From the NCBI GenBank assembly GCA_913019975.1, contig CAJWBH010000005.1:1-64000 (forward strand): 64,000 nucleotides of DNA. Direction: 5' to 3'. The notes under the pieces were generated by a model. That model did not search any database. It was not told the DNA's origin and was given only the letters and a program-made list of their open reading frames with translations. The translations under genes and the position numbers were made by a program. Below are positions 1 to 64,000 of the stretch, piece by piece (the first letter of the stretch is position 1; the number at the start of each line of letters is the position of its first letter). Source of the stretch: Thalassolituus maritimus (lineage in GTDB: Bacteria; Pseudomonadota; Gammaproteobacteria; Pseudomonadales; Oceanobacteraceae).

Positions 1-1024
1 ACAACGGCTGTTCATCCGGCCATTCCAGCAAAACATGCGTGGTATCGAGCACGGCATCAATCGCTTTCTTTTGCCGTTTACGAAATTCCTTGTGCTTTTT
101 GTCGTGACTGTTTTTGGTTTGCCGACACAACTCAGTCATGTACTGATCGTGCATTTTAACCAGGTGATCGAGCAATATCTTTCGGGATTCCAGCAGAAAA
201 CACACCATCAGGGCATAGAGCTTATGATCCTTGAAGCGTTTCATGTCCTTGGCGCTGTAGCGCTTGGTCAATCGGTACAGGTAGTGAAGAAAGGTAGTAT
301 CAATGAGCTTTTCCTCGAATGCATTAATACCGGTAGCCACCAGATTGTCGTAGCGCTCCAGGTAGCGCTTCAGCGATGAAATTTTGGCGGCGGGTGGATA
401 TTCCTTGAGCTGATTGAAATAGGTTCGTTGGTTGCCGCCAGAGGTTTGTAGCAAATCATCGATAGCCTCTCGCAATTCAGGCGACATCTGTTCAAACACT
501 TGCTCAAAGAGCTGAGCATGGACCTGGTTGCAGATGCGAACGATTTGCCGTTCGATGGTGGTGGGCCCCGGTAAAACAATCCGATTCAACAGCAGGTAGC
601 GCTCTGCCCGATGAAAGAGTTCATCCGGCAGTAACCCCTGGTGTGCCTGAGCTTCGACCCAGCGATCCAGATCGCCTTCCACCTTGACATCAAAACGCCT
701 GAATCCCAGGTATTTGAGGATGTTATTGCGGTGTTCCAATAAGGTGGCTTCCCGTTCGGGTACGTCCACAGTGAGCGCTGGCGGTAAATCGAGTTGGCTG
801 CTGAGGTAGCTGACCACGCGGGACGAGAGATCGCTGAGCTGGTTCAGAAAGCGGCCATAGAGGCGCATGGCACAGAGCTGGATGGCAACGCCCATGCGGT
901 ACTGTTTGCGGTATTTGTTAACCATCTGGCAGTCGCGGCGATTCAGGGTCCAGTCGCGAACCATTTCCTCGTCGGAAAAGCGTTGCGGCAATATCAGTGG
1001 CTGATAGCGTTGTTGGTTGGTCAA
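1..1024 (-). CDS. Tn3-family transposase, N-terminal part (cut by window edge)
   Basis: An open frame runs leftward and off the window edge, giving about 340 residues. They resemble the N-terminal DUF4158 region of Tn3-family transposases (a motif like RKQYRMGVAIQLCAMRLYG near the start, then helical DNA-binding segments). The catalytic part lies outside the window. It is clearly divergent from the transposase at 60,496-63,558, so two Tn3 lineages are present. The start is uncertain. TTG at 1024 is the first start codon in the open frame. A GTG at 1070 opens VTTNR and then stops, but dropping one A from its CAAACC would give VTTTDEALITAK in the transposase frame. This suggests a one-base insertion in the true start region. 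Family call is secure, start is not. Confidence 0.8.
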   Translation of the reverse strand, partial: MTNQQRYQPLILPQRFSDEEMVRDWTLNRRDCQMVNKYRKQYRMGVAIQLCAMRLYGRFLNQLSDLSSRVVSYLSSQLDLPPALTVDVPEREATLLEHRNNILKYLGFRRFDVKVEGDLDRWVEAQAHQGLLPDELFHRAERYLLLNRIVLPGPTTIERQIVRICNQVHAQLFEQVFEQMSPELREAIDDLLQTSGGNQRTYFNQLKEYPPAAKISSLKRYLERYDNLVATGINAFEEKLIDTTFLHYLYRLTKRYSAKDMKRFKDHKLYALMVCFLLESRKILLDHLVKMHDQYMTELCRQTKNSHDKKHKEFRKRQKKAIDAVLDTTHVLLEWPDEQPL

Positions 1025-1228
1025 AAACTGCTCTTTGGCTGTTATGAGCGCCTCATCGGTTTGTGGTCACGCCAACTACTCCTATAGCGTTGTTTTTATT
1101 GATGTTTTTATGATACCGACTGTGGGTACTGCCTTATTTTACTTTTGGACGGCATTGCAATAACGATTGGACGATAATAGAATAACAGGTAGCCGAAATA
1201 CAACTCCTGTTTAGCCGGAAGCCTGTTT

Positions 1229-2467
1229 ATGTACCCTCGTTATTCTGAACTCCACGTCAAAGAAGCGCTGTGTGACACGCCCGTCGTCTTCATCATGGGG
1301 CCCCGTCAGGCCGGTAAAACCACTCTGGTGAAGACCTTGATGGATGAAATGGGGGCCGAACAATGGACCTACATCACCCTGGATGACCAGGCCCAGTTTG
1401 AGATTGCCCAAGCCGATCCGGTGGGCTTTATTCGCAACCTGCCACCCACCCGCATTGCCCTCGACGAAGTCCAACGCCTGCCGGAGCTTTTCGTATCCAT
1501 CAAGCAGGCAGTGGATGAACAGCGCACGCCGGGTCGTTTTCTGCTGACGGGCTCCGCCAACGCCTTGTTACTGCCGAGGCTCTCCGACTCTCTGGCGGGC
1601 CGGATGGAGTCGGTGCGCTTGATGACACTCTCAGAGTGTGAGATCCAGGGGCAGCAACCGACATTTCTCTCTAAGCTGTTGAGCCAGCAAGCACCTTCAA
1701 CCCGGTCCATCCGTGTTAGGGAGCACATCCTGAACCGATTAGTAACCGGTTGTTTTCCGGAGCCGCTACAGCGCAGCAGTGAACGGCGTTCACAAGCCTG
1801 GTATCAGCAATACCTGAGCACCCTGGTGCAAAGGGATATTCGTGATCTGACCCACATCGATCATCCGGATTTAATGGGCAAGTTGCTCAAGCTCACCGCT
1901 TTTTACGCCGGTAAACTGGTCAATCTCACCGAATTGGGGGGCAAACTGGGGCTGGATCGGCTGACCATCAAAAAATACATGGCTCTGTTGGAGCAATTAT
2001 TTCTGGTGGAACAATTGCCCGCCTGGCATTCCAATGAATACAAACGGTTGGTGAAGACACCCAAACTGCATTCCGTCGATACTGGCCTGATGTGCGCCGT
2101 GCGAGGCCTCAACCGGGATCGACTGCTCAAACAACCGGGAGATTTTGGTCTGCTGTTGGAAACCTTCGTTTATAACGAATTGCGCAAGCAAGCGGTTTGG
2201 GTGGACGAACCATTGAGTTTTTACCATTACCGGGATAAGGACAAAGTGGAGGTGGACGTGATTATCGAGAACGCCATGGGTGACTGCTTCGCCATCGAGG
2301 TGAAGGCGGCAGCGACCTTAAGTGCGAAGGATTTTACCGGACTGAAACGGTTTCAATCCGTGGCTGCCGATCGCTTCAAGATCGGTATTCTGCTCTATGA
2401 CGGCGACCATACGACAGCCTTTGGTGACAATCTTTATGCCGTACCACTGGGAGCCCTTTGGGCTTAA
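1229..2467 (+). CDS. AAA-family ATPase with DUF4143 domain
   Basis: A 412-residue protein with a Walker A motif GPRQAGKT near residue 24 and a Walker B-like LDEVQRLP near residue 80. The C-terminal half is of DUF4143 type and ends in a nuclease-like stretch (EVDVIIENAMGDCFAIEVKAA). The family (AAA_14/DUF4143) is widespread on mobile and chromosomal DNA and its role is poorly known; a link to toxin-antitoxin or DNA-maintenance systems is often proposed. It stands alone between the transposase and the copper genes and has no partner gene. The length fits an intact member. Confidence 0.85.
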   Translation: MYPRYSELHVKEALCDTPVVFIMGPRQAGKTTLVKTLMDEMGAEQWTYITLDDQAQFEIAQADPVGFIRNLPPTRIALDEVQRLPELFVSIKQAVDEQRTPGRFLLTGSANALLLPRLSDSLAGRMESVRLMTLSECEIQGQQPTFLSKLLSQQAPSTRSIRVREHILNRLVTGCFPEPLQRSSERRSQAWYQQYLSTLVQRDIRDLTHIDHPDLMGKLLKLTAFYAGKLVNLTELGGKLGLDRLTIKKYMALLEQLFLVEQLPAWHSNEYKRLVKTPKLHSVDTGLMCAVRGLNRDRLLKQPGDFGLLLETFVYNELRKQAVWVDEPLSFYHYRDKDKVEVDVIIENAMGDCFAIEVKAAATLSAKDFTGLKRFQSVAADRFKIGILLYDGDHTTAFGDNLYAVPLGALWA

Positions 2468-2493
2468 CCACGCCATAATTCAAGCAACCGTGT

Positions 2494-2520
2494 ATGACGG
2501 CTTTGTAATTATACCGTCAT
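2494..2520 (+). terminator. Possible terminator after the AAA ATPase gene
   Basis: Inverted repeat ATGACGG (2494-2500) / CCGTCAT (2514-2520) with a 13-base loop, 27 bases after the ATPase stop. The stem is short and there is no clear T-run, so support is modest. Confidence 0.35.
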
Positions 2521-2717
2521 CTGGTTGACAGACTTGTGTTTTACTATTTACTGAGAAGGTATTTTTTATGGTTGGTGCAATTTATTTTTCAGTTTAGCGG
2601 TAACGAAATAACAAGTTTTTTGATCCACCTCAACGCATGAAGTGGAACGAAAGATTGAACATTCAGACGAAATATATAGACTTATCAGATATAAATAATG
2701 AGTTGTATCATCTCAGT

Positions 2718-3080
2718 ATGCAATTGAACAGATTTGGGTTTTACATGGCAATCTTCGCGTTACTGGCTTTTACCAGCCAGTCGTTTGCCGTTGTGAAGTT
2801 GCCCTGCGAACAGATGACTCATCATTCCACCGCTCATGCAATGGCAGCAACAATGGATATGGCCCATATGAACCACGCTGCGGCCGATAATGCCAAGGCC
2901 AAAGGCTGTTGCAGCCAGGACGATTGTTCTCAGATGGACTGTGTTTCTGCCAGTGTTGCGGTGGTAAGTACACTGTCGCCGTTTTCCGTTCAGTTTTCTC
3001 AAACTCTCAATACAGAATATTCGGTTTCCTTCCTTACTCAGGAAGTTTCCTCGCTATTCCGTCCCCCCATTTCCCGTTGA
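2718..3080 (+). CDS. Small Cys/His/Met-rich exported protein, CopL-like
   Basis: About 120 residues with a plausible signal peptide (MQLNRFGFYMAIFALLAFTS, cut after SFA). A metal-ligand-rich middle follows, with many His and Met (HHSTAHAMAATMDMAHMNH) and a cysteine cluster CCSQDDCSQMDC. This layout recalls CopL-type proteins found upstream of copper resistance operons, but I see no diagnostic motif, so the family is inferred. An upstream ATG at 2637 is in frame, but it would put 27 polar residues before the signal peptide; I prefer 2718. It lies upstream of the DUF411-cusCBA operon, where a copper-related periplasmic or regulatory role would fit. Confidence 0.6.
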   Translation: MQLNRFGFYMAIFALLAFTSQSFAVVKLPCEQMTHHSTAHAMAATMDMAHMNHAAADNAKAKGCCSQDDCSQMDCVSASVAVVSTLSPFSVQFSQTLNTEYSVSFLTQEVSSLFRPPISR

Positions 3081-3221
3081 TATAGGGTTGGTACGCCTGA
3101 AATTTAGGCCTCTACCCACTTATCCTTATCAAGCGGGAGTCGACAAAACTCCCAAAACAGTTGTTTAAAACGCGTGATCGTCACTGAATGCGCTCATCGC
3201 GTCTTATGATTGGGAGTTACC

Positions 3222-3722
3222 ATGAAACCTTTACCTGATTATCTGCGCCATCTTGCGCTGATAGTTTCCCTGTTATTCCTCGCTGCCTGTTCGGAGGGCG
3301 AAAATCATGCCGCTAAAGCCGCATCGATTGCCACACTGGATGTTTACAAAAGCCGCACCTGCCAGTGCTGCCAGCAATGGGTCCGGCACATGGAAGACTC
3401 CGGCTTTGAGACCAAAATCCACCACCCGGCAGATTTGAATCGCGTTAAAGACGAGCATGGCATTGCCACCGAATACCAATCCTGCCACACGGCGGTGACG
3501 AGTGACGGCTATGTCTTCGAAGGTCATATTCCCGCGCGCTTCATGCAGCAGTTTCTGGAAAACCCACCGCAGGGTGCCATCGGCCTGAGCGTGCCTGGCA
3601 TGCCAGCGGGCAGCCCCGGGATGGAAATGGGCGACAGGTTTATGCCTTATCAGGTGTGGCTGCTTAAAAAGGACGGTTCTGCTGAAGTGTTTGCTTCAGT
3701 GAACAGTCGCGATCAGCAATAG
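3222..3722 (+). CDS. DUF411 metal-binding lipoprotein
   Basis: A 166-residue protein with a lipoprotein-type signal ending LLFLAACSEG, then the DUF411 core: VYKSRTCQCCQQWVRHMEDSGF, a glutaredoxin-like segment with a CxCC cysteine cluster, and SCHTAVTSDGYVFEGHIPA. DUF411 proteins are periplasmic and often sit in copper or silver resistance operons; a metal-carrying role is presumed, not shown. ATG 3222 is chosen because it follows GGGAG at a good distance; a TTG at 3210 is less likely. Twelve bases separate its stop from the outer-membrane gene start, so it is probably the first gene of the cusCBA operon. Confidence 0.85.
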   Translation: MKPLPDYLRHLALIVSLLFLAACSEGENHAAKAASIATLDVYKSRTCQCCQQWVRHMEDSGFETKIHHPADLNRVKDEHGIATEYQSCHTAVTSDGYVFEGHIPARFMQQFLENPPQGAIGLSVPGMPAGSPGMEMGDRFMPYQVWLLKKDGSAEVFASVNSRDQQ

Positions 3723-3733
3723 GACGTATCACC

Positions 3734-5143
3734 ATGAACATTCAAAGGCGTTTTTTATTATTGTTCCTGTTGGTAGGGGTTCCTGCTTTTGCCGAGGAAA
3801 AAGTTGCCCAAGAACAGTTTGCCCAAACACAGCTGGATCAAGACCAGGCTGGTACGTTGACTTTGGAAGCGGCGATTGCACAGGCGATTGGTTCCGACCC
3901 CTGGCTGAATGGCAGTCGTTACCGGGAAGATGCACTGGCCAGTGAATCCATTTCCGCTTCAACCCTGCCTGATCCTAAGGTCAGTCTGATGGCGGCTAAC
4001 TTCCCGACCGACAGTTTCGATATCAACCAGGAACCGATGACGCAGCTGACTGTGGGCGTTAGTCAGATGTTTCCACGCGGCGATAGTCTGAAACTAACCA
4101 GCCGCCAAAAGCAGGAGTTGGCGGCCCAGGAGCCCTTGCTCAGACGGGATCGCCAGGACAAGGTGACCGCGACGGTGACTCAGTTATGGCTGGAAGCCTA
4201 CCGGGCACAGGAAAGTATCCGTTTAATTGAGCAGGATCGCGCGCTGTTTGAACATCTGGTGGATGCAACCAAAGCCAGTTATTCCTCCGCATTGGGGCGC
4301 GCTCGCCAGCAGGATATTATCCGGGCACAACTGGAGCTCACCCGGCTGGATGATCGTCTGACTGCGTTGCGACAACAACTTGAATCTGCCCAGCAGCGAC
4401 TGTCCGAGTGGATTGGCGGTCAAGCCAGTCTGCCATTGGCGCAGACCTTATCCAGCAAATTGGGTGATGAGCCAACCTTAGCCATGGGTCAGACGCACAA
4501 TGATCGCTGGCTCTATGAACAGATCAATCGGCATCCCCTGTTATTGGCCTTTGACCAGCGTATCGAGGCTATGCAGACCGGGGTTGAATTGGCCCAGCAA
4601 AAGTATAAGCCCGAGTGGGGGCTCACCGCCCAGTACGGCTATCGGGACGATGACCCCATGGGCCGGGATCGCGCCGATCTGTTCTCGGTCGGTGTCACAT
4701 TTGATCTGCCGCTTTTCACGGGTAATCGACAGGATAAGGACGTTAGTGCTGCCACCTCCCGAGCCGAGGCGCTGCGAACGGACAAGCTACTGATGGCGCG
4801 AAAACTGATGGCGCAACTGGACACAATGCTCGTGCAAATCCAGCGTCTGAATCAGCGCCGCACACTCTACGACCAGCAGCTACTGCCGCAAATGGCAGAG
4901 CAGGCCGAAGCTGCCCTGACTGCCTATAACAACGACGATGGTGACTTTGCCGAAGCCGTGCGTGCCCGTATCGCCGAGCTAAACGCCAAGATCGATTTCC
5001 TGACCATCAGGGTCGACCGGCTAAAAACCATTGCCGAACTGAACTATCTGTTACCGCCAAACCGCTCAGGGCTGTTACCGCAAAGCCGCGCAAAGCAGTC
5101 TCCTGCAGCAAACGGCAACCGCACGGAAGGAATGACTCCATGA
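3734..5143 (+). CDS. cusC: TolC-family outer-membrane factor of a Cus/Czc efflux system
   Basis: A 469-residue protein with a signal peptide (MNIQRRFLLLFLLVGVPAFA) and the repeated long-helix pattern of outer-membrane efflux proteins, including GVSQMFPRGDSLKLTSRQKQ and a matching second half near residues 280-350 (VGVTFDLPLFTGNRQDKD). It would form the trimeric outer-membrane duct for the RND pump encoded next. Its stop overlaps the start of the adaptor gene (ATGA), which indicates coupled translation. The substrate is inferred from the copper-type partners; family membership alone would also allow zinc or cobalt. Confidence 0.88.
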   Translation: MNIQRRFLLLFLLVGVPAFAEEKVAQEQFAQTQLDQDQAGTLTLEAAIAQAIGSDPWLNGSRYREDALASESISASTLPDPKVSLMAANFPTDSFDINQEPMTQLTVGVSQMFPRGDSLKLTSRQKQELAAQEPLLRRDRQDKVTATVTQLWLEAYRAQESIRLIEQDRALFEHLVDATKASYSSALGRARQQDIIRAQLELTRLDDRLTALRQQLESAQQRLSEWIGGQASLPLAQTLSSKLGDEPTLAMGQTHNDRWLYEQINRHPLLLAFDQRIEAMQTGVELAQQKYKPEWGLTAQYGYRDDDPMGRDRADLFSVGVTFDLPLFTGNRQDKDVSAATSRAEALRTDKLLMARKLMAQLDTMLVQIQRLNQRRTLYDQQLLPQMAEQAEAALTAYNNDDGDFAEAVRARIAELNAKIDFLTIRVDRLKTIAELNYLLPPNRSGLLPQSRAKQSPAANGNRTEGMTP

Positions 5144-6825
5144 AGATGCAATTGAATAAATCATTTTTCATTACCGTTGCTTTGCTGATTGCGACGGCAA
5201 CCCTCGCCCACTATTCAGCCTTGTGGCGTATGCAAGACGCGGGAGAGGGCGGTAAGGCGACAGCCAAAAAGGAACCGCTCTACTGGGTCGCGCCGATGGA
5301 CCCCAATTACAAGCGTGATAAACCGGGTAAATCCCCCATGGGGATGGACCTGATTCCGGTGTATGAAGAAGCCGGCGGTGATGAGGAGATTGGCACAGTC
5401 ACAATATCACCGGATGTGGTCAATAACCTTGGCGTACGCACGGCACTCGTTACCCGAGGCCAGATGGACGTTTCCGTCAATACCGTGGGTTATGTGCAAT
5501 ACGATGAAGATCGCTTGATACATATTCACCCGCGGGTAGAGGGCTGGATCGAAAAACTCTACGTCAAAGCATCTGGCGATCCGGTGGAGCAGGGGGCACC
5601 TCTCTATGCGCTTTACTCACCGACCCTGGTTAATGCGCAGGAGGAATTACTCTTGGCACTAAAGCGCAATAACGCCACGCTGATTGACGCCGCTAAGGAG
5701 CGCCTGGCATCTCTTCAGGTGCCAGAATCAGAAATCAACCGACTGAAGAAATCCGGCAAGGTGAGCCAGACCATCACCATCACAGCCCCGCAATCGGGTG
5801 TACTGGATAACCTCATGGCGCGCGAAGGCATGTTTGTAAAACCCGGCATGGAAATCATGGCGATCGGTCAGCTGGATCATATCTGGGTGATTGGTGAAGT
5901 CTTTGAGCGACAGGCTTCCCTGGTGCAAGTCGGCGATCAGGTCCAGATGCATTTGGGTTATTTACCGGGGCGTGAGTGGCAGGGCCAGGTCGACTATGTC
6001 TACCCGAGCCTTAACACCACGACTCGCACCGCTCAGGTAAGAGTGCATTTTCACAATCCCGATGGTTATCTGAAACCGGGTATGTTTGCGCAGATGCGCA
6101 TTGAGGCGGCACCGATGGACGACACTCTGTTGATTCCCCGTGAGGCGCTGATTCGTACCGGCAGTCAATCCCGTGTTGTGCTGGCCAAGGACGAAGGCCG
6201 TTTTAAATCCGTTGCTGTGCGGGTTGGGCATATCACTGATGATCAGGCGGAAATCATGTCGGGGCTTGATGAGGGCGACCGCATTGTGACCTCAGCACAA
6301 TTTCTGATTGATTCCGAGTCCAGCAAAACCTCGGACTTTCGGCGCATGGACCATGGTTCGGATGATAAGGCTGAGACTACGGTGCCCACATCGGTCTGGG
6401 TCGGCGCACGTATTAAAAGCCTGATGACCGAGCACCGGATGTTGACGCTGGCGCATGACGCCATCGATGACTGGCAATGGCCGGCCATGACCATGAATTT
6501 TACCGCCTCTAAAAATGTAGACCTTCAAGGTTTACAGCCTGACATGACTCTTCACGTAGAAATTACAAGAGAGGGCGACAACAACTATGTGATCAGCCAG
6601 ATCCATCGACCTGATGCTGCTACCGAAGACATGCCGATTTCCGACGGTGATCAGCCGATGAGTCACAACGGTATGGAAATGGATCACGGCCAACATCAAT
6701 CCATGACTCATGATGGCATGGAGATGGGTAACGATTCGATGGAGACAGACCACGATTCGATGAATATGGATCACAGTCAGATGGATATGGACCACAGTCA
6801 GCACAACGGGGAGGGTAAGCCATGA
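5140..6825 (+). CDS. cusB: RND periplasmic adaptor with HMBD, fused CusF-like domain and Met/His tail
   Basis: A 561-residue membrane-fusion protein. Order of parts: N-terminal membrane anchor (about 8-28); a heavy-metal-binding YHS-like segment [10 protein letters not shown]...[12 protein letters not shown] (about 48-77); the barrel-sandwich and beta-barrel adaptor core; a CusF-like domain at about 420-495 containing WPAMTMNF, the motif by which CusF binds Cu(I)/Ag(I); and a tail (about 505-561) of repeated M-D-H and D-S-M units. CusB joins CusA to CusC and passes metal to the pump. Here the chaperone CusF appears fused to the adaptor instead of being a separate gene. It overlaps both neighbours by four bases. 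Confidence 0.92.
6656..6810 (+). repeat. Met/His-encoding tandem degenerate repeat in the 3' end of cusB
   Basis: Units reading ATGGATCACAGTCAG, ATGGACCACAGTCAG, CACGATTCGATG and close variants recur in phase and encode MDHSQ, HDSM and NGMEMDHG motifs. Repetition within the coding frame gives the methionine- and histidine-rich tail and could expand or contract by slippage. Confidence 0.7.
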
Positions 6826-9800
6826 TCGAAGGCATTATCCGCTGGTCTGTCCAGAATCGGTTTTTTGTATTGTTGGCCACTCTGATACTGGTGGGGATTG
6901 GCGGCTGGTCACTGAAAAACACGCCGGTGGACGCGATACCCGATCTCTCGGACGTGCAGGTGATCATCAAAACCAGCTACCCCGGACAGGCGCCACAGGT
7001 GGTGGAAGATCAGGTTACCTATCCACTGACTACCGCCATGCTCTCGGTACCAGGTGCGGTCACCGTGCGCGGCTATTCCTTCTTCGGTGACTCCTATGTT
7101 TACGTTATTTTTGACGAGGATACCGATGCCTATTGGGCCCGCTCGCGGGTGTTGGAATACCTGTCACAAGTGGCACCCACCTTGCCGCCCAACGCCCGAC
7201 CGCAACTGGGGCCGGACGCCACCGGTGTCGGCTGGGTTTACCTGTACGCATTGGTGGATCGTACTGGTAAACACGATATCAGCCAGTTGCGCAGCCTGCA
7301 GGACTGGTTCCTGAAATACGAGCTGCAAACCGTGCCCGGCGTGTCGGAAGTCTCTGCCCTGGGCGGCATGGTGAAGCAGTATCAGGTCAAGGTACACCCG
7401 GATAAATTGCGGGCCTTTAATATTCCGCTGTCCCATATCCAGATGGCCATCCAGCGCGGTAATCAGGAGGTGGGCGCATCCGTCGTGGAAATGGCCGAGG
7501 CGGAATACATGGTACGTGCCTCCGGATATATCCAGGGGCGCGAGGATCTGGCCAATATTCCTTTAGGTATCAACGTCAAGGGCACACCACTGCTGCTGAA
7601 AGATGTGGCGGATATCGATGTAGGTCCGCAGATGCGCCGGGGTATTGCCGAGCTGAATGGCGAAGGTGAAGCCGTCGGTGGCATCGTGGTGATGCGCTTT
7701 GGCGAAAACGCCCAGAAAACCATTGACGGTGTGAAAGCCAAACTGGAAACCCTTAAGGCGGGTCTTCCCGAAGGTGTGGAAATCGTGACGGTTTACGACC
7801 GTTCCGGACTGATTGAACGCGCCGTTGAAAACCTGTGGCATAAGTTGCTGGAGGAGTTCATCGTCGTTGCCCTGGTGTGTGTGGTATTTCTGTTCCATAT
7901 CCGCTCCAGCCTGGTGGCCATCGTCAGTCTGCCCGTCGGTATTCTCACCGCCTTTATCGTTATGCACCTGCAAGGGCTGAACGCCAATATCATGTCCTTG
8001 GGCGGTATCGCTATTGCCATCGGGGCAATGATTGATGGCGCTATCGTGATGATCGAGAACATGCACAAGCACATGGAGCGCACACCCCTGACCAACGAAA
8101 ATCGCTGGCAAGTGGTTGCGGAATCGGCGGCTGAAGTGGGGCCCGCGCTGTTTTTTAGCCTGCTGATCATCACCGTGAGCTTTGTGCCGGTGTTTACCCT
8201 GGAAGCGCAAGAGGGACGGATGTTTTCACCTCTGGCCTTCACCAAGACTTACGCCATGGCGGCTAGTGCCGCACTGGCGGTGACACTGGTGCCGGTGCTG
8301 ATGGGTTATTTTATTCGTGGCAAGGTCTTGCCTGAGCACAAAAACCCGCTGAATCGGGCCTTGATTGCCGTCTACATGCCTGCGCTGAAAGTGGTGCTTA
8401 ACCACCCCAAAACCACTTTGGCCTTGGCTTTGGTGGTGACGGTCATCGGCTTCTGGCCGGTGAGCAAAATTGGCAGCGAATTTATCCCGCCGCTCGATGA
8501 GGGTGATCTGATGTATATGCCCACCACCTATCCCGGGCTGTCCATTGGTAAAGCCCGGGAGATTCTGCAGCAGACGGACAAGCTGATTGCCACCGTACCG
8601 GAAGTGAAAAGCGTGTTCGGCAAAATCGGTCGTGCAGAAACCGCCACCGACCCGGCGCCGCTGACCATGATCGAAACGTTTATCCAGCTCAAACCGAGGG
8701 ATGAATGGCGCGAGGGGATGACCACCGACTCGCTCAAAAAAGAGCTGGACGCGCTGGTGAAATTTCCCGGCCTGACTAACGCCTGGGTGATGCCGATCAA
8801 AACCCGTATCGATATGTTGGCCACCGGCATTAAAACCCCGGTGGGCATCAAAGTGGCCGGGCCCGACCTCAAACAAATCGAAAAAATCGGGCGGCGCCTG
8901 GAGCAGGTGTTAAAGGATGTTCCAGGTACGGCTTCGGTTTATTCCGAACGAGTGGCCGGTGGGCGCTATATCAAGGTGGATATCCAACGGGAAAAAGCCG
9001 CGCGCTACGGGCTGAATATTGCCGATGTGCAACAGGTGGTGGCCACCGCCATCGGCGGCATGAACGTCACCCAAACCATTGAAGGCCTGGAACGCTACCC
9101 GGTGAATCTGCGTTACCCGCAGGATCTGCGTAATTCCCCGGAGCAACTGGCACTGTTGCCTATCGTGACAACTAGCGGCCAACGCATTGCCCTGGCGGAC
9201 GTGGCGAACGTCTATGTGGAAGATGGCCCGCCTGCCATCAAGAGTGAAAACGCTCGCCTCAACGGTTGGACCTTTGTCGATATCGACGGGGTGGATCTTG
9301 GCAGTTACGTCCAGAACGCCATGGCCGTGGTGGCCGATCAGGTCGAGCTTCCAACGGGCTATTCACTGAACTGGTCAGGGCAGTATGAATACATGCTGCG
9401 AGCCAAGGAAAAGCTCATCTACGTGGTGCCGCTGACGCTAGCCATCATTATCGTGCTGCTGTATTTCAACTTCCGCAGCTTTGCTGAAGTCGCGATTATC
9501 ATGGGCACGCTGCCCCTGGCGATGGTGGGTTCAATCTGGTTGATGTACCTGCTCGGTTACAACTTCTCAGTCGCCGTAGGCGTGGGCTTTATTGCGTTGG
9601 CGGGTGTCGCGGTGGAAATTGGCGTCATCATGCTGGTATATCTCAACCAGGCTTATCGCCATATGCTGGAGGAGTGTGAGCAGGAGGGCGTGGAACCCCG
9701 CCTGGAAACCCTGCGCCACGCCGTATTACACGGTGCCGGCTTACGGGTGCGTCCGGTGATGATGACGGCTGCCGCGATTATCGTGGGGCTGTTGCCGATA

Positions 9801-9932
9801 ATGTACGGAACAGGGACCGGTTCGGAGGTCATGAGTCGTATTGCCGCGCCCATGGTGGGTGGGATGCTAAGTGCGGTAATTCTGACTTTACTCGTGCTAC
9901 CAGCCGTTTACCTTCTTTGGAGAAAGCACTGA
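6822..9932 (+). CDS. cusA: Heavy-metal efflux RND transporter, CusA type
   Basis: A full-length 1036-residue inner-membrane pump. The N-terminus ([18 protein letters not shown]) and the early [15 protein letters not shown] are hallmarks of the heavy-metal RND subfamily. The fourth membrane helix has [19 protein letters not shown], with the Asp and Glu used for proton coupling. The second loop opens with [14 protein letters not shown]. With the upstream gene products it would build a proton-driven tripartite pump moving Cu(I) or Ag(I) from periplasm and cytoplasm to the outside. Copper rather than zinc specificity is inferred from the CusF-like fusion and DUF411 partner. The gene ends just before a strong hairpin. 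Confidence 0.95.
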
Positions 9933-9983
9933 GAAAGGGATCTGGCCAAATGTCATTCGAGTTGATCTGGATCAAATAATCTA

Positions 9984-10013
9984 CCCCAACATTACAGGTG
10001 TGTAATGTTGGGG
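9984..10013 (+). terminator. Strong hairpin after cusA
   Basis: A perfect 13-bp stem (CCCCAACATTACA / TGTAATGTTGGGG) with a GGTG loop lies 51 bases after the cusA stop. It has no T-run, so it may act as a terminator or mRNA-stabilising hairpin for the DUF411-cusCBA transcript. Confidence 0.7.
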
Positions 10014-10082
10014 TCATCCAGGTGTCAGTCTCCCCTCATTAACACAGCCAATAGATGGCATGAATCCGCACGCTAAAACTGC

Positions 10083-10113
10083 TTGACCTGTGTCCATGAC
10101 ACAGGTGTATAAC
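10083..10113 (+). promoter_or_regulatory. MerR-type promoter with 19-bp spacer and perfect operator
   Basis: TTGACC (10083-10088) and TATAAC (10108-10113) are separated by 19 bases, the over-long spacing typical of promoters twisted into activity by MerR-family proteins. Centred in the spacer is a perfect dyad CCTGTGTC-cat-GACACAGG (10087-10105). It reads toward the MerR/HMA/CopA genes, so it probably drives them under control of the MerR protein at 10240. Confidence 0.8.
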
Positions 10114-10126
10114 CTTTTCCAGCGCA

Positions 10127-10165
10127 CGGTTATAAAGCTAGGTGTAGAACCTCGGTTTATAACCG
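10127..10165 (+). repeat. Nested inverted repeat between promoter and merR-like gene
   Basis: Arms CGGTTATAAA (10127-10136) and TTTATAACCG (10156-10165) match perfectly across a 19-base spacer, which itself contains AGGT-gtaga-ACCT (10140-10152). It lies in the leader downstream of the -10 box. It could be a second operator or a leader hairpin; no known family was recognised. Confidence 0.6.
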
Positions 10166-10239
10166 GTGATTGACTCAGATCAAGGTCCTGATCCCGGCGG
10201 AAGCTTAGGATGGCATGACTGGATCAAGAGGAGGGTGGC

Positions 10240-10650
10240 ATGAAAGTCATCGAGGTTGCCAGGCTATTGGGCATTACGGCAGACACGGTACGGTTTTATA
10301 CCCACATCAATATTCTGAATCCCACCAAAAGCAAGGCCAATGGATATCGGGAATACAGCGACAACGATGTTAAGCGTTTGCGGTTTGTGTTAAGCGCCCG
10401 ACAGTTGGGATTTTCGGTCGAGGATATTCAGGAAATTCTTTCCCATGCTGACAAGAAAAAATCTCCTTGTCCGACGGTGAGACGCTTGATTGATCAGAGA
10501 TTACATGAAACTGAGCAGCAGTTTAAAGAAACGATACGGCTGCGGGATCGTATGCAACGCGCCGTATTGGAGTGGAGCCAAAAACCGGACAAGGCTCCGA
10601 CAGGTCATATGCTTTGCCATTTAATTGAAGAATTCACCGTGGAGGAATGA
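10240..10650 (+). CDS. MerR-family metal-responsive regulator
   Basis: A 136-residue protein with the MerR winged-helix start MKVIEVARLLGITADTVRFY and the coiled dimer helix. Cysteines at 77 (KKSPCPTV) and 126 (GHMLCHLIEEF) are candidate metal ligands; this pair differs from the C112/C120 loop of CueR, so the sensed ion is uncertain. It probably binds the 19-bp-spacer promoter 130 bases upstream and controls the HMA protein and P1B-ATPase that follow, which makes copper the likely signal. GAGGAGG upstream of ATG gives a strong ribosome site. Confidence 0.88.
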   Translation: MKVIEVARLLGITADTVRFYTHINILNPTKSKANGYREYSDNDVKRLRFVLSARQLGFSVEDIQEILSHADKKKSPCPTVRRLIDQRLHETEQQFKETIRLRDRMQRAVLEWSQKPDKAPTGHMLCHLIEEFTVEE

Positions 10651-10652
10651 GT

Positions 10653-10973
10653 ATGAATACACACCAAACGTCGAACGCCAATCAACGTAAAAGTGGCTGT
10701 TGCTGTGCGGGCAAGTCATCCATTTCGTCTGCGGCACCTGATACCAACAGTGTTAGCAGATCATCGCAACCCCTGCACCAATTACAAGTGCAGGGAGCCA
10801 CCTGTGGTGGTTGCGTTAAAAGTATAGAACATACTCTGAAATCCGTTTCCGGGGTCAGTGAGGCCTCTATGGATCTGGCAACCGGTGTCGCTTCAGTTGT
10901 TGGTGCAGTCGATGCAGATCATCTCGTTGAAGTATTGCAAGGCGTTGGCTTTCCAGCGGCGGTCATCCGATAA
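10653..10973 (+). CDS. Small HMA-domain metal-binding protein
   Basis: A 106-residue protein with a Cys-rich N-terminus (SGCCCAG) and one heavy-metal-associated domain whose binding loop reads GATCGGCVKSIE, ending FPAAVIR. It is probably a cytoplasmic copper chaperone for the adjacent ATPase. ATG 10653 is preferred over 10647 because GGAGG at 10641-10645 sits seven bases before it. The gene follows the regulator with almost no gap. Confidence 0.85.
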   Translation: MNTHQTSNANQRKSGCCCAGKSSISSAAPDTNSVSRSSQPLHQLQVQGATCGGCVKSIEHTLKSVSGVSEASMDLATGVASVVGAVDADHLVEVLQGVGFPAAVIR

Positions 10974-11003
10974 CAGTTCTTAAGAAATAACCGGGAGTAG
11001 GGT

Positions 11004-13349
11004 ATGAGTACAACTAAAACGGAATCTGGCGGTGTCTCTTGCCATGAAGATGGTACGACAACTCCGCCTCATGATCATCATGCACATAAGGCTAATCACC
11101 ACAGTTCAGGAAATAACTCTGGTCCTCAGGAACTGATTATTGAAGGTGCGGGTTGTGCCAGTTGCGTTGGAAAAATTGAGTCGGCGCTAAAGGCGGTGTC
11201 CGGTGTAGAAAATGCCGAGATGAATTTCGCTCAGCGCACTGTGAGTGTGACGGGCAATGCCGATGCTGCTGATCTGGTAAAGGCGGTGGAAAAAGCCGGT
11301 TACAACGCGAAGCTTGCGGCTGCGGAGAGCGAAGATGATGCGCTCGCAGAAAAAGAAAAGGCGGATCAGGCTTATTACAAACGCCTGATGAAGGAAACCT
11401 GGATAGCCCTTTCCCTGGGTGGGCCGCTAATGGCCTATGCGCTGATTACCGGGGAGGTTAATGTTAATACCACAACCGAGCGGATCGCTTGGCTGATCGT
11501 TGGCATACTCACCTTTGGCGTTTTGTACTTCTCAGGAAAACATTTTTTTGTCGGCGCCTGGAAGTCCTTCCTGAATCATTCTGCCAATATGGACACTTTG
11601 ATTGCGCTGGGTACGGGTACCGCATGGCTGTATTCCATGGTGGTCGTATTTTTCCCCGAGTCGGTTCCAGAACAAGCTCGCCATGTTTACTTTGAGGCCA
11701 CGGCGATCATTATCGGGCTGATCGATCTGGGCCTGGCCCTAGAGCTCAAAGCCCGCGGGCGCACATCGGAAGCTATTAAACGGCTGATCGGCCTGCAGGC
11801 TAAGACAGCCAGAGTCATACGCGACGAAAAGGAACTGGATATCGCCATCGAACAGGTGCTCATGGACGATGTGGTGCGTGTACGTCCGGGAGAAAAAATT
11901 CCTGTGGATGGTGAAGTCATAGAAGGCCATACCGCCATTGACGAGTCCATGTTAACGGGTGAACCCATGCCCGTTGAAAAAGCCGTGGGCGACACGGTTG
12001 CAGCGGGCACCATCAATAAAACCGGCTCCATTCTGTTTAAGGCCACTCGTGTCGGCAAAGACACGGCCCTGGCGCAAATTATCAACATGGTCAAACGCGC
12101 ACAGAATTCCAAGCCGCCTATTGGTCGTTTGGCCGATGTGATTTCCGCGTATTTTGTACCCGTCGTAATGATTATCGCCGTCACCAGTGCGTTGGTCTGG
12201 CTCAACTTTGGCCCGAACCCAGCCGTGGCGTTTGCCATCGTATCTGCCACCACGGTACTGATTATCGCCTGTCCCTGTGCGTTGGGTCTGGCAACCCCCA
12301 TGTCGGTGATGGTGGGTGTGGGCAAAGCGGCAGAAGCGGGTGTCCTTATTCGCAACGGCGAAGCCTTGCAAACCGCATCGAAAATATCAGCGATGATTCT
12401 GGATAAAACCGGCACCATTACCCTGGGGGCGCCGAAGGTCACCGATATTTTGGTCGCTGGCGAGCAGGACGAGAACACTATCCTGAAGCTGGCAGCCACG
12501 CTCGAATCGGGTTCTGAACATCCGCTGGCGCTGGCGATTGTCGAGTCAGCCCAGGAGAAGGGTATCGAAACCGGGAAGGTCTCCAATTTCAATGCCATCG
12601 CCGGTCACGGTGTGCAGGCTGAGGTGGATGGCAAAACGTTGCTGTTCGGCAATGAAAAACTGATGCGAGAGCGCAATATCGAACTCGGCGATTTTGTTGA
12701 AAAAGCGCAGGGCCTGGCTGCCGAGGCTAAGACGCCGATGTATTTCGCCGTGGATAACAAGCTCTCCGCCATTATCGCGGTGGCTGATCCCATCAAAGAA
12801 GACTCTATTGCCGCCATTAAACGACTGCAGCACAACGGCATTCGCGTTGTCATGCTGACCGGCGACAACCGCGCCACGGCAAAAGCCGTCGCCGAAAAGG
12901 CGGGCATTAAAGAGTTCTTTGCCGAGGTGTTACCGGAGGACAAATCCAAAAAGGTTCAGGAACTGCAGATGGAAGGTGAAGTGGTCGGCATGACAGGCGA
13001 TGGCATCAACGACGCGCCAGCGTTGGCAATTGCCAATGTGGGTTTCGCCATCGGTACGGGCACCGACGTGGCCATAGAGAGTGCCGATATCACCTTGATG
13101 CGCGGATCGCTGCATGGGCTTGCCGATGCCATTGCGGTGAGCAAGGCCACATTACGTAACATCAAACAGAACCTGTTCGGTGCGTTTATTTACAACGTGG
13201 CGGGTGTTCCGGTTGCCGCAGGTATTCTTTACCCCTTGCTTGGGGTACTTATGAACCCTGTGATTGCGGGTGCCGCAATGGCATTTTCGTCGCTCACGGT
13301 CGTCACCAATGCCAACCGACTGCGCTTGTTCAAAGCGCAGGAGCACTAA
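11004..13349 (+). CDS. copA: Copper-exporting P1B-type ATPase
   Basis: A 781-residue pump. A His-rich head ([10 protein letters not shown]) is followed by one HMA domain with C51-x2-C54 (GAGCASC), eight predicted membrane helices with the ion-channel motif C423-P-C425 ([11 protein letters not shown]), the phosphorylated D467 in DKTGTIT, the HP motif SEHPLA of the nucleotide domain, and the hinge [12 protein letters not shown]. The CPC motif and HMA domain place it in the Cu(I) class. It would use ATP to export cytoplasmic Cu(I). It probably belongs to the MerR-controlled operon starting at 10083. All key residues are intact. Confidence 0.95.
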
Positions 13350-13386
13350 TGGCTATTTCGTCAGAAACTTGTTTAGGAGAGTGGAC

Positions 13387-13740
13387 ATGTTAATCATTAA
13401 TAGTGTTGGCGTTGTTGTGATCGCGCTCATTATATGGTGGTTTTGGTTGTACAAGCCCAAAGAGGCAGAGCTGGGTGAAAATGATCTGGTGATTACCGTG
13501 GAAAATGGCACCTATTCACCCTCCCGAATTAAAGTGCCTGCGGGTGAGCCGGTTGAGCTGAAGTTCATACGTAAAGATGAATCACCCTGCTCAGAAACGT
13601 TACTGATTCCCGAACTGCAAATCAGTGACACCTTGCCCCTCAATAAACTGAAGTCCATACAACTACCTGCACTGAAATCTGGTGAATACGCCTTTCATTG
13701 TCAGATGCAGATGTATCGCGGTCAGCTCACGGTGAATTAG
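13387..13740 (+). CDS. Membrane-anchored cupredoxin-like protein
   Basis: A 117-residue protein with an N-terminal membrane helix (IINSVGVVVIALIIWWFWLY) and a cupredoxin fold: ENGTYSPSRIKVPAGEPVELKFIRKDESPC and, near the end, GEYAFHCQMQMYRGQLTV, which supplies Cys, His and Met ligands typical of type-1 or related copper sites. It would face the periplasm and could bind or shuttle copper. Start 13387 follows GGAGAG and is preferred over in-frame starts inside the ATPase gene. It lies 37 bases after the ATPase stop and may share its transcript. Confidence 0.82.
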   Translation: MLIINSVGVVVIALIIWWFWLYKPKEAELGENDLVITVENGTYSPSRIKVPAGEPVELKFIRKDESPCSETLLIPELQISDTLPLNKLKSIQLPALKSGEYAFHCQMQMYRGQLTVN

Positions 13741-13777
13741 AGAATGTTCAACAAAGAAAGTAAGGATTGATATCAGT

Positions 13778-14116
13778 ATGAATATTCAAAAAGTGACCGC
13801 CATTTTTGACGAATTTCGTTTGAAGGACGTAGAAGAAGCACTGATTAGGCATGGGGTTAAAGGCTTCACCCTGCATCCGGTTCGCGGTCGTGGAGAATAC
13901 TTCGACAGCTTCAACGAGAATCATTTGATTAAGCACATTCAAATGGAGATTTACGCCAGGTCAGAGCATGCAAATAACATCGCGCAACTGATTGTAGAAA
14001 CGGCGCACGTCAATGCCGATAGCGAAGGGCTGGTTTGTATTATTCCGGTGAATGACTTGCTTTGGATTCATGATAAACGCAGTGCGATAGACAGCGATTT
14101 TCAATTTCATCCGTGA
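13778..14116 (+). CDS. P-II-like signalling protein
   Basis: A 112-residue protein resembling the GlnB/P-II fold: beta-alpha-beta start MNIQKVTAIFDEFRLKDVEEAL, a T-loop region VRGRGEYFDSFNENHL, and a second half ending DLLWIHDKRSA. The uridylylated tyrosine motif of canonical GlnB is not conserved. P-II-like proteins next to metal transporters are a recurring association whose role is not settled. It precedes the DUF2933 gene, overlapping its upstream ATG but not the chosen start. Confidence 0.75.
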   Translation: MNIQKVTAIFDEFRLKDVEEALIRHGVKGFTLHPVRGRGEYFDSFNENHLIKHIQMEIYARSEHANNIAQLIVETAHVNADSEGLVCIIPVNDLLWIHDKRSAIDSDFQFHP

Positions 14117-14124
14117 GGTGTGAT

Positions 14125-14439
14125 ATGGCAACGCAAAAAACATCATTCTGGTTAACACCCAAAGGACTGGCGGCATTGGGCCTAATTGGTGCTGCCACGT
14201 ATTTTCTGCTGATCGAACACCGCCAGCATGTCTGGCAGTTTTTACCTTTTCTGATTTTGCTGGCATGTCCTTTTATGCATCTTTTCATGCATGGAGGTCA
14301 TGGTGGCCACGGGGGGCATGGTGGGAGCCATCAGCGCCAGGGAGAAGGCCATCAGCATGAGGGTGAGTCAGATCAAGATGCTTACCAGCGTGGATTAGAA
14401 GATGGGCGCCGGGATAGCGAACATCGGCACCACCATTGA
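14125..14439 (+). CDS. DUF2933 small membrane protein with His/Gly-rich tail
   Basis: A 104-residue protein with two predicted membrane helices (GLAALGLIGAATYFLLI; FLPFLILLACPFMHLFM) followed by repeated HGG units and a His/Asp-rich end (HRHHH). This is the layout of DUF2933 proteins, common in copper islands but of unknown function. The exposed His-rich tail could bind metal. ATG 14125 is the natural start after GAGGTG. Confidence 0.8.
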   Translation: MATQKTSFWLTPKGLAALGLIGAATYFLLIEHRQHVWQFLPFLILLACPFMHLFMHGGHGGHGGHGGSHQRQGEGHQHEGESDQDAYQRGLEDGRRDSEHRHHH

Positions 14440-14465
14440 CCCGGTAGAAAACAGGAGAACGACAA

Positions 14466-15119
14466 ATGCACGGTGATTCAGCTTATGGTCTCTGGACACT
14501 GGTGATACTGAATTCGGCAATATTTATTTTCTTTGCCTTCAGTTTTGCCAAGCCACAAACAAAAACCGACTGGCGCAGTTTTGGGGCTTTCTCTGCGTTC
14601 ATTATTGCGCTCTTTACCGAGATGTATGGATTTCCGCTGACGATATATTTTCTGTCTGGATGGCTGGCGGAAAAGTACCCAGGAGTGGACTTCCTCTCCC
14701 ATGAAAATGGCCATTTACTGCACACCATGCTCGGGTTTGAAGGTGATCCGCACTTTGATCCGCTGCATATTGCCAGCAATGTACTAATCGTGCTCGGCTT
14801 CTTTCTGCTCGCGTCGGCGTGGAACGTGCTCCACAAAGCGCAACAAACTCACTCCCTGGCGACCACTGGTTGGTATGCCCGCTGCCGTCACCCGCAATAC
14901 ATTGCTTTTATCATGATTATGTTTGGCTTTCTGTTGCAGTGGCCGACCCTGCCGACATTGGTCATGTTCCCGATATTGGTCGTTGTCTATGTACGACTGG
15001 CCAAGCGTGAAGAGCGTATGGCGATTGAGGAATTTGGCGACGTGTATCTTCGCTATATGGAGTCGACCCCAGGGTGGGTACCTAAATTTTCTACCGATAA
15101 AGCCGCTTCAAACTATTGA
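14466..15119 (+). CDS. Isoprenylcysteine methyltransferase-family membrane protein
   Basis: A 217-residue protein with about five membrane helices and the ICMT/PEMT-like signature GWYARCRHPQYIAFIMIMFGF, then RLAKREERMAIEEFGDVYLRYMESTPGWVP. Members methylate prenyl-cysteine in eukaryotes; the bacterial substrate in metal islands is not known. It follows the DUF2933 gene by 26 bases, suggesting one operon. Confidence 0.8.
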   Translation: MHGDSAYGLWTLVILNSAIFIFFAFSFAKPQTKTDWRSFGAFSAFIIALFTEMYGFPLTIYFLSGWLAEKYPGVDFLSHENGHLLHTMLGFEGDPHFDPLHIASNVLIVLGFFLLASAWNVLHKAQQTHSLATTGWYARCRHPQYIAFIMIMFGFLLQWPTLPTLVMFPILVVVYVRLAKREERMAIEEFGDVYLRYMESTPGWVPKFSTDKAASNY

Positions 15120-15129
15120 GGATATACCA

Positions 15130-15585
15130 ATGAAACGTAATTCTATCAGAACTATGATTTCCGCCGTCGTTATTGCTACGGCAATAGCTTCACCAGTATT
15201 TGCAGAAAATGCGCATGATCACGGTGATAAAAACCAAGGCGCTAACAATGGCATGATGATGGGGATGATGAATCATGATCAGATGATGGCGATGCATGAT
15301 CATATGAAAAAAATGCATGCCCTGATGTCAGAAATCAAAACCGAAACCGACCCAGAAAAACGTCAACAATTAATGAATGAGCATATGCAAACTATGCAAG
15401 AAGGTATGCAGATGATGAATATGGGGAACGGCATGAAAGGCGGTAAGAAAATGGACAAAATGGATATCACAAAACGTATGGATATGATGGAAAAACACAT
15501 GGGGATGATGCAAAAAATGATGGGGCAAATGATGGACCATGAATCAGAGACGAAAAAATCACCGGTGCATAAACACAAAAAATAA
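15130..15585 (+). CDS. Met/His-rich periplasmic protein
   Basis: A 151-residue protein with a signal peptide (MKRNSIRTMISAVVIATAIA, cut after VFA) and a mature part of which about a quarter is methionine, in clusters such as NGMMMGMMNHDQMMAMHDHMKKM and MEKHMGMMQKMMGQMM. Such Met/His clusters bind Cu(I)/Ag(I) in the periplasm. Start 15130 is supported by GAGGATAT just upstream. It comes 10 bases after the ICMT-like gene. Confidence 0.8.
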   Translation: MKRNSIRTMISAVVIATAIASPVFAENAHDHGDKNQGANNGMMMGMMNHDQMMAMHDHMKKMHALMSEIKTETDPEKRQQLMNEHMQTMQEGMQMMNMGNGMKGGKKMDKMDITKRMDMMEKHMGMMQKMMGQMMDHESETKKSPVHKHKK

Positions 15586-15618
15586 GTTGTTGGATTATTT
15601 AAGAAAGGTACAGGGCCG

Positions 15619-15966
15619 ATGAGCGAACATCGATCAGGCATTAACCCGGGATTTGTCACCAGACATACCCTGAGTCTATACGGATTAGATAAGCATAATG
15701 CACCGTTGATTGTTCACGACATCGGCGATCTTCCCTACATAGATAGAGTAAAACTTATTGAGGCGAAACAAATGCTCACCGTCGCCTACGACGCCTCTCA
15801 CCATTCTATTGACGATATGATTGCTATCGTCGAAAAGCATGGGGCGTCGATCAAAGACAATTGGTGGAGTCGCGTCAAACTCGGCTGGCAACGTCAGACT
15901 GATCAAAACGTTAAAGATAACGCCAAACATGAGCCGCACTGCTGTAACAAAATGCCGCATAGGTAA
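15619..15966 (+). CDS. Small HMA-like-fold protein lacking CxxC (paralogue 1)
   Basis: A 115-residue protein of unrecognised function. Its core (TLSLYGLDKHNAPLIV...LTVAYDASHHSIDDMIAIVEKHG) has the beta-alpha-beta-beta-alpha-beta spacing of heavy-metal-associated domains but no CxxC loop. The C-terminus WWSRVKLGWQRQTDQNVKDN then H-E-P-H-C-C could bind metal. It is a clear paralogue of the next gene (shared VAYDAS/LAYDAS, EKHG/AKHG, NWW/DWW, DQN-KDN-HEP). Both stand directly before the AMP-phosphorylase-like gene. Confidence 0.7.
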   Translation: MSEHRSGINPGFVTRHTLSLYGLDKHNAPLIVHDIGDLPYIDRVKLIEAKQMLTVAYDASHHSIDDMIAIVEKHGASIKDNWWSRVKLGWQRQTDQNVKDNAKHEPHCCNKMPHR

Positions 15967-15985
15967 TAGGTAAAGGAGACTGGAG

Positions 15986-16351
15986 ATGAAAAACACTGAG
16001 CACCGATTGGGTGTGTCCGAAGTCAATCTTGTTGTCCGTCATTTGAAGCTAGACACAAAAAGCGTAGGCGGCATCCAGGATGCATTGTCAGAAATCGACA
16101 AACTATATGGACTGGATGCGGTGTCTTTCGATGAAAAGTCACAGGTTTTGAATCTCGCCTACGATGCGTCACGTCTTTGCCTGGATGGTATCGAGGATGT
16201 GTTGGCTAAACACGGTATCGAGGTTGGTCACGACTGGTGGACGCATTTTAAAGAAGGATATTATAAATTCGTGGATCAAAACATAAAAGATAACTCGGAG
16301 CATGAGCCATGGAGTTGTCACAAGTCACCGCCACGCAACAGGCGAAAATAG
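15986..16351 (+). CDS. Small HMA-like-fold protein lacking CxxC (paralogue 2)
   Basis: A 121-residue paralogue of the preceding protein: EVNLVVRHLKLDTKS, LNLAYDASRLCLDGIEDVLAKHG, DWWTHFKEGYYKFVDQNIKDNSEHEP. It has the same ferredoxin-like layout without a CxxC loop, and its end keeps a Cys (WSCHK). GGAG precedes ATG 15986. The stop is three bases before the chosen start of the AMP-phosphorylase-like gene, so translation is probably coupled. Function unknown. Confidence 0.7.
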   Translation: MKNTEHRLGVSEVNLVVRHLKLDTKSVGGIQDALSEIDKLYGLDAVSFDEKSQVLNLAYDASRLCLDGIEDVLAKHGIEVGHDWWTHFKEGYYKFVDQNIKDNSEHEPWSCHKSPPRNRRK

Positions 16352-16353
16352 CA

Positions 16354-17877
16354 ATGACGGTGAAAACGATGGAGTCAGCAAACGCTCTTAAGGTTATTGA
16401 TATAGGTATCGATACCCACCAAGAACCCGTCCTTTATATGCGAAACGATTGCCATATCTGCCGCTCGGAAGGTTTTACAGCTAACAGTCGCGTTTCAGTG
16501 GAAGATGGCCAAAACCAAATAATCGCAACGATCAACGTGGTGGATGAGAAGGTCATTGAACCAGGCAGCGCTGGTTTATCCAAAATCGCCATCGAACGGC
16601 TGGGAGTTACCGCAGGGGCATTGATTAGCGTCAGTCATGCACCGGTGGTGACATCGCTGGCGGCTGTTCGCAAAAAAATATTTGGCCATAAGCTCAGCGA
16701 CGAGGAAGTCACTGAGATCGTACAGGACATCAGCGACCATCGTTATTCCGATATCGAAATTGCCAGTTTTCTCAGCGTTTGTGCGGGTAGTCGTCTGGAT
16801 GTGGATGAAATCATTGCCTTGACACAGGCCATGGTGGCTTGCGGTAAGCGTCTCAGCTGGCCCGATTCACCCGTGGTGCTGGATAAGCATTGCATTGGTG
16901 GCCTGCCGGGCAATCGCACCACGCCGCTGGTGGTGGCGATCGTCAGCGCAGCAGGTTTAACCATTCCGAAAACCTCGTCTCGCGCCATTACGTCACCGGC
17001 GGGTACGGCTGACACTATGGAGGTGCTGACGACCGTCAATCTCAGCCTTGCGGATATTCAACGAGTTGTAGCAGAAACTCACGGTTGTCTCGCCTGGGGT
17101 GGAGCGGTGAATCTTAGCCCCGCCGATGATTTATTGATTCGGATTGAGCGCGCGCTGGATCTTGATGGCGAAGGGCAGTTGATTGCATCGGTTTTGTCGA
17201 AAAAAATCGCTGCGGGTTCTACCCATGCGGTGATTGATATCCCTGTCGGCCCTACTGCAAAAGTGCGTTCGCAAAAAGATGCCGATCGCCTCGCTTCACT
17301 ATTTACACAGGTTGGTGCTGCGTGCGGCCTTCAGGTTCGTTGCCTGATAACGGATGGCAGTCAGCCCGTCGGGCGCGGTGTTGGTCCAGTAGAGGAAGCC
17401 CGCGATGTAATTGCTGTTTTGCGGCGCAGCAGCGATGCGCCCGAGGACCTTCGAGAGCGGGCACTGTTTTTGGCTGCCCATCTGTTTTCTCTGGCGTATC
17501 AGCAAACCTATGAACAAGGTTTGCAAAAGACTACCGAAATTCTTGATAGCGGTGCAGCGTGGGAACAATTTCAGAGAATTATAGCGGCCCAGGGCGGGAT
17601 GAAACCTTTGCCTTCTGCAGATTTTCAACATACGGAAACTGCCGCATCAACCGGCACTTTGCAGACGATTGATAATCGCCAATTAGCGCGCTTGGCGAAA
17701 CTGGCGGGAGCGCCCAATGTCTCGGCAGCGGGTTTGCGCTTGCATAAGCGTGTCGGTGAAACTGTAGAGCGAGGTGAACCCTTGTTCACACTGTTCAGTG
17801 ACACAGAAGGCGAGCTGCAATACGCATTGGCCTATTACCGACAATCCAACATTTTCACGATTGGAGCAATCTCATGA
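16354..17877 (+). CDS. AMP phosphorylase / thymidine phosphorylase-family protein
   Basis: A 507-residue protein (522 if begun at ATG 16309, inside the upstream gene). It has the N-terminal extension of archaeal AMP phosphorylases and the signature DKHCIGGLPGNRTT, which resembles the AMP-enzyme form rather than the DKHSTGGVGD of thymidine phosphorylase. ITSPAGTADTMEVL and GGAVNLSPADDLLIRIE follow. AMP phosphorylase releases the base from NMPs to give ribose 1,5-bisphosphate. The next gene is PRPP-synthetase-like, overlapping by four bases, so a pathway from nucleotide to ribose phosphate is likely. No ribose-1,5-bisphosphate isomerase or RuBisCO is seen here. Confidence 0.85.
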   Translation: MTVKTMESANALKVIDIGIDTHQEPVLYMRNDCHICRSEGFTANSRVSVEDGQNQIIATINVVDEKVIEPGSAGLSKIAIERLGVTAGALISVSHAPVVTSLAAVRKKIFGHKLSDEEVTEIVQDISDHRYSDIEIASFLSVCAGSRLDVDEIIALTQAMVACGKRLSWPDSPVVLDKHCIGGLPGNRTTPLVVAIVSAAGLTIPKTSSRAITSPAGTADTMEVLTTVNLSLADIQRVVAETHGCLAWGGAVNLSPADDLLIRIERALDLDGEGQLIASVLSKKIAAGSTHAVIDIPVGPTAKVRSQKDADRLASLFTQVGAACGLQVRCLITDGSQPVGRGVGPVEEARDVIAVLRRSSDAPEDLRERALFLAAHLFSLAYQQTYEQGLQKTTEILDSGAAWEQFQRIIAAQGGMKPLPSADFQHTETAASTGTLQTIDNRQLARLAKLAGAPNVSAAGLRLHKRVGETVERGEPLFTLFSDTEGELQYALAYYRQSNIFTIGAIS

Positions 17878-18815
17878 GTGAACTGAACCCGGTTTCAGGA
17901 AAGACACCGTTGGTGTTTTGCTTACACGATCACCCATTGGCGGATTCGTTAGCAAAGGCGATGGGTGTGCAGCGGGGAGAATTTAGTGCACGTCAATTCC
18001 CCGATGGTGAATCCTATTTGCGTATCACCTCTGATGTGGAAGGCCGTGCCTGTATTGTTGTGGCGGATTTGTCGCACCCCAACACCAAGTATCTACCGTT
18101 ACTGTTTTTGGTCGAAACATTGCGGGAACTGGGTGCTTCCCAAGTGGGTTTAGTGACACCCTACCTAAGCTATATGCGCCAGGATCGCCGATTTGTTGAC
18201 GGCGAGGCGGTTACGTCACGTATTTTTGCCAAGTGCCTTTCTCAGCATATGGATTGGTTGGTCACTGTAGATCCGCATCTGCATCGCTATCACTCTCTGG
18301 ACGAAATTTATTCCGTGCCCAGTTCTGTGGTACAAGGTGCTCCTGCCTTAGCTGAATGGTTAAAAACACAAAACAATTTGTTGTTAGTAGGACCGGATAG
18401 CGAGAGTGAGCAATGGGTTTCCAGTATTGCTGATTATAGCCAGCACCCGTTTGTCATTGGTGAGAAGCAACGCTTCGGTGATCGTCATGTTGAAGTGTCC
18501 TTGCCTAACATTGATGCGTACAGAGAGAGAACCGCCGTCATTATTGATGATGTGATATCGAGCGGGCAGACTATTCTGGAATGTATCAAAACTCTTAAAT
18601 CCAAGGGCATTAATCACATTCAATGTGTTGCCGTTCACGGTATTTTTGCTGATGGGTCTGATGAAGCACTGATCCATGCCGGACTAAGCCAATTAGCAAC
18701 TGCCAACACCATTCCCCATTCATCCAATGCCATTGATATCACGCCGCAGTTGATGGAAGCCGTTATTTCCATGCTACAAGCCGCAAGATTGGGTTCCACA
18801 GGAGCAGTCTTATGA
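17874..18815 (+). CDS. Ribose-phosphate pyrophosphokinase-family protein
   Basis: A 313-residue PRPP-synthetase-like protein. It has FSARQFPDGESYLRI near the start, the flexible loop MRQDRRFVDGEAVTSRIFAK, VTVDPHLHRYHSL and the PRPP-binding loop VIIDDVISSGQTI near residue 225. The usual enzyme moves pyrophosphate from ATP to ribose 5-phosphate. Given the AMP-phosphorylase-like gene it overlaps, it may instead, or also, handle ribose bisphosphate; this is inference. It differs from housekeeping Prs in several loops and is likely a specialised paralogue. Confidence 0.85.
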   Translation: MSELNPVSGKTPLVFCLHDHPLADSLAKAMGVQRGEFSARQFPDGESYLRITSDVEGRACIVVADLSHPNTKYLPLLFLVETLRELGASQVGLVTPYLSYMRQDRRFVDGEAVTSRIFAKCLSQHMDWLVTVDPHLHRYHSLDEIYSVPSSVVQGAPALAEWLKTQNNLLLVGPDSESEQWVSSIADYSQHPFVIGEKQRFGDRHVEVSLPNIDAYRERTAVIIDDVISSGQTILECIKTLKSKGINHIQCVAVHGIFADGSDEALIHAGLSQLATANTIPHSSNAIDITPQLMEAVISMLQAARLGSTGAVL

Positions 18816-20167
18816 GAATTACATTTTTAGGCGGTGCCGAAACCGTAACCGGTTCAAAATTTCTACTGGAAACCGAGCGCAGCAAGGTGCTGATCGACTG
18901 TGGCCTGTACCAAGGCTACAAATGGTTGCGTGAGCGCAACTGGCAACCGCTGCCGCTGGATATCGATAAGCTCGATGCCGTGTTGCTCACTCATGCGCAC
19001 CTGGATCACTCCGGCTATATCCCCGCCTTATACAAGCACGGTTTTCGTGGCCCGGTGTTTACCCATCACGCCACCAAAGACCTGTGTCAGATCCTGTTGG
19101 CCGACAGCGGTCATATTCAGGAGGAGGACGCGAAATACTACAGCAAACATAAGCTGAGCAAACATGAACAACCCGAGCCGCTCTATGACCGTCAAACCGC
19201 CGAATCGAGTATGAAGTTGTTTCAGTCGGTTGACTTTGATGAACAGGTTGAGGTGGGTGATATTCGTTTTCACCTGCAACCGGCGGGACATATTCTCGGT
19301 GCCGCCAGTATCATTATTGAAGCGGAAGGCAAACGCATTGGCTTTTCAGGCGATGTGGGCCGTTTCGATGACGTGTTGATGAAACCACCGCGCCCGCTGC
19401 CCGAACTGGATTTGTTGCTGATGGAGTCCACTTACGGCAATCGGCAGCACGATCCGCAGGACGCTGCGCAACAATTGGCTGCCGTGGTTAACCGTGTTGC
19501 TAAAAACGGTGGGGTTTTACTGGTGCCCGCGTTTGCCGTGGGGCGGGCGCAGGCCTTGCAACATTTGCTGGCAACGCTGATGCAAGAGGGTGCCATACCC
19601 AAACTGCCGATCTATCTCGACAGTCCCATGGCCATCAAAGTGTCGGATATTTTTTGTCATCACAGCGATCAGCATCGACTCAGCCATGAGCAATGTCATC
19701 ACATGTGCGATGTCGTCACTTATACCCGTACCGTCGATGAATCCAAGGCGCTAGCGGGGCAGGCTTTCCCCCATATCATTATTGCCGGCAGCGGTATGGC
19801 CACCGGTGGGCGAATTCTTCACCACTTTAAACGGCTATTGAGTGATAGCCGAACCACGGTGCTGTTTACCGGTTACCAGGCCGGTGGAACCCGTGGTGCC
19901 AAGATGCTTGAAGGTGTCGATGCGGTGAAAATCCACGGTAGCTGGATTCCACTACGGGCAGAGGTGGAGGTGATTTCCGGGCTCTCGGGGCATGCGGACT
20001 ATCTCGAACTCACTGAATGGTTGCACCAATCAAAATTGGCAAGCACAACGCCGATCAAACTGATTCATGGTGATCCTGAAGCCTTGGAAGGCTTGCGCGT
20101 GCATTTGCAGGAGCAAACGGAGTTTAAGGTCGACGTTGCCGGGTATCGGGATATCTTGCGCCTGTAA
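18812..20167 (+). CDS. Metallo-beta-lactamase/beta-CASP ribonuclease-like protein
   Basis: A 451-residue protein. The metal site motif THAHLDHSGYIP lies near residue 57, followed by AGHILGAASI, SGDVGRFDD, the beta-CASP domain with PAFAVGRAQALQHLLA, and the C-terminal RMMBL region with SGLSGHADYLEL. Members (YSH1/CPSF-type and bacterial relatives) cleave RNA; a 5'-3' or endonuclease activity is expected. It overlaps the PRPP-synthetase-like gene by four bases, so it is translated with the nucleotide genes. It could feed nucleotides from RNA to them. Confidence 0.88.
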   Translation: MRITFLGGAETVTGSKFLLETERSKVLIDCGLYQGYKWLRERNWQPLPLDIDKLDAVLLTHAHLDHSGYIPALYKHGFRGPVFTHHATKDLCQILLADSGHIQEEDAKYYSKHKLSKHEQPEPLYDRQTAESSMKLFQSVDFDEQVEVGDIRFHLQPAGHILGAASIIIEAEGKRIGFSGDVGRFDDVLMKPPRPLPELDLLLMESTYGNRQHDPQDAAQQLAAVVNRVAKNGGVLLVPAFAVGRAQALQHLLATLMQEGAIPKLPIYLDSPMAIKVSDIFCHHSDQHRLSHEQCHHMCDVVTYTRTVDESKALAGQAFPHIIIAGSGMATGGRILHHFKRLLSDSRTTVLFTGYQAGGTRGAKMLEGVDAVKIHGSWIPLRAEVEVISGLSGHADYLELTEWLHQSKLASTTPIKLIHGDPEALEGLRVHLQEQTEFKVDVAGYRDILRL

Positions 20168-20230
20168 CCCTTGTCCCCGTGATCCTGCACCAATCGAAAC
20201 AAGAGAACCAAGATAGTAGAGGAAAAGATC

Positions 20231-20689
20231 ATGCAAATTGAAACCCTGAAAGATGTGTTGCACTGGACCAAAGAGTTTCACCAACACCTGAACCAGTGCT
20301 TGTCCCACTGCGCGGATAAAAACACTGACGAGCGGGCGCGAATGATACTGGCTTATCTCTCCGAGCACGAAAAAACGCTGACCGACGTGGTAAGCGGTTT
20401 TGAAAAGTCCGGAGATGAACATGCCCTCAATACCTGGTGTTATGAATACGTCGAACATCATCCGATTACCCGGCACGCTCATTGTGATGCCCCCTTTGCC
20501 GAACTGGATGCCGCGCAGATTATGGAAGTGATCATTGATCAGCACCAGCAGGTCATCGAGTTGTATCGCTATCTAGCGTCACGGGCGGACATTCCGTCGG
20601 CTAAGGAATTGTTGGAGACCTTGCGTTCGCTGGAGGAACACGAAGTGATGCGCATGGCGCAATCGTCCAATCGGTTTGGTGATTTATAG
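20231..20689 (+). CDS. Helical-bundle protein with hemerythrin/ferritin-like Glu/His pattern
   Basis: A 152-residue all-helical protein with His, Glu and Cys spaced on helices: FHQHLNQCLSHC, LSEHEKTL, EHHPITRHAHC, DQHQQVIELY, SLEEHEVMRMA. This is reminiscent of hemerythrin or rubrerythrin-like di-metal bundles, but I cannot identify an exact family. GAGGAAAAG precedes ATG 20231. It sits in the carbon/nucleotide module and may be an iron or oxygen-stress protein; that is inference. Confidence 0.6.
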   Translation: MQIETLKDVLHWTKEFHQHLNQCLSHCADKNTDERARMILAYLSEHEKTLTDVVSGFEKSGDEHALNTWCYEYVEHHPITRHAHCDAPFAELDAAQIMEVIIDQHQQVIELYRYLASRADIPSAKELLETLRSLEEHEVMRMAQSSNRFGDL

Positions 20690-20723
20690 ACAGGTAAATA
20701 CACATGATAGAAGGAGCACCGGT

Positions 20724-20981
20724 ATGAAACTGCATGCCTTTAAATTTGGTCTGGCCTGCTCAATCAGTGCCATTGTGCTTTGGGTCATTTGCAGTGTCTT
20801 CGTCGCGGCGATGCCCGCAATGATGATGTCCATGTCCGGCGACATGGTGCATATGCAGTTGCAGGATATGGGGTGGCACCTAACCCTGGTCGGCGCACTT
20901 TGGGGGTTGGTGGCCTGGGCTGTGGTGGCTGGTTTTTCCGGGTGGTTGCTTGCCACTATTTACAACCGCTTGCTGGCCTGA
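20724..20981 (+). CDS. DUF5676-like small membrane protein
   Basis: An 85-residue protein with two membrane helices (GLACSISAIVLWVICSVFVAA; LVGALWGLVAWAVVAGFSGWLLATIYN) linked by a Met-rich loop. It matches the layout of DUF5676 proteins often seen in metal and stress islands. Start 20724 follows AGAAGGAG. Function unknown. It lies directly before the acetate kinase remnant. Confidence 0.7.
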   Translation: MKLHAFKFGLACSISAIVLWVICSVFVAAMPAMMMSMSGDMVHMQLQDMGWHLTLVGALWGLVAWAVVAGFSGWLLATIYNRLLA

Positions 20982-21002
20982 ACCAGGGTGCAAGCGTCTG
21001 TT

Positions 21003-21608
21003 ATGCCTGTTTTTTTTCAGTCCTCAACCCTGACAGTTCCAGCATTAAGTGGGCGACATTTTCTAATGGATACTTCCATGGGATTTACGCCCAATGAGGG
21101 GCTGTTAATGCGTACGCGCAGCGGTGATGTTGATCCAGGTTTGCTGGCCTGGTTACAAAAGCAGGAAGGATGGTCGCCTGAAGATACGGATAAACTGCTT
21201 AATCAGGAATCCGGTTGGCGGGGGTTGTCTGGTGGTGTTGATAATATGGCTGAACTATTTACCAGTGACCACCCACAGTGCCATCTGGCATTTGAGCTGT
21301 TTCGATACCGCTTCCAGAAAACATTGGGGGCTTACTTTGCGATTTTAGGTGGCCTGGACGGTATTGTGCTCAGCGGCGGTGTTGCCGAACATAATCCGGC
21401 TCTTTGCCAAGAGCTCTTGTTGGGGTTATCCCATTTGGGCGTTGAATTGCACGCTGAATCGGCCAACAGCAACCTGCCGATAGAGCTTTCCTCAATGACA
21501 TCAAAAGTGCAGTGCTGGGTAGTTGCCTCGGATGAGGCGGCGATGATGCTACTCGCAGTCCAGCAGCATTTTCCCAACGAATTTAGCAATCAGCCAGTCG
21601 CTGACTGA
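21003..21608 (+). pseudogene. ackA: Acetate kinase remnant with large internal deletion
   Basis: The frame open from 21003 to 21608 has the C-terminal half of acetate kinase: DTSMGFTPNEGLLMRTRSGDVDPG, FRYRFQKTLGAYFAILGG, DGIVLSGGVAEHNP. In a different frame just upstream (21017-21073) lies the enzyme's N-terminus, SVLNPDSSSIKWATF, matching the LVLNxGSSSxK phosphate motif. Adding one T to the T8 run after ATGCCTG would join ATG 21003 to it. About 170 central residues, including part of the active site, are missing. No functional enzyme is expected. Intact acetate kinase would pair with the phosphoketolase gene that follows nine bases later. Confidence 0.85.
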
Positions 21609-21617
21609 GGCATAGCC

Positions 21618-23984
21618 ATGTATGTGATAGACCAACAAAACGATCACCGTATTGAACAACGAGCCAGGATGTATCGCGAGACTTACCCAGCGTTTGCTCA
21701 TTGGGCAAACGGTTACGGGGTGATACAGCACAGCGATGAAACACAGGTACGCATATTTGATCTGTGCCAGCAACTGGTGTGTGAGGGGCGCTTCAAACAG
21801 ATTGATGAGGTTCTGGAGATTTTGTCGGCTACCGACCGGCTGACCAGTGCGGCCATGTGGTTGGTGGTGCATATGACTTATAGCACCAAAGTGGATTTTT
21901 CCGGTAGCGCACTCGACGCTGAAGATTTTAAAGCCAATCCACAGGGGCATACCGGTGGCTCCCTGAATATGGTGCCTGCCTATGTCGCTTACATGGTGGC
22001 TAACCACCTGGCGGGAATCACACGAAGCTGGTTGATGGGTCAGGGCCACTGTGTGGCGGCCATCGACGCGGTCAATGTGTTACTGCAAAACCTCTATCCG
22101 GAACAGGCGGAGCGCTACCCCCTAAGTGATGAAGGTCTATCGCAATTGGCGCAGGATTTTTACAGCTACGCGATTACGGATGATGGTCGCCCGGGTGTCC
22201 CATTAGGCAGTCATGTCAATCCACACACGGCGGGCGGTTTGATTGAAGGTGGCTACCTGGGTTTTGCTGAGCTGCAATACGTGCACATGCCTCTCCCCGG
22301 TGAGCGCCTGGTGGCTTTCCTGAGTGACGGTGCGTTTGAAGAACAGCGCGGCAGTGATTGGGCCAGCCGTTGGTGGCGCGCCGAGGATTGTGGTCTGGTA
22401 ACACCGGTGATGATCGCCAATGGCCGGCGTATTGATCAGCGTTCCACCATGTACCAGCAGGGCGGCCTGACCTGGTTTTACGAACATCTGGAGCAGAATG
22501 ATTTTCATCCGATCGCCATCGACGGGCGCGATCCTGCTGCGTTTATCTGGGGAATATTTGAATCAGAAGCGCGCTTGCAAGCCTGCAGCGCACATATTCG
22601 TGCAGGAAAAATGTGTTATCCGGTTAAACTGCCGTACCTGATTGCCGAAACGGAAAAAGGCTACGGTTTTTACGGTGCTGGCACCAATGCAGCCCACGGC
22701 ACGTCTTTGCCCGGCAACCCTCGTAGCGATGCCGCGGCTCGGCAGCTATTCAATGAACACGCTGCCAGGCTCTTTCTGCCGCGTACTGAGCTGACCAGTG
22801 CAATCGAAAAAATAACACAACATAAGGCAGATAACCGGGTACCGGAAAAATACCATGCGCTCGGTCAGCGTGATGTCGTTTTAAAACTACCTACTGCTTC
22901 ACCACAGTGCGAAAAGGGGCAAGCATTGTCACCCATGGCAGCCGTAGATAAGCGCTTGTGTGAGTGGCATCTCGCCAATCCGGGCGTGCGCGTACGTATC
23001 GGCAACCCTGATGAGCTACGCAGTAACCGCATGGGCCAAACGCTGGACCTTCTCAAACACCGGGTGTTAAACCCGGAAGACGGTGTGGCCGAGTCGATAC
23101 AAGGGGCTGTCATTACCGCTCTGAATGAGGAGGCCGTAGTGAGTGCGGCACTGGCGAATAAAGGTGGTATGAACCTGGTGGTCAGCTATGAAGCCTTTGC
23201 CATGAAAATGATTGGTGCCTTGCGGCAGGAAATCATTTTTGCGCGGCACCAAAAAGAACTGAATCGACATCCGCGCTGGTTATCGTTGCCGGTTATCGCT
23301 ACTTCGCATTTGTGGGAGAACGGCAAAAATGAGCAATCGCATCAGGATTCCGCTTTTGGAGAAGTGTTGTTGGGTGAAATGAGCGATATGGCACGGGTGG
23401 TATATCCCGCCGATGCCAACAGTGCGGTTGCCTGTCTCGATTCCTGCTACCAGAGTCAGGGTCAGATTTGGGCCATGACCATACCTAAGCAGGAAATCAT
23501 TTCTTCTTTCAGTCCTGACCAAGCTCAGCAGTTAGTGGATTGTGGCGCGTTGACGTTGGAAGAGGATGACAGGGTTGATGTGCAATTAGTGGCAATGGGT
23601 GCTTATCAGCTCCATGTTTGTCGTGAGGTTGGTGAACGTCTCAGAGAAAAAAGCATTGGCTGCCGTATTACTTATTTGCTTGAACCTGGCCGTTTTCGTA
23701 TTCCGCGCGACAGGCACGAACAGTCATTCGTTAGCAGTCCTTCACAGCAGGCACTGCTCTTTAATGATGCGATTCACTTGCGCGTTTTTGTATCCCATAT
23801 GCGACCTGAAGTTCTGTTAGGTGTATGTCGACCACTGGACTTGGGCCGTGATCGCTGCCTGGCATTTGGTTATCGAAACCGCGGTGGCACATTGGATACG
23901 CAGGGCTTGCTGGAGGCAAATCAATGTAACGCCCGGTTCATTGTGGCAGAAACTTTGAAAAAGATGAGTTTAGGAGAAGGTTGA
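21618..23984 (+). CDS. xfp: Phosphoketolase
   Basis: A 788-residue thiamine-diphosphate enzyme of normal family length. Features include GHTGGSLNMVPAYVAYMVAN, GQGHCVAAIDAVNVLL, SHVNPHTAGGLIEGGYLGFAEL, DGAFEEQRGSDWA and, in the second half, YEAFAMKMIGALRQ. It splits xylulose 5-phosphate (and perhaps fructose 6-phosphate) with phosphate into acetyl phosphate and a shorter sugar phosphate. The companion acetate kinase upstream is destroyed, so acetyl phosphate would have to be used by a kinase or transacetylase elsewhere in the genome. The permease gene starts inside its stop codon. Confidence 0.93.
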   Translation: MYVIDQQNDHRIEQRARMYRETYPAFAHWANGYGVIQHSDETQVRIFDLCQQLVCEGRFKQIDEVLEILSATDRLTSAAMWLVVHMTYSTKVDFSGSALDAEDFKANPQGHTGGSLNMVPAYVAYMVANHLAGITRSWLMGQGHCVAAIDAVNVLLQNLYPEQAERYPLSDEGLSQLAQDFYSYAITDDGRPGVPLGSHVNPHTAGGLIEGGYLGFAELQYVHMPLPGERLVAFLSDGAFEEQRGSDWASRWWRAEDCGLVTPVMIANGRRIDQRSTMYQQGGLTWFYEHLEQNDFHPIAIDGRDPAAFIWGIFESEARLQACSAHIRAGKMCYPVKLPYLIAETEKGYGFYGAGTNAAHGTSLPGNPRSDAAARQLFNEHAARLFLPRTELTSAIEKITQHKADNRVPEKYHALGQRDVVLKLPTASPQCEKGQALSPMAAVDKRLCEWHLANPGVRVRIGNPDELRSNRMGQTLDLLKHRVLNPEDGVAESIQGAVITALNEEAVVSAALANKGGMNLVVSYEAFAMKMIGALRQEIIFARHQKELNRHPRWLSLPVIATSHLWENGKNEQSHQDSAFGEVLLGEMSDMARVVYPADANSAVACLDSCYQSQGQIWAMTIPKQEIISSFSPDQAQQLVDCGALTLEEDDRVDVQLVAMGAYQLHVCREVGERLREKSIGCRITYLLEPGRFRIPRDRHEQSFVSSPSQQALLFNDAIHLRVFVSHMRPEVLLGVCRPLDLGRDRCLAFGYRNRGGTLDTQGLLEANQCNARFIVAETLKKMSLGEG

Positions 23985-25333
23985 TGGATAAAGATGGTCG
24001 CACAACACACTACGATAAAGATAGTCTGACGCTCTCCGGTACTGTGATGCTGGGCACCGGTGTGATGATAGGGGCAGGTATTTTTGCGCTGACTGGGCAA
24101 ATGGCGGAAATGGTGGGCGTACTGTTCCCGCTGGCATTTCTGGCAGCAGCGGTGGTCGTTTCTTTCAGTGCCTACTCTTACGTCAAAATTTCCAATGCCT
24201 ACCCTTCCGCCGGAGGGATAGGGATGTATTTACACAAGGCTTATGGCGACAGCTTACCGACGGCATTCAATGCACTGTTGATGTACTTCTCCATGGTGAT
24301 TGCACAGAGCTTCCTGGCGCGGACTTTTGGCTCCTATACCATGCAATTATTCGGTGGTGATGAATCCGGGCGAACGGTGGCGATGCTGGGTGTGGGGCTG
24401 ATTATTTTTGCGTTTATCGTCAATTTGTTGAGTAACCGCTTTATTCAAAAGGTAGCTGGGTTTATCGGGGTGTTAAAGATTGGCGGCATTTTGGTGTTCG
24501 GCATTATCGGTGTGTGGGTGGCCGATAGCCTGGCGCTAGATTTCGGTCACACGGATAACGTTGAAACCTCCGGAAATTTTCTTGGTGCTACCGCTCTCGG
24601 GATTCTGGCTTTTAAAGGTTTTACCACCATTACCAACAGTGGATCCGAGGTAATCGATCCTAAGCGAAATGTTGGAAGAGCTATCGTTATCTCTATTGTT
24701 GCGTGTGTAGTCATCTACACCCTGGTTGGCTTTTCAGTGGCCAGTAACCTATCCCTGAGTGAAATCATAGATACTCGCGATTATTCCCTGGCAGCGGCTG
24801 CGCGACCAGCGCTTGGAGAATACGGAGTATGGTTTACAGTCGCAATTGCCATGACGGCAACTGCGGGCGGCATTCTTGCCAGTATTTTTGCGGTGTCCCG
24901 GATGCTGGCCATGTTGACCGAAATGAAACTGGTTCCTCATCGCCATTTCGGTATGCCGGGAAGCATCCAAAAACATACACTTGTCTATACCGTGGTACTC
25001 GGTATTTTTCTTACGGCCTTTTTTGACCTGTCGCGGATAGCCGCCCTGGGTATTGTCTTTTATCTGGTCATGGACATTGCTATTCATTGGGGCGTGATTC
25101 GTTATTTGGCGGATGATATTAAAGCCAAGCGCTGGGTGCCCATTGTAGCCATTATTTTCGATTTTCTGGCTTTGATCGGTTTCGTTTGGGTGAAACTGAA
25201 CGCTGACCCGTGGGTTATCGGCATTGCCCTTATCGCGATGTTACTGATCGCAGTGGGAGAGAGGTGGTTCCTGCATTCGAATAGACGGCAACGACTACTA
25301 CACGAAGACGGTAAGCACCAGCGTCAGCATTGA
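23984..25333 (+). CDS. APC-superfamily amino acid permease
   Basis: A 449-residue protein with about twelve membrane helices. The N-terminal LSGTVMLGTGVMIGAGIFALTGQMAE has the GxGIGxGIF-like motif of the amino acid-polyamine-organocation family, followed by AYPSAGGIGMYLHKA. The substrate is unknown. ATG 23984 overlaps the phosphoketolase stop by one base, so they are probably co-expressed. This permease is intact, in contrast to the related broken gene at 26285. Confidence 0.85.
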   Translation: MDKDGRTTHYDKDSLTLSGTVMLGTGVMIGAGIFALTGQMAEMVGVLFPLAFLAAAVVVSFSAYSYVKISNAYPSAGGIGMYLHKAYGDSLPTAFNALLMYFSMVIAQSFLARTFGSYTMQLFGGDESGRTVAMLGVGLIIFAFIVNLLSNRFIQKVAGFIGVLKIGGILVFGIIGVWVADSLALDFGHTDNVETSGNFLGATALGILAFKGFTTITNSGSEVIDPKRNVGRAIVISIVACVVIYTLVGFSVASNLSLSEIIDTRDYSLAAAARPALGEYGVWFTVAIAMTATAGGILASIFAVSRMLAMLTEMKLVPHRHFGMPGSIQKHTLVYTVVLGIFLTAFFDLSRIAALGIVFYLVMDIAIHWGVIRYLADDIKAKRWVPIVAIIFDFLALIGFVWVKLNADPWVIGIALIAMLLIAVGERWFLHSNRRQRLLHEDGKHQRQH

Positions 25334-25486
25334 TGTCTGCTGTTCAAATTTAAACATCAGGTGGTTAAGTGGCGGAAAAGCGCATGAATGAACCTAATGA
25401 AACTAAGCATCGGCTTCTTATTTACGCACTCCCCTATTTATTAGTAAACATCAGCAGATGGTGGAGTATTAGAGAAGGTGAGGCCA

Positions 25487-25993
25487 ATGAGCAAACGTGA
25501 ATTCACAATACATTGTCCCGTATGTCAAATGACAAAAATAGATCGATCTTTGTCGCTCAAATATCAGGGCGTCGATCACTACTTTTGTTCATCTCAGTGT
25601 CTAGAGCGATTTAAAGAGCACCCTCACCTGTTTGTGGGCGACCCCAAACATGGCTTGTCGCCAAAGCAAAAGGGACAGGCGGCACTGAAAACACGTCGCA
25701 TTGGTTTCGCTGAGGCTGTTGGCGACGAACTTAAAGCCACACTGGATCAATCCCTGTTGTCTCTTATGGGGGTAGAAGCACTCAGATTTGAGGGGCACTG
25801 CCTTTACGTGAGTTACGATCTTTTTCAAGTTTCCTTGGAGGAAATCGAAGCAACTATCGAGCAAACTGCGGCAAAGCTACATTCCGGTATGTTGGAGCGG
25901 GTAAAACGCGGATTTATTCATTACAGCGAGGAGTGTGAACTTGATAATCTCGCGCATCCCGGCGGGGACGGTAGCTGCCACGGAGGAAGTTGA
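25487..25993 (+). CDS. YHS/TRASH-type metal-binding protein with HMA-like C-terminus (paralogue 3)
   Basis: A 168-residue protein. Residues 1-45 form a YHS-like zinc/copper site: HCPVCQM and YFCSSQCLERFKEHP. The C-terminal part (LMGVEALRFEGHCLYVSYDLFQVSLEEIEATIEQ, then MLERVKRGFIHYSEECELDNLAHP, ending CHGGS) follows the same pattern as the two proteins at 15619 and 15986, so it looks like a YHS domain fused to that family. ATG 25487 is preceded by GAAGGTGAGG. Likely cytoplasmic metal binding; exact role unknown. Confidence 0.7.
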   Translation: MSKREFTIHCPVCQMTKIDRSLSLKYQGVDHYFCSSQCLERFKEHPHLFVGDPKHGLSPKQKGQAALKTRRIGFAEAVGDELKATLDQSLLSLMGVEALRFEGHCLYVSYDLFQVSLEEIEATIEQTAAKLHSGMLERVKRGFIHYSEECELDNLAHPGGDGSCHGGS

Positions 25994-26284
25994 AAGTAAA
26001 ACAAAATATGAATTCAGTCCGTTTTACTTCGCTGTCTCGCTATGGGTGTGATGCCGTCACTAATGGTTGGCGATGAAATCTGTTAGCCCTTGGTATAGAG
26101 AATCTTAGGGGTTGATCTTCAATATACCTATATCGCGTGCACCCCTGTTTAAAGAGAATTTGGCTTCTTCTCTTTAACGTGAAAATACGGGGTAAAAATT
26201 TATATTTCGACACCGATTGCTGAAATGATGGTGATATTACAGATGCTGTCAACAAATCAAGTCAACCGTCCATAATGGAGGTCA

Positions 26285-27482
26285 ATGTCTAATTTTGTTT
26301 TACCTGGTGTGGCACTAGTCGCGGTGGTAGTTTTATTTCTGCTGAGGGTACGCAATGCCACTCTTTGGCGGGCTACGGTAACACCACTGGCGTCAATAAT
26401 CGTCAGTGGTTTTTTGATTTCCGGGCCGTTACTAAGTCATGTTGTGGCGGCGTAGCCTCCGGTTGCGATGCTGGGGATTCTCCTGGTGGCGTTTGCTATC
26501 GGCGCTGTGATCCGTTTCAACATTACTCATGCCGAGCCACTGCTTGCCGATGTCGGGCATTCCCACGTCGTTAAACCGTTACAACACCTGTCAGATCTCG
26601 CCCTGGGATTTGCTTATATTGTTTCAGTTACTTTCTATGTTCGCTTGCTGGCGTCTTTTGTGTTGCGTTTTGGCGGTCATCGTGATGCGGTGATCGAAAA
26701 TGTTCTGACCACGGTCGTGTTGTTGTTTATTGCCATCGTGGGTTGGAAAAATGGAAGAAGCCGCGGTGGCGATCAAGCTGGCCATCATCGCTGCATTGCT
26801 GATCGGTCTGTTCGGGTTCGATTGGCATTGGCTCGCCAGTGATCAAACGCTTATCGATCCGAACGAAAATCTTACAGTGATGGAACGTCTCAGACTGTTG
26901 GCGGGATTACTGCTGATTGTACAGGGATTCGAAACATCGCGTTACCTGGGAAATGCCTATGATCCCGCCATGCGAGTGCGATCAATGCGGCTGGCGCAAC
27001 TCATCGCCGGCGTTATTTATCTGCTGTTTGTGATTACGGGGCTACCTTTGTTGATGGAGTTTCATGGTATTGCCGATGAAACGGCGATTATTACCCTGGC
27101 GGGTCGTGTTGCCGAAATATTGCCCGCGCTATTGATACTGGCGGCGGTGATGAGTCGATTCAGTGCTGCCGTTGCCGACACAGTGGGGGCCGGTGGATTG
27201 TTCACTGAGCTGAGCGGTAGCCGACTTTCATCTCGACTGGGCTATATCGGTCTTGTGGCGGTAGCGATCTTGTTGGTTTGGACCGGTAATGTGTTTGATA
27301 TTGTGACATTGGCATCGCGTGTGTTTGCGGCGTACTACCTGTTGCAGTGCCTGGTGGCAATAGCGGCTACTTTTAGGGCTGTCCGGTTAACCGGAGTACA
27401 GTGCGTGATTCTATTAACGTCATTTTCGGCGATGGCGATGATGTTGGCTCTGATAGTGGTGTTCGCTATCCCGGTAGGTTGA
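26285..27482 (+). pseudogene. APC-type permease gene broken by a stop and a frameshift
   Basis: The frame from ATG 26285 gives an N-terminal membrane segment and hits TAG at 26453. It resumes in the same frame (PPVAMLGILLVAFAIGAV) and is lost again near 26748, where GGTTGGAAAAATGGAAG continues in another frame as MEEAAVAIKLAIIAALL up to 27482. Removing one A from the five-A run would restore a continuous protein of about 400 residues with repeated membrane helices and QGFETSRYLG. It resembles amino acid permeases, but the family is less certain than for the intact neighbour. The A-run lesion could be a sequencing error; the TAG is less easily explained that way. Confidence 0.75.
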
Positions 27483-27803
27483 TTTCGCAGATCTAAAGTG
27501 GCATGAAAGAGACATTTAATGGTGACGCTAACCTGAGTGTTCTCCACGACAGGTGGACACAGAGTTGCCTTGTGGGCATCGCGGGAGCGTTATCAGTGAG
27601 AGCAATGCTGGCAGTGATGATTCTGGTGCGCTGTATAACAAACTGGAAGGAAAAATACTGCCGTTTTTACGATAACCACAAAGGATGGATCAAGGTGATG
27701 AAAGCAAGTATTGGGTAAAATGCTTCATTTTTTAATAGTCACCGTATGATGCGGAGGTACGCAAGTGATGCTTACATACGTTAGGGAAAATTAGTTCGAA
27801 CAA
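27483..27803. other. Intergenic stretch with no supported gene
   Basis: About 320 bases between the broken permease and the convergent ppk2 gene. One open frame (27503-27718) encodes 71 residues with no recognisable domain and no good ribosome site, so I do not call it. No strong hairpin was seen. Confidence 0.5.
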
Positions 27804-28577
27804 TTAACGTAACATCTTCTTATCGGTTAAAAGTTTTTCGTTAAACGGATATACGGTGCCTGAATCCGGCTTCATCAAGTGCTGATCTTTATCAGGACAA
27901 TCTACAATCGATAACAAATGTCGGATGACATTAAGACGAGCGCACTTTTTATTATTGGCTTTGACGATATACCAGGGGGCATGATCGCTATGGCTATGCT
28001 GTAGCATTTTGTCACGGGCAAGGGAGTAATCGTCCCAGTGCTCGATAGCTGTAGTATCAATTGGGCTGATCTTCCACTGTTTTAATGGATTAATTCGTCG
28101 ATCATCTAATCTACTTTGCTGTTCATCCCGCGATATATCGAGATAGTATTTGATAATTTGGATACCTGTATCGCAAAGCATCTTTTCAAACGGTACGACC
28201 GCTTTCATAAATTGCTTATATTCTTTTTCCGAGCAAAAGCCCATGACTTTTTCCACACCCGCGCGGTTATACCAGCTGCGATTCATCAGGACCATTTCCT
28301 GCCGACTTGGCAGGTGGGCTGAGTAACGTTGGAAGTACCAGCTATTGGTATCGCGCTCAGAGGGTTTTCCCAGGGCGACGACTCGCGTTTCCCTCGGGCT
28401 TAGATGCTCAGTGATTCGCTTGATGACACCATCTTTACCGGCGGCATCCCGGCCCTCAAATATGACCAGCAGTTGCAGGTCGTTTTTGATAATGTGCCGC
28501 TGAAGTTTAACGAGTTGTATTTGGAGCTCTCTGAGTTCTGTTTTATAGGATGGCTTTTTCTTCGCTGAACTTGTCAT
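27804..28577 (-). CDS. ppk2: Polyphosphate kinase 2 family protein
   Basis: A 257-residue protein with Walker A GRDAAGKDG, DTNSWYFQRYSAHLPS and the lid/Walker B region NRSWYNRAGVEKVMGF, then YYLDISRDEQQSRLDDR. These are standard for class I PPK2 enzymes, which phosphorylate nucleoside diphosphates with polyphosphate. In this island it could supply ATP or other nucleotides to the metal pumps and to the nucleotide genes; that is inference. It is the first gene of the minus-strand half of the island. Confidence 0.92.
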   Translation of the reverse strand: MTSSAKKKPSYKTELRELQIQLVKLQRHIIKNDLQLLVIFEGRDAAGKDGVIKRITEHLSPRETRVVALGKPSERDTNSWYFQRYSAHLPSRQEMVLMNRSWYNRAGVEKVMGFCSEKEYKQFMKAVVPFEKMLCDTGIQIIKYYLDISRDEQQSRLDDRRINPLKQWKISPIDTTAIEHWDDYSLARDKMLQHSHSDHAPWYIVKANNKKCARLNVIRHLLSIVDCPDKDQHLMKPDSGTVYPFNEKLLTDKKMLR

Positions 28578-28643
28578 CACATCACCTTGTTAGTAAATCG
28601 ATTCAGCCTGTCATACAGGTAGATTATCCGATTTCATATTTCC

Positions 28644-29549
28644 TCATACCACTGCTCTGGTTGACGAATTCACCAGAGGTATGGCGGCTATAACCAGGAA
28701 AATACCCAGCCACTGTATTGAAGATAGCGACTCAGCAAAATATGTGTAACCTAAATACAGCCCGAATACAGGCGTTAGAAAACTGTAGACATTGATTTTG
28801 TATAATGGCGCAGTATCCATCAGCCAGAACCACAGAATAAATGGCAGAGCAGTGCCGGGCAATGCCAGTGCCAGTAAGATCCACACGTAATCCCAGTTCC
28901 AACTCAGGGGCGGCAAGGAAGTGTTAAAAAAGGCCAATAGCGACAGGGGGATAGCCCCCAGTAAGAGCTGGAATCCCATGGCATATAGCACATCGACACG
29001 ATTAGCAGACTTCTTCAACAAGATATTGCTGATCGCTAAACCCGCAGCGGCAATAACAACATAGGCAATACCGCTCAATGACTGAACATCTGTGGCGAAA
29101 AGACTTTCCGCACTGATGACCACAATTCCTGAAAAACCGAGTAGAGTACCCAGCAGTGCCCGCTTCCCTATGCGTTCGTTCAGAATATGCCAGCCCAGAA
29201 GGCCGGCAATTAGAGGTTGTGTGTTGGTGAGTACGGTTGCCAGTCCGGGTGTGATTAGGCTGCCCGCATAGAACATGCCCCAGAACCCAATACTCGTTGC
29301 GGTTAGACCAATGCCAAGGATATAGAGGCAGACTTTAGTGGACTTTGGGAAAGGTCTACCTAGCATCCAAGCGATGACAATTAAAAAGAAACCCGCAATC
29401 GCTGCTCTAAGAAATGCCGTCAACATAATCGGGGCATAGGGTAAACTAAGGGAGATGAGCGGGAAGCATATTGCCCATAACACCATGGTGAACACAGCGC
29501 CACCAGTAATAAATACCTTAGCCGGCATAGGGCGAATCGCTATATCCAC
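28644..29549 (-). CDS. EamA/DMT-family transporter
   Basis: A 301-residue protein with about ten membrane helices in two EamA repeats, including TNTQPLIAGLLGWHILNERIGKRALLGTLLGFSGIVVI and the second repeat ending LGIFLVIAAIPLVNS. Drug/metabolite exporters of this kind move amino acids or small metabolites; the substrate cannot be read from the sequence. It stands between ppk2 and a small exported protein with no tight overlap. Confidence 0.85.
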   Translation of the reverse strand: MDIAIRPMPAKVFITGGAVFTMVLWAICFPLISLSLPYAPIMLTAFLRAAIAGFFLIVIAWMLGRPFPKSTKVCLYILGIGLTATSIGFWGMFYAGSLITPGLATVLTNTQPLIAGLLGWHILNERIGKRALLGTLLGFSGIVVISAESLFATDVQSLSGIAYVVIAAAGLAISNILLKKSANRVDVLYAMGFQLLLGAIPLSLLAFFNTSLPPLSWNWDYVWILLALALPGTALPFILWFWLMDTAPLYKINVYSFLTPVFGLYLGYTYFAESLSSIQWLGIFLVIAAIPLVNSSTRAVV

Positions 29550-29594
29550 TGTCTAGCTGCTGGGTCTTTCTGGATTCTCTTCCATTACCATATC

Positions 29595-29969
29595 TCATTT
29601 ATCAAACAATGAATCCGTTTGTTTAAGTGTTATTTTTAATTGCGCTAGCATTTCATCTACCGTGCCCATGTAATCGTACTTGTATTTACTCATTTTTTCC
29701 TTGACGTGTGGATAGTCGCTGGCCATCAGATTTCTCATAGCAAGTAGTTTTCTTTGCATTCTGTCGACTTGATCCTGAAGGTTCTGCATACGCTCCGGAG
29801 AGCTGCCAAGGGTTTGGAAGCTTGCTTGCCGTTCCGCTACTGTGCGGTCATATTTTTCAATGTCTTTTATGGGGTCATGTGCAGAGTGTGGATAAGCCAA
29901 TTCAACAAATAACAGCGGGTAGAAAAATACGAATATGGAGAGAGATCTTTTCAACATGTGATTTTTCAT
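29595..29969 (-). CDS. Small exported helical protein, unknown function
   Basis: A 124-residue protein with a signal peptide (MLKRSLSIFVFFYPLLFVEL) and a helical mature part rich in charged residues (YDRTVAERQASFQTLGSS, QDQVDRMQRKLLAMRNLM). It is probably a periplasmic coiled or helical protein. No family recognised. A start at 29957 (MLKRS) is also possible. Lies within the copper cluster, downstream of the cytochrome c gene. Confidence 0.6.
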   Translation of the reverse strand: MKNHMLKRSLSIFVFFYPLLFVELAYPHSAHDPIKDIEKYDRTVAERQASFQTLGSSPERMQNLQDQVDRMQRKLLAMRNLMASDYPHVKEKMSKYKYDYMGTVDEMLAQLKITLKQTDSLFDK

Positions 29970-30031
29970 ATTTATGGATTTAGAGTCGTGATTGCCTAAG
30001 CGGATTTAATTATTTTTCGATGGCGATAAAT

Positions 30032-30613
30032 TCAGTGGTCGTGCGAATCGCTTGTATTGCCTCTTGCTGTCAGTATCTGATATTGATCCGGCGTAAGTGA
30101 TGGAAGCCTTTGTAGAAATGCCACCATATTCCAAATCCGGTCGTCACTGTGAGTTGGTCCCCAAGCGGGCATGCCCGATGCCTTAATGCCGTGCTTGATA
30201 ATCCAGAATTGGCGTTGAATAGCTATTTCTTCACTACCTGTGTCGCTGCCATGCTCATGCCCATGGGCATCTGCCGTGGCGGTCAAGTTAGGTGGGGAAG
30301 GATACAGGCCGATGGTAAAGTCACTCTCATTTTTACCCGGTTTGAGATGGCAGCTTGTGCACATGTCGTTGTAGTCAGCACCTCCAGCCAACAATCGATC
30401 GGACGTATTCAAATTACTAGGAATTTGAATATCGCTGGCAGCTCGGGCAATGGATCGTTCGCGCAGGGTTTCCAGCAGCCAGTAACTGAGTTTGTTATGG
30501 GGCACGTCGGCACCGATGGGATATAGGCCCGAGTAGATAAATAAGCCAGCGCCCACCAGGCCAATGACCGTAGCGATAAGCAGGCTCCTAATAAATGCGG
30601 TGAGCGTTGGCAT
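30032..30613 (-). CDS. Membrane-anchored c-type cytochrome
   Basis: A 193-residue protein with an N-terminal membrane helix (LIATVIGLVGAGLFIYSGLYPI) and one haem-binding motif CTSCH near residue 85, followed by a distal Met region (IKASGMPAWGPTHSDDRIWNMVAFLQRLP) typical of cytochrome c domains. It could pass electrons in the periplasm, perhaps linked to the multicopper oxidase upstream; this is inference. A His-rich HGHEHG segment lies between haem motif and Met ligand. Confidence 0.85.
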   Translation of the reverse strand: MPTLTAFIRSLLIATVIGLVGAGLFIYSGLYPIGADVPHNKLSYWLLETLRERSIARAASDIQIPSNLNTSDRLLAGGADYNDMCTSCHLKPGKNESDFTIGLYPSPPNLTATADAHGHEHGSDTGSEEIAIQRQFWIIKHGIKASGMPAWGPTHSDDRIWNMVAFLQRLPSLTPDQYQILTARGNTSDSHDH

Positions 30614-30636
30614 AGGACATTCCTTAGGTTTATGCG

Positions 30637-30936
30637 TTAGTGCTGATGTTCAGAGTGTTGTTCATCTGAAGCTTTCTTCTGGCCATCTTCACTAGCATCT
30701 TCGTGGCTCATTGAATAGTCACCATCGCTGTGATGCATATCCTTCATGCACTGCTTCATCATGGCTTGCATGACAGGATCGTTCATATCCATCTTGCTGT
30801 GATCCATATCCTTCATTGCGGCGCAATTCGGGTTTTCTGCGTCTTTCATGTGCTCCTTAGGATCATGGGCTTGAGCTGAAAAAGTCACGCCAAGGGCAGC
30901 GAGAACGAGAACGGGGGATAGAAGTTTACGTTTCAT
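30637..30936 (-). CDS. Met/His/Asp-rich periplasmic protein
   Basis: A 99-residue protein with a signal peptide (MKRKLLSPVLVLAALGVTFS, cut after AQA) and a mature part full of Met, His and Asp: MKDMDHSKMDMNDPVMQAMM, KDMHHSDGDYSM, ending HSEHQH. It is likely a periplasmic copper sponge or carrier. Start 30936 is chosen because GAGGAAAC lies eight bases upstream; an upstream in-frame ATG at 30966 is less suitable. It follows copB by about 50 bases. Confidence 0.75.
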   Translation of the reverse strand: MKRKLLSPVLVLAALGVTFSAQAHDPKEHMKDAENPNCAAMKDMDHSKMDMNDPVMQAMMKQCMKDMHHSDGDYSMSHEDASEDGQKKASDEQHSEHQH

Positions 30937-30988
30937 TGAGTGTTTCCTCGGAGGAGTAAAAGTCATGTTGACCAGACAATGTTAATTA

Positions 30989-31858
30989 TTAAAACCAGAA
31001 CCTGAGGCCCGCGACGATCTGGGTGTCAGAGCGATCATCGCCTGCGGCGCGCCGGTAATCCGCTGTATCGCCATAAGTGCTCGTCCATTCCACTCCAATG
31101 TAGGGGGCAAATTGACGGCTGAACTCATAACGCAGACGCACACCCAACGCGAGATCCGACAGGCCGGAGCCTAAACCATTTTCCGGGTCGCCCTTGCCGT
31201 ACAGATTCAGCTCAGCGCGGGGTTGTAAAATCAGGCGTTGTGTCAGCAATAATTCATATTCAGCTTGAGCGGCTAGTGCGGTCCGACCGTTGTCGCCCAC
31301 ATAGGCGGTAACATCCAGTTCAAACCAATAGGGGGCAAGCCCTTGTAGACCCAGCGCCAACCATTGGCGATCTTTGCCTTCGTTATATTGGTCAAATCGC
31401 AGGCCAAGTTGGGTATCAAAATAGGCGTTCAGCGCATGACCCCAGAGCAGATCGGTGGAGCTTTCTTCCAAGGTTCCACTTGCAATATCACCTTCCGCCT
31501 TGATGACGAGTCGATCGAAGGTGGTGCCGTACCATGCCTGGAGGTCGTAAACTATGGTTTCACTACCGGTTTTACTGTCTTCCTGGTATTCGAAACGGTC
31601 ACCTAGTACCGCCCAAAAGCTATGTTCATCGGCCAGCTTCAGTTGTGGCGACCCTGATTGAACGTAGGGGCTAGCGGTCAAACTAAAACCATCCGAGTAG
31701 GCGTGAGGGTCGCGGGCGTCAGCGGGTGCGCTACCACCTTGCGCTTTCTTCTCGCCTTGATCCATCTGTGCAAGGACAAAATTCGCGTGCAAACTGGTGG
31801 CAAATAGCACCAACACTGCCAACCAGTTCATAGTCTTCATTTTCATTCCCATTCTCAT
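30989..31858 (-). CDS. copB: Copper resistance protein B, outer-membrane barrel
   Basis: A 289-residue exported protein with CopB hallmarks: a C-terminal barrel built of alternating strands, ending in FRQFAPYIGVEWTSTYG and the terminal aromatic FWF. CopB is an outer-membrane partner of the multicopper oxidase CopA. The N-terminal Met-rich stretch seen in some CopB proteins is missing, so it is a shorter form. Its start overlaps the copA stop, showing translational coupling. Confidence 0.88.
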   Translation of the reverse strand: MRMGMKMKTMNWLAVLVLFATSLHANFVLAQMDQGEKKAQGGSAPADARDPHAYSDGFSLTASPYVQSGSPQLKLADEHSFWAVLGDRFEYQEDSKTGSETIVYDLQAWYGTTFDRLVIKAEGDIASGTLEESSTDLLWGHALNAYFDTQLGLRFDQYNEGKDRQWLALGLQGLAPYWFELDVTAYVGDNGRTALAAQAEYELLLTQRLILQPRAELNLYGKGDPENGLGSGLSDLALGVRLRYEFSRQFAPYIGVEWTSTYGDTADYRRAAGDDRSDTQIVAGLRFWF

Positions 31859-33735
31859 GACACTACCACCTCACGGAACATGCCCGCATCCATATGAAAC
31901 AGCAGGTGGCAATGCCAGGCCCAGCGGCCCAGGTCATGCGGTGTAGTTAAGTAACTGATTCGTTGGGCGGGCTGTACCGGTATAGTATGACGACGCACCC
32001 GCAGTTCCCCCTGATCAGTTTCCAGTTCGCTCCACATGCCGTGCAAATGCATGGGATGGGTCATCATTGTGTCGTTTTGCAGGATGATTCTGACCCGTTC
32101 ATTATGGCGCAATGATACCGGCGTACTTTTGCCAAATTCGAGCCCGTCAAACGACCAGCTGTAACGTTCCATATTACCGGTTAGGTGGAGTTCGAGTTCC
32201 CTCACGGGTTCGCGCTGGTCATCCAAAATGCCGTCAATGGATTTTAAATCTGCCAGAGTTAGTACGCGATGGCCCTGTGGTCGTAGTCCTTTTTCGCTTA
32301 GATCTCGAAGGCCTATGCCAGGATCATCCAAAGTAGTACGGGGTGTATTGACGCGCTGATCGACAGATGGGCCATACTCCGTGCGTGCGTGGCGCACGGT
32401 AGACGAGGGCTTGGCGAGAGGACTGCGTGTGGCCTGGTTCATACCCGGCATACTTTGGCCGCTGTGCTGGCTGTGATCCATTGCCATGCCACCGTGCATG
32501 TTGGAGTGATCCATGCCCCCCATATCCATATTACCCATGCTCATCGCACTGTGATCCATACCTTTTTGGTTCATTTCCTGGTGACTCATGGCGCCCATCA
32601 TATCGGCCATGGTCAGCCATTCCACCGGATCAAGTGTTGGTATGGAAGCCGACAAGCCTTGGCGAGTGGCCAGTGTGCCTAAAGCATAACCGCTACGCTC
32701 CATACTTTGTGCAAAGATGGTATAAGCATCGTCTTTAGGTTCTACTAGCACATCGTAAGTTTCACCTGGACCAAAACGGAATTCATCGATGCTTACTGGC
32801 TCAACATCTTGGCCGTCCGATTGGATGACGGTCATTTTTAAGCCGGGAATGCGCACGTCAAAGAAGCTGTTACTGGCAGCATTGATAAAACGCAGTCTTA
32901 CTCGGTCTCCTTTGTTAAACAGTCCCGTCCAATTGCTAGCAGGAGCAGTGCCATTCATTAAATACGTGAACGTAGCCGCCGACAGATCGGCTAAATCCGT
33001 TGGATTCATACGCATCTGATTCCACATCTGACGCTTTTCCAGTGCGGCTTGCAGACCCATGTTCGAAACATCACGGGTAAAATCAAAAAACGTAGGCTGG
33101 CTGAAGTTGTATATATCGCTTTGTACTTTTAGTTTGCTAAAAGCATGCATAGGGTTCTCGTCTGTCCAGTCAGAGAGCTGCACCACGTGATCCTGATCGG
33201 TGTGATGTCTTTCACCTGCGCGGGGCTCGATGATCAAAGCGCCGTACATCCCCGTCATTTCCTGAAAACCGGAATGGCTGTGGTACCAGTAGGTGCCGCT
33301 CTGGCGCAGCTTAAAACGGTAGGTAAAGGTTTCGCCTGGGGCGATGCCTTTGAAGCTGATACCTGGCACACCGTCCATCTGATAAGGCAGCAGGATGCCG
33401 TGCCAGTGAATGGACGTTGAAACTGCCAGGCGATTAGTCACGCGGATTGTGACCTCATCACCTTCGCGCAAGCGCAGGGTTGGGGCCGGGATTGATCCAT
33501 TGATGGTCGTGGCCATCCGGGTGACACCGGTAAAATTGACCGGCGTCTCTGCGATGACCAGATCAATTTCACGCCCGCTGAGCACGGGTGCTGAGCCAAG
33601 TGAAGTCGTGCTGCTTACGGCAGCCTGCAACCAGGACGGTGTGGCGGCCAGTACACCACCAGCGGCCAGGCCCTGCACAAATCGGCGGCGACTCAGCTGC
33701 CAGGACGGCTTGGGTTGGGGAAACCATGAGGTCAT
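31855..33735 (-). CDS. copA: Periplasmic multicopper oxidase CopA
   Basis: A 626-residue protein with a Tat-type signal (SRRRFVQGLAAGGVLAA). The copper-binding motifs are complete: HWHGILLP, YHSHSGFQ, HPMHLHGMW and HCHLLFHMDAGM. A Met/His-rich insert (about 390-435, with MDHSAMSMGNMDMGGMDHS) is of the kind that helps bind Cu(I). It oxidises Cu(I) to the less toxic Cu(II) in the periplasm. Expression is probably controlled by CopR through the box at 33826. The name copA is shared by convention with the P-type ATPase at 11004; they are unrelated. Confidence 0.95.
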   Translation of the reverse strand: MTSWFPQPKPSWQLSRRRFVQGLAAGGVLAATPSWLQAAVSSTTSLGSAPVLSGREIDLVIAETPVNFTGVTRMATTINGSIPAPTLRLREGDEVTIRVTNRLAVSTSIHWHGILLPYQMDGVPGISFKGIAPGETFTYRFKLRQSGTYWYHSHSGFQEMTGMYGALIIEPRAGERHHTDQDHVVQLSDWTDENPMHAFSKLKVQSDIYNFSQPTFFDFTRDVSNMGLQAALEKRQMWNQMRMNPTDLADLSAATFTYLMNGTAPASNWTGLFNKGDRVRLRFINAASNSFFDVRIPGLKMTVIQSDGQDVEPVSIDEFRFGPGETYDVLVEPKDDAYTIFAQSMERSGYALGTLATRQGLSASIPTLDPVEWLTMADMMGAMSHQEMNQKGMDHSAMSMGNMDMGGMDHSNMHGGMAMDHSQHSGQSMPGMNQATRSPLAKPSSTVRHARTEYGPSVDQRVNTPRTTLDDPGIGLRDLSEKGLRPQGHRVLTLADLKSIDGILDDQREPVRELELHLTGNMERYSWSFDGLEFGKSTPVSLRHNERVRIILQNDTMMTHPMHLHGMWSELETDQGELRVRRHTIPVQPAQRISYLTTPHDLGRWAWHCHLLFHMDAGMFREVVVS

Positions 33736-33825
33736 TGGTCAATCTCTTGTTAGGGAAATATTGATTGTTCCATATCTTGGTCCCGCATACTAGCCAGGCA
33801 TGCCTGACACCCGCATGACTCCAGA

Positions 33826-33841
33826 ATGACAAAGTTGTAAT
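33826..33841 (+). promoter_or_regulatory. CopR/CusR-type box in the copA-copR divergent region
   Basis: ATGACAA-ag-TTGTAAT (33826-33841) differs by one base from the perfect dyad ATGACAA-N2-TTGTCAT, which is bound by CusR/CopR-type regulators. It lies between the divergent copA and copR genes, so it could serve both. Confidence 0.75.
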
Positions 33842-33919
33842 CTGTGTGTCATCTTTCTGTGGGTAAGCCTAGTTTAGGCTGTTTCCAAAGTCATTCTGCA
33901 AATACGGAGCAGGGTAACC

Positions 33920-34612
33920 ATGCGGCTATTGGTGGTCGAAGACGAAATCAAGACGGGTGATTATTTACAGCAGGGCCTGACCGAAGCGGGCTTTATGGTC
34001 ACGCTGGCACGCAACGGTCTGGACGGGCATCACCTGGCAATGACGGAAACGTTTGACCTGCTGGTGCTGGATGTCATGCTGCCGGATGTGGATGGCTGGC
34101 GCATTGTGCAGTCACTCCGTGAGGCGGGGCGTCAAACGCCGGTACTCTTCCTGACGGCTCGCGACAGCGTCGATGATCGGGTCAAGGGGCTTGAGCTGGG
34201 AGCGGACGATTACCTGGTCAAACCCTTCGCCTTCGCCGAGTTATTGGCCCGAGTTCGAACCCTGTTGCGTCGCAGTACGGTACCGGTAATCACGGATCAG
34301 ATGCGCGTCGCCGATCTCATTCTGGATTTGCCGCGACATCGGGCTATGCGTACGGGTCGTAAAATTAACCTAAGCCACAAAGAGTTTTGTCTGCTGGAGC
34401 TGCTTGTCCGTCGACAGGGTGAAGTGCTACCGCGTTCGCTGATTGCCTCGCAAGTGTGGGACATGAACTTTGATTCCGATACTAATGTGATCGATGTGGC
34501 CATCCGTCGCCTGCGCTCCAAGATAGATGACGATTTTGAGCCTAAATTGATTCACACGGTAAGGGGGATGGGCTACAAGCTGGAAGTGGATGACGAGCAT
34601 GATGTGGAGTAG
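33920..34612 (+). CDS. copR: Copper-responsive response regulator
   Basis: A 230-residue OmpR-type regulator. The receiver domain has the phosphorylated D51 in [14 protein letters not shown] and the switch Lys in [10 protein letters not shown]. The winged-helix DNA-binding domain ends with the recognition region [16 protein letters not shown] and [12 protein letters not shown]. It is paired with the kinase gene that overlaps its end and with the copAB operon on the other strand. The copper signal is inferred from this context and the CopR-type box. Confidence 0.92.
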
Positions 34613-36038
34613 TCGTCTTGGCAAGCATCCACTATCGCTAACCGCCCGGGTGATGGCCTTTGTTGCCCTTGCCATTGGGCTAAGTCTTCTGGTGATTGGT
34701 TATCTGGTGGACAACGCGGTCAAGCGCCATTTCGCCGAACAGGACGCTGACGAGTTGGAGGTCATGACAAGGGCTGTGGATCGAGCCTTACGCAAAACGG
34801 GTGACGGCTCTTCACACTTGGGTGAGGCGTTGTCGCACGCGATATCGGGTCATCACGGTGTCTATTTTCAGGTCTGGGATAAGGAAAAGCGCCTGATTTA
34901 CGGCCCCTCAGCGAACGATTTTGCAAAACCTATTAATACCTTTGCCCCGGTGTCCAGTATTCAGGTTGGCAACGTATATCACTGGCAGGGAGATGGGAAA
35001 ACCTACCGGGGAACCATCACGCAAACCCAGGTGGGTGGCCAAGAATACTACATCGTTACCGCCATTGACATGGATGCTCATATCCAATTTCTGGAGAATT
35101 TTCGTCGTAGCTTATGGCTTATCATGTTACTCGCAGGCATGGTGACGCTATTGGCGGCCTGGTATGGTGTGCATCAGGGGCATGCGCCACTGCGCGGGTT
35201 GAGCGAAGCCATGCGTGAAATACAGGCTGATCGCCTGCATGTTCGACTTGATTCCGAGGCGGTGCCTGGGGAACTTCAAAATCTCGTTTCTTCATTCAAT
35301 TTTATGCTTGGCCGATTGGAAGACAGTTTTGCCCGCTTGTCCCATTTCTCCGCCGACATCGCCCACGAATTGCGCACGCCTCTTACCAATATCATCACCC
35401 AGACTCAGGTCGTTCTGGGAAAGTCACGAGGCCTGGTTGAATACCGCGAACTGCACTATTCAAACCTGGAAGAATTGGAACGCTTGGCAAAAATGGTCAA
35501 CGACATGCTCTGGCTGGCTCAAAGCGAGCATGGACTGCTTAAGCCGGTATGGGAGTCACTGGGTATGGCTCAGGAAGTCCGTAAGCTATTTGATTTTTTT
35601 GAGGCGCTGGCAGAGGAAAAGCACATACAGTTAATGCTGGAAGGACAGGCGCCGAAAATTAAGGGTGATCGTGCCATGCTGCGGCGCGCCATGTCCAATC
35701 TGTTATCCAATGCGATACGCCACTCACCCGAGGGAGAAAGCGTGAAGGTTCGTCTGGATGTGTCGGACGAAGGGCAGGTTTTACTCAGCGTACAGAATAC
35801 GGGGCCGGAAATTCCCGCAGAACATTTGCCCAGAATTTTCGACCGTTTCTACCGGGTTGATCCTTCACGTCAGCGCCAGAGTGAAGGGGCTGGATTGGGC
35901 TTGGCGATTGTTAAGTCCATCGTGGAAGCACACTACGGCAGTATCGACGTGTCTTCAGATTACGGTATGACCTCCTTTTCGATCTGCTTTCCACAAGCGG
36001 CTATTAATTGGGACTGCGAAGAAGGGGCTTTGCCATGA
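34590..36038 (+). CDS. copS: Copper-sensing histidine kinase
   Basis: A 482-residue kinase with two membrane helices flanking a periplasmic sensor (about 60-165), a HAMP region ([16 protein letters not shown] type), the phosphorylated H259 in [10 protein letters not shown], and an ATP-binding domain with [35 protein letters not shown]. It would sense periplasmic copper and phosphorylate CopR. It overlaps copR at its start and the MerR gene at its stop (ATGA), so the three genes are probably read together. Confidence 0.92.
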
Positions 36039-36439
36039 GTCTATTTTCCATCGGAAAATTAGCGCAAGCTGCACAAGTCAGCGTCGAAACCATCCGCTAC
36101 TACGAACGCCGTGGCCTCATCACTCAGCCTCCAAAACCGGCTCAAGGATACCGCACTTATACCAAGGCCACCCTGGCACGGATTTTATTCATCAAACGTG
36201 CCCAGGAACTGGGCTTTACTCTGGAGGAGATCGAAAACCTCTTGGTACTGGGCGAATCCCATTGCTCGGAAGTCCAGGAGTTGGCGGAAAGTAAACTGGT
36301 CAGCGTGCGGTCAAAAATCAACGATTTGTGCCGCCTGGAGCGTGTTTTAGAGGGTTTAGTCACCCAGTGCCGCTCCAATCCCGACAACACAGCCTGTCCG
36401 ATTGTGGAGTCGTTACAACCTGACAAAGACCTCTCCTGA
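36035..36439 (+). CDS. merR: Mercuric resistance regulator MerR
   Basis: A 134-residue MerR. The DNA-binding start is [20 protein letters not shown]; cysteines at 77, 112 and 121 have the same spacing (35 and 9) as the Hg(II)-binding C82, C117 and C126 of Tn501 MerR, offset by five. This identifies it as the mercury sensor. Unlike Tn21/Tn501, it is not divergent from merT but points the same way. Its start overlaps the copS stop by four bases. It should control the promoter at 36447. Confidence 0.93.
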   Translation: MSLFSIGKLAQAAQVSVETIRYYERRGLITQPPKPAQGYRTYTKATLARILFIKRAQELGFTLEEIENLLVLGESHCSEVQELAESKLVSVRSKINDLCRLERVLEGLVTQCRSNPDNTACPIVESLQPDKDLS

Positions 36440-36446
36440 GTCGGAC

Positions 36447-36478
36447 TTGACTCCGTACCGAAGTACGGCGTTTACACT
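36447..36478 (+). promoter_or_regulatory. MerR-controlled merT promoter
   Basis: TTGACT (36447-36452) is followed after 19 bases by a -10 box TTACAC (36472-36477). The spacer contains the dyad CCGTAC-cga-GTACGG, close to the classical mer operator. It reads toward merT, with the merT start about 35 bases after the -10 box. Confidence 0.8.
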
Positions 36479-36510
36479 GGCTTCATTGAATGCATTCCAT
36501 GGAGTCCGCC

Positions 36511-36870
36511 ATGCCCGCAAACGACGAGTTCGCCAAAAATAATCTACCCCTGATCGGCGGGGTGCTGGCTGCTGTTGGCGCCAGCCTTTGCTGCATCGGC
36601 CCGTTCGTTTTACTCACACTGGGGATCAGCGGGGCCTGGATCGGGAACCTGACTCTGCTGGAGCCCTATCGTCCCGTCTTTATCGCCATCGTGATGATGC
36701 TATTGGGTTGGGCGGGCTGGCAGATCCACCGGCCAGTTGAGGGCTGCGAGCCGGGCACCGCCTGCGCCGTACCGCAAACGCGAAAACGCCGACGGGTTAT
36801 TTTCTGGATCATGGCCATCATCGCGTTGGTTCTTGTCACCAGCAGCTACTGGATTCCCCTGATGGTTTAA
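36511..36870 (+). CDS. merT: Mercuric ion transporter MerT
   Basis: A 119-residue inner-membrane protein with three helices and the vicinal cysteine pair SLCCIGPF in helix 1, plus a Cys pair in the cytoplasmic loop (GCEPGTAC). MerT brings Hg(II) into the cytoplasm for MerA to reduce. ATG 36511 is chosen because GGAG lies seven bases upstream and earlier ATGs fall almost at the expected transcript start. No merA follows in this window. Confidence 0.9.
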   Translation: MPANDEFAKNNLPLIGGVLAAVGASLCCIGPFVLLTLGISGAWIGNLTLLEPYRPVFIAIVMMLLGWAGWQIHRPVEGCEPGTACAVPQTRKRRRVIFWIMAIIALVLVTSSYWIPLMV

Positions 36871-36899
36871 AAATGCGTTGCCCAAGACTGGAGTGAATC

Positions 36900-37187
36900 A
36901 TGCACAAAATCACAATAGCCCTTGTATTCACCATCACCAGCCTGTCTGCCTGGGCTAAACCTCAGATTGTCACTCTGAACCTGCCAACCATGAACTGCGC
37001 CATGTGTCCGATCACGGTCAAGAAGGCCCTTAGCAAAGTAAAAGGCGTCACCAAGGCCGAGGTCAGTTTTGAACACAAGCAGGCGGTGGTCACTTTTGAG
37101 GATACTCAGACCAGCGCAGGGAAACTCATTGAAGCGACCACCAATGCCGGTTATCCCTCAACCCTTGTGGAAACAGAAACGCCATGA
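36900..37187 (+). CDS. merP: Periplasmic mercuric-binding protein MerP
   Basis: A 95-residue protein with a signal peptide (HKITIALVFTITSLSAWA) and one HMA domain with the metal loop TMNCAMCPITVKKAL. It collects Hg(II) in the periplasm and hands it to MerT. Thirty bases after merT. A 24-codon frame (37184-37258) follows, overlapping both neighbours; it shows no recognisable domain and may be debris. Confidence 0.92.
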   Translation: MHKITIALVFTITSLSAWAKPQIVTLNLPTMNCAMCPITVKKALSKVKGVTKAEVSFEHKQAVVTFEDTQTSAGKLIEATTNAGYPSTLVETETP

Positions 37188-37254
37188 CAAAACGACAGGA
37201 AAGGCGTTTTGCACAGCTCAGCTGCCCGAAGGGTGGCGTACAGGGAAGTACGTC

Positions 37255-37470
37255 ATGACATCAAATGTGATTTTAGATTCAGAATTGACCTGTCCGAAAT
37301 GTGGCCATAGGAAGCTCGAAACCATGCCGACGGATGCCTGCCAGTGGTTCTATGAGTGCGAAGGTTGTCACGCTGTACTTAAACCCAAACCCGGTGATTG
37401 TTGTGTGTATTGTTCTTACGGTTCGGTACCATGCCCGCCTGTTCAACAAGAGGGGCGTTGCTGTTCTTAG
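37255..37470 (+). CDS. GDCCVxC-domain protein
   Basis: A 71-residue Cys-rich protein: TCPKCGHRKLETMPTDACQW, YECEGCHAVLKPKPGDCCVYC, SYGSVPCPP, ending CCS. This is the GDCCVxC-domain family found next to mer genes; some members carry selenocysteine, but here the positions are ordinary Cys codons. It likely binds metal through paired cysteines. It is the last gene of the forward mer set. Confidence 0.85.
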   Translation: MTSNVILDSELTCPKCGHRKLETMPTDACQWFYECEGCHAVLKPKPGDCCVYCSYGSVPCPPVQQEGRCCS

Positions 37471-37536
37471 AGAACTCATATTGACATTGTACGGTTCAGG
37501 CCGGATTGTTCGCGGTAAAGTGCTTGAGTTTTTCTT

Positions 37537-37938
37537 TCATTGCTCACTCGTTTCGCCGTCGAAAGACTCCAGGATTGGACAACCCTTGTCACTGGAACCA
37601 CACAGATTGGTGAGCAGTCGCAGTTCGTCCCGCAAAGTGGTCAATTCCTCCAGATGATGTTGAATGTCTTCCAGCTTGTGATGCGCCAGTTCCCGGACTT
37701 TGGGCTTGGCTTTTTGCGGGTTTTCCCGAAACTGAAGTAGCTGTTTGATTTCATACAGGCTAAATCCCATCTTTTGCGCCCGCTTGATAAAGCGCAGTCG
37801 TGAGAGATCTTTATCGAAATACAGTCGGACTCCAGCATCATTGCGATGTACTTCGGGCACCAGTTTGATTTTTTCGTAATAACGCAGGGTATCAGCACTG
37901 ATTTCCAATGTTGCGACCACTTCACCAATTCGCATCAT
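37537..37938 (-). CDS. MerR-family regulator of the second mer-like set
   Basis: A 133-residue MerR-family protein (MMRIGEVVATLEISADTLRYYEK). Its C-terminal metal loop reads LCGSSDKGCPILESF, with two cysteines six residues apart, and there is no cysteine at the position of the ZntR C79, so the ion is not clear. It is the last gene of the minus-strand cluster and lies convergent with the GDCCVxC gene. Likely regulates the mercury-transport-like genes upstream of it. Confidence 0.85.
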   Translation of the reverse strand: MMRIGEVVATLEISADTLRYYEKIKLVPEVHRNDAGVRLYFDKDLSRLRFIKRAQKMGFSLYEIKQLLQFRENPQKAKPKVRELAHHKLEDIQHHLEELTTLRDELRLLTNLCGSSDKGCPILESFDGETSEQ

Positions 37939-37972
37939 GATTTAAAACCAGAAACAGCCATGAGCCACTTTT

Positions 37973-38569
37973 TCATAGTAAATAACTTTCATTGAGCAGG
38001 TAAGCCCCAATGGCCATTAGCGTGATGCCTCCTGCAATCTCAAAACCACGACGCCAACACTCGATGGTTTTCAGGTTTTCCAACCAGCCGATGCTGATAG
38101 CACCCACGGCAAGCGGGATCACCCGACCGAGAGCGAACGCCAACATCAACAAACCACCATAAAAACCCGATCCGATCGAAGCACTAACACCGAGTCCGAT
38201 CCATAACCCCGGCGAACAGACCGGACAGATCCCGACCGTAAACGGCATACCCAATAAGAAGGCTCCCCAGAGCGTCGCCGCGCGTTTTCCCCGCAATGGC
38301 AACCAGGGTAACGGAATTTTCAACCAGCCCGTCCAGAGCAAACCCAGCGCTGCACCGATACCTAACACCACATGGGTGAGTATGAGCCCGGCGGCAAAGG
38401 CCAGGCCATAACTGACCGCCTCACGGAAAGCGCGTGCGCGAGTGACGTAGGCCAGTACAACAGGAATGGAGGCGAAAGCCACCGGCATAAAGCTGAACAG
38501 AAAACCAGCCAATAAAGCCGCACCCAGACCGGCAACTCCGCCCATTTGCATCCAGGCTGTGGTATCCAT
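37973..38569 (-). CDS. CcdA/DsbD-like membrane protein with CPVC motif
   Basis: A 198-residue protein with about six membrane helices and a redox- or metal-type motif TVGICPVCSPGLWIGLG. It resembles the CcdA family, members of which carry electrons across the membrane or occur in mercury clusters as transporters. It lies nine bases after the thioredoxin-like gene, so the pair may work together. Exact role unclear. Confidence 0.75.
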   Translation of the reverse strand: MDTTAWMQMGGVAGLGAALLAGFLFSFMPVAFASIPVVLAYVTRARAFREAVSYGLAFAAGLILTHVVLGIGAALGLLWTGWLKIPLPWLPLRGKRAATLWGAFLLGMPFTVGICPVCSPGLWIGLGVSASIGSGFYGGLLMLAFALGRVIPLAVGAISIGWLENLKTIECWRRGFEIAGGITLMAIGAYLLNESYLL

Positions 38570-38578
38570 CAGTGCGCT

Positions 38579-38770
38579 TTACCTTGAGGTGCTGAAGGCT
38601 CCTCCAATCGCTTCAGAATCTCCTGACTTGATCTCTTGATAGCGCACCCGGTCGTCGTTCAATTCAGCGATCACCGCTTTTGCCAGCGCTTTTATTTTCT
38701 GACAACGACCGCATCCGGAAGCCGTCAATACTTCCACTAAGACTGACTGGCTTTCAGTTTCTGCGCTCAT
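38579..38770 (-). CDS. Short thioredoxin/glutaredoxin-like protein, probably truncated
   Basis: A 63-residue protein with the thioredoxin-type active-site LTASGCGRCQKIKAL and a following helix/strand (LNDDRVRYQEI), then a sudden change to SGDSEAIGGAFSTSR before the stop. Relatives are typically longer and continue with a cis-Pro segment (ATPAI-like), absent here, so the C-terminal part is probably deleted. ATG 38770 overlaps the MerT-like stop by four bases. Confidence 0.65.
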   Translation of the reverse strand: MSAETESQSVLVEVLTASGCGRCQKIKALAKAVIAELNDDRVRYQEIKSGDSEAIGGAFSTSR

Positions 38771-39144
38771 GACAGGCTTTGCAACCACAAAGTGAGCGGC
38801 AGCAAGGCGTAAGCCGCAAAAAGGGAAAGCAGAAGTATCACTGTACTCGCCCACAATACTGCCTTTTGCCATCGCAAGCGGTTTTTGTCCGCTAGAGCGC
38901 AGACTTTGATCCGATGCAATCGCCAGTAGCTATAAACTAATGCGGCAGCGGTTAAGGAAAATGTGACGACTTTGTACTGCGACAATGTCGTTAACCAAGG
39001 CATCACGGCCACCATCGAAGCCACAGCGCTTCCGAGCCCAAGCGCGACCAATACAATTGGTAGCGCGCAACAGGTGGTACCGATAAGCGCGAGCCCCAGG
39101 CCGCTGAAAAGAGAGGTATCGGTTTTCGCCTGTTCAGTGTTCAT
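38767..39144 (-). CDS. MerT/MerC-like metal transporter
   Basis: A 125-residue membrane protein with helix-1 cysteines IGTTCCALPIVLVALGLGSA, a third cysteine (KVCALADKN) in the loop, and a final helix TVILLLSLFAAYALLPL. It resembles MerT-type uptake proteins and is the second such gene in the window, not closely similar to the one at 36511. It lies between an HMA-protein gene and the thioredoxin-like gene in a tight minus-strand cluster. Confidence 0.8.
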   Translation of the reverse strand: MNTEQAKTDTSLFSGLGLALIGTTCCALPIVLVALGLGSAVASMVAVMPWLTTLSQYKVVTFSLTAAALVYSYWRLHRIKVCALADKNRLRWQKAVLWASTVILLLSLFAAYALLPLTLWLQSLS

Positions 39145-39163
39145 CGAAATCTAATCATTGCGA

Positions 39164-39475
39164 TCATTCTTTTTGAGGCTTTACGGGTTGCACCTGGAAT
39201 TGGCGCAAGGTAAACCCGGCGTCATTGATCAAGGTTTTAAGCGATGCTTGATTCATGGGTTCCAGCGTGTCCGCCTCAAAGATCACCAATCCATCATTCA
39301 ATTTGATAATCACACTGGATTTATCTACGCCATCAAGCGCTTTGATTTTCTTTTCGATCCCGTAGGCACAATAAGGACAGGCCATGCCATCAACATGCAG
39401 CTCATAGCGCCTGTCAGCCGCCTGCGCCATAAATGAAAGCATCATTAATGCTGCAATAAGTAAACACTGTCTCAT
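39164..39475 (-). CDS. Exported HMA-domain metal-binding protein (MerP-like)
   Basis: A 103-residue protein with a signal peptide (RQCLLIAALMMLSFMAQA) and an HMA domain whose loop is GMACPYCAYGIEKKI. It is MerP-like in position and layout, with CPYC instead of CAMC. First intact gene of the minus-strand cluster, 19 bases before the MerT-like gene. GAG in TAGGAG precedes the start. Confidence 0.82.
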   Translation of the reverse strand: MRQCLLIAALMMLSFMAQAADRRYELHVDGMACPYCAYGIEKKIKALDGVDKSSVIIKLNDGLVIFEADTLEPMNQASLKTLINDAGFTLRQFQVQPVKPQKE

Positions 39476-39502
39476 GGTTAAACTCCTAAAACGGTTGTCT
39501 CT

Positions 39503-39735
39503 TTACAGGTGCCATTCCAGCTCAATTTTGGCACGGTAGTCGTCTTGCTCCTGATCGGCGGACAAATCATCGATGACGGGCAGTTGTAAGCCTGCCTTGA
39601 ACGCAAAATTCTGATGTGTCCACATCAAACCGGGCGACAGAAACCATTGGTTCCCGCCCAGGTGCCTTTCCACACTTCCCGCGCCATTGTCGAAAACTGC
39701 ATTTTGCGGCTGGCGGGGCGCCACACCATCTTGGG
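39503..39735 (-). pseudogene. C-terminal fragment of an outer-membrane barrel protein
   Basis: The frame encodes LSPGLMWTHQNFAFKAGLQL ... YRAKIELEWHL, the terminal strands of a beta-barrel, ending in the aromatic/hydrophobic residues usual for outer-membrane proteins. Everything upstream is missing; the frame meets czcA sequence of the other strand at about 39,735. It was probably the first gene of the minus-strand mer-like cluster. Confidence 0.7.
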
Positions 39736-41589
39736 CGCACCTTGAAATTGGACGAGCGCTTTCAAACGGTGTTTGCTGCCACTCGTGAGGTCTTCACCCC
39801 GAGTTTAATCAGCGTGCTCGTGGTAATTCTGGTGAATCTGCCCATTCTGGCGCTGACCGGCGTGGAAGGAAAAATGTTTACCCCCATGGCGATGGCGGTA
39901 ATCATGGCACTGTTGTCCGCATTGGTGTTGTCGCTGACCTTCGTTCCTGCGGCTGTGGCACTTGTCATGCGCGGACACATTGAGGAGAAGGAAAATTTTA
40001 TAGTTCGTTCTTCCAAGTGGCTTTACGCACCAGTATTGGAGTGGGTCCTGAAGTTTCGCGTTTGGGTGCTGTCAATGACCCTGATATTCGTGATTATCGT
40101 AGGAACACTCGCAACTAAAATGGGGACTGAATTTATCCCGAACCTGGATGAGGGTGATATCGCCGTCCAGGCGTTGCGAATACCCGGCACCAGCCTCAGC
40201 CAATCCCTGGATATGCAATTTCGCCTGGAAAAAGCCGTGCTGGAAATGCCTGAAGTCAAAACCTACTTCTCGCGTGTCGGAACCGCTGAAGTCGCCAGCG
40301 ATCCCATGGGGCCCAATATCTCTGATGGCTATGTCATGCTGAAAGACAAAAGTGAATGGCCTGATCCCGATAAAACCAAAGCCCACCTGCTGGAAGAAAT
40401 GGGTGAAAAACTTTCGTTGTTGCCCGGCAATGCCTATGAGATCAGCCAACCGATCCAGCTTCGATTTAATGAATTGATTTCAGGTGTCAGATCGGATTTA
40501 GGGATCAAGGTATTCGGCGATGATTTGCAGCAACTGTTGAAGTCGGGAAGCGAAATCGCCGCTGTACTGAACGGTATAGAGGGCGCTGAAGGCGTAAAGG
40601 TGGAACAGGTGTCGGGCTTACCCATTTTGTCAGTCGAAGCGGATCGCTCCGCCCTGTATCGCTATGGCTTGAACGTTGCCGATGTGCAGGACGTCGTCGC
40701 TGCCGCCACAGGCGGTGAAGAGGCTGGGCTGATCTTTGAAGGTGACCAACGTTTCTCGATCGTCGTGCGCTTGGCAGAACGATTAAGGGCCGACGTGAGC
40801 GCCCTGGAGCGTTTGCCCGTACCCTTACCGGGCGGTGGCTATGTGCCGTTGCGTGAGGTCGCCAGACTGACGCTGGCACCCGGTCCCAATCAAATTTCCC
40901 GAGAAAACGGTAAACGCCGATTGGTGGTCAGCGCCAATGTTCGCGGTCGTGATTTGGGAGGGTTTGTGGCTGAAGTACAGGGCAAAGTAGCACAGCAGGT
41001 CAAGTTACCGCCCGGCTATTGGCTAGCATACGGCGGTACCTTTGAACAACTGCAATCGGCGTCACAACGGTTAAGTTTGCTGGTGCCTGTGACACTGGTG
41101 ATGATCTTTGCCCTGTTGATGATGACTTTTGGCTCAGCTAAAGATGCCGCACTGGTATTCAGTGGCGTGCCGCTGGCGCTGACCGGCGGCGTCATCGCCT
41201 TGTGGCTGCGTGACATACCGCTGTCAATTACTGCCGGTGTCGGTTTTATCACCCTGTGCGGGGTATCGGTGCTGACGGGGGTTATGATGGTATCCGCATT
41301 TCGGGACGCGCTTAATCGTGGCGAAGTCATCGAGTCTGCGATTCAGAGTGGAGCTATGCTGAGGCTGCGGCCGATATTGATGGTCGCTTTGGTGGCCGCG
41401 CTCGGCTTTTTGCCCATGGCGCTCAACACCAGTACTGGGGCCGAAGTACAAAGGCCCTTAGCCACAGTAGTTATTGGCGGAATCCTTTCTTCTACTTTAC
41501 TCACATTGTTGGTGTTGCCTGGTTTGTATCGTCTTGCATGGCGAAAACCGAAAGCATTGAATGGAAATGGCGAATCCATTGCACAATAA
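39736..41589 (+). pseudogene. czcA: Heavy-metal RND pump CzcA, 5' part deleted
   Basis: About 618 residues match the second half and later of a heavy-metal RND pump: FTPSLISVLVVILVNLPILAL, GVEGKMFTPMA, LTFVPAAVALVMRGHIEEKEN, GTEFIPNLDEGDIAVQA, ending VLPGLYRL. The family is about 1,040 residues long, so about the first 410 are lost; the frame begins where the barrel fragment of the other strand ends. The adaptor and outer-membrane genes are absent. The proton-relay motif of helix 4 is missing, so no working pump is expected. The substrate class looks like Czc rather than Cus, because a P-II gene and a CDF gene follow. Confidence 0.88.
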
Positions 41590-41601
41590 CTGACTAAAGC
41601 T

Positions 41602-41624
41602 CGCGGCATGTGATTCATGCCGCG
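41602..41624 (+). terminator. Hairpin between czcA remnant and P-II gene
   Basis: A perfect 9-bp stem CGCGGCATG (41602-41610) / CATGCCGCG (41616-41624) with a TGATT loop, 12 bases after the czcA stop. No T-run, so termination or mRNA stabilisation are both possible. Confidence 0.55.
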
Positions 41625-41665
41625 TGTCGTCTAACGTAACAGCAACACTTTATAGGAATATTCAC

Positions 41666-41980
41666 ATGAAACTAATCACGGCCTTCATTCATCATGTACG
41701 AACTGCCGACGTAATCGATGCACTACACGATGCAGGCTACAAGAACATGGCAATGCTTGATATCAAAGGCACCTTGAAGCCGTTAGGGGAACAGGAGCTG
41801 GCCTATTCGTCCGAAGCTGGCGTGGTGATTTCAGAAGTTCAATTATCACTAGCCTGCGAAGACGAACAGGTTGATGCGGTGACAACTATCATCCGTAAAA
41901 CTGGAAAAATTGGTGCTAACATTTCCGGATGGGTGTATGTCAGCCCCATTGAGCAGGCGCTACCTATAGACGGTCGTTAA
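41666..41980 (+). CDS. P-II-like protein linked to CzcA
   Basis: A 104-residue P-II-like protein: MKLITAFIHHVRTADVIDAL, a shortened T-loop region, VVISEVQLSLACEDEQVDAVTTII and GWVYVSPIEQAL. It belongs to the small class of P-II relatives encoded beside CzcA-type pumps. It is only distantly similar to the other P-II-like protein at 13778. ATG 41666 follows AGGAAT. Its partner pump is truncated here. Confidence 0.75.
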   Translation: MKLITAFIHHVRTADVIDALHDAGYKNMAMLDIKGTLKPLGEQELAYSSEAGVVISEVQLSLACEDEQVDAVTTIIRKTGKIGANISGWVYVSPIEQALPIDGR

Positions 41981-41985
41981 CACTC

Positions 41986-42033
41986 CCGGTGTTGTGCGCG
42001 CTGGCTGCGTCCTCACCAGCGCCACAACACCGG
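41986..42033 (+). promoter_or_regulatory. Long imperfect stem-loop in the P-II/czcD gap
   Basis: CCGGTGTTGTG (41986-41996) pairs with CACAACACCGG (42023-42033), and CGCTGG (41999-42004) with CCAGCG (42016-42021) inside it, giving about 17 base pairs with an 11-base loop. It sits 21 bases before czcD and could act as terminator, attenuator or leader structure. Confidence 0.6.
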
Positions 42034-42053
42034 AAACGCCTAGCGGAGGGGCT

Positions 42054-42935
42054 ATGCATAATCACGGTCACACCAGCAGTTCACAACGTATTGGCTGGGC
42101 GTTTTTTCTCAACCTGGGTTTTACGCTTATTGAAATTGTCGGCGGCCTATTGACCAACAGCACCGCCATTATGGCGGATGCCGTTCACGACCTGGGCGAC
42201 TGTATTTCCATCGGCCTCGCTTGGTTACTCAGCAAGGTCAGTGAGAAAGACTCTAATACTGATTTTACTTACGGATATCGCCGCCTGTCGTTATTAGGTG
42301 CCTTGATCAATGGCTTGGTACTCATTGCAGGGTCAGCTTGGGTCTTGTCAGAGGCTATCCCAAAACTGTTGCAACCTGAAATGCCTGTCGTCGAAGGGAT
42401 GTTGGGATTGGCCATTTTTGGTGTGATGGTCAATGGATTCGCTGCGTACAAGCTTAGTCATGGGAAAACACTTAACGAAAAAGTCTTGAACTGGCATTTA
42501 TTGGAAGATGTACTGGGTTGGGTGGCTGTCCTGATTGTATCCATTGTGCTGCTTTTTGTAGATTGGCCTATTTTAGATCCAGCACTGTCTATCGTTTTTA
42601 CCCTCTATATCTTGTTCGGTGTAGAAAAAAACCTTTGGAGTACCACTCGATTGTTTCTTCAGGCAGCACCCGACAAAGCACTGTCAGAGTCACTTCACCA
42701 ATGTCTGTCCACGCTTGATGACGTCCGTAGTGTTCACCACCTACACCTGTGGTCACTCGATGGTGAGCATCATGTGCTTACTGCACATTTGGTATTGCGA
42801 TGCGCATTAACCTTGGAGCAGCAACTTCATTTGAAAAGGACAATTGCTGATCGTCTCAGAGAGTTCGATCTCGCGCATACGACCATTGAATTCGAATTTG
42901 GAGAGGAGGCGTGTCGAGATGCGGGCGTTATCTGA
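42054..42935 (+). CDS. czcD: Cation diffusion facilitator (CzcD type)
   Basis: A 293-residue zinc/cobalt/cadmium exporter with six membrane helices. The metal site AVHDLGDCISIGLAWLL carries His and Asp ligands on helix 2 (HDLGD), and helix 5 has LLEDVLGW, where the usual HxxxD metal pair appears as LLEDVLGW/NWHLLED, with His and Asp two residues apart from the canonical places. The C-terminal domain (VHHLHLWSLDGEHHVLTAHL) is the usual metal-binding ferredoxin-like fold. It uses protons to export divalent metal from the cytoplasm. GGAGGGGCT precedes ATG 42054. Confidence 0.9.
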   Translation: MHNHGHTSSSQRIGWAFFLNLGFTLIEIVGGLLTNSTAIMADAVHDLGDCISIGLAWLLSKVSEKDSNTDFTYGYRRLSLLGALINGLVLIAGSAWVLSEAIPKLLQPEMPVVEGMLGLAIFGVMVNGFAAYKLSHGKTLNEKVLNWHLLEDVLGWVAVLIVSIVLLFVDWPILDPALSIVFTLYILFGVEKNLWSTTRLFLQAAPDKALSESLHQCLSTLDDVRSVHHLHLWSLDGEHHVLTAHLVLRCALTLEQQLHLKRTIADRLREFDLAHTTIEFEFGEEACRDAGVI

Positions 42936-42973
42936 AACCCACGCCGTTGGATTTCATTTGTAAATTCAGGTCA

Positions 42974-43396
42974 TCACACAAGTACATCGACATGGTTACC
43001 CAATGTTTCAATCGAAGCGGTATTAATCTCACTTTTTTCTTGTGCAGCCATCATAATTGCTTGTTGAGAGGCTTTACGATCCTGTGGTGTGGGATCAGTG
43101 GGTGCCATGGACGCCATTCGTATTAGTTGGGCTTTTTCCAGCGTTGCTTGGGGATCATTGGGTTCAGATGAAGTATCAAACACGACATCATCTGAGACGA
43201 CATAAAGTTCGCCATCGAGAGAACTATACTGGTAATTGGGTGGTGAACTGTGCTGTGTCGTAACCGTAACGGCGAGATGAGATTCGACATGCCGCTGAAT
43301 TTGAGTCTGAGAAAGCTCTAATTGTTTGCGCTCATTCGAGTTGTCGCCAGACTTGGTCTCTGTGTCGCGCGCTGAATTGGTAGATGAATTGCTCAA
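42974..43396 (-). CDS. SprA/CJM1_0395-like protein with degenerate zincin motif, 5'-truncated
   Basis: A 140-residue protein starting at TTG 43396. The segment SPPNYQYSSLDGELYVVSDDV and the C-terminal ATLEKAQLIRMASMAPTDPTPQDRKASQQA fit the SprA-related putative metalloprotease family. The family's usual HExxH is here HVESH, which lacks the catalytic Glu. The N-terminal third of the family is missing and the frame starts only about 60 bases from the Tn3 terminal repeat, so the gene is likely truncated by the insertion. Probably non-functional as a protease. Confidence 0.6.
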   Translation of the reverse strand: MSNSSTNSARDTETKSGDNSNERKQLELSQTQIQRHVESHLAVTVTTQHSSPPNYQYSSLDGELYVVSDDVVFDTSSEPNDPQATLEKAQLIRMASMAPTDPTPQDRKASQQAIMMAAQEKSEINTASIETLGNHVDVLV

Positions 43397-43455
43397 AGGC
43401 GCTGATCCAGGGGCAATTCAAGCAACTACAGGACTCGCTGTGATCTCGTAAGAGC

Positions 43456-43484
43456 CAAATTTGTCGGTTCTTCCACAGGCCTCC
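43456..43484 (-). repeat. Terminal inverted repeat of a Tn3-family element (right end)
   Basis: Read from 43484 leftward the sequence begins GGAGG then CCTGTGGAAGAACCGACAAA..., and 24 consecutive bases (43456-43479) are identical to the repeat at 60443-60466. The G-rich outer end faces right, so the element it bounds lies to the left and contains the metal island. Confidence 0.8.
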
Positions 43485-43680
43485 TAGAAGTCGGCGGTAT
43501 TCCTGATTACGCATATCATGCGTAATTGCGCGTAACTTTAAATAATTCTAATAAGATCAATCGGTTATTGACCTCTAAATTACGTGGATAAGGGCTATTG
43601 GACGGAAACCTGCGGTTACGATGTGGTCGCGGGACTCAAAACCGTAGGTTTTCGTTCAAATGCCCCCGCTGGTCCATTTT
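43485..43680. other. Unassigned stretch between transposon end and aminotransferase scar
   Basis: About 195 bases with no gene. It includes the perfect palindrome ATTACGCAT-atc-ATGCGTAAT (43506-43526), followed by a partial repeat GCGCGTAA. Aminotransferase homology stops near 43,680 rather than at the transposon end, so another sequence is wedged between them. Confidence 0.55.
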
Positions 43681-44181
43681 CGCGAGATTTACCCGGGTTC
43701 CTGTGGCGTACTGTACGGCTGAGATCGACACCAGACGTGGTGTTTCGGATATGGCCTGAAACAGTTCTGCTTCGGGGTTCTCACCTGCGAGGGAAACCTT
43801 GCGGACAATCACCCCCTGATTCTTGAGGGACTCCCAGACAATGGAGTTCGATGGAAACTCTTCATCGGAAATAACAACCGTATCACCTGGACGCCAGTCG
43901 ATGCCGTAAGCGACAAATGAAAGGGCCTCGGAAGTATTCTTCACCAGGGCGACAGAGTCGACAGGCGCATTAATAAGCCTGGCCAGGTTCAAACGAAGTT
44001 GTTTCTCTATCTCCAGCCAGTGTGGATAGTCGGCGGCTCCCTTGGCTACGTTTTCTTCAGCAAACCGGGCAACGGCTTTACTGGCTGATATTGGCCACGG
44101 AGCGACAGCAGCATGATTCAGGTACATGCATTGTTCATTGACCGGAAACTCCTGTTCCAGTGCTGAATTCAACTGATCCAT
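43636..44181 (-). pseudogene. Class V aminotransferase, N-terminal part only
   Basis: The frame encodes 181 residues: CMYLNHAAVAPWPISASKAV, VKNTSEALSFVAYGIDWRPGD, ISDEEFPSNSIVWESL, SAVQYATGTRVNLAKM. These match the first 40 % of class V pyridoxal-phosphate enzymes (cysteine-desulfurase-like). The frame then turns into unrelated DQRGHLNENLRF and stops. The pyridoxal-binding Lys and the C-terminal domain are lost, so the gene is inactive; it marks the chromosomal target broken by the insertion. Divergent from the peptidase gene. Confidence 0.85.
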
Positions 44182-44241
44182 TTTAGTGGGTCCTTATCTG
44201 CTGTTAAGATGATGGCTGTTTACAGGGATCATGCTATCGAC

Positions 44242-47151
44242 ATGTCAGAAACTATGCAGCACTCTTCGTTTAAAAAAGTATCATCTACGCCAGTCGACTC
44301 TCTAAATATCGTTATTGAGCACTATGAACACATAAAGACGGGCGCCCCGCATTACCATATCCGTAGCGAGCATGAGGAAAAAGCCTTCCTGCTCGCCGTC
44401 AGGACCATGCCGCACGACTCAACCGGTGTGGCGCATATTCTTGAACATACCGCGCTTTGTGGCAGCGAGAAATTCCCGGTCCGTGATCCGTTCTTTATGA
44501 TGACCCGTCGGTCGCTGAATACTTTTATGAATGCGATGACCAGTAGTGACTGGACTGCGTATCCCTTTGCTTCGCAGAATGATAAAGACTTCCTGAATCT
44601 GTTGGATGTTTATCTCGACGCTGTCTTCTTCGCCAATCTTGATGAATTGGATTTTGCGCAGGAAGGTCATCGCATTGAACTTGCCGATAAAGATGACCCG
44701 AACTCAGCACTTGAATACAAAGGTGTTGTTTTCAATGAAATGAAAGGCGCCATGTCATCGCCCGTATCCCAGCTTTGGCAGGGAATCAGCGGAGAGCTAT
44801 TCCCGACAACGACCTATCATTACAACAGCGGCGGTGAGCCCGAGAATATTCTCGACCTGTCGTATCAGGAATTGCTTGATTTCTATCGCAGTCATTACCA
44901 CCCAACGAACGCCATTATCATGACATTCGGGGATATGGAAGTGGCAGACATTCAGTACCGGATGGATCAGCAGGCATTGAGTCGCTTTGATAAACAGGAC
45001 AGGCAATTGCGGGTAGAGCCTGAACGGCGTTTTTCAGAGCCTCAACATAAAGAAGCGCTCTACGGCGTTGATTCGGATGACCTGAGTGCCAAAACCCACC
45101 ACGTCATTGGTTGGCTGTTGGGTGATTCTATTGATCTCGATGCCCAACTTGAGGCTAACCTGCTGAGTCAGGTGCTGCTTGATAACAGTGCCTCTCCGTT
45201 GCGTCGGGCTCTTGAGGAAAGTGATCTTGGTACGACACCGTCACCTCTCTGCGGTCTGGAAGATTCTAACCGCGAAATGTCGTTCATGTGTGGACTTGAG
45301 GGTAGTGAGCCGGAGCACGCTGAGGCGGTTGAAGCCCTGATCCTCAATACCCTCGAGAAAGTTGCCGAAGAGGGCGTTCCTGTCGAAATGGTTGAAGCAG
45401 CTCTGCATCAGCTCGAGCTTCATCAACGCGAGATAGGAGGGGACCATTACCCTTATGGGTTGCAGCTGATCCTGACTGCACTGCCTGCTGCAACACACTA
45501 TGGTGATCCTGTTGCATTACTGAACCTTGATCCGGCACTCGAACGTTTACGTGCTAAGGCATCGTCGCCAGGCTTCATATCAGACGCTGTCAGGCAGCTG
45601 CTTCTTACCAATACCCACCGTGTCCGCTATACCCTTAAGCCTTCCAGTACCTTGAATGCCGAAAAGGCGGACAAAGAAAAAGCTCGCCTGGAGAATGAAC
45701 GTGCGAACATGTCAGACGCCGATATCCAGGCATTGAAGGATAAGGCAGAGGCACTGGAAGCCCGGCAGGTGCAGGAAGATGATCCCGATATTCTGCCCAA
45801 AGTCGGCCTTGAGGATATTCGCCCTGAACTGACATATGTTGCGCCTACCGCTGAGCGGTCTGACCGCATCGACACCACAGAATATGTCACCGGCACAAAT
45901 GGAATTATCTATCAACAAGCAATGCTCAACCTGCCTCCAATGACCCGTGAGCAAATGACCTGGCTACCTTTCTACACTCAGGCATGGACGGAAGTTGGTG
46001 CTGGCGGGAATTCGTATCTGACTCAGCAGCAACGCCAGACAGAGGTGCTGGGGTCTCTGACGTCTTACGCCTCGGTGAAAGGCGATATCGAAGACTGCAA
46101 TCGTCTCTCGGGGTACCTGGTGATGACGGGTAAGGCATTGGGGAACCGCGCGGAGCCGTTCTCCGACATGCTTCGTGAAACCTGGAAAAGTGCAGACTTC
46201 AGCGAAGAAGGCCGCCTCAAGGACCTGTTAAATCAGGCCCGTGCTCGTAAAGAGCAAGGCATAACGGGCAGTGGTCATGCTCTTGCTATGTCTGCTGCTG
46301 CCGCTCCGATTAATCGCACGGCTGATCTGATGAACATGCTCGGAGGGCTTCCGCAGGCTAAGCGTCTGAAAGAAAGGACGGAACGTATATCTGAGGATGG
46401 CGCAGGTTTCGTTTCTGAGGCTCTCAAAGATATCAATTCACTGATCAGTAAAGGTCCAGATTCACTTCTTCTGGTGCATGATGAACAAAATGCTGCAGCG
46501 CATATTGCAGCGGCGCGCAAAGATTGGGATAATGCGAATCATTATCGAAAAAATTGTATTGATTGGGATCTGTCGACAGGGGCCAGCTATTGGATGGTCG
46601 ACTCGCAGGTTAACTTCTGCGCCTGGGCTATTCCTACAGTGACGCTCGATCATCCCGATGCGGCTTCTCTTGCTGTTCTCGGAGGGGTGCTTCGCAATGG
46701 TTACCTTCATACCGCAATCCGGGAGAAGGGTGGAGCTTATGGCGCAGGCGCGTCGCAGGACTCTTCATTAGGGTGTTTCAAATTCTTCACCTATCGCGAT
46801 CCTCGTACTGAAGGTAGTTTTGATGACTTCGCGAAATCTCTGACCTGGGTATCAGGGCGTACCAATGGCGACGACCTTATTGAGCAGTCAGTGCTGGGGA
46901 TCATTGGTAGCCTTGATCGGCCGGGCTCGCCAGCAGGCGAAGCCAAGCAAGCTTTTCATATGGATAAATCTGGACGTACACGAGCTGTCAGGCAGCTGTT
47001 CCGGGACCGCCTGTTGAAGGTTGCCTGGACAGATATTCTGCAAGCGACAGAAAAGTATCTGGTCGGTCAGGATGGTTATAAAGCTGTCGTTGCACCGCGA
47101 GGAACTGCAGACATAGCAAGCAAACTCGGACTGACAATAGGAGAGTACTGA
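44242..47151 (+). CDS. M16C (PreP/Cym1-like) metallopeptidase
   Basis: A 969-residue protein (980 if begun at ATG 44209). The inverted zinc motif HILEH is near residue 65 (GVAHILEHTALCGSEKFP), with the distal Glu region VFNEMKGAMSSP and the family's C-terminal repeats (REKGGAYGAGASQDSS). PreP-type enzymes degrade short unfolded peptides in a closed chamber. The length fits. The start at 44242 is chosen because family members have about 35 residues before SLNIVIEHYEH. The DUF3450 gene follows at the stop codon. Confidence 0.9.
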   Translation: MSETMQHSSFKKVSSTPVDSLNIVIEHYEHIKTGAPHYHIRSEHEEKAFLLAVRTMPHDSTGVAHILEHTALCGSEKFPVRDPFFMMTRRSLNTFMNAMTSSDWTAYPFASQNDKDFLNLLDVYLDAVFFANLDELDFAQEGHRIELADKDDPNSALEYKGVVFNEMKGAMSSPVSQLWQGISGELFPTTTYHYNSGGEPENILDLSYQELLDFYRSHYHPTNAIIMTFGDMEVADIQYRMDQQALSRFDKQDRQLRVEPERRFSEPQHKEALYGVDSDDLSAKTHHVIGWLLGDSIDLDAQLEANLLSQVLLDNSASPLRRALEESDLGTTPSPLCGLEDSNREMSFMCGLEGSEPEHAEAVEALILNTLEKVAEEGVPVEMVEAALHQLELHQREIGGDHYPYGLQLILTALPAATHYGDPVALLNLDPALERLRAKASSPGFISDAVRQLLLTNTHRVRYTLKPSSTLNAEKADKEKARLENERANMSDADIQALKDKAEALEARQVQEDDPDILPKVGLEDIRPELTYVAPTAERSDRIDTTEYVTGTNGIIYQQAMLNLPPMTREQMTWLPFYTQAWTEVGAGGNSYLTQQQRQTEVLGSLTSYASVKGDIEDCNRLSGYLVMTGKALGNRAEPFSDMLRETWKSADFSEEGRLKDLLNQARARKEQGITGSGHALAMSAAAAPINRTADLMNMLGGLPQAKRLKERTERISEDGAGFVSEALKDINSLISKGPDSLLLVHDEQNAAAHIAAARKDWDNANHYRKNCIDWDLSTGASYWMVDSQVNFCAWAIPTVTLDHPDAASLAVLGGVLRNGYLHTAIREKGGAYGAGASQDSSLGCFKFFTYRDPRTEGSFDDFAKSLTWVSGRTNGDDLIEQSVLGIIGSLDRPGSPAGEAKQAFHMDKSGRTRAVRQLFRDRLLKVAWTDILQATEKYLVGQDGYKAVVAPRGTADIASKLGLTIGEY

Positions 47152-47922
47152 GTGAACCGATTTACATTACCACTGGCGGCGAGCATATTGATGTTCCCGC
47201 TGGCGGTAGGCGCCGATACAGACTCGGCGTCTAAAATGGTGCTGAAAACAGACGAAAACAGCGCGGCGGTACAGCGAAAGATTAACGCACTGGATGATTC
47301 TACCCGGGATAAGCTCGAAGAGACCCGGCAGCTTCTCGCCCGAGCAGAACAGCTGGCGCTCTACAATAGTCAGATGGAAGCTATCATCGCGAATCAGGAA
47401 GAAGAAAAATTAAGTCTTGATCAGCAGATTGAGGACATCAACGATACCGAACAGGGTATTCTGCCTCTGATGCAGCTGATGCTTTCGCAACTCGAAGCCG
47501 ATATCAATGCGGGCCTGCCATTTCTCAAAGAAGAACGAGCGGTCCGTTTAGCCAAGCTGAAAGCGTCTCTTGGTCGGGCTGATGTCACTGTTTCTGAGAA
47601 ATTCAGAAGAGTGCTCGAAGCGCTCCAGATTGAGGTTGATTATGGCCGCACATTAGAGCGATATCGCGAGAATGAAGACGGCAGAGCTTTCGACTATCTG
47701 AGAATAGGCAACGTTGCTCTCTATCGCCGCTCACTTGATGCTGGAGAATCCTGGATCTGGGCGGATGGTGACTGGCAGGCTCTTTCAGGCGATCTGGCCA
47801 AGCCTTTAGAGCGCGCGGCCCGCGTGGCAGAGCAGAGTGTCGCTCCACAATTAATCGTCGTGCCAATACCCGGAACAGAAACGTCCGAATCAAAAATATC
47901 TGGCAAAAAAGGGGCTGAATAA
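47152..47922 (+). CDS. DUF3450 protein of a TonB2/TtpC-type operon
   Basis: A 256-residue protein starting with GTG directly at the peptidase stop. It has a signal peptide (NRFTLPLAASILMFPLAVGA) and a long coiled-coil part (EETRQLLARAEQLALYNSQM, EEEKLSLDQQIEDIND), the usual DUF3450 layout. It is periplasmic and its family is found with ExbB/TtpC genes in Vibrio-type TonB2 systems, where it supports energy transfer. It overlaps the next gene by one base. Confidence 0.85.
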   Translation: MNRFTLPLAASILMFPLAVGADTDSASKMVLKTDENSAAVQRKINALDDSTRDKLEETRQLLARAEQLALYNSQMEAIIANQEEEKLSLDQQIEDINDTEQGILPLMQLMLSQLEADINAGLPFLKEERAVRLAKLKASLGRADVTVSEKFRRVLEALQIEVDYGRTLERYRENEDGRAFDYLRIGNVALYRRSLDAGESWIWADGDWQALSGDLAKPLERAARVAEQSVAPQLIVVPIPGTETSESKISGKKGAE

Positions 47923-49241
47923 TGAGATTTATTACGACCCTCATCCTTGCTTGGATAGCCCCCCTTGTGATTGCCGATACTTTGATCGAAAGCGCTCAGC
48001 AGTTCACCAGGTACGAGCAGAACTTTGACCAGGCTCGCCTGGCTGCTTTTAAACAGGATCTGGCTTCGCAGGAAAGGGCGCTGCAACAGGCGCGTTCGTT
48101 ACTGGCTGCAGAAGAAAACCGTGCAGAAGAGCTTCGCTCTCAATTCTCTCGCAATGAAGAAATTCTCACCGAAAAAACCGAAGCTTTGCGCCTTCGTACG
48201 GGTAGCCTTGGCGAAATGTTTGGTGTGGTGCGTCAGGTTGCCGGTGACTTGAGAACGATCACCTCAAGCAGTATTACCCGCATCGACGGAACCGACACGC
48301 CCGCTGATCTTGATGCATTGGCAGAGTCAAAAGCCTTGCCTGATCTTGGCAGAATTAAGGCACTCTGGCAGACCTTACGGCAGGAAGCTTCTCTAAGCAG
48401 CGAAGTTGTCCAAATTACTGCACCCGTCGTTCAGGCGGACGGTTCTACGGCAGAGGAGCAATCAGTACGTATTGGTGCGTTTACAGTCGTTGGAACCAGT
48501 AATGGCGGCCAATACCTGATTGCAGATGAGCAACTGGGCGCCCTGCGACCACCATATCGCCAGCCCGGCGAGGCATCTATGTTGAGTGACTGGTTGGGCA
48601 GCAATGGCGTCGCGCTTGTCGGTATTGACCCTTCCCGTGGTGCTCTCCTGAATATCGAGGCAGCCACTCCCTCTATTGTTGAACGAATCCAGCAGGGAGG
48701 CACGATTGGTTACATCATTATTGCTCTCGGTGTTATTGGTCTGCTGATTGCCCTATGGCGCCTGTTTGCACTCCTGCAAATCAGCGCGGGGATGCGCCGT
48801 CAGCTCAGCGACAAGTTGGCCGCGAAGGATGATAACGCCCTGGGTCGCGTAATGATTGCATCTCTCGGTGACCGCACGGATGCCGAACTGCTTGAAGCAA
48901 GGCTTGATGAGGCTGTTTTGCGTGAGCTACCCGCAATTGAACGTGGTCAGTCGATCATCAAACTGCTTGCAGGTATTGCGCCTCTCATGGGGCTGCTTGG
49001 TACGGTTACCGGCATGATTGCGACTTTCCAGGCGATCACAGCGTTTGGCTCAGGCGATGCAAAACTGATGGCTGCAGGTATCTCGCAAGCACTGATCACG
49101 ACGGTGTTGGGTCTGGTTGTTGCTGTTCCGTTGCTGCTTCTTCATAGCTGGGTTGCCTCACGTAGCCGCGAACTGGTGCATATCCTTGATGAGCAGTCAG
49201 CAGGCATTATTGCTGAGGCGCAGGAGTCGTCGCGCAAATGA
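47922..49241 (+). CDS. ttpC: TtpC-like ExbB/TolQ-family protein with periplasmic extension
   Basis: A 439-residue protein with a signal-type N-terminus (RFITTLILAWIAPLVIA), a coiled-coil periplasmic part (about 30-110), a beta-rich middle, and a C-terminal MotA/TolQ/ExbB domain with GTVTGMIATFQAITAFGSGDAKLMAAGISQALITTV. TtpC proteins work with ExbB2-ExbD2-TonB2 in Vibrio and are needed for that transport system. The four-base overlap with the next gene indicates coupled translation. Confidence 0.9.
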   Translation: MRFITTLILAWIAPLVIADTLIESAQQFTRYEQNFDQARLAAFKQDLASQERALQQARSLLAAEENRAEELRSQFSRNEEILTEKTEALRLRTGSLGEMFGVVRQVAGDLRTITSSSITRIDGTDTPADLDALAESKALPDLGRIKALWQTLRQEASLSSEVVQITAPVVQADGSTAEEQSVRIGAFTVVGTSNGGQYLIADEQLGALRPPYRQPGEASMLSDWLGSNGVALVGIDPSRGALLNIEAATPSIVERIQQGGTIGYIIIALGVIGLLIALWRLFALLQISAGMRRQLSDKLAAKDDNALGRVMIASLGDRTDAELLEARLDEAVLRELPAIERGQSIIKLLAGIAPLMGLLGTVTGMIATFQAITAFGSGDAKLMAAGISQALITTVLGLVVAVPLLLLHSWVASRSRELVHILDEQSAGIIAEAQESSRK

Positions 49242-49753
49242 TCTGGTTAACGGATTTTTTTGAGCGTGGTGGCCCCGTGCTTTATGCGGTGCTACTGACA
49301 GCGGTGTTCCTTTGGGCGTTGATCTGCTTGCGACTCTGGTTCTTCTACATAGAGCGTAAGCGATTCTTCGAGAAAATCTCAGGGGACTGGCGCACACGTT
49401 CGGACCGGACAAGTCGGAATGCGCGTTATATCCGGAAGGCCTGGATTGGCCGATTTTATCTTGAAGCCACCCGTACTATGCCATTGCTGGCCACTCTGAT
49501 CGCGATCTGCCCACTGCTTGGTCTGTTGGGAACTGTTACCGGCATGATTCAGGTGTTTGATGTTCTTTCCGCTACGGGCACTGGTAACGCACGGGCGATG
49601 GCCTCGGGCATAGCTCAGGCGACTCTGCCAACCATGGCTGGATTGGTCGTTGCGTTATCTGGTTTGTATTTTCGTAGTCGTTTTCAACGATTAGCTGAGC
49701 GAAGCCAGCAAGAACTGGCAGATCGACTGCCGTTGAGTGAGGAGTTGACCTGA
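49238..49753 (+). CDS. exbB: ExbB-type biopolymer transport protein
   Basis: A 171-residue inner-membrane protein with three helices and the core motif ICPLLGLLGTVTGMIQVFDVLSATGTGNARAMASGIAQATLPTMAG. It forms the proton-driven motor with ExbD and energises TonB. It overlaps its upstream neighbour by four bases and shares one base with exbD. Confidence 0.92.
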   Translation: MIWLTDFFERGGPVLYAVLLTAVFLWALICLRLWFFYIERKRFFEKISGDWRTRSDRTSRNARYIRKAWIGRFYLEATRTMPLLATLIAICPLLGLLGTVTGMIQVFDVLSATGTGNARAMASGIAQATLPTMAGLVVALSGLYFRSRFQRLAERSQQELADRLPLSEELT

Positions 49754-50154
49754 TGGCTCGCAGACACGTTGCCTCAGAAGGGCAGGAAGGTGATATCGAC
49801 ATCACTCCGATGTTGGATATCGTATTTATCATGCTGATCTTTTTCATCGTGACCACCTCTTTCGTGAAAGAAAGCGGCGTTACGGTGAGCCGTCCGACTG
49901 CCAGTACCGCTGAAAGCAAACAGGGCAGTAACATCCTGATTGCGATTCGTGCGAACGGTGAAATCTGGATCGATAAACGCTCTGTCGATCTCCGCGCCGT
50001 GCGCGCCAACACAGAGCGCCTCAAAGCAGAGAGCCCTGAAGGCGCAGTTGTTATACAGGCAGATGAGTTCGCGCCGACAGGCATACTCGTAAAAGTGATG
50101 GATCAGGTGCGTCTCGCTGGCGTTACGGATATCTCGGTAGCAGCAACAGAATGA
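49753..50154 (+). CDS. exbD: ExbD-type biopolymer transport protein
   Basis: A 133-residue protein with one membrane helix containing the functional Asp in IDITPMLDIVFIMLIFFIVTTSF and a periplasmic domain ending VTDISVAATE. It is the second motor part with ExbB. It overlaps TonB's gene by four bases. Confidence 0.92.
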   Translation: MARRHVASEGQEGDIDITPMLDIVFIMLIFFIVTTSFVKESGVTVSRPTASTAESKQGSNILIAIRANGEIWIDKRSVDLRAVRANTERLKAESPEGAVVIQADEFAPTGILVKVMDQVRLAGVTDISVAATE

Positions 50155-50771
50155 TGTCGATTAAACCTCTGATCGCTGCTGTCGGCGGCGTATCTGTCGC
50201 GGTACTCCTGTTTCTGGGGATGGCCGTCATGGTCGCACCGCCAGATGATTTTTCGCTGAATCGTGAAGAGCCTGTTCTGGTCGATTTCTCAAGTCGACGT
50301 CAGGATTCGGCCTCCGAAACGCGCTCGCGTAAAAAGCCGCTACCACCGCCTGAAGCGCCGGTGACTCCGCAGTCGAATACTCAGGATCAGACACCTGCGC
50401 CTGTGACAGCACCGCCATTGAGCTTGAGTCCGCTCAGTCCTGATCTGAGTGTTGGCGATCTCGTGTCGTCATCAGGCTTGCTGGATGGCGTGTCGGTTGC
50501 CGACGCAGAGGTCGCGCCCCTGGTTCGCCCGCCTGCAGTTTATCCGGCCAGAGCTAAAATGAGGAATATTGAAGGCAGCGTGACAGCGAGACTAACGATC
50601 AGACCGGACGGTACAGTGAGTGATGTAGAAATCATTCAGGCTGAACCTCAGGGCGTTTTTGAAAGGGAAGCTATGAGAGCCATGTATCGTTATCGTTTCT
50701 CGCCCAAAATGGTGGACGGAGAAGCGGTGACACAAACTGCGACCCAGACGTTGGAGTTTTCACTGCAATGA
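50151..50771 (+). CDS. tonB: TonB protein, short form
   Basis: A 206-residue protein with an N-terminal membrane anchor (LIAAVGGVSVAVLLFLGMA), a Pro-rich spacer (KKPLPPPEAPVTPQ...PAPVTAPPLSLSPLSP) and a TonB C-terminal domain (YPARAKMRNIEGSVTARLTIRPDGTVSDVEIIQAEPQGVFEREA). It transmits energy to outer-membrane receptors. The spacer is shorter than in classical TonB, as is usual in TonB2-type systems. Confidence 0.9.
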   Translation: MMSIKPLIAAVGGVSVAVLLFLGMAVMVAPPDDFSLNREEPVLVDFSSRRQDSASETRSRKKPLPPPEAPVTPQSNTQDQTPAPVTAPPLSLSPLSPDLSVGDLVSSSGLLDGVSVADAEVAPLVRPPAVYPARAKMRNIEGSVTARLTIRPDGTVSDVEIIQAEPQGVFEREAMRAMYRYRFSPKMVDGEAVTQTATQTLEFSLQ

Positions 50772-51973
50772 GCCGCTTTGTTTGTATTCTGTTTGCCGTG
50801 TGCCTGTTCTGTTTGGGGCTGACTGTTCAGGCTTCGACTTTGTCTGAAAGGCAGTATCGTTTGCTTGAGAAGGCCCAGGAGTTGGTTGCAGAAGAGTCCT
50901 ATCAGGAGGCGTTGGCAGAAACCCAGGATGCTGTCGATGATTGGGATTCGGGGCTGGGGTTAGTGCTGATTCTTCAGCTTCGTGGCCAGGTTTATCAGCT
51001 CCTTGATCAGACCGAAGATACGCTCAAATCCTATGAGCGAGCGTTATCCTTAGACGTTCTGGAAGGCACTCGGCGGTCTGCACTCGCAGCTGCAATTGCC
51101 CAGCTGTACCTGATTGACAGTCAGCCAGAGAAAGCTCGTGAGGTGCTGGTGCCAGCGCTTGAAGCGCCAGCTGGCGAAGGTTTGAATCATGCCGCCCAGG
51201 CCTATGTCATAGTCGCTATTTCCTATCAGATACAGGAACGGTGGAGGGATTCTTTGCCGTGGCTGGTTCAGGCCGAAGCGTACGCGACATCTATTCCGGA
51301 GAACTGGCTGGCAATGCGAGCTGCGGCTGAATTCCAGATCCGTGATTTCGCGGCAGCAGAAGTTACCATGAAGCGGCTCGTTGAGCGTGCGCCTGACAAA
51401 AGGAATTACTGGGTTCAGCTGGCAGCAGCGCAGCAGTTTCAGGAAAAACAGGCTCAGCAGTTGGCGACTCTTGAGATCGCCCATCAGCGAGGTCTGATTG
51501 CAGGGAGTAGTGAAGAGCTGCTGATGATTCAGCTGCAGGGTGCGCAGGGCATGCCGGCACGGGCTGCACGCAATCTGGAGCAACGGATTTCAGAATTGAG
51601 TTCAGTGGAGGGCAGCTCTGAAGAAGGCTTGGACGATGAACGTCGTCTGTTGAGCGCGTACCAGAGACAAGCCCGCGATCTGGCTGCAGCCGCTGAAACC
51701 ATGGTTTCAAACGATTCGTCATCTGTTAATGAGGCCATTCAATTGGCAATGATGGACGGCGATTGCGATCTGGTTCGGGAGCTGTCCAGGTCGCATACCC
51801 GCAAACTTGAAGGCTTAACTATGATTTCGGTAGCTCAGTGCTCTCTGAATGGTAGCGACACCGCGAGTGCAAGGGAGTGGTTTCAGCGAGCCAGCGAAAA
51901 GTCCGACAGTGCGGTTGTTGCCTCTCAATGGCTGACGTATTTGTCGGATCTGCAAAAGGCGGGATTAAGGTAG
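50768..51973 (+). CDS. TPR-repeat periplasmic protein at the end of the tonB operon
   Basis: A 401-residue protein with a signal peptide (SRFVCILFAVCLFCLGLTVQA) and helical pairs consistent with tetratricopeptide repeats (SYQEALAETQDAVDDWDSGL, LKSYERALSLDVLEG, WLVQAEAYATSIPENW). TPR proteins in TonB2/TtpC operons are thought to help assembly. The stop codon lies inside a strong terminator stem. Confidence 0.8.
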   Translation: MSRFVCILFAVCLFCLGLTVQASTLSERQYRLLEKAQELVAEESYQEALAETQDAVDDWDSGLGLVLILQLRGQVYQLLDQTEDTLKSYERALSLDVLEGTRRSALAAAIAQLYLIDSQPEKAREVLVPALEAPAGEGLNHAAQAYVIVAISYQIQERWRDSLPWLVQAEAYATSIPENWLAMRAAAEFQIRDFAAAEVTMKRLVERAPDKRNYWVQLAAAQQFQEKQAQQLATLEIAHQRGLIAGSSEELLMIQLQGAQGMPARAARNLEQRISELSSVEGSSEEGLDDERRLLSAYQRQARDLAAAAETMVSNDSSSVNEAIQLAMMDGDCDLVRELSRSHTRKLEGLTMISVAQCSLNGSDTASAREWFQRASEKSDSAVVASQWLTYLSDLQKAGLR

Positions 51974-51988
51974 GTTGCTACCTTAATC
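51963..51988. terminator. Terminator stem overlapping the TPR-gene stop
   Basis: A perfect 11-bp stem GATTAAGGTAG (51963-51973) / CTACCTTAATC (51978-51988) with a GTTG loop. The TAG stop of the TPR gene is in the left arm. It lies between convergent genes and could serve both strands. Confidence 0.8.
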
Positions 51989-52009
51989 ACAGCACCTATT
52001 CGCAGAAAA

Positions 52010-52822
52010 CTATTCAAATATAGCCCAGACAGGGGCGTGATCCGATGGTTTTTCTGTGCCCCGTATGTCGTATGACACACCCGCATCTATGCAGCGCTCA
52101 TAGAGAGACGGTGTTACCAGGATATGATCAATTCTCAGGCCGCGCTTTGGCTCGTCATCGAATCCCTTTGACCGGTAGTCAAACCAGCTGAAGGTGCTGT
52201 TGTCAGTCGGATGGATCTTGCGATGTGCGTCCCGAACACCCCAGCTAAGCAGTGTCTCGTACCACTCCCGCTCTTCAGGCTGAAAGCTGCACTTACCGGA
52301 CTTCAGCCAACGCTTACGATTAGGTTCGCCAATACCGATATCGGTGTCTTGAGGTGAGATATTCATGTCACCCATGATCAGGACGTTATCGCTGGTCGTG
52401 AAGTTTTCATTCAGGTAGCGCATCAGATCTGCATAGAACTTACGCTTTGCCGGAAATTTTGTTTCGTGATGGATGCTCTCGCCCTGCGGGAAGTAGCCAT
52501 TAATCACGTGCCAGAGTTCACCGTCGATGCGGTATGCCGCATGAATCAATCGTTTCTGAGCTTCGTCGTCGTCCCATGGCCAACCTTTCTGAACGGACTC
52601 CGGAGCATTGAGGCTGAGAAGGGCAACGCCGTAATGACTCTTCTGACCAAAGAATTCAACGTGATAACCGATTTCCTGAATAACATCGATTGGGAACTGC
52701 TCGTCGTGTACTTTCGTTTCCTGTAAGCCAATGATGTCGGGCGCTAACTGATCGCGAATGGCTTCGAGCTGATGTGGGCGTGCGCGAACCCCGTTGATGT
52801 TAAAACTCACGACCTTAGGCAT
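52010..52822 (-). CDS. xthA: Exodeoxyribonuclease III (AP endonuclease)
   Basis: A 270-residue exonuclease III. Motifs include [17 protein letters not shown], the metal-binding [45 protein letters not shown] and the terminal [10 protein letters not shown]. It repairs abasic sites and degrades 3' ends. Its start overlaps thiI by eight bases. Confidence 0.95.
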
Positions 52823-54323
52823 TGGTAGACTCCTTCTGTTGTGCGTCAGCGAGTGGGCGTCGGATATCGGGCTCGTTGAAAATTCCGAACGCGATCTTGC
52901 TGTCGATGTTCAGGTGATGGGCGTGAATGCGACTCATGGTGCCCTTCTGGCAATAGAGCAGGTATCGGTGTGTTTCATCGAACTCTGCGCGCCTCGACTC
53001 CAATTCGTAAAAAGGTATTTCAAGTACGCGGTTATTCGTCAGCTCAAGTGGATTGTCTGCTGACTCGGCCGGGTGGCGGATATCAACAATGACGTCGTTG
53101 AGCTTGGGGGTTTCAACAATAGGGACATCTTCCAGGCCACTTTCCGCCTCTGTGATTACCTCATCGATGCGTTGCGTGACAGAGCGGCTGAGCGCATCTT
53201 CGAGTACAGCCATGTCGAAATCCAGCTCTGTTTCTTCGACACGCTTGCGGTCGCCCATCGTCGTTGGATTGACCGAGATTACACCACAGTATTCCGGCAT
53301 GTTAGCTGCGAAAGCTTCTGTACCGATACGTCGGGCGGTATTGATAATCTCCTGCTTATCCATGGCCGCCAGTGGGCGCAGTACCATGTGGTCAGTTACC
53401 CGGTCGATGACCGCAAGATTGGTGATGGTCTGAGACGCCACCTGAGCTACTGCTTCACCCGTGACGAGGGCAGGGAGGCGAAGGTCATCAGCAACGCGCG
53501 AAGCTGCACGGAACATCATTCGTTTCAGTACGACGCCCATCTGACTCGTTTCTATTTTGGTAAGAATCTCGGTCACAACCTCTTCGAAAGGCACTGTCAC
53601 AAATTTAACCTTATGGGACTCGCCGTACGTGCTCCACAGATAGTGAGCGACCTGTTTGACGCCGATTTCGTGAGCGCTGCCGCCCAGGTTGAAGAAGCAG
53701 AAGTGAGTTTTTAGCCCGCGTCGGGTCATCAGGTAGCTGGCTACCGTTGAGTCGAAGCCGCCTGAGATCAGAGAAAGAACATCTCCCTGACTACCCAAAG
53801 GATACCCACCAAGGCCTTTGATCTGCTGGCGCACCACCTGAACCCGGTCATTGCGTATCTCAGCATTGACCACGACTTCTGGATTCTTAAGTGAGACCGA
53901 GGCAGCATCTGTCTCTTTTAATATGCCGCCACCCATGTAGATCTCAGCCTGATGCGACGTGAAATCGTGGTGCCCGGCACGCTTAATGCGTACACAGAAG
54001 CTTTTTCCAGCTACTCGTTCGCGGTATTCATCTCTGACTCGTTGATAGGCGTCGTCGAGGGTGGTGAATTCGTATTCGCCAATCTCAAGTGAAAAGCCGA
54101 TACCCGGAGTATGACTCAGAATATCGATGGCTTTGCGCCTGGATACGTCGTCCTCCTGGTTCATGATGATCAGCAGGCTATCCCACTTATTCTGAACATC
54201 CGCAGACAGCATATGTTGACGAAACAGAACCTGTAGATTCTGGCGAAGAATCTTAGTCATCTGTTTCCTGGCAGATTTGGATTTGATCGTGATTTCAGGG
54301 AATAGCTTTACAACAAACTTCAT
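52815..54323 (-). CDS. thiI: tRNA 4-thiouridine synthase ThiI with rhodanese domain
   Basis: A 502-residue protein. Order: THUMP domain (about 60-165), the PP-loop ATP motif [11 protein letters not shown] near residue 190, and a C-terminal rhodanese domain whose catalytic Cys is in [12 protein letters not shown] near residue 458. ThiI uses ATP and persulfide sulfur to make 4-thiouridine in tRNA and, with the rhodanese domain, feeds thiamine synthesis. It is followed by xthA with an eight-base overlap. Confidence 0.95.
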
Positions 54324-54562
54324 GGCAGACCAGGGGTGGGTGCAAAACGCGGCATTATAGCGGAGCGCTGGGCAGAGTCATAATGCGTCGGAGCAGGCCA
54401 TAACGATTTACACTGTAATGACAGTGACCACATTGCCATATCAACCCGATGCGACTAGTGACTATTTCAGCCACTAAGGTTCACAAAGGAACAGGGTAAC
54501 ACTAGTTTCATTAGTGAAAGATAAATATGTCTCCAGCACTAAGTGAACTGAAGGAGTAGGAA

Positions 54563-55309
54563 ATGGCGAAGCGTATTGCACTCGTTACTGGTGGTACAGG
54601 TGGCATCGGATCAGCCATCTGCAAGAAGCTTGTGGATGACGGCTATCAGGTGATTGCAGGGTATTACTCGGGCGGCAAGCATGAAAAGGCCCAGAAGTGG
54701 CAAGAGCAGATGGCGGCAGAGGGGTACGGTATACCAGTCGCTTTCGGCAATATTACCGAGTGGGAATCATGTGAGGCGTGCATTGAAGGGATTAAACGCG
54801 ACTTCGGAACGATCGACATTCTGGTAAACAACGGCGGGATCACCCGTGATTCTACTTTGCGGAAAATGAATCAGGAGCAGTGGGTTGATGTTATCAATAC
54901 CGACCTGACTTCTGTTTTCTATATGACGCGCATGGTAGTGAATGACATGCTCGCTAACGGCTATGGGCGAATCATTAACATCAGCTCAGTGAATGGCGAG
55001 AAAGGGCAATTCGGTCAGGCCAACTATTCTGCGGCTAAAGCAGGCATGCATGGTTTCACTAAAGCTGTTGCTCAGGAGGTCGCGAGCAAAGGGGTGACCG
55101 TTAATACTATCTCCCCTGGGTACATCGCCACGCCAATGATTATGGAAGTGCCTGAAGAAATCCGTGAGGGTATTCGTAAGAATATTCCGGTTGGTCGCTT
55201 CGGCAAACCAGAAGATATTGCTCGTGTGGTGAGTTTTCTTGCGCATGAAGATGCCAGCTTCATTACCGGGACGAATGTGTCTGCGAATGGTGGTCAGTAC
55301 ATGCACTGA
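54563..55309 (+). CDS. phbB: Acetoacetyl-CoA reductase
   Basis: A 248-residue short-chain dehydrogenase. The NAD(P) motif TGGTGGIGSAICKKL opens it; the active-site set is N in NNGGITRDSTL, S in INISSVNGEKGQFGQANYSAAK (Tyr and Lys in YSAAK), and PGYIATPMIMEVPEEI. The whole matches PhaB/PhbB, which makes 3-hydroxybutyryl-CoA for polyhydroxyalkanoate. GAAGGAGTAGGAA precedes ATG 54563. Divergent from thiI. Confidence 0.92.
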   Translation: MAKRIALVTGGTGGIGSAICKKLVDDGYQVIAGYYSGGKHEKAQKWQEQMAAEGYGIPVAFGNITEWESCEACIEGIKRDFGTIDILVNNGGITRDSTLRKMNQEQWVDVINTDLTSVFYMTRMVVNDMLANGYGRIINISSVNGEKGQFGQANYSAAKAGMHGFTKAVAQEVASKGVTVNTISPGYIATPMIMEVPEEIREGIRKNIPVGRFGKPEDIARVVSFLAHEDASFITGTNVSANGGQYMH

Positions 55310-55326
55310 CCGGTCCTGTAAAACAC

Positions 55327-55349
55327 TGAAGGGCGCCGGTCGCCCTTCA
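55327..55349 (+). terminator. Terminator after phbB
   Basis: Stem TGAAGGGCG (55327-55335) / CGCCCTTCA (55341-55349) with a CCGGT loop, 17 bases after the phbB stop. Confidence 0.75.
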
Positions 55350-55389
55350 AGCTTATTGCCTGGTTAACCCATCTTTGCCGCGCTCACAG

Positions 55390-56619
55390 CTACAGCTCGG
55401 GCTTAAGTTTCTTGTGGCGGGCACTTGCGTGGCGTTCACGCATCTCGGTGTCGATATAGCGATCTGTCGTTGCCATGCTGGCATGACCTGCATCTTCACG
55501 TACGTGTTCTTTGGGTCGAAATTTCACATCTTCCGAAATTCCAGTGTGTCGCAACCAGTGAACTGTGGAGACCTTCAGCTCCTGCGCTTCCTCTTTCAAT
55601 CCCTGTTCTGACATGCGCTCGTAGGCCAGGTCGAAACATTTCTGCACCAGATAACGCACTTGACGGGTACTGGTAACTGGGCCGCGTCCTCTGAGCTTGG
55701 GAAGTAATGGTGTCTGCTCGCCAACATAAGGTAATGGAGGTAGGGATAGGTGTGTCCGGTACCTGCGTAGGGCGGACATCATGTCATCCGATACGGTAAC
55801 CATTCGCGCTTTGTTTCCTTTGCCAACCACTCTCAGCCACCAGTTACCGTCCTGGTCTTGTTGAAAATCACCCATGACAGGTGCGGAGCGCTCGTCAGCG
55901 ACGAGCTCCGAGATCCTGAGGTACATGCCGAACAGGCATTTCATAACAAAAAGAGTTCTCTCGTGTTCAGCTGGGTTGGTTTCAGCGAGTTGCTCAACCG
56001 TTTCTAATATGAAGTCCCACTGTAAATTCGAGAGCCTTCTGACAGGCTCCTGATACGCGTGACGCTGCAAAAACTTACTCTTCTGGCGAATCAGACTGAC
56101 GGGATTGAGCTTCAGGTAATCTTCCTGGATCAGGAAGTTGAAGTAGGTAGACAGAACTGCGAAAAGCGACTGAAGCGATTTCTGCGACAGGGCCATAGAC
56201 GGAGTCTTGCCAAGCTTGTCTGGTTTGCTAACGAACGGGCGCCATTTGGGGTTGATCGTGCGTTCTCCGTTTTTCGAAAGAAATCGTGGGGCCTGAACAG
56301 ATCCTGCCCAAGCCTTAGGCGGATTCTGGCAAAAGTGGACGTACGCCTCAAGGTCCTGCCGGGTGAGTTCACCGAGCGATTTTTTCTGAATCGTCCAGCA
56401 CCATTGAAGCAGGCGCTCTGTCTCGCGCCGATAACTATTAAAGGTTGCTGTTGATCCGTTATACGCCTGCAAGAAGGTGATCGTGTGAACGAGATCATCA
56501 AAGGCATCCGATGGGCTGGCCCCGTAAGTAGACAGAGTTCTTCGCGCATACGACAAGGGGTTGCTGATCTCGTCGAGCTGGTCGATGAGTGGTGTCGGCG
56601 TCTGATGCTCAGGCTTCAT
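55390..56619 (-). CDS. Tyrosine recombinase / site-specific integrase
   Basis: A 409-residue integrase (433 if begun at TTG 56691). The N-terminal SAM-like DNA-binding part spans about 20-190; the catalytic domain has Arg in GMYLRISELVADE, HWLRHTG (HxxR) and the nucleophile Tyr in GHASMATTDRYID. All core residues are present. No other phage or integron gene is adjacent. ATG 56619 is preferred because the longer start would be inside the attachment-like motif at 56674-56690, which lies just upstream. It is of unknown specificity. Confidence 0.88.
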   Translation of the reverse strand: MKPEHQTPTPLIDQLDEISNPLSYARRTLSTYGASPSDAFDDLVHTITFLQAYNGSTATFNSYRRETERLLQWCWTIQKKSLGELTRQDLEAYVHFCQNPPKAWAGSVQAPRFLSKNGERTINPKWRPFVSKPDKLGKTPSMALSQKSLQSLFAVLSTYFNFLIQEDYLKLNPVSLIRQKSKFLQRHAYQEPVRRLSNLQWDFILETVEQLAETNPAEHERTLFVMKCLFGMYLRISELVADERSAPVMGDFQQDQDGNWWLRVVGKGNKARMVTVSDDMMSALRRYRTHLSLPPLPYVGEQTPLLPKLRGRGPVTSTRQVRYLVQKCFDLAYERMSEQGLKEEAQELKVSTVHWLRHTGISEDVKFRPKEHVREDAGHASMATTDRYIDTEMRERHASARHKKLKPEL

Positions 56620-56673
56620 ATTGTCGTCATAAGGTTTGGTAGTGTGAAGATTTGTGGATTTAACTGTGCTCCA

Positions 56674-56690
56674 AATTATCGGAAGTAGCA
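56674..56690 (+). repeat. Attachment-like motif, copy 1
   Basis: AATTATCGGAAGTAGCA at 56674-56690 matches 57056-57072 (AATTATCGGAAATAGCA) at 16 of 17 bases. It sits just upstream of the integrase start, as recombination sites often do. Confidence 0.6.
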
Positions 56691-57256
56691 AGGCCTGGAT
56701 TGTACTGGCAGATCAGGCGCTCTTAGGGAGCATTGCGGTGCAGTTTCTTATACTTGATGTCAGCTCTGCTTTTGAGTTTGGTGGTAGAAAGTGACTTAGA
56801 AGAATGAGCTAACTAATTGAAAGATAAAACGTTAAGTCCGTAGTTCATTCGTTTGATGCGCACATGCTCAAAATCAGGGGGCGTTTTTATTTCGGTAAGC
56901 ACGAGTGGCTGAATGCGTCTTGAGTGGTGGTTGGAATGAAGGATTGAGGGGGAATTTAGTCCAGGCATTGCTAAGACAAATCGATACGGATTCGTGGCCG
57001 AACCGTTCGCGAAAGACCGCTCAATTTCTCCTATTTATTATATTCCGATAATAACAATTATCGGAAATAGCATGCTTGTAAGGGACGCGGAAATAACCTT
57101 CGCGCGAACTATGTAGTACGCAACGTACTCAATTGAGGGCTTTCCGTAATCCTTACTCCTGCTGAGCACAGAAAATCGTCGGCGTTTTAGTAACGGTTGT
57201 ATTCGTATTTGATCTCAGCCCGCCCGGAAACCTGTTTGAGTACAGCGCCGAGTGGA
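56691..57256. other. Non-coding stretch upstream of the integrase gene
   Basis: About 565 bases with no supported gene. It holds the attachment-like inverted repeat described separately and a palindrome AGTACG-caa-CGTACT (57115-57129). Composition is A/T-richer around 57,030-57,070. It could carry promoters and recombination sites. Confidence 0.5.
57043..57072 (+). repeat. Attachment-like motif, copy 2, as a perfect inverted repeat
   Basis: TTCCGATAAT (57043-57052) / ATTATCGGAA (57057-57066) with an AACA spacer, followed by ATAGCA. This has the form of a tyrosine-recombinase core site (two 10-bp arms around a short centre) and shares its right half with copy 1. Confidence 0.65.
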
Positions 57257-57472
57257 TCAAGCCTGTGCTTGTTGTTCGTCCTTGGGCAAGGTTGATCGAT
57301 CCACGCTCCCTTTGAAGTTCGCATCCCCTAAAGAGACCTGTGGCGAGTGTTGTACTGAGTTACTGGCTGCTGCAATTTCAGTCTTCTGGATGGGGGCATG
57401 CGATGCTTCAATCTGCAGAGATGAGCGTGTTGGTGCAACTGAATTGCTGAGTATCGATTGGATGGTATCCAC
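57257..57472 (-). CDS. Small hypothetical protein with strong ribosome site
   Basis: A 71-residue protein beginning with GTG: MDTIQSILSNSVAPTRSSLQ, then Ser/Gln/Pro-rich low-complexity sequence ending PKDEQQAQA. No domain recognised. The support is a very good AAGGAGG five bases before the GTG start. It lies between the integrase and rapA and could be disordered or regulatory. Confidence 0.45.
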   Translation of the reverse strand: MDTIQSILSNSVAPTRSSLQIEASHAPIQKTEIAAASNSVQHSPQVSLGDANFKGSVDRSTLPKDEQQAQA

Positions 57473-57667
57473 ATCCGCCTCCTTGTTTCCATATCCTAGT
57501 TGGTTCTCAATACTATATCGGCTAAGCGATTAAAAAGTTAAACCCGGATAATCGTGTGTCACTCATTCCTGAGCATGGGAAAATCCGCCCTCATGAGTTA
57601 CACTCCGCGCCCCAAAGACAGCACCGCTGTCACTCACGATTGTCTCAAAATCAGGTAGCCGATATTT

Positions 57668-60397
57668 ATGTACGCAGTTGGTCAGCGATGGATCAGTGAA
57701 GCAGAAACAGATCTGGGATTGGGGCTTATTCAAAGTGTCGATTTCAGAATGGTCACCGTCTACTTCCCTGTCGCGGATGAATCGAGAACATACTCTATTC
57801 AGGGTGCGCCCCTCACCCGAATCCGGTTTGCACCGGGAGATGAAGTTCCACTTCAGGATGGTAGCTTGTTTACAGTTGCTGAAGTCACCGAAATAGACGA
57901 TATTCTCTTTTACGGCAATGGCGACCGGGATATCCCTGAAACCATGCTAGCCGCTGCGATTCAGTTGAATGCGCCTTCCGATCGATTGTTTACCGGGCAG
58001 ATAGATAATAACAATCTGTTCGAGCTGAGGCAGTCTGCTCTTTCCAGAATCGCGGAGTTACGTAGCCGCCCTTACTACGGTTTGCTGGGCGCGCGCACTA
58101 ACCTGTTGCCACATCAGCTGCACATTGCAGAGCAGACTACTCAGGATGCGCTGCCTCGCGTTCTGCTTGCCGATGAAGTCGGGCTCGGTAAAACCATCGA
58201 AGCAGGTCTGATATTGCATCGTCTGATCCGACTGCATCGCGTGCAGCGGGTCCTTATTCTGGTGCCCGATCACCTTGTGCATCAGTGGCTTGTGGAGATG
58301 GTCCGCCGCTTCAACCTTCACTTCAATGTAGCGACTGAGGCCGACTTCATCGAGGGAAATGGTTTTTCCTCGGGGCAGATGTTCATATGCCCACTGTCGC
58401 TGGCGACTACTGATATTGGAGCAGCCGAAGCACTTTCCGAAGATTGGGATGTGGTTGTTGTCGACGAAGCTCATCATCTGTCATGGTCTGAGGATCATCA
58501 GGACGACGGCTATCGACTGGTGGAGCAGCTTTCACATATCGCCCCATCGGTTCTGCTGCTGACGGCAACTCCTGAACAGCTCGGCATTGAGGGTCATTAT
58601 GCCCGTCTTCGCCTGCTGGACCCGGATCGTTATCCTTCTCTGGCGGCCTTCCTCGAACAGCAGGATAAGTATCGACCATACGCTGAGCTGGCTTCAGCGC
58701 TCGACTCTGGTGATGAACTGACAAGCGAGCAGCGAGCGCTGCTGGATAGCAGTATCGCTGACCATGAGAGAGAATCTGATGAGCGCGCTCTCAACGCACT
58801 TATTGATCGCTTCGGTCCGGGACGTGCACTTTACCGAAACACCCGCCACGGCGTTGCCGGATTCCCCTCGCGACTTCCTGATATCGTTCGCTTGCCGTTG
58901 CCGACAGATTTTGCCGACAGCCCAGATCAGTTGCATCCGCAGCAAGGCCTTTATGACTGGTGTTCCGTGGATAGTCGCGTTGAATGGTTGCTTAATGTGC
59001 TTGCTCAGAATAAGTCAGAGAAGTTCGTTCTGATAACGCATGATTCAGACACAGTACTCGATCTTGAAAAGTTTCTGTGGGAGAAACACGCCGTCCCTTG
59101 CTCAGTGTTCCATGAGCATATGGATATGGTTGAGCGCGATCGTGCCGCGGCTTACTTTGCGGATCAGGAACAAGGTGCAAGACTCCTTATATGCTCTGAG
59201 ATTGGCAGTGAGGGGCGTAACTTCCAGTTCGCATCTCAGTTGATCCTGTTCGATTTGCCATTTAACTGTGATCTGATTGAACAGCGCATTGGTCGCTTAG
59301 ACCGCATTGGTCAGAAAAAAGACATCAATATTCACATCCCAGTGTTCGAAGGGCACGCCACTGAACGCTGGGCCTCGCTGCTGAATCAGGCATTCGACTG
59401 CTTCAGTCACCCTAACCCTACCGCCCAGCCTCTTCTGGAGAAATATGAAGGCCAGGTTAAGGCGGTGGTGCTTGCTGATGAATCGGCCGACTCTCTGGCA
59501 GAGACAATTTCTGCAGAACGTAAGGCTCTCGAAGCACAGTACGAACAGGGCCGCGACAGGCTGCTCGAAATTCACTCCTGCCCGCCCGGGCGTGCACGCC
59601 AGCAAGCGCAGGCTATGGCAATTCAGCACATTGAAGATGAAGCTGAACTGAACGACTTCATCGAATTGTTCGCCGACGCGTTTGGCTTAGAGGTTGCAGA
59701 TCTTGGCGGTGAGTGTATTTCTATCACGCCGGGCGATCATATGCTGGTGCCAGACCTGCCGCACTTGCCTGAAGATGGGTTTATGGCGACGACTCAGCGT
59801 GACGTCGCCCTGAGCCGGGATGATGTTCAGTTCCTGAGCTGGGAGCATCCATTCGTTGATCAGGCGCTTGAGCTTCTTACAACCAGTCCTGTCGGCAATG
59901 CCGCTGTTGGTTATATCGAAAATCACGACTTCACAACCGGTGATTGCTTTATTCAGTTGCAGTTTGCTGCGATCTGTCCCGCTGCTCGCGCTCTGCAGAT
60001 CGAACGATTCCTGCCACCGGACGCTATGCATCTGACTATGACGCCGACCGGTGACCTGAAGGTTAACGAGCCTGACCTTGGGCAGTTTGTTTTGCCTCTG
60101 AAGCGTGGCACGGCCCGTGGCTTAGTAGAACAGAAAGAAGCCCAGGTAAGACCTCTGATCAGCAAGCTGGAGAAAATGGGCATGGGCCAGCTTGGTAAGA
60201 TGGTAGATCGGGCGTCAGCAAAGGCAGCTGAAGCGTATGAGATCAGAATTGATCGGCTAGAAGCATTGGCAAAAGGAAGCGGTTCAGTGTCACGTTCCGA
60301 AGTTGCGTCGATTGAATCAGAGCGTGACGCCGTTCTTGAGGCAATTAAGGGCTCTCAGTTAGTACTCGATAGTGTGCGGCTGGTGTTCTGCGGCTGA
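57668..60397 (+). CDS. rapA: RNA polymerase recycling ATPase RapA
   Basis: A 909-residue SWI2/SNF2 ATPase. Tudor-like N-terminal domains (about 1-110) are followed by the motor: Walker A LADEVGLGKTIEAG near residue 167, DEAHH near 265, and the second helicase half with FDLPFNCDLIEQRIGRLDRIGQ. It recycles RNA polymerase after transcription. Slightly shorter than the E. coli 968-residue form. A hairpin follows its stop. Confidence 0.95.
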   Translation: MYAVGQRWISEAETDLGLGLIQSVDFRMVTVYFPVADESRTYSIQGAPLTRIRFAPGDEVPLQDGSLFTVAEVTEIDDILFYGNGDRDIPETMLAAAIQLNAPSDRLFTGQIDNNNLFELRQSALSRIAELRSRPYYGLLGARTNLLPHQLHIAEQTTQDALPRVLLADEVGLGKTIEAGLILHRLIRLHRVQRVLILVPDHLVHQWLVEMVRRFNLHFNVATEADFIEGNGFSSGQMFICPLSLATTDIGAAEALSEDWDVVVVDEAHHLSWSEDHQDDGYRLVEQLSHIAPSVLLLTATPEQLGIEGHYARLRLLDPDRYPSLAAFLEQQDKYRPYAELASALDSGDELTSEQRALLDSSIADHERESDERALNALIDRFGPGRALYRNTRHGVAGFPSRLPDIVRLPLPTDFADSPDQLHPQQGLYDWCSVDSRVEWLLNVLAQNKSEKFVLITHDSDTVLDLEKFLWEKHAVPCSVFHEHMDMVERDRAAAYFADQEQGARLLICSEIGSEGRNFQFASQLILFDLPFNCDLIEQRIGRLDRIGQKKDINIHIPVFEGHATERWASLLNQAFDCFSHPNPTAQPLLEKYEGQVKAVVLADESADSLAETISAERKALEAQYEQGRDRLLEIHSCPPGRARQQAQAMAIQHIEDEAELNDFIELFADAFGLEVADLGGECISITPGDHMLVPDLPHLPEDGFMATTQRDVALSRDDVQFLSWEHPFVDQALELLTTSPVGNAAVGYIENHDFTTGDCFIQLQFAAICPAARALQIERFLPPDAMHLTMTPTGDLKVNEPDLGQFVLPLKRGTARGLVEQKEAQVRPLISKLEKMGMGQLGKMVDRASAKAAEAYEIRIDRLEALAKGSGSVSRSEVASIESERDAVLEAIKGSQLVLDSVRLVFCG

Positions 60398-60412
60398 GCG
60401 GAAACTGTCCGC
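60398..60412 (+). terminator. Weak hairpin after rapA
   Basis: Stem GCGGA / TCCGC (60398-60402, 60408-60412) with an AACTG loop, directly after the rapA stop. Short, no T-run. Confidence 0.4.
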
Positions 60413-60437
60413 CTGTCAGCACTTTAGCCCCCTTGAA

Positions 60438-60471
60438 GGGGTCCTGTGGAAGAACCGACAAATTTGACAAG
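60438..60471 (+). repeat. Terminal inverted repeat of a Tn3-family element (left end)
   Basis: GGGGTCCTGTGGAAGAACCG begins at 60438 and continues rightward into tnpA's 3' flank. It has 24 identical bases with the repeat at 43,456-43,479 but in opposite orientation, so this element extends to the right. Confidence 0.85.
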
Positions 60472-60495
60472 TTTGCATAAACGACCAATTTATCA

Positions 60496-63400
60496 TCAAT
60501 TCTGAGGCCCATCGTCACGCCAAAAATGCTGTTTCACATGATCCTCCAATATCCTTGCCATCGCGTCTACATCAATTTTCCCGCTGCTTTTCTTGAAGTT
60601 ATACCGACCTGTAAATAACGTATGTGTCCAGGCAATCGGTGAAATCCGGATAAATTCATCGATGACCGCTTGAGGCGCGCCGTTGGCCAGCATCCTTTGG
60701 TACACGGCATTCAAGATCATGCTGTTGTAGGCCACGATACAGTTGGCGATTAACCTGGCAGCATGGGCACTGACCCGGTTTTCGACGATTCTTTTGCCTT
60801 GAAAGATGCCGTTATAAGTCTTCCGGATATTGCTCTGAAGCTGATGGTAGGCCTCTGTGCGATTACGGGCGCTTCGGATTGCTTTCCTGAGCTCCATATC
60901 GTCAATCAGATTGAGAACATGGATACTCTTGAAGATGGTATTATATTCAAACAGCGCGGCTTTGAGCCTGGCATAACGGGCATGTGAGTTGAGCTTACGG
61001 ATGATATTGCTCTGGGTGTTCTCCTGCATGATGAGTGAAAGTAATACCCGCATGACACCTCGACGTTGTGAGCGGATACGATCAACATTGATCACGCCCT
61101 TGGGTTTGAGGATTCCGGTGTCATAGTCTAACGGTTCAGCGGTATAGATATCGTCAGCAGCGTCTCGCACATTTTTGATGCTGGGGACATAATCCACGTC
61201 GATGGAATCCAGCGTGACTAAATTCAGCTTGTTCAATGAATGGTTATCACCGGTCACCATGTGGATATCAATATCGGTTTTGTTGTTGTAGATCATATCG
61301 TACAGCGAATGTCCTTCGTACTCGTTCAGGCCGATATTTTTCGCATTAACTGCCACATAGTTGGCGAGCAGCGTGTAGAGTGAGATACCACGGCCTTTGC
61401 CAAGGTGCTTCCTGGAGTAACGGGATTGAATTGTACTGTCTGTGGTCGCAAATTTTTGTCCATCCGCATCCGCTAGTACTTTCTCATCCATCAAATTCCA
61501 CTGATTAAATATGGGAAGCGAATGAATGTGGTTACTGACAATTTCATTGGCGGCGCATAGCGTATCCACCCGCACGAAATCCTCCCGCATTGCACGTAAC
61601 TGGCTGATTTCCAGGTCAGACATATCAGCCATTTTCAATGTACCGAACCCAAACGCCTCTGATAACAAGCAGGCGTTGATCGCCAGAGGCAGCGGTTTTT
61701 TCCGCTTGGTGTAGCGATCTTTCATGTGGGTAAATGCGCTCCACATTCCAATCCGATCGCCGATGAACATGACAATACTGGCAATGTCCACCTTGGGCAG
61801 GTTTTTAAAGAACGCATCATCCAGCTTTTCAACACTGTCATAGAGCAAACTCCAGTGTTGTTGTCCGGTCTTGGTTTCTCGAACACTGAATCCATGATTA
61901 TTATTCTCACGGATATTGTGAGTCGTTCGCTCCCAGGCGTTGTTCAGCTCCTGAAGCGCCTCCTCAAGTCGCTGATCACAGTAGATGGGTATCTTGGGAT
62001 AACCAAACTCCGCCGCGATCTTCTCAACATCGTCTACCAGTGCGTCGTCCACCAGATCGGTATCGATATCACAGTAAGAGACACTGTCATTGCAATAGAG
62101 ACGGCCACGGTCAATCTCATGATAAATTTTCTGGTAAACAAAGAACTCGAACAGGTACGGATCGATGTGCGTGTCATTCGGTTCCCGCTTCAAATATTGA
62201 TTCATGTTTTTGGGGATGGTAAACCCCAGGTCATCACAAATTTTTAAATCCGATGGACTTTTCCCGCTGGCATAATGCGCTTTCAGTAGATTGATCAATT
62301 CGCCGATGTAGCTGTTTTCCTTGTAGTACTCCAGCTTGACTGTTGTAAATATCGGGCGAAGATACAGTGCAAATATGCGAGAAGATTTTCCATAGTACTC
62401 CCACAAGGCGGCTTTCTTATCGAAAGATTTGCCTTCCAGAAACTCTGCCATGGCTGAAAACTGCTCTTTGGGCAACATGCTGTAGGCTGCTTCATTCAGT
62501 TCATCCTGACTCATGTTGGGGTTTCGATTTGGGAACCACTTCAAAAACTTGGCCAGCTTGGGAAAGTCGGTCACCACCTTGGAGCTGTGCTCCATATGAG
62601 CCATTGAGGCGTAGGTCTTGCCGGCGTCCATAATGGCGCGGGTGTGATAGCAAAAACTAACGATCAGATTATCCATAATCTGTTGGTAGCGGTGGTAAAC
62701 AAAGCACAAAGCATAGAGCCATTTTTGCGGTTTGCTCAGCCGACGTAAGCGGGATGCGGCATACTGTTCGGCAACATCGGCATAGTAGCGAACGGCATTC
62801 TTTGACAACCCCAGAGACGGAATAAAACCGTTCGCAAACTCGTACAACTCCTCAATCCGCAGGGCTTTGTCCACTTCCGATTTGACCGCCGTATACTGAA
62901 AGTCTTTTTGATCCGCGCGAATGATGTTGAGCGCCGTGATACCATCATCTCGCCGCACCAGCGTCATAAGCTGGCCACTGATTGATGACGGTATGGAAGA
63001 GATGGCGTTATTTAACCGCTGTTCCTCGGCGGCAAAGGCGCGGCTGAACATGTCCTGGAACGTTCGATAGGACGGAATGATTAAATTCTGGTGATCGAAA
63101 AACGCGAGCAACTGCCGGAAAGCACTGTGCCCTTTGGGGTAATAGCGTAATAACAGACCGATGTGGGATTCTATTTCAGCTCTAAATTGAGGCGACCAGC
63201 TTCGGTAGTCGAAAAGTGACAGTATCGCCTGGCGTTGCTTACGCGAATATTCACGAGAGAGGTTTCCGGTGAACTGTGCCGCATCTGCACCGTTGTAATA
63301 GGTTGCAACGATATATTCAACATCGGCACTGACCTCATCGAGCGAATAGTTAAAAAACTGCTGCTTGGCCTTGAAATAACCCAATTGCAGGATGAAGTGG

Positions 63401-63558
63401 ATACGGGTCTGGGTATTGCGAAACTGCTCAAGCGCGGCGCGTTCTGTCGGACTTAATGAAAAATACAGGCTTTGTTCATGGGTATTGAATTCTGGGCGAG
63501 CATATAACTCTTCGACTTCCGTGCTGGATAACAGCTGAATACGTTCGATATTTTCCAT
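60496..63558 (-). CDS. tnpA: Tn3-family transposase
   Basis: A complete 1020-residue transposase with DUF4158-type N-terminus (SLSPTERAALEQFRNTQTRI) and the catalytic DDE triad in LADADGQKF (about 699), VTGDNHSLN (about 769) and NRTEAYHQL (about 899). It recognises the 38-bp-type terminal repeats and makes five-base target duplications. Its 3' end lies 25 bases from the terminal repeat. It is clearly distinct from the transposase at the left edge of the window. Confidence 0.95.
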   Translation of the reverse strand: MENIERIQLLSSTEVEELYARPEFNTHEQSLYFSLSPTERAALEQFRNTQTRIHFILQLGYFKAKQQFFNYSLDEVSADVEYIVATYYNGADAAQFTGNLSREYSRKQRQAILSLFDYRSWSPQFRAEIESHIGLLLRYYPKGHSAFRQLLAFFDHQNLIIPSYRTFQDMFSRAFAAEEQRLNNAISSIPSSISGQLMTLVRRDDGITALNIIRADQKDFQYTAVKSEVDKALRIEELYEFANGFIPSLGLSKNAVRYYADVAEQYAASRLRRLSKPQKWLYALCFVYHRYQQIMDNLIVSFCYHTRAIMDAGKTYASMAHMEHSSKVVTDFPKLAKFLKWFPNRNPNMSQDELNEAAYSMLPKEQFSAMAEFLEGKSFDKKAALWEYYGKSSRIFALYLRPIFTTVKLEYYKENSYIGELINLLKAHYASGKSPSDLKICDDLGFTIPKNMNQYLKREPNDTHIDPYLFEFFVYQKIYHEIDRGRLYCNDSVSYCDIDTDLVDDALVDDVEKIAAEFGYPKIPIYCDQRLEEALQELNNAWERTTHNIRENNNHGFSVRETKTGQQHWSLLYDSVEKLDDAFFKNLPKVDIASIVMFIGDRIGMWSAFTHMKDRYTKRKKPLPLAINACLLSEAFGFGTLKMADMSDLEISQLRAMREDFVRVDTLCAANEIVSNHIHSLPIFNQWNLMDEKVLADADGQKFATTDSTIQSRYSRKHLGKGRGISLYTLLANYVAVNAKNIGLNEYEGHSLYDMIYNNKTDIDIHMVTGDNHSLNKLNLVTLDSIDVDYVPSIKNVRDAADDIYTAEPLDYDTGILKPKGVINVDRIRSQRRGVMRVLLSLIMQENTQSNIIRKLNSHARYARLKAALFEYNTIFKSIHVLNLIDDMELRKAIRSARNRTEAYHQLQSNIRKTYNGIFQGKRIVENRVSAHAARLIANCIVAYNSMILNAVYQRMLANGAPQAVIDEFIRISPIAWTHTLFTGRYNFKKSSGKIDVDAMARILEDHVKQHFWRDDGPQN

Positions 63559-63598
63559 AGCGAGTGCCGATTCAATGCGGCCCGATCGTCAGCCACAT

Positions 63599-63907
63599 TT
63601 AAATCACCTCGCGCCCATCCAGGTGATTCACTGGCACCATCCGCTTGTGCAGGACACCAAACACCACCAACTGCTGCGCATGAACCACGTAATAAATGAC
63701 ATGACTGATGTGGGGGAAGCTCAACACGTCCTCCCCTACATCCGGCCTGGGCTTTCCCAGGGACGGGGTTTCAGCCAGCAGGTGAAGGGTTTGTCGGAGT
63801 TCGAACAGGTATTTCTTCGACTGCGCTTCTCCCCATCGGTCTAGGGTAAAACGACGAATGTCGATAAGATCGGATTGAGCATCCGGGGTTAAGCGGTAAT
63901 TTGACAT
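63599..63907 (-). CDS. RelE/ParE-family toxin
   Basis: A 102-residue protein with the RelE/ParE pattern: MSNYRLTPDAQSDLIDIRRFTLDRWGEAQSKKYL, LGKPRPDVGEDVLSFPHISHVIYYVVHAQQLVVFGVLHKRMVPVNHL. It would be neutralised by the small antitoxin encoded just upstream. It lies within the transposon, so it may stabilise the element. Only 15 bases separate it from the antitoxin stop. Confidence 0.88.
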   Translation of the reverse strand: MSNYRLTPDAQSDLIDIRRFTLDRWGEAQSKKYLFELRQTLHLLAETPSLGKPRPDVGEDVLSFPHISHVIYYVVHAQQLVVFGVLHKRMVPVNHLDGREVI

Positions 63908-63922
63908 GGCGTATTGGCGGGA

Positions 63923-64000
63923 CTAATGATCCTTGGGAACATCGACAATGCCATCGGCGATCCCCTGTGCCAGCATTTCCATGAGTTTGGCAAAACGATA
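63923..64000 (-). CDS. Antitoxin, C-terminal part (cut by window edge)
   Basis: The last 25 residues of a protein ending FAKLMEMLAQGIADGIVDVPKDH, directly upstream of the ParE/RelE-type toxin gene in the same orientation. This is the expected place of a ParD-type antitoxin; the N-terminal DNA-binding part is outside the window. Confidence 0.6.
   Translation of the reverse strand, partial: YRFAKLMEMLAQGIADGIVDVPKDH

Follow-up and report, generated by a model that had tools for sequence, protein, structure and literature searches.

The archaeal pentose bisphosphate pathway, or NMP shunt, of Thermococcus kodakarensis comprises, in the portion of the source drawn on here, the NMP phosphorylase TK0352, ribose 1,5-bisphosphate (R15P) isomerase and RuBisCO (PMC9700705). 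The same portion describes the Escherichia coli PhnN route, in which R15P is converted into PRPP (PMC9700705). In Bradyrhizobium diazoefficiens two gene sets are of interest, bll3117-bll3116-bll3115 and bll2518-bll2517, the latter encoding a phosphoketolase and an acetate kinase. According to the excerpts used, bll3117, bll3116, bll3115 and bll2518 are induced by microoxia (PMC6515984), and bll3117, bll3115, bll2518 and bll2517 decrease in a fixK2 deletion (PMC9104804); bll2517 does not appear in the excerpt of the former, nor bll3116 among the FixK2-dependent genes in that of the latter. The excerpt of PMC6515984 leaves these genes out of the direct FixK2 regulon as defined in 2008, and that of the later PMC9104804 lists FixK2 boxes for them. 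Finally, copper-resistance islands carrying CusCBA and CopA are the setting of the locus described here.

The window, a stretch of 64,000 nucleotides from Thalassolituus maritimus (the host), holds a mobile-looking gene block that looks suited to nucleotide-to-energy breakdown under scarce oxygen and lies in a copper-resistance island. Gene content, conservation, linkage, mobility and box position are established for this module. We give roughly even odds to the reading that it is horizontally mobile and, as the tail of a copper-export run, serves under respiratory failure (through low oxygen, possibly metal poisoning) to salvage nucleotides for their ribose and phosphate-bond energy.

Gene run, metal linkage and mobility

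The run consists of 19 co-directional ORFs on the plus strand. Its head is formed by a MerR-family metal regulator (ZntR/CueR/MerR-like, below all equivalog cut-offs; 10240..10650), a CopZ-like metallochaperone scoring below cut-off (10647..10973) and the copper-translocating P-type ATPase CopA (11004..13349; TIGR01511, 617.3 bits vs a cut-off of 397). An isoprenylcysteine-methyltransferase-like membrane protein follows (14466..15119; 51.9 bits, below the cut-off of 160), relatives of which (family 14) accompany the module in 11 loci among those of the best 80 of at least 570 AMPp relatives. Two small proteins that look HMA-like by eye, one at 15619..15966 and its 35% identical paralogue at 15986..16351, have no match in Pfam or NCBIfam profile searches.

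The tail (16354-25333) runs from an AMP/NMP-phosphorylase homologue (AMPp, 16354..17877) through a PRPP-synthetase homologue (PRS, 17874..18815), a beta-CASP metallo-hydrolase whose closest solved relative is the ribonuclease TTHA0252 (18812..20167), an acetate kinase remnant (20988..21608) and a divergent phosphoketolase (XFP, 21618..23984) to an APC-family permease (23984..25333). The AMPp ORF is open from 16309, and its start is probably the ATG at 16354. The genes and their single orientation, as claimed by the sequence-only reading, are confirmed on re-reading of the window. AMPp/PRS and PRS/beta-CASP overlap by exactly four bases (ATGA at 17874 and 18812), and XFP and the permease by one base, given a permease start at ATG 23984. 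The ORFs between beta-CASP and XFP, which that reading had passed over, are a 152-aa helical, weakly ferritin/Dps-like protein (20231..20689; Foldseek gives no match at E <= 0.001), a DUF5676 two-helix membrane protein (20724..20981, scanned from the ORF start at 20676) and the broken acetate kinase. A YHS-domain protein (25478..25993) ends the run. On the minus strand, polyphosphate kinase 2 (PPK2, 27804..28580; TIGR03707, 346.5 bits vs a cut-off of 301.8) is a possible energy partner of the module.

The metal genes of the window comprise CusCBA, the CopA ATPase, CopAB and CusRS, and a MerR at 36008-36439, the sole mercury gene tested, scores above the mercury-regulator cut-off. Unlike the known CusCBA/CopA islands, the window has energy-metabolism genes within the copper run, behind an FNR-type box. 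The linkage to copper recurs elsewhere: a CopA-type ATPase is present in 15 of 33 isolate loci (0.63 expected), and of the 16 annotated plasmid neighbourhoods, 15 contain copper- or heavy-metal-named genes, L137 having only a heavy-metal-binding-domain protein. AMPp has matches on 168 plasmid records, and for 110 of these a single place gives 80% coverage or more; its near-identity across families points to mobility.

The species collection yielded at least 570 confirmed AMPp relatives, of which the best 80 served for locus counts. A search for the same order in other genomes, as the sequence-only reading had proposed, finds AMPp-PRS kept: in these best 80 of at least 570, PRS follows AMPp directly in 65 of the 79 loci that have room for it, and 38 of 66 adjacent pairs have a start allowing the four-base overlap. 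In the same best 80, beta-CASP is present in 56 loci at variable positions. Unrelated stress cargo might simply have piled up in a metal-resistance element, the gene order carrying no pathway meaning. The islands do hold many unrelated genes, the near-identical copies at L031-L034, L038 and L039 and, separately, L035-L037 show recent block spread, and in the remaining 14 of the 79 loci, including Acidobacteriota L016 and Myxococcota L019, PRS is not directly 3'. However, loci from Pseudomonadota, Bacteroidota, a Planctomycetota MAG (L048) and a Chlamydiota plasmid (L090), whose AMPp is about 49-58% identical to that of the window, keep AMPp and PRS side by side and in many cases overlapping, and the like-named Bradyrhizobium operons share FixK2 dependence in the excerpt cited above, so that such hitch-hiking appears improbable.

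AMPp, PRS and the fate of R15P

AMPp exceeds the cut-offs of PRK04350 (674.3 vs 434) and TIGR02645 (606.7 vs 434.6), which are by name type 2 "putative thymidine phosphorylase". Its score against the AMP phosphorylase equivalog TIGR03327 is 504.2 bits, below the cut-off of 535, and counts against the energy-salvaging module. A role in thymidine or pyrimidine catabolism, which the label of these models and of plasmid annotations would suggest, is nevertheless very improbable: AMPp stays below all DeoA/PyNP cut-offs (NF004490, TIGR02644, NF004747, TIGR02643), with scores such as 206.8 vs 269 and 148.5 vs 570.7. Its closest solved relative is 4ga5 (2.6e-103; PyNP, 1e-40), one of the entries 4ga4-4ga6 that we take to be the T. 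kodakarensis enzyme. AMPp and 4ga5 share PGN[KR]T and SSRAITSxAGTADxxEV, and AMPp lacks SGRGLGHTGGTIDKLEA. AMPp also has the N-terminal domain known from the archaeal structure, the profile match beginning at residue 27. Every position of SSRAITSPAGTADTME is kept in 77-78 of 81 aligned rows (best 80 of at least 570 relatives), the few misses probably arising because three rows are mis-cut. By profiles and solved relatives AMPp thus stands much closer to AMP phosphorylase than to thymidine phosphorylase, as proposed earlier. Being homologous to the archaeal entry enzyme, with the same active-site motif, it would convert NMP and phosphate into base and R15P, the presumed product, by analogy with the characterised enzyme.

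The setting of AMPp differs from that of the archaeal pathway, in that it is flanked by a PRPP-synthetase homologue, in some genomes also by a phosphoketolase, and that modules of this type sit on bacterial mobile elements. The lack of isomerase and RuBisCO, already claimed from the sequence, holds at genome scale: no R15P isomerase exceeds the TIGR00511 cut-off in the host or in 33 other module genomes, and PF00016 (RuBisCO) has no match in the host genome, where it was searched. Relatives of the isomerase below cut-off occur in 10 of the 33, and the host's own stands, by reading of ORFs, amid what we take from their names to be methionine-salvage genes. The host resembles E. coli as a bacterium in which R15P would be used, but it has no PhnN above cut-off, and PRS belongs to another protein family. 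No R15P-consuming enzyme was identified, which counts against the module.

PRS exceeds the PRK07199 cut-off (365.5 vs 322). KxR, presumably the catalytic K/R, is kept in all 73 aligned PRS, the D, D, S and T of the DD..S...T loop, which we take to be the PRPP loop, are each kept in at least 72 of 73, and RQD is retained as well. However, the glycine-type PDxGG/PDxGA loop, which we assume to be the pyrophosphate loop of canonical ribose-phosphate diphosphokinase, is replaced by GPDxESxQW in 73 of 73; the corresponding loops are SPDIGGVVRA in the separate housekeeping prs copy of the host genome, APDKGA in 1u9y and APDRGA in 4twb. A speculative and rather improbable proposal is that PRS is not a PRPP synthetase and catalyses an in-line transfer, R15P + AMP <-> R5P + ADP, the change to GPDxESxQW limiting the transfer to a single phosphate. 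With AMPp, this would give an ATP-free and RuBisCO-free route from NMP to R5P, then through XFP to acetyl phosphate, in a mobile element for survival of copper and low oxygen.

Phosphoketolase as an optional outlet

The XFP of the window exceeds the Pfam cut-offs (XFP, 144.1 vs 22; XFP_N, 46.4 vs 23.7) and falls below that of the NCBIfam phosphoketolase (119.6 vs 962); by these profiles it is classed as a divergent-clade phosphoketolase. XFP is present in 13 of 33 isolate module genomes and absent in 20, which counts against the module; phosphoketolase is therefore an optional outlet, and its earlier description as the defining carbon exit is not upheld. In 11 of the 13 genomes that have one, an XFP and AMPp are less than 10 kb apart; if near-copies are collapsed, the figure is 8 of 10 (XFP positions compared with the ranges of the kept loci, best 80 of at least 570). 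Two very different clades stand near AMPp, the canonical one at L086, L088 and L090 and the divergent one in the window, L087 and L137.

The acetate kinase of the window covers only positions 222-390 of 392 of PF00871; a short N-terminal trace is visible by eye in another frame, and the middle is lost. Longer open copies exist at L004, L005, L006 and L008, and the host has an intact copy on contig C3, but the broken gene counts against the module. The route from nucleotides to phosphoketolase proposed by the sequence-only reading is thus backed by the AMPp-PRS order and the XFP linkage, and weakened by the optional XFP and broken acetate kinase.

AMPp and PRS might instead just recycle bases and pass ribose phosphate to PRPP, XFP being a separate carbon-overflow cargo. 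The 20 genomes lacking any XFP and the retained catalytic residues of PRS speak for this plainer salvage, and the XFP beside AMPp in 11 of 13 genomes, the two different clades found there and the housekeeping prs already in the host speak against it; we consider it a serious but unlikely alternative.

Neighbours with roles in energy supply and fermentation favour the energy-salvaging module: among the best 80 loci of at least 570, AckA is found in 13, ATP-cone proteins in 12 and PPK2 in 9, and rough ORF clustering adds a 2-hydroxyacid dehydrogenase family in 12 and a type II GAPDH family in 8. Counting against the module, adenylate kinase and glycogen phosphorylase each occur in 1 of these 80 and arginine deiminase genes in none (sole sighting, L087). 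A defence or damage response, with nuclease and phosphoribosyl enzymes sensing or depleting nucleotides, would agree with the relatedness of beta-CASP to Cas14 (below cut-off, 373 vs 800) and with the ATP-cone and Mrr-type nuclease adjoining the module, mostly in Bacteroidota. It is made extremely improbable by the fermentation neighbours, the low-oxygen regulation and a PADLOC scan of 10 proteins, which returns two weak PRS-fold matches (E 4e-4 and 8e-4) and no others.

In the energy-salvaging module, beta-CASP would, judging from its family, aid the conversion of RNA into mononucleotides, from which AMPp would release R15P with no ATP spent. PRS would act on the same ribose-phosphate/AMP pool, by either PRPP synthesis or C1-phosphate transfer. 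Ribose 5-phosphate would become xylulose 5-phosphate through an assumed host isomerase and epimerase, XFP would split this into acetyl phosphate and glyceraldehyde 3-phosphate, and acetate kinase, supplied in this host by the intact copy on contig C3, would draw ATP from acetyl phosphate.

FNR-type boxes and possible low-oxygen control

Two FNR/Anr-type boxes, recorded without strand, precede the run. The distal box, TTGATCTGGATCAA (9962..9975), has a strict counterpart (TTGAY-N4-RTCAA) likewise 278 bp away in L003 and L004, and TTGACTCAGATCAA (10170..10183) lies 70 bp 5' of the MerR start. A TAGGAT element seen by eye at 10206-10211, which the promoter scan did not list, would place the latter near -41.5. 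Of 11 loci whose MerR is orthologous, with an identity of 57% or more, nine have a strict box 70-105 bp 5' of this gene, these nine promoters being partly non-independent (L007/L083 alike, L036/L037 alike, L003 and L004 resembling the window). By this box at a fixed place, the run promoter is predicted to be of FNR/FixK type. One of the two host CRP-family proteins has an N-terminal CQTCSLNALC, a possibly FNR-like motif, which makes it a candidate FNR-type regulator; host FNR/Anr would activate the run through the 10170 box. Counting against this, strict boxes are only about twice as dense as in the control (27 in 1.48 Mb of the 80 loci vs 7 in 0.80 Mb, p 0.05) and are missing in 11 of 16 plasmid neighbourhoods. 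A study of oxygen regulons in Alphaproteobacteria mentions no phosphoketolase, acetate kinase, phosphorylase or pyrophosphokinase, which also counts against it (PMC4999443).

A close parallel is found in B. diazoefficiens, whose bll3117-bll3116-bll3115 carry the same names as three window genes, in the same order. That the match is one of names and order only counts against the module, as do the gaps given above for bll3116 and bll2517 and the place of these genes outside the direct FixK2 regulon. The phosphoketolase-acetate kinase pair bll2518-bll2517 is a second likeness, and both sets share the microoxic, FixK2-linked setting. However, these are two separate predicted operons, which the excerpts do not present as one pathway, whereas the window is a single run also holding copper genes. 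The box and the Bradyrhizobium control together suggest a low-oxygen or energy-stress setting shared by copper genes and module, and partly answer why such genes travel with copper, a puzzle the sequence-only reading had left.

The FNR-type boxes, the Bradyrhizobium parallel, the linkage to CopA-type ATPases and the changed loop common to PRS are new here. A widespread mobile set with a homologue of the archaeal entry enzyme, lacking the known next steps, makes bacterial R15P metabolism testable. Copper islands may carry energy genes because copper export and energy supply are co-induced when oxygen runs out.

Gene run and phosphorylase identity

The contig belongs to a 3.49-Mb genome of 34 contigs (the window's contig being C5), and its closest named record among the matches listed from the species collection is L003, a MAG called Oceanospirillaceae. 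The interval 10240-25993 holds 19 ORFs, all on the + strand and spaced by -4 to 144 bases (three gene starts, the ATGs at 13387, 15130 and 20724, were set by eye). The first part of this run encodes MerR, a CopZ-like protein, a CopA ATPase, four small proteins (one ICMT-like), a Met-rich protein and two HMA-like proteins. The second part encodes an AMP-phosphorylase homologue (AMPp, 16354..17877), a PRPP-synthetase homologue (PRS, 17874..18815), a beta-CASP metallo-hydrolase (18812..20167), a 152-aa protein, a DUF5676 protein, an acetate-kinase remnant (20988..21608), a phosphoketolase (XFP, 21618..23984), an APC permease and a YHS protein. CusCBA lies upstream, and PPK2 (polyphosphate kinase 2, 27804-28580, - strand, near the module), CopAB, CusRS and a mercury-type MerR lie downstream. 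Terminator-like sites in 9800-26500 are at chance level (19 on both strands vs 16.7 in shuffles).

Two small paralogues (15619-16351), with YDAS, W, D, N and Cys positions invariant in their alignment, and the YHS protein (25478-25993) flank the module and have, by eye, a similar-looking C-terminal part. The 152-aa protein (20231-20689) has invariant His/Glu positions and a helical-bundle model (pLDDT 78.7), and is weakly Dps/YciF-like; a hemerythrin identity was dropped, as a search by fold returned nothing at E <= 0.001. Among solved structures, the beta-CASP protein comes closest to ribonuclease TTHA0252 (6e-75).

AMPp passes the PRK04350 and TIGR02645 models; in the profile scan it falls under the AMP-phosphorylase equivalog cut-off (504.2 vs 535) and also under those of DeoA and PyNP. 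Among solved structures it is most similar to 4ga5/4ga6 (E 2.6e-103), which we take to be T. kodakarensis AMP phosphorylase, while pyrimidine nucleoside phosphorylase reaches only 1e-40. The stretch SSRAITSxAGTADxxEV matches 4ga5 and not the SGRGLGHTGGTIDKLEA of PyNP, and every residue of it as far as the E is conserved in 77-78 of 81 aligned rows, unlike the final V. Thymidine catabolism was therefore rejected as first choice on the scores and the active-site motif, and the earlier assignment of an AMP-phosphorylase-like enzyme is supported. The archaeal enzyme uses AMP, CMP and UMP and yields ribose 1,5-bisphosphate (R15P), according to the available part of one account (PMC9700705).

PRS and the possible fate of ribose 1,5-bisphosphate

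The module PRS passes PRK07199 (365.5 vs 322), and a second, housekeeping prs lies elsewhere in the host genome, adjoining an ispE-like gene (named by eye). Three motifs, KxRxGD, DPHLHR and GPDxESxQW, are invariant in 73/73 aligned PRS (the window and 72 loci), and GPDxESxQW occupies the position of SPDIGGVVRA in the housekeeping copy. The PRPP-synthetase loop at this position holds pyrophosphate. This invariant loop change is the best lead on what R15P becomes.

The sequence-only reading had noted that neither an isomerase nor RuBisCO follows AMPp in the gene order. None of the 33 isolate module genomes has an R15P isomerase over cut-off, and in the window's own genome neither RuBisCO nor PhnN reaches it. 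A hidden isomerase in the host was rejected, the sole strong relative being an MtnA-like gene that adjoins methionine-salvage genes (from a reading of the ORFs), as was PhnN, with a top match of 51 bits vs a cut-off of 156.

Conservation, mobility and the phosphoketolase

A pattern search of the species collection returned at least 584 stretches, of which at least 570 encode AMPp relatives; the 80 loci kept are the nearest of these confirmed relatives and no random sample. The isolate genomes come from 33 loci hand-picked among the 80 because they belong to named isolates; some are near copies (L032/L033/L034/L038 and L036/L037). Genes were counted by tblastn, save where an ORF-clustering family number is named. 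Among these best 80 of at least 570, PRS occurs in 73 and directly downstream of AMPp in 65 of the 79 with room, so that the AMPp-PRS order proposed from the window recurs elsewhere; the start of PRS allows the four-base overlap in 38 of 66 adjacent pairs, and 10 have a gap of more than 30 bases. Beta-CASP is found in 56, XFP in 27 and acetate kinase in 13 of the same 80. The position of beta-CASP is variable: it immediately precedes AMPp in 32 of the 77 loci that have room, and follows immediately on PRS, the window's arrangement, in 10 of 60.

Other genes accompany the module in places. PPK2 relatives occur in 9/80 loci and also adjoin the module in the Acidovorax plasmid L144 (887-1750). 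An ATP-cone protein with an Mrr-type nuclease and an AF1548-like C-terminal domain (L042, 5050-5904, and family 9, 14 loci) adjoins it mainly in Bacteroidota and may be an adenylate-sensing nuclease. Oleate hydratase adjoins it in L084 (17770-19353) and L141 (10687-12453); the oleate hydratase blr1289 of B. diazoefficiens is in the FixK2 list, in the part of that paper available (PMC9104804).

In the AMPp tree (78 proteins; the L006, L041 and L066 rows were omitted as too short) near-identical copies cross families: Methylophaga with Haliea, Porticoccus with two Alcanivorax, and a further group of Hydrogenophaga, Pigmentiphaga, Achromobacter and Pseudomonas. Of 9 genomes in the window's genus, 3 (its own among them) have a 98-100% copy and one more has a 55% copy; of the five that lack a copy, two are <90% complete. 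AMPp matches 168 plasmid records (E 1e-5), 110 with coverage of 80% or more at a single site, and 16 annotated plasmid neighbourhoods were hand-picked from two match lists (168 and 120 records). On the conjugative Rhizobium plasmid L087 (3506-7850), an arginine deiminase pathway, adenylate kinase and Usp lie near PRS-XFP-MBL-AMPp and copper genes; arginine deiminase genes were found by tblastn in none of the best 80 of at least 570 loci. The plasmid L090 (5640-15665) of Criblamydia sequanensis, a chlamydia relative, carries the module with glycogen phosphorylase, ATP-cone and acetate kinase.

The window XFP passes Pfam, scores 119.6 bits vs the NCBIfam cut-off of 962 and, by these scores, is assigned to a divergent clade. 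The XFPs of L087 and L137 are of the same kind (136.8 and 122.6 bits), and canonical phosphoketolases lie near the module in L086, L088 and L090 (1328.5, 987.8 and 1474.8 bits). Any XFP is found in 13/33 isolate genomes, and by coordinates lies within 10 kb of AMPp in 11 of these (8/10 with near-copies counted once), the exceptions being the genomes of L036 (G014) and L061 (G023). Since 20/33 isolate genomes lack XFP, it is not part of the module core.

Only the C-terminal portion of the window's acetate kinase survives, and a trace of its N-terminus lies in a different frame; L004, L005, L006 and L008 have open stretches of 375-400 aa, and an intact acetate kinase lies on host contig C3. The loss may be repeated, because the copy in L143 (Methylophaga thalassica, 14703-15301) is also annotated as two short pieces.

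Copper linkage and possible low-oxygen control

A CopA-type ATPase (at least 205 bits) is present in 15/33 isolate loci vs 0.63 expected from genome-wide counts, with a maximum of 6 in 200,000 simulation runs; with near-copies counted once it is in 11/29, and overall in 33 of the best 80 of at least 570 loci. Genes named for copper or heavy metals are annotated in 15/16 plasmid neighbourhoods, though the case of L137, a heavy-metal-binding domain, is weak. They are missing from L086, from Sphingobium xenophagum, where AMPp-PRS neighbours flavohaemoglobin, truncated haemoglobins, a phosphate acetyltransferase-like gene, AckA, alcohol dehydrogenases and Usp. From the CopA enrichment and the plasmid neighbourhoods, copper is a common carrier of the module.

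Both strict FNR boxes (TTGAY-N4-RTCAA) of the window, at 9962 and 10170, fall within the gap ahead of MerR (10240). Two boxes were reached in 4/100 shuffles of the window, and across the loci strict boxes are only twice as dense as in controls (p 0.05 for 80 loci, 0.03 for 33); box density as sole evidence was set aside as weak, and reliance is therefore placed on position before MerR. Of the 11 loci whose MerR reaches 57% identity, 9 have a strict box 70-105 bp upstream of that gene, where control density predicts <0.003 per 300-bp promoter; these nine are not all independent (L007 resembles L083, L036 resembles L037, and L003 and L004 resemble the window). In the other two, the L008 box precedes the preceding ORF and L040 has none. 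When all 16 MerR-like matches are taken together, a strict box lies within 300 bp of 10. A host CRP-family protein carries an N-terminal CQTCSLNALC, presumably FNR-like. Like the modest overall density, the absence of a strict box from 11/16 plasmid neighbourhoods speaks against such control, though the strict pattern would miss both printed Bradyrhizobium FixK2 boxes, so that a missing strict box need not mean that control of this type is lacking.

The Bradyrhizobium bll genes were paired with the window's by product name and order alone, not by sequence. As far as the available parts of the sources extend, bll3117, bll3116, bll3115 and bll2518 are induced at 0.5% oxygen, with log2 protein changes of 2.1, 4.4, 2.9 and 4.3 and transcript folds of 5.1, 7.7, 15.4 and 8.2 (PMC6515984). 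Deletion of fixK2 lowers bll3117 (-6.6), bll3115 (-30.6), bll2518 (-10.0) and bll2517 (-10.2), and FixK2 boxes lie at -74 and -89 of the predicted operons bll3117-3116-3115 and bll2518-2517 (PMC9104804, Table 2 for the deletion). A predicted FixK regulon includes a putative phosphoketolase (PMC2908626), and the portion available of another source names none of the module enzymes (PMC4999443).

A defence system was also considered and rejected, PADLOC support among the 10 proteins scanned being limited to weak PRTase matches. In the open-licence PMC literature searched, so far as its text was available, no account treating the module as a single system was found. The sequence-only reading had the parts right, and its guess at the direction was good; it overstated the phosphoketolase as a necessary exit, given the 20/33 isolate genomes without one, and missed the acetate kinase, the FNR-type box, the Bradyrhizobium data and the point at which the run begins. 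What the module loci have in common may be energy and low-oxygen stress, and the best single account is of a mobile low-oxygen nucleotide-ribose salvage module with an optional phosphoketolase outlet, here joined to copper export.
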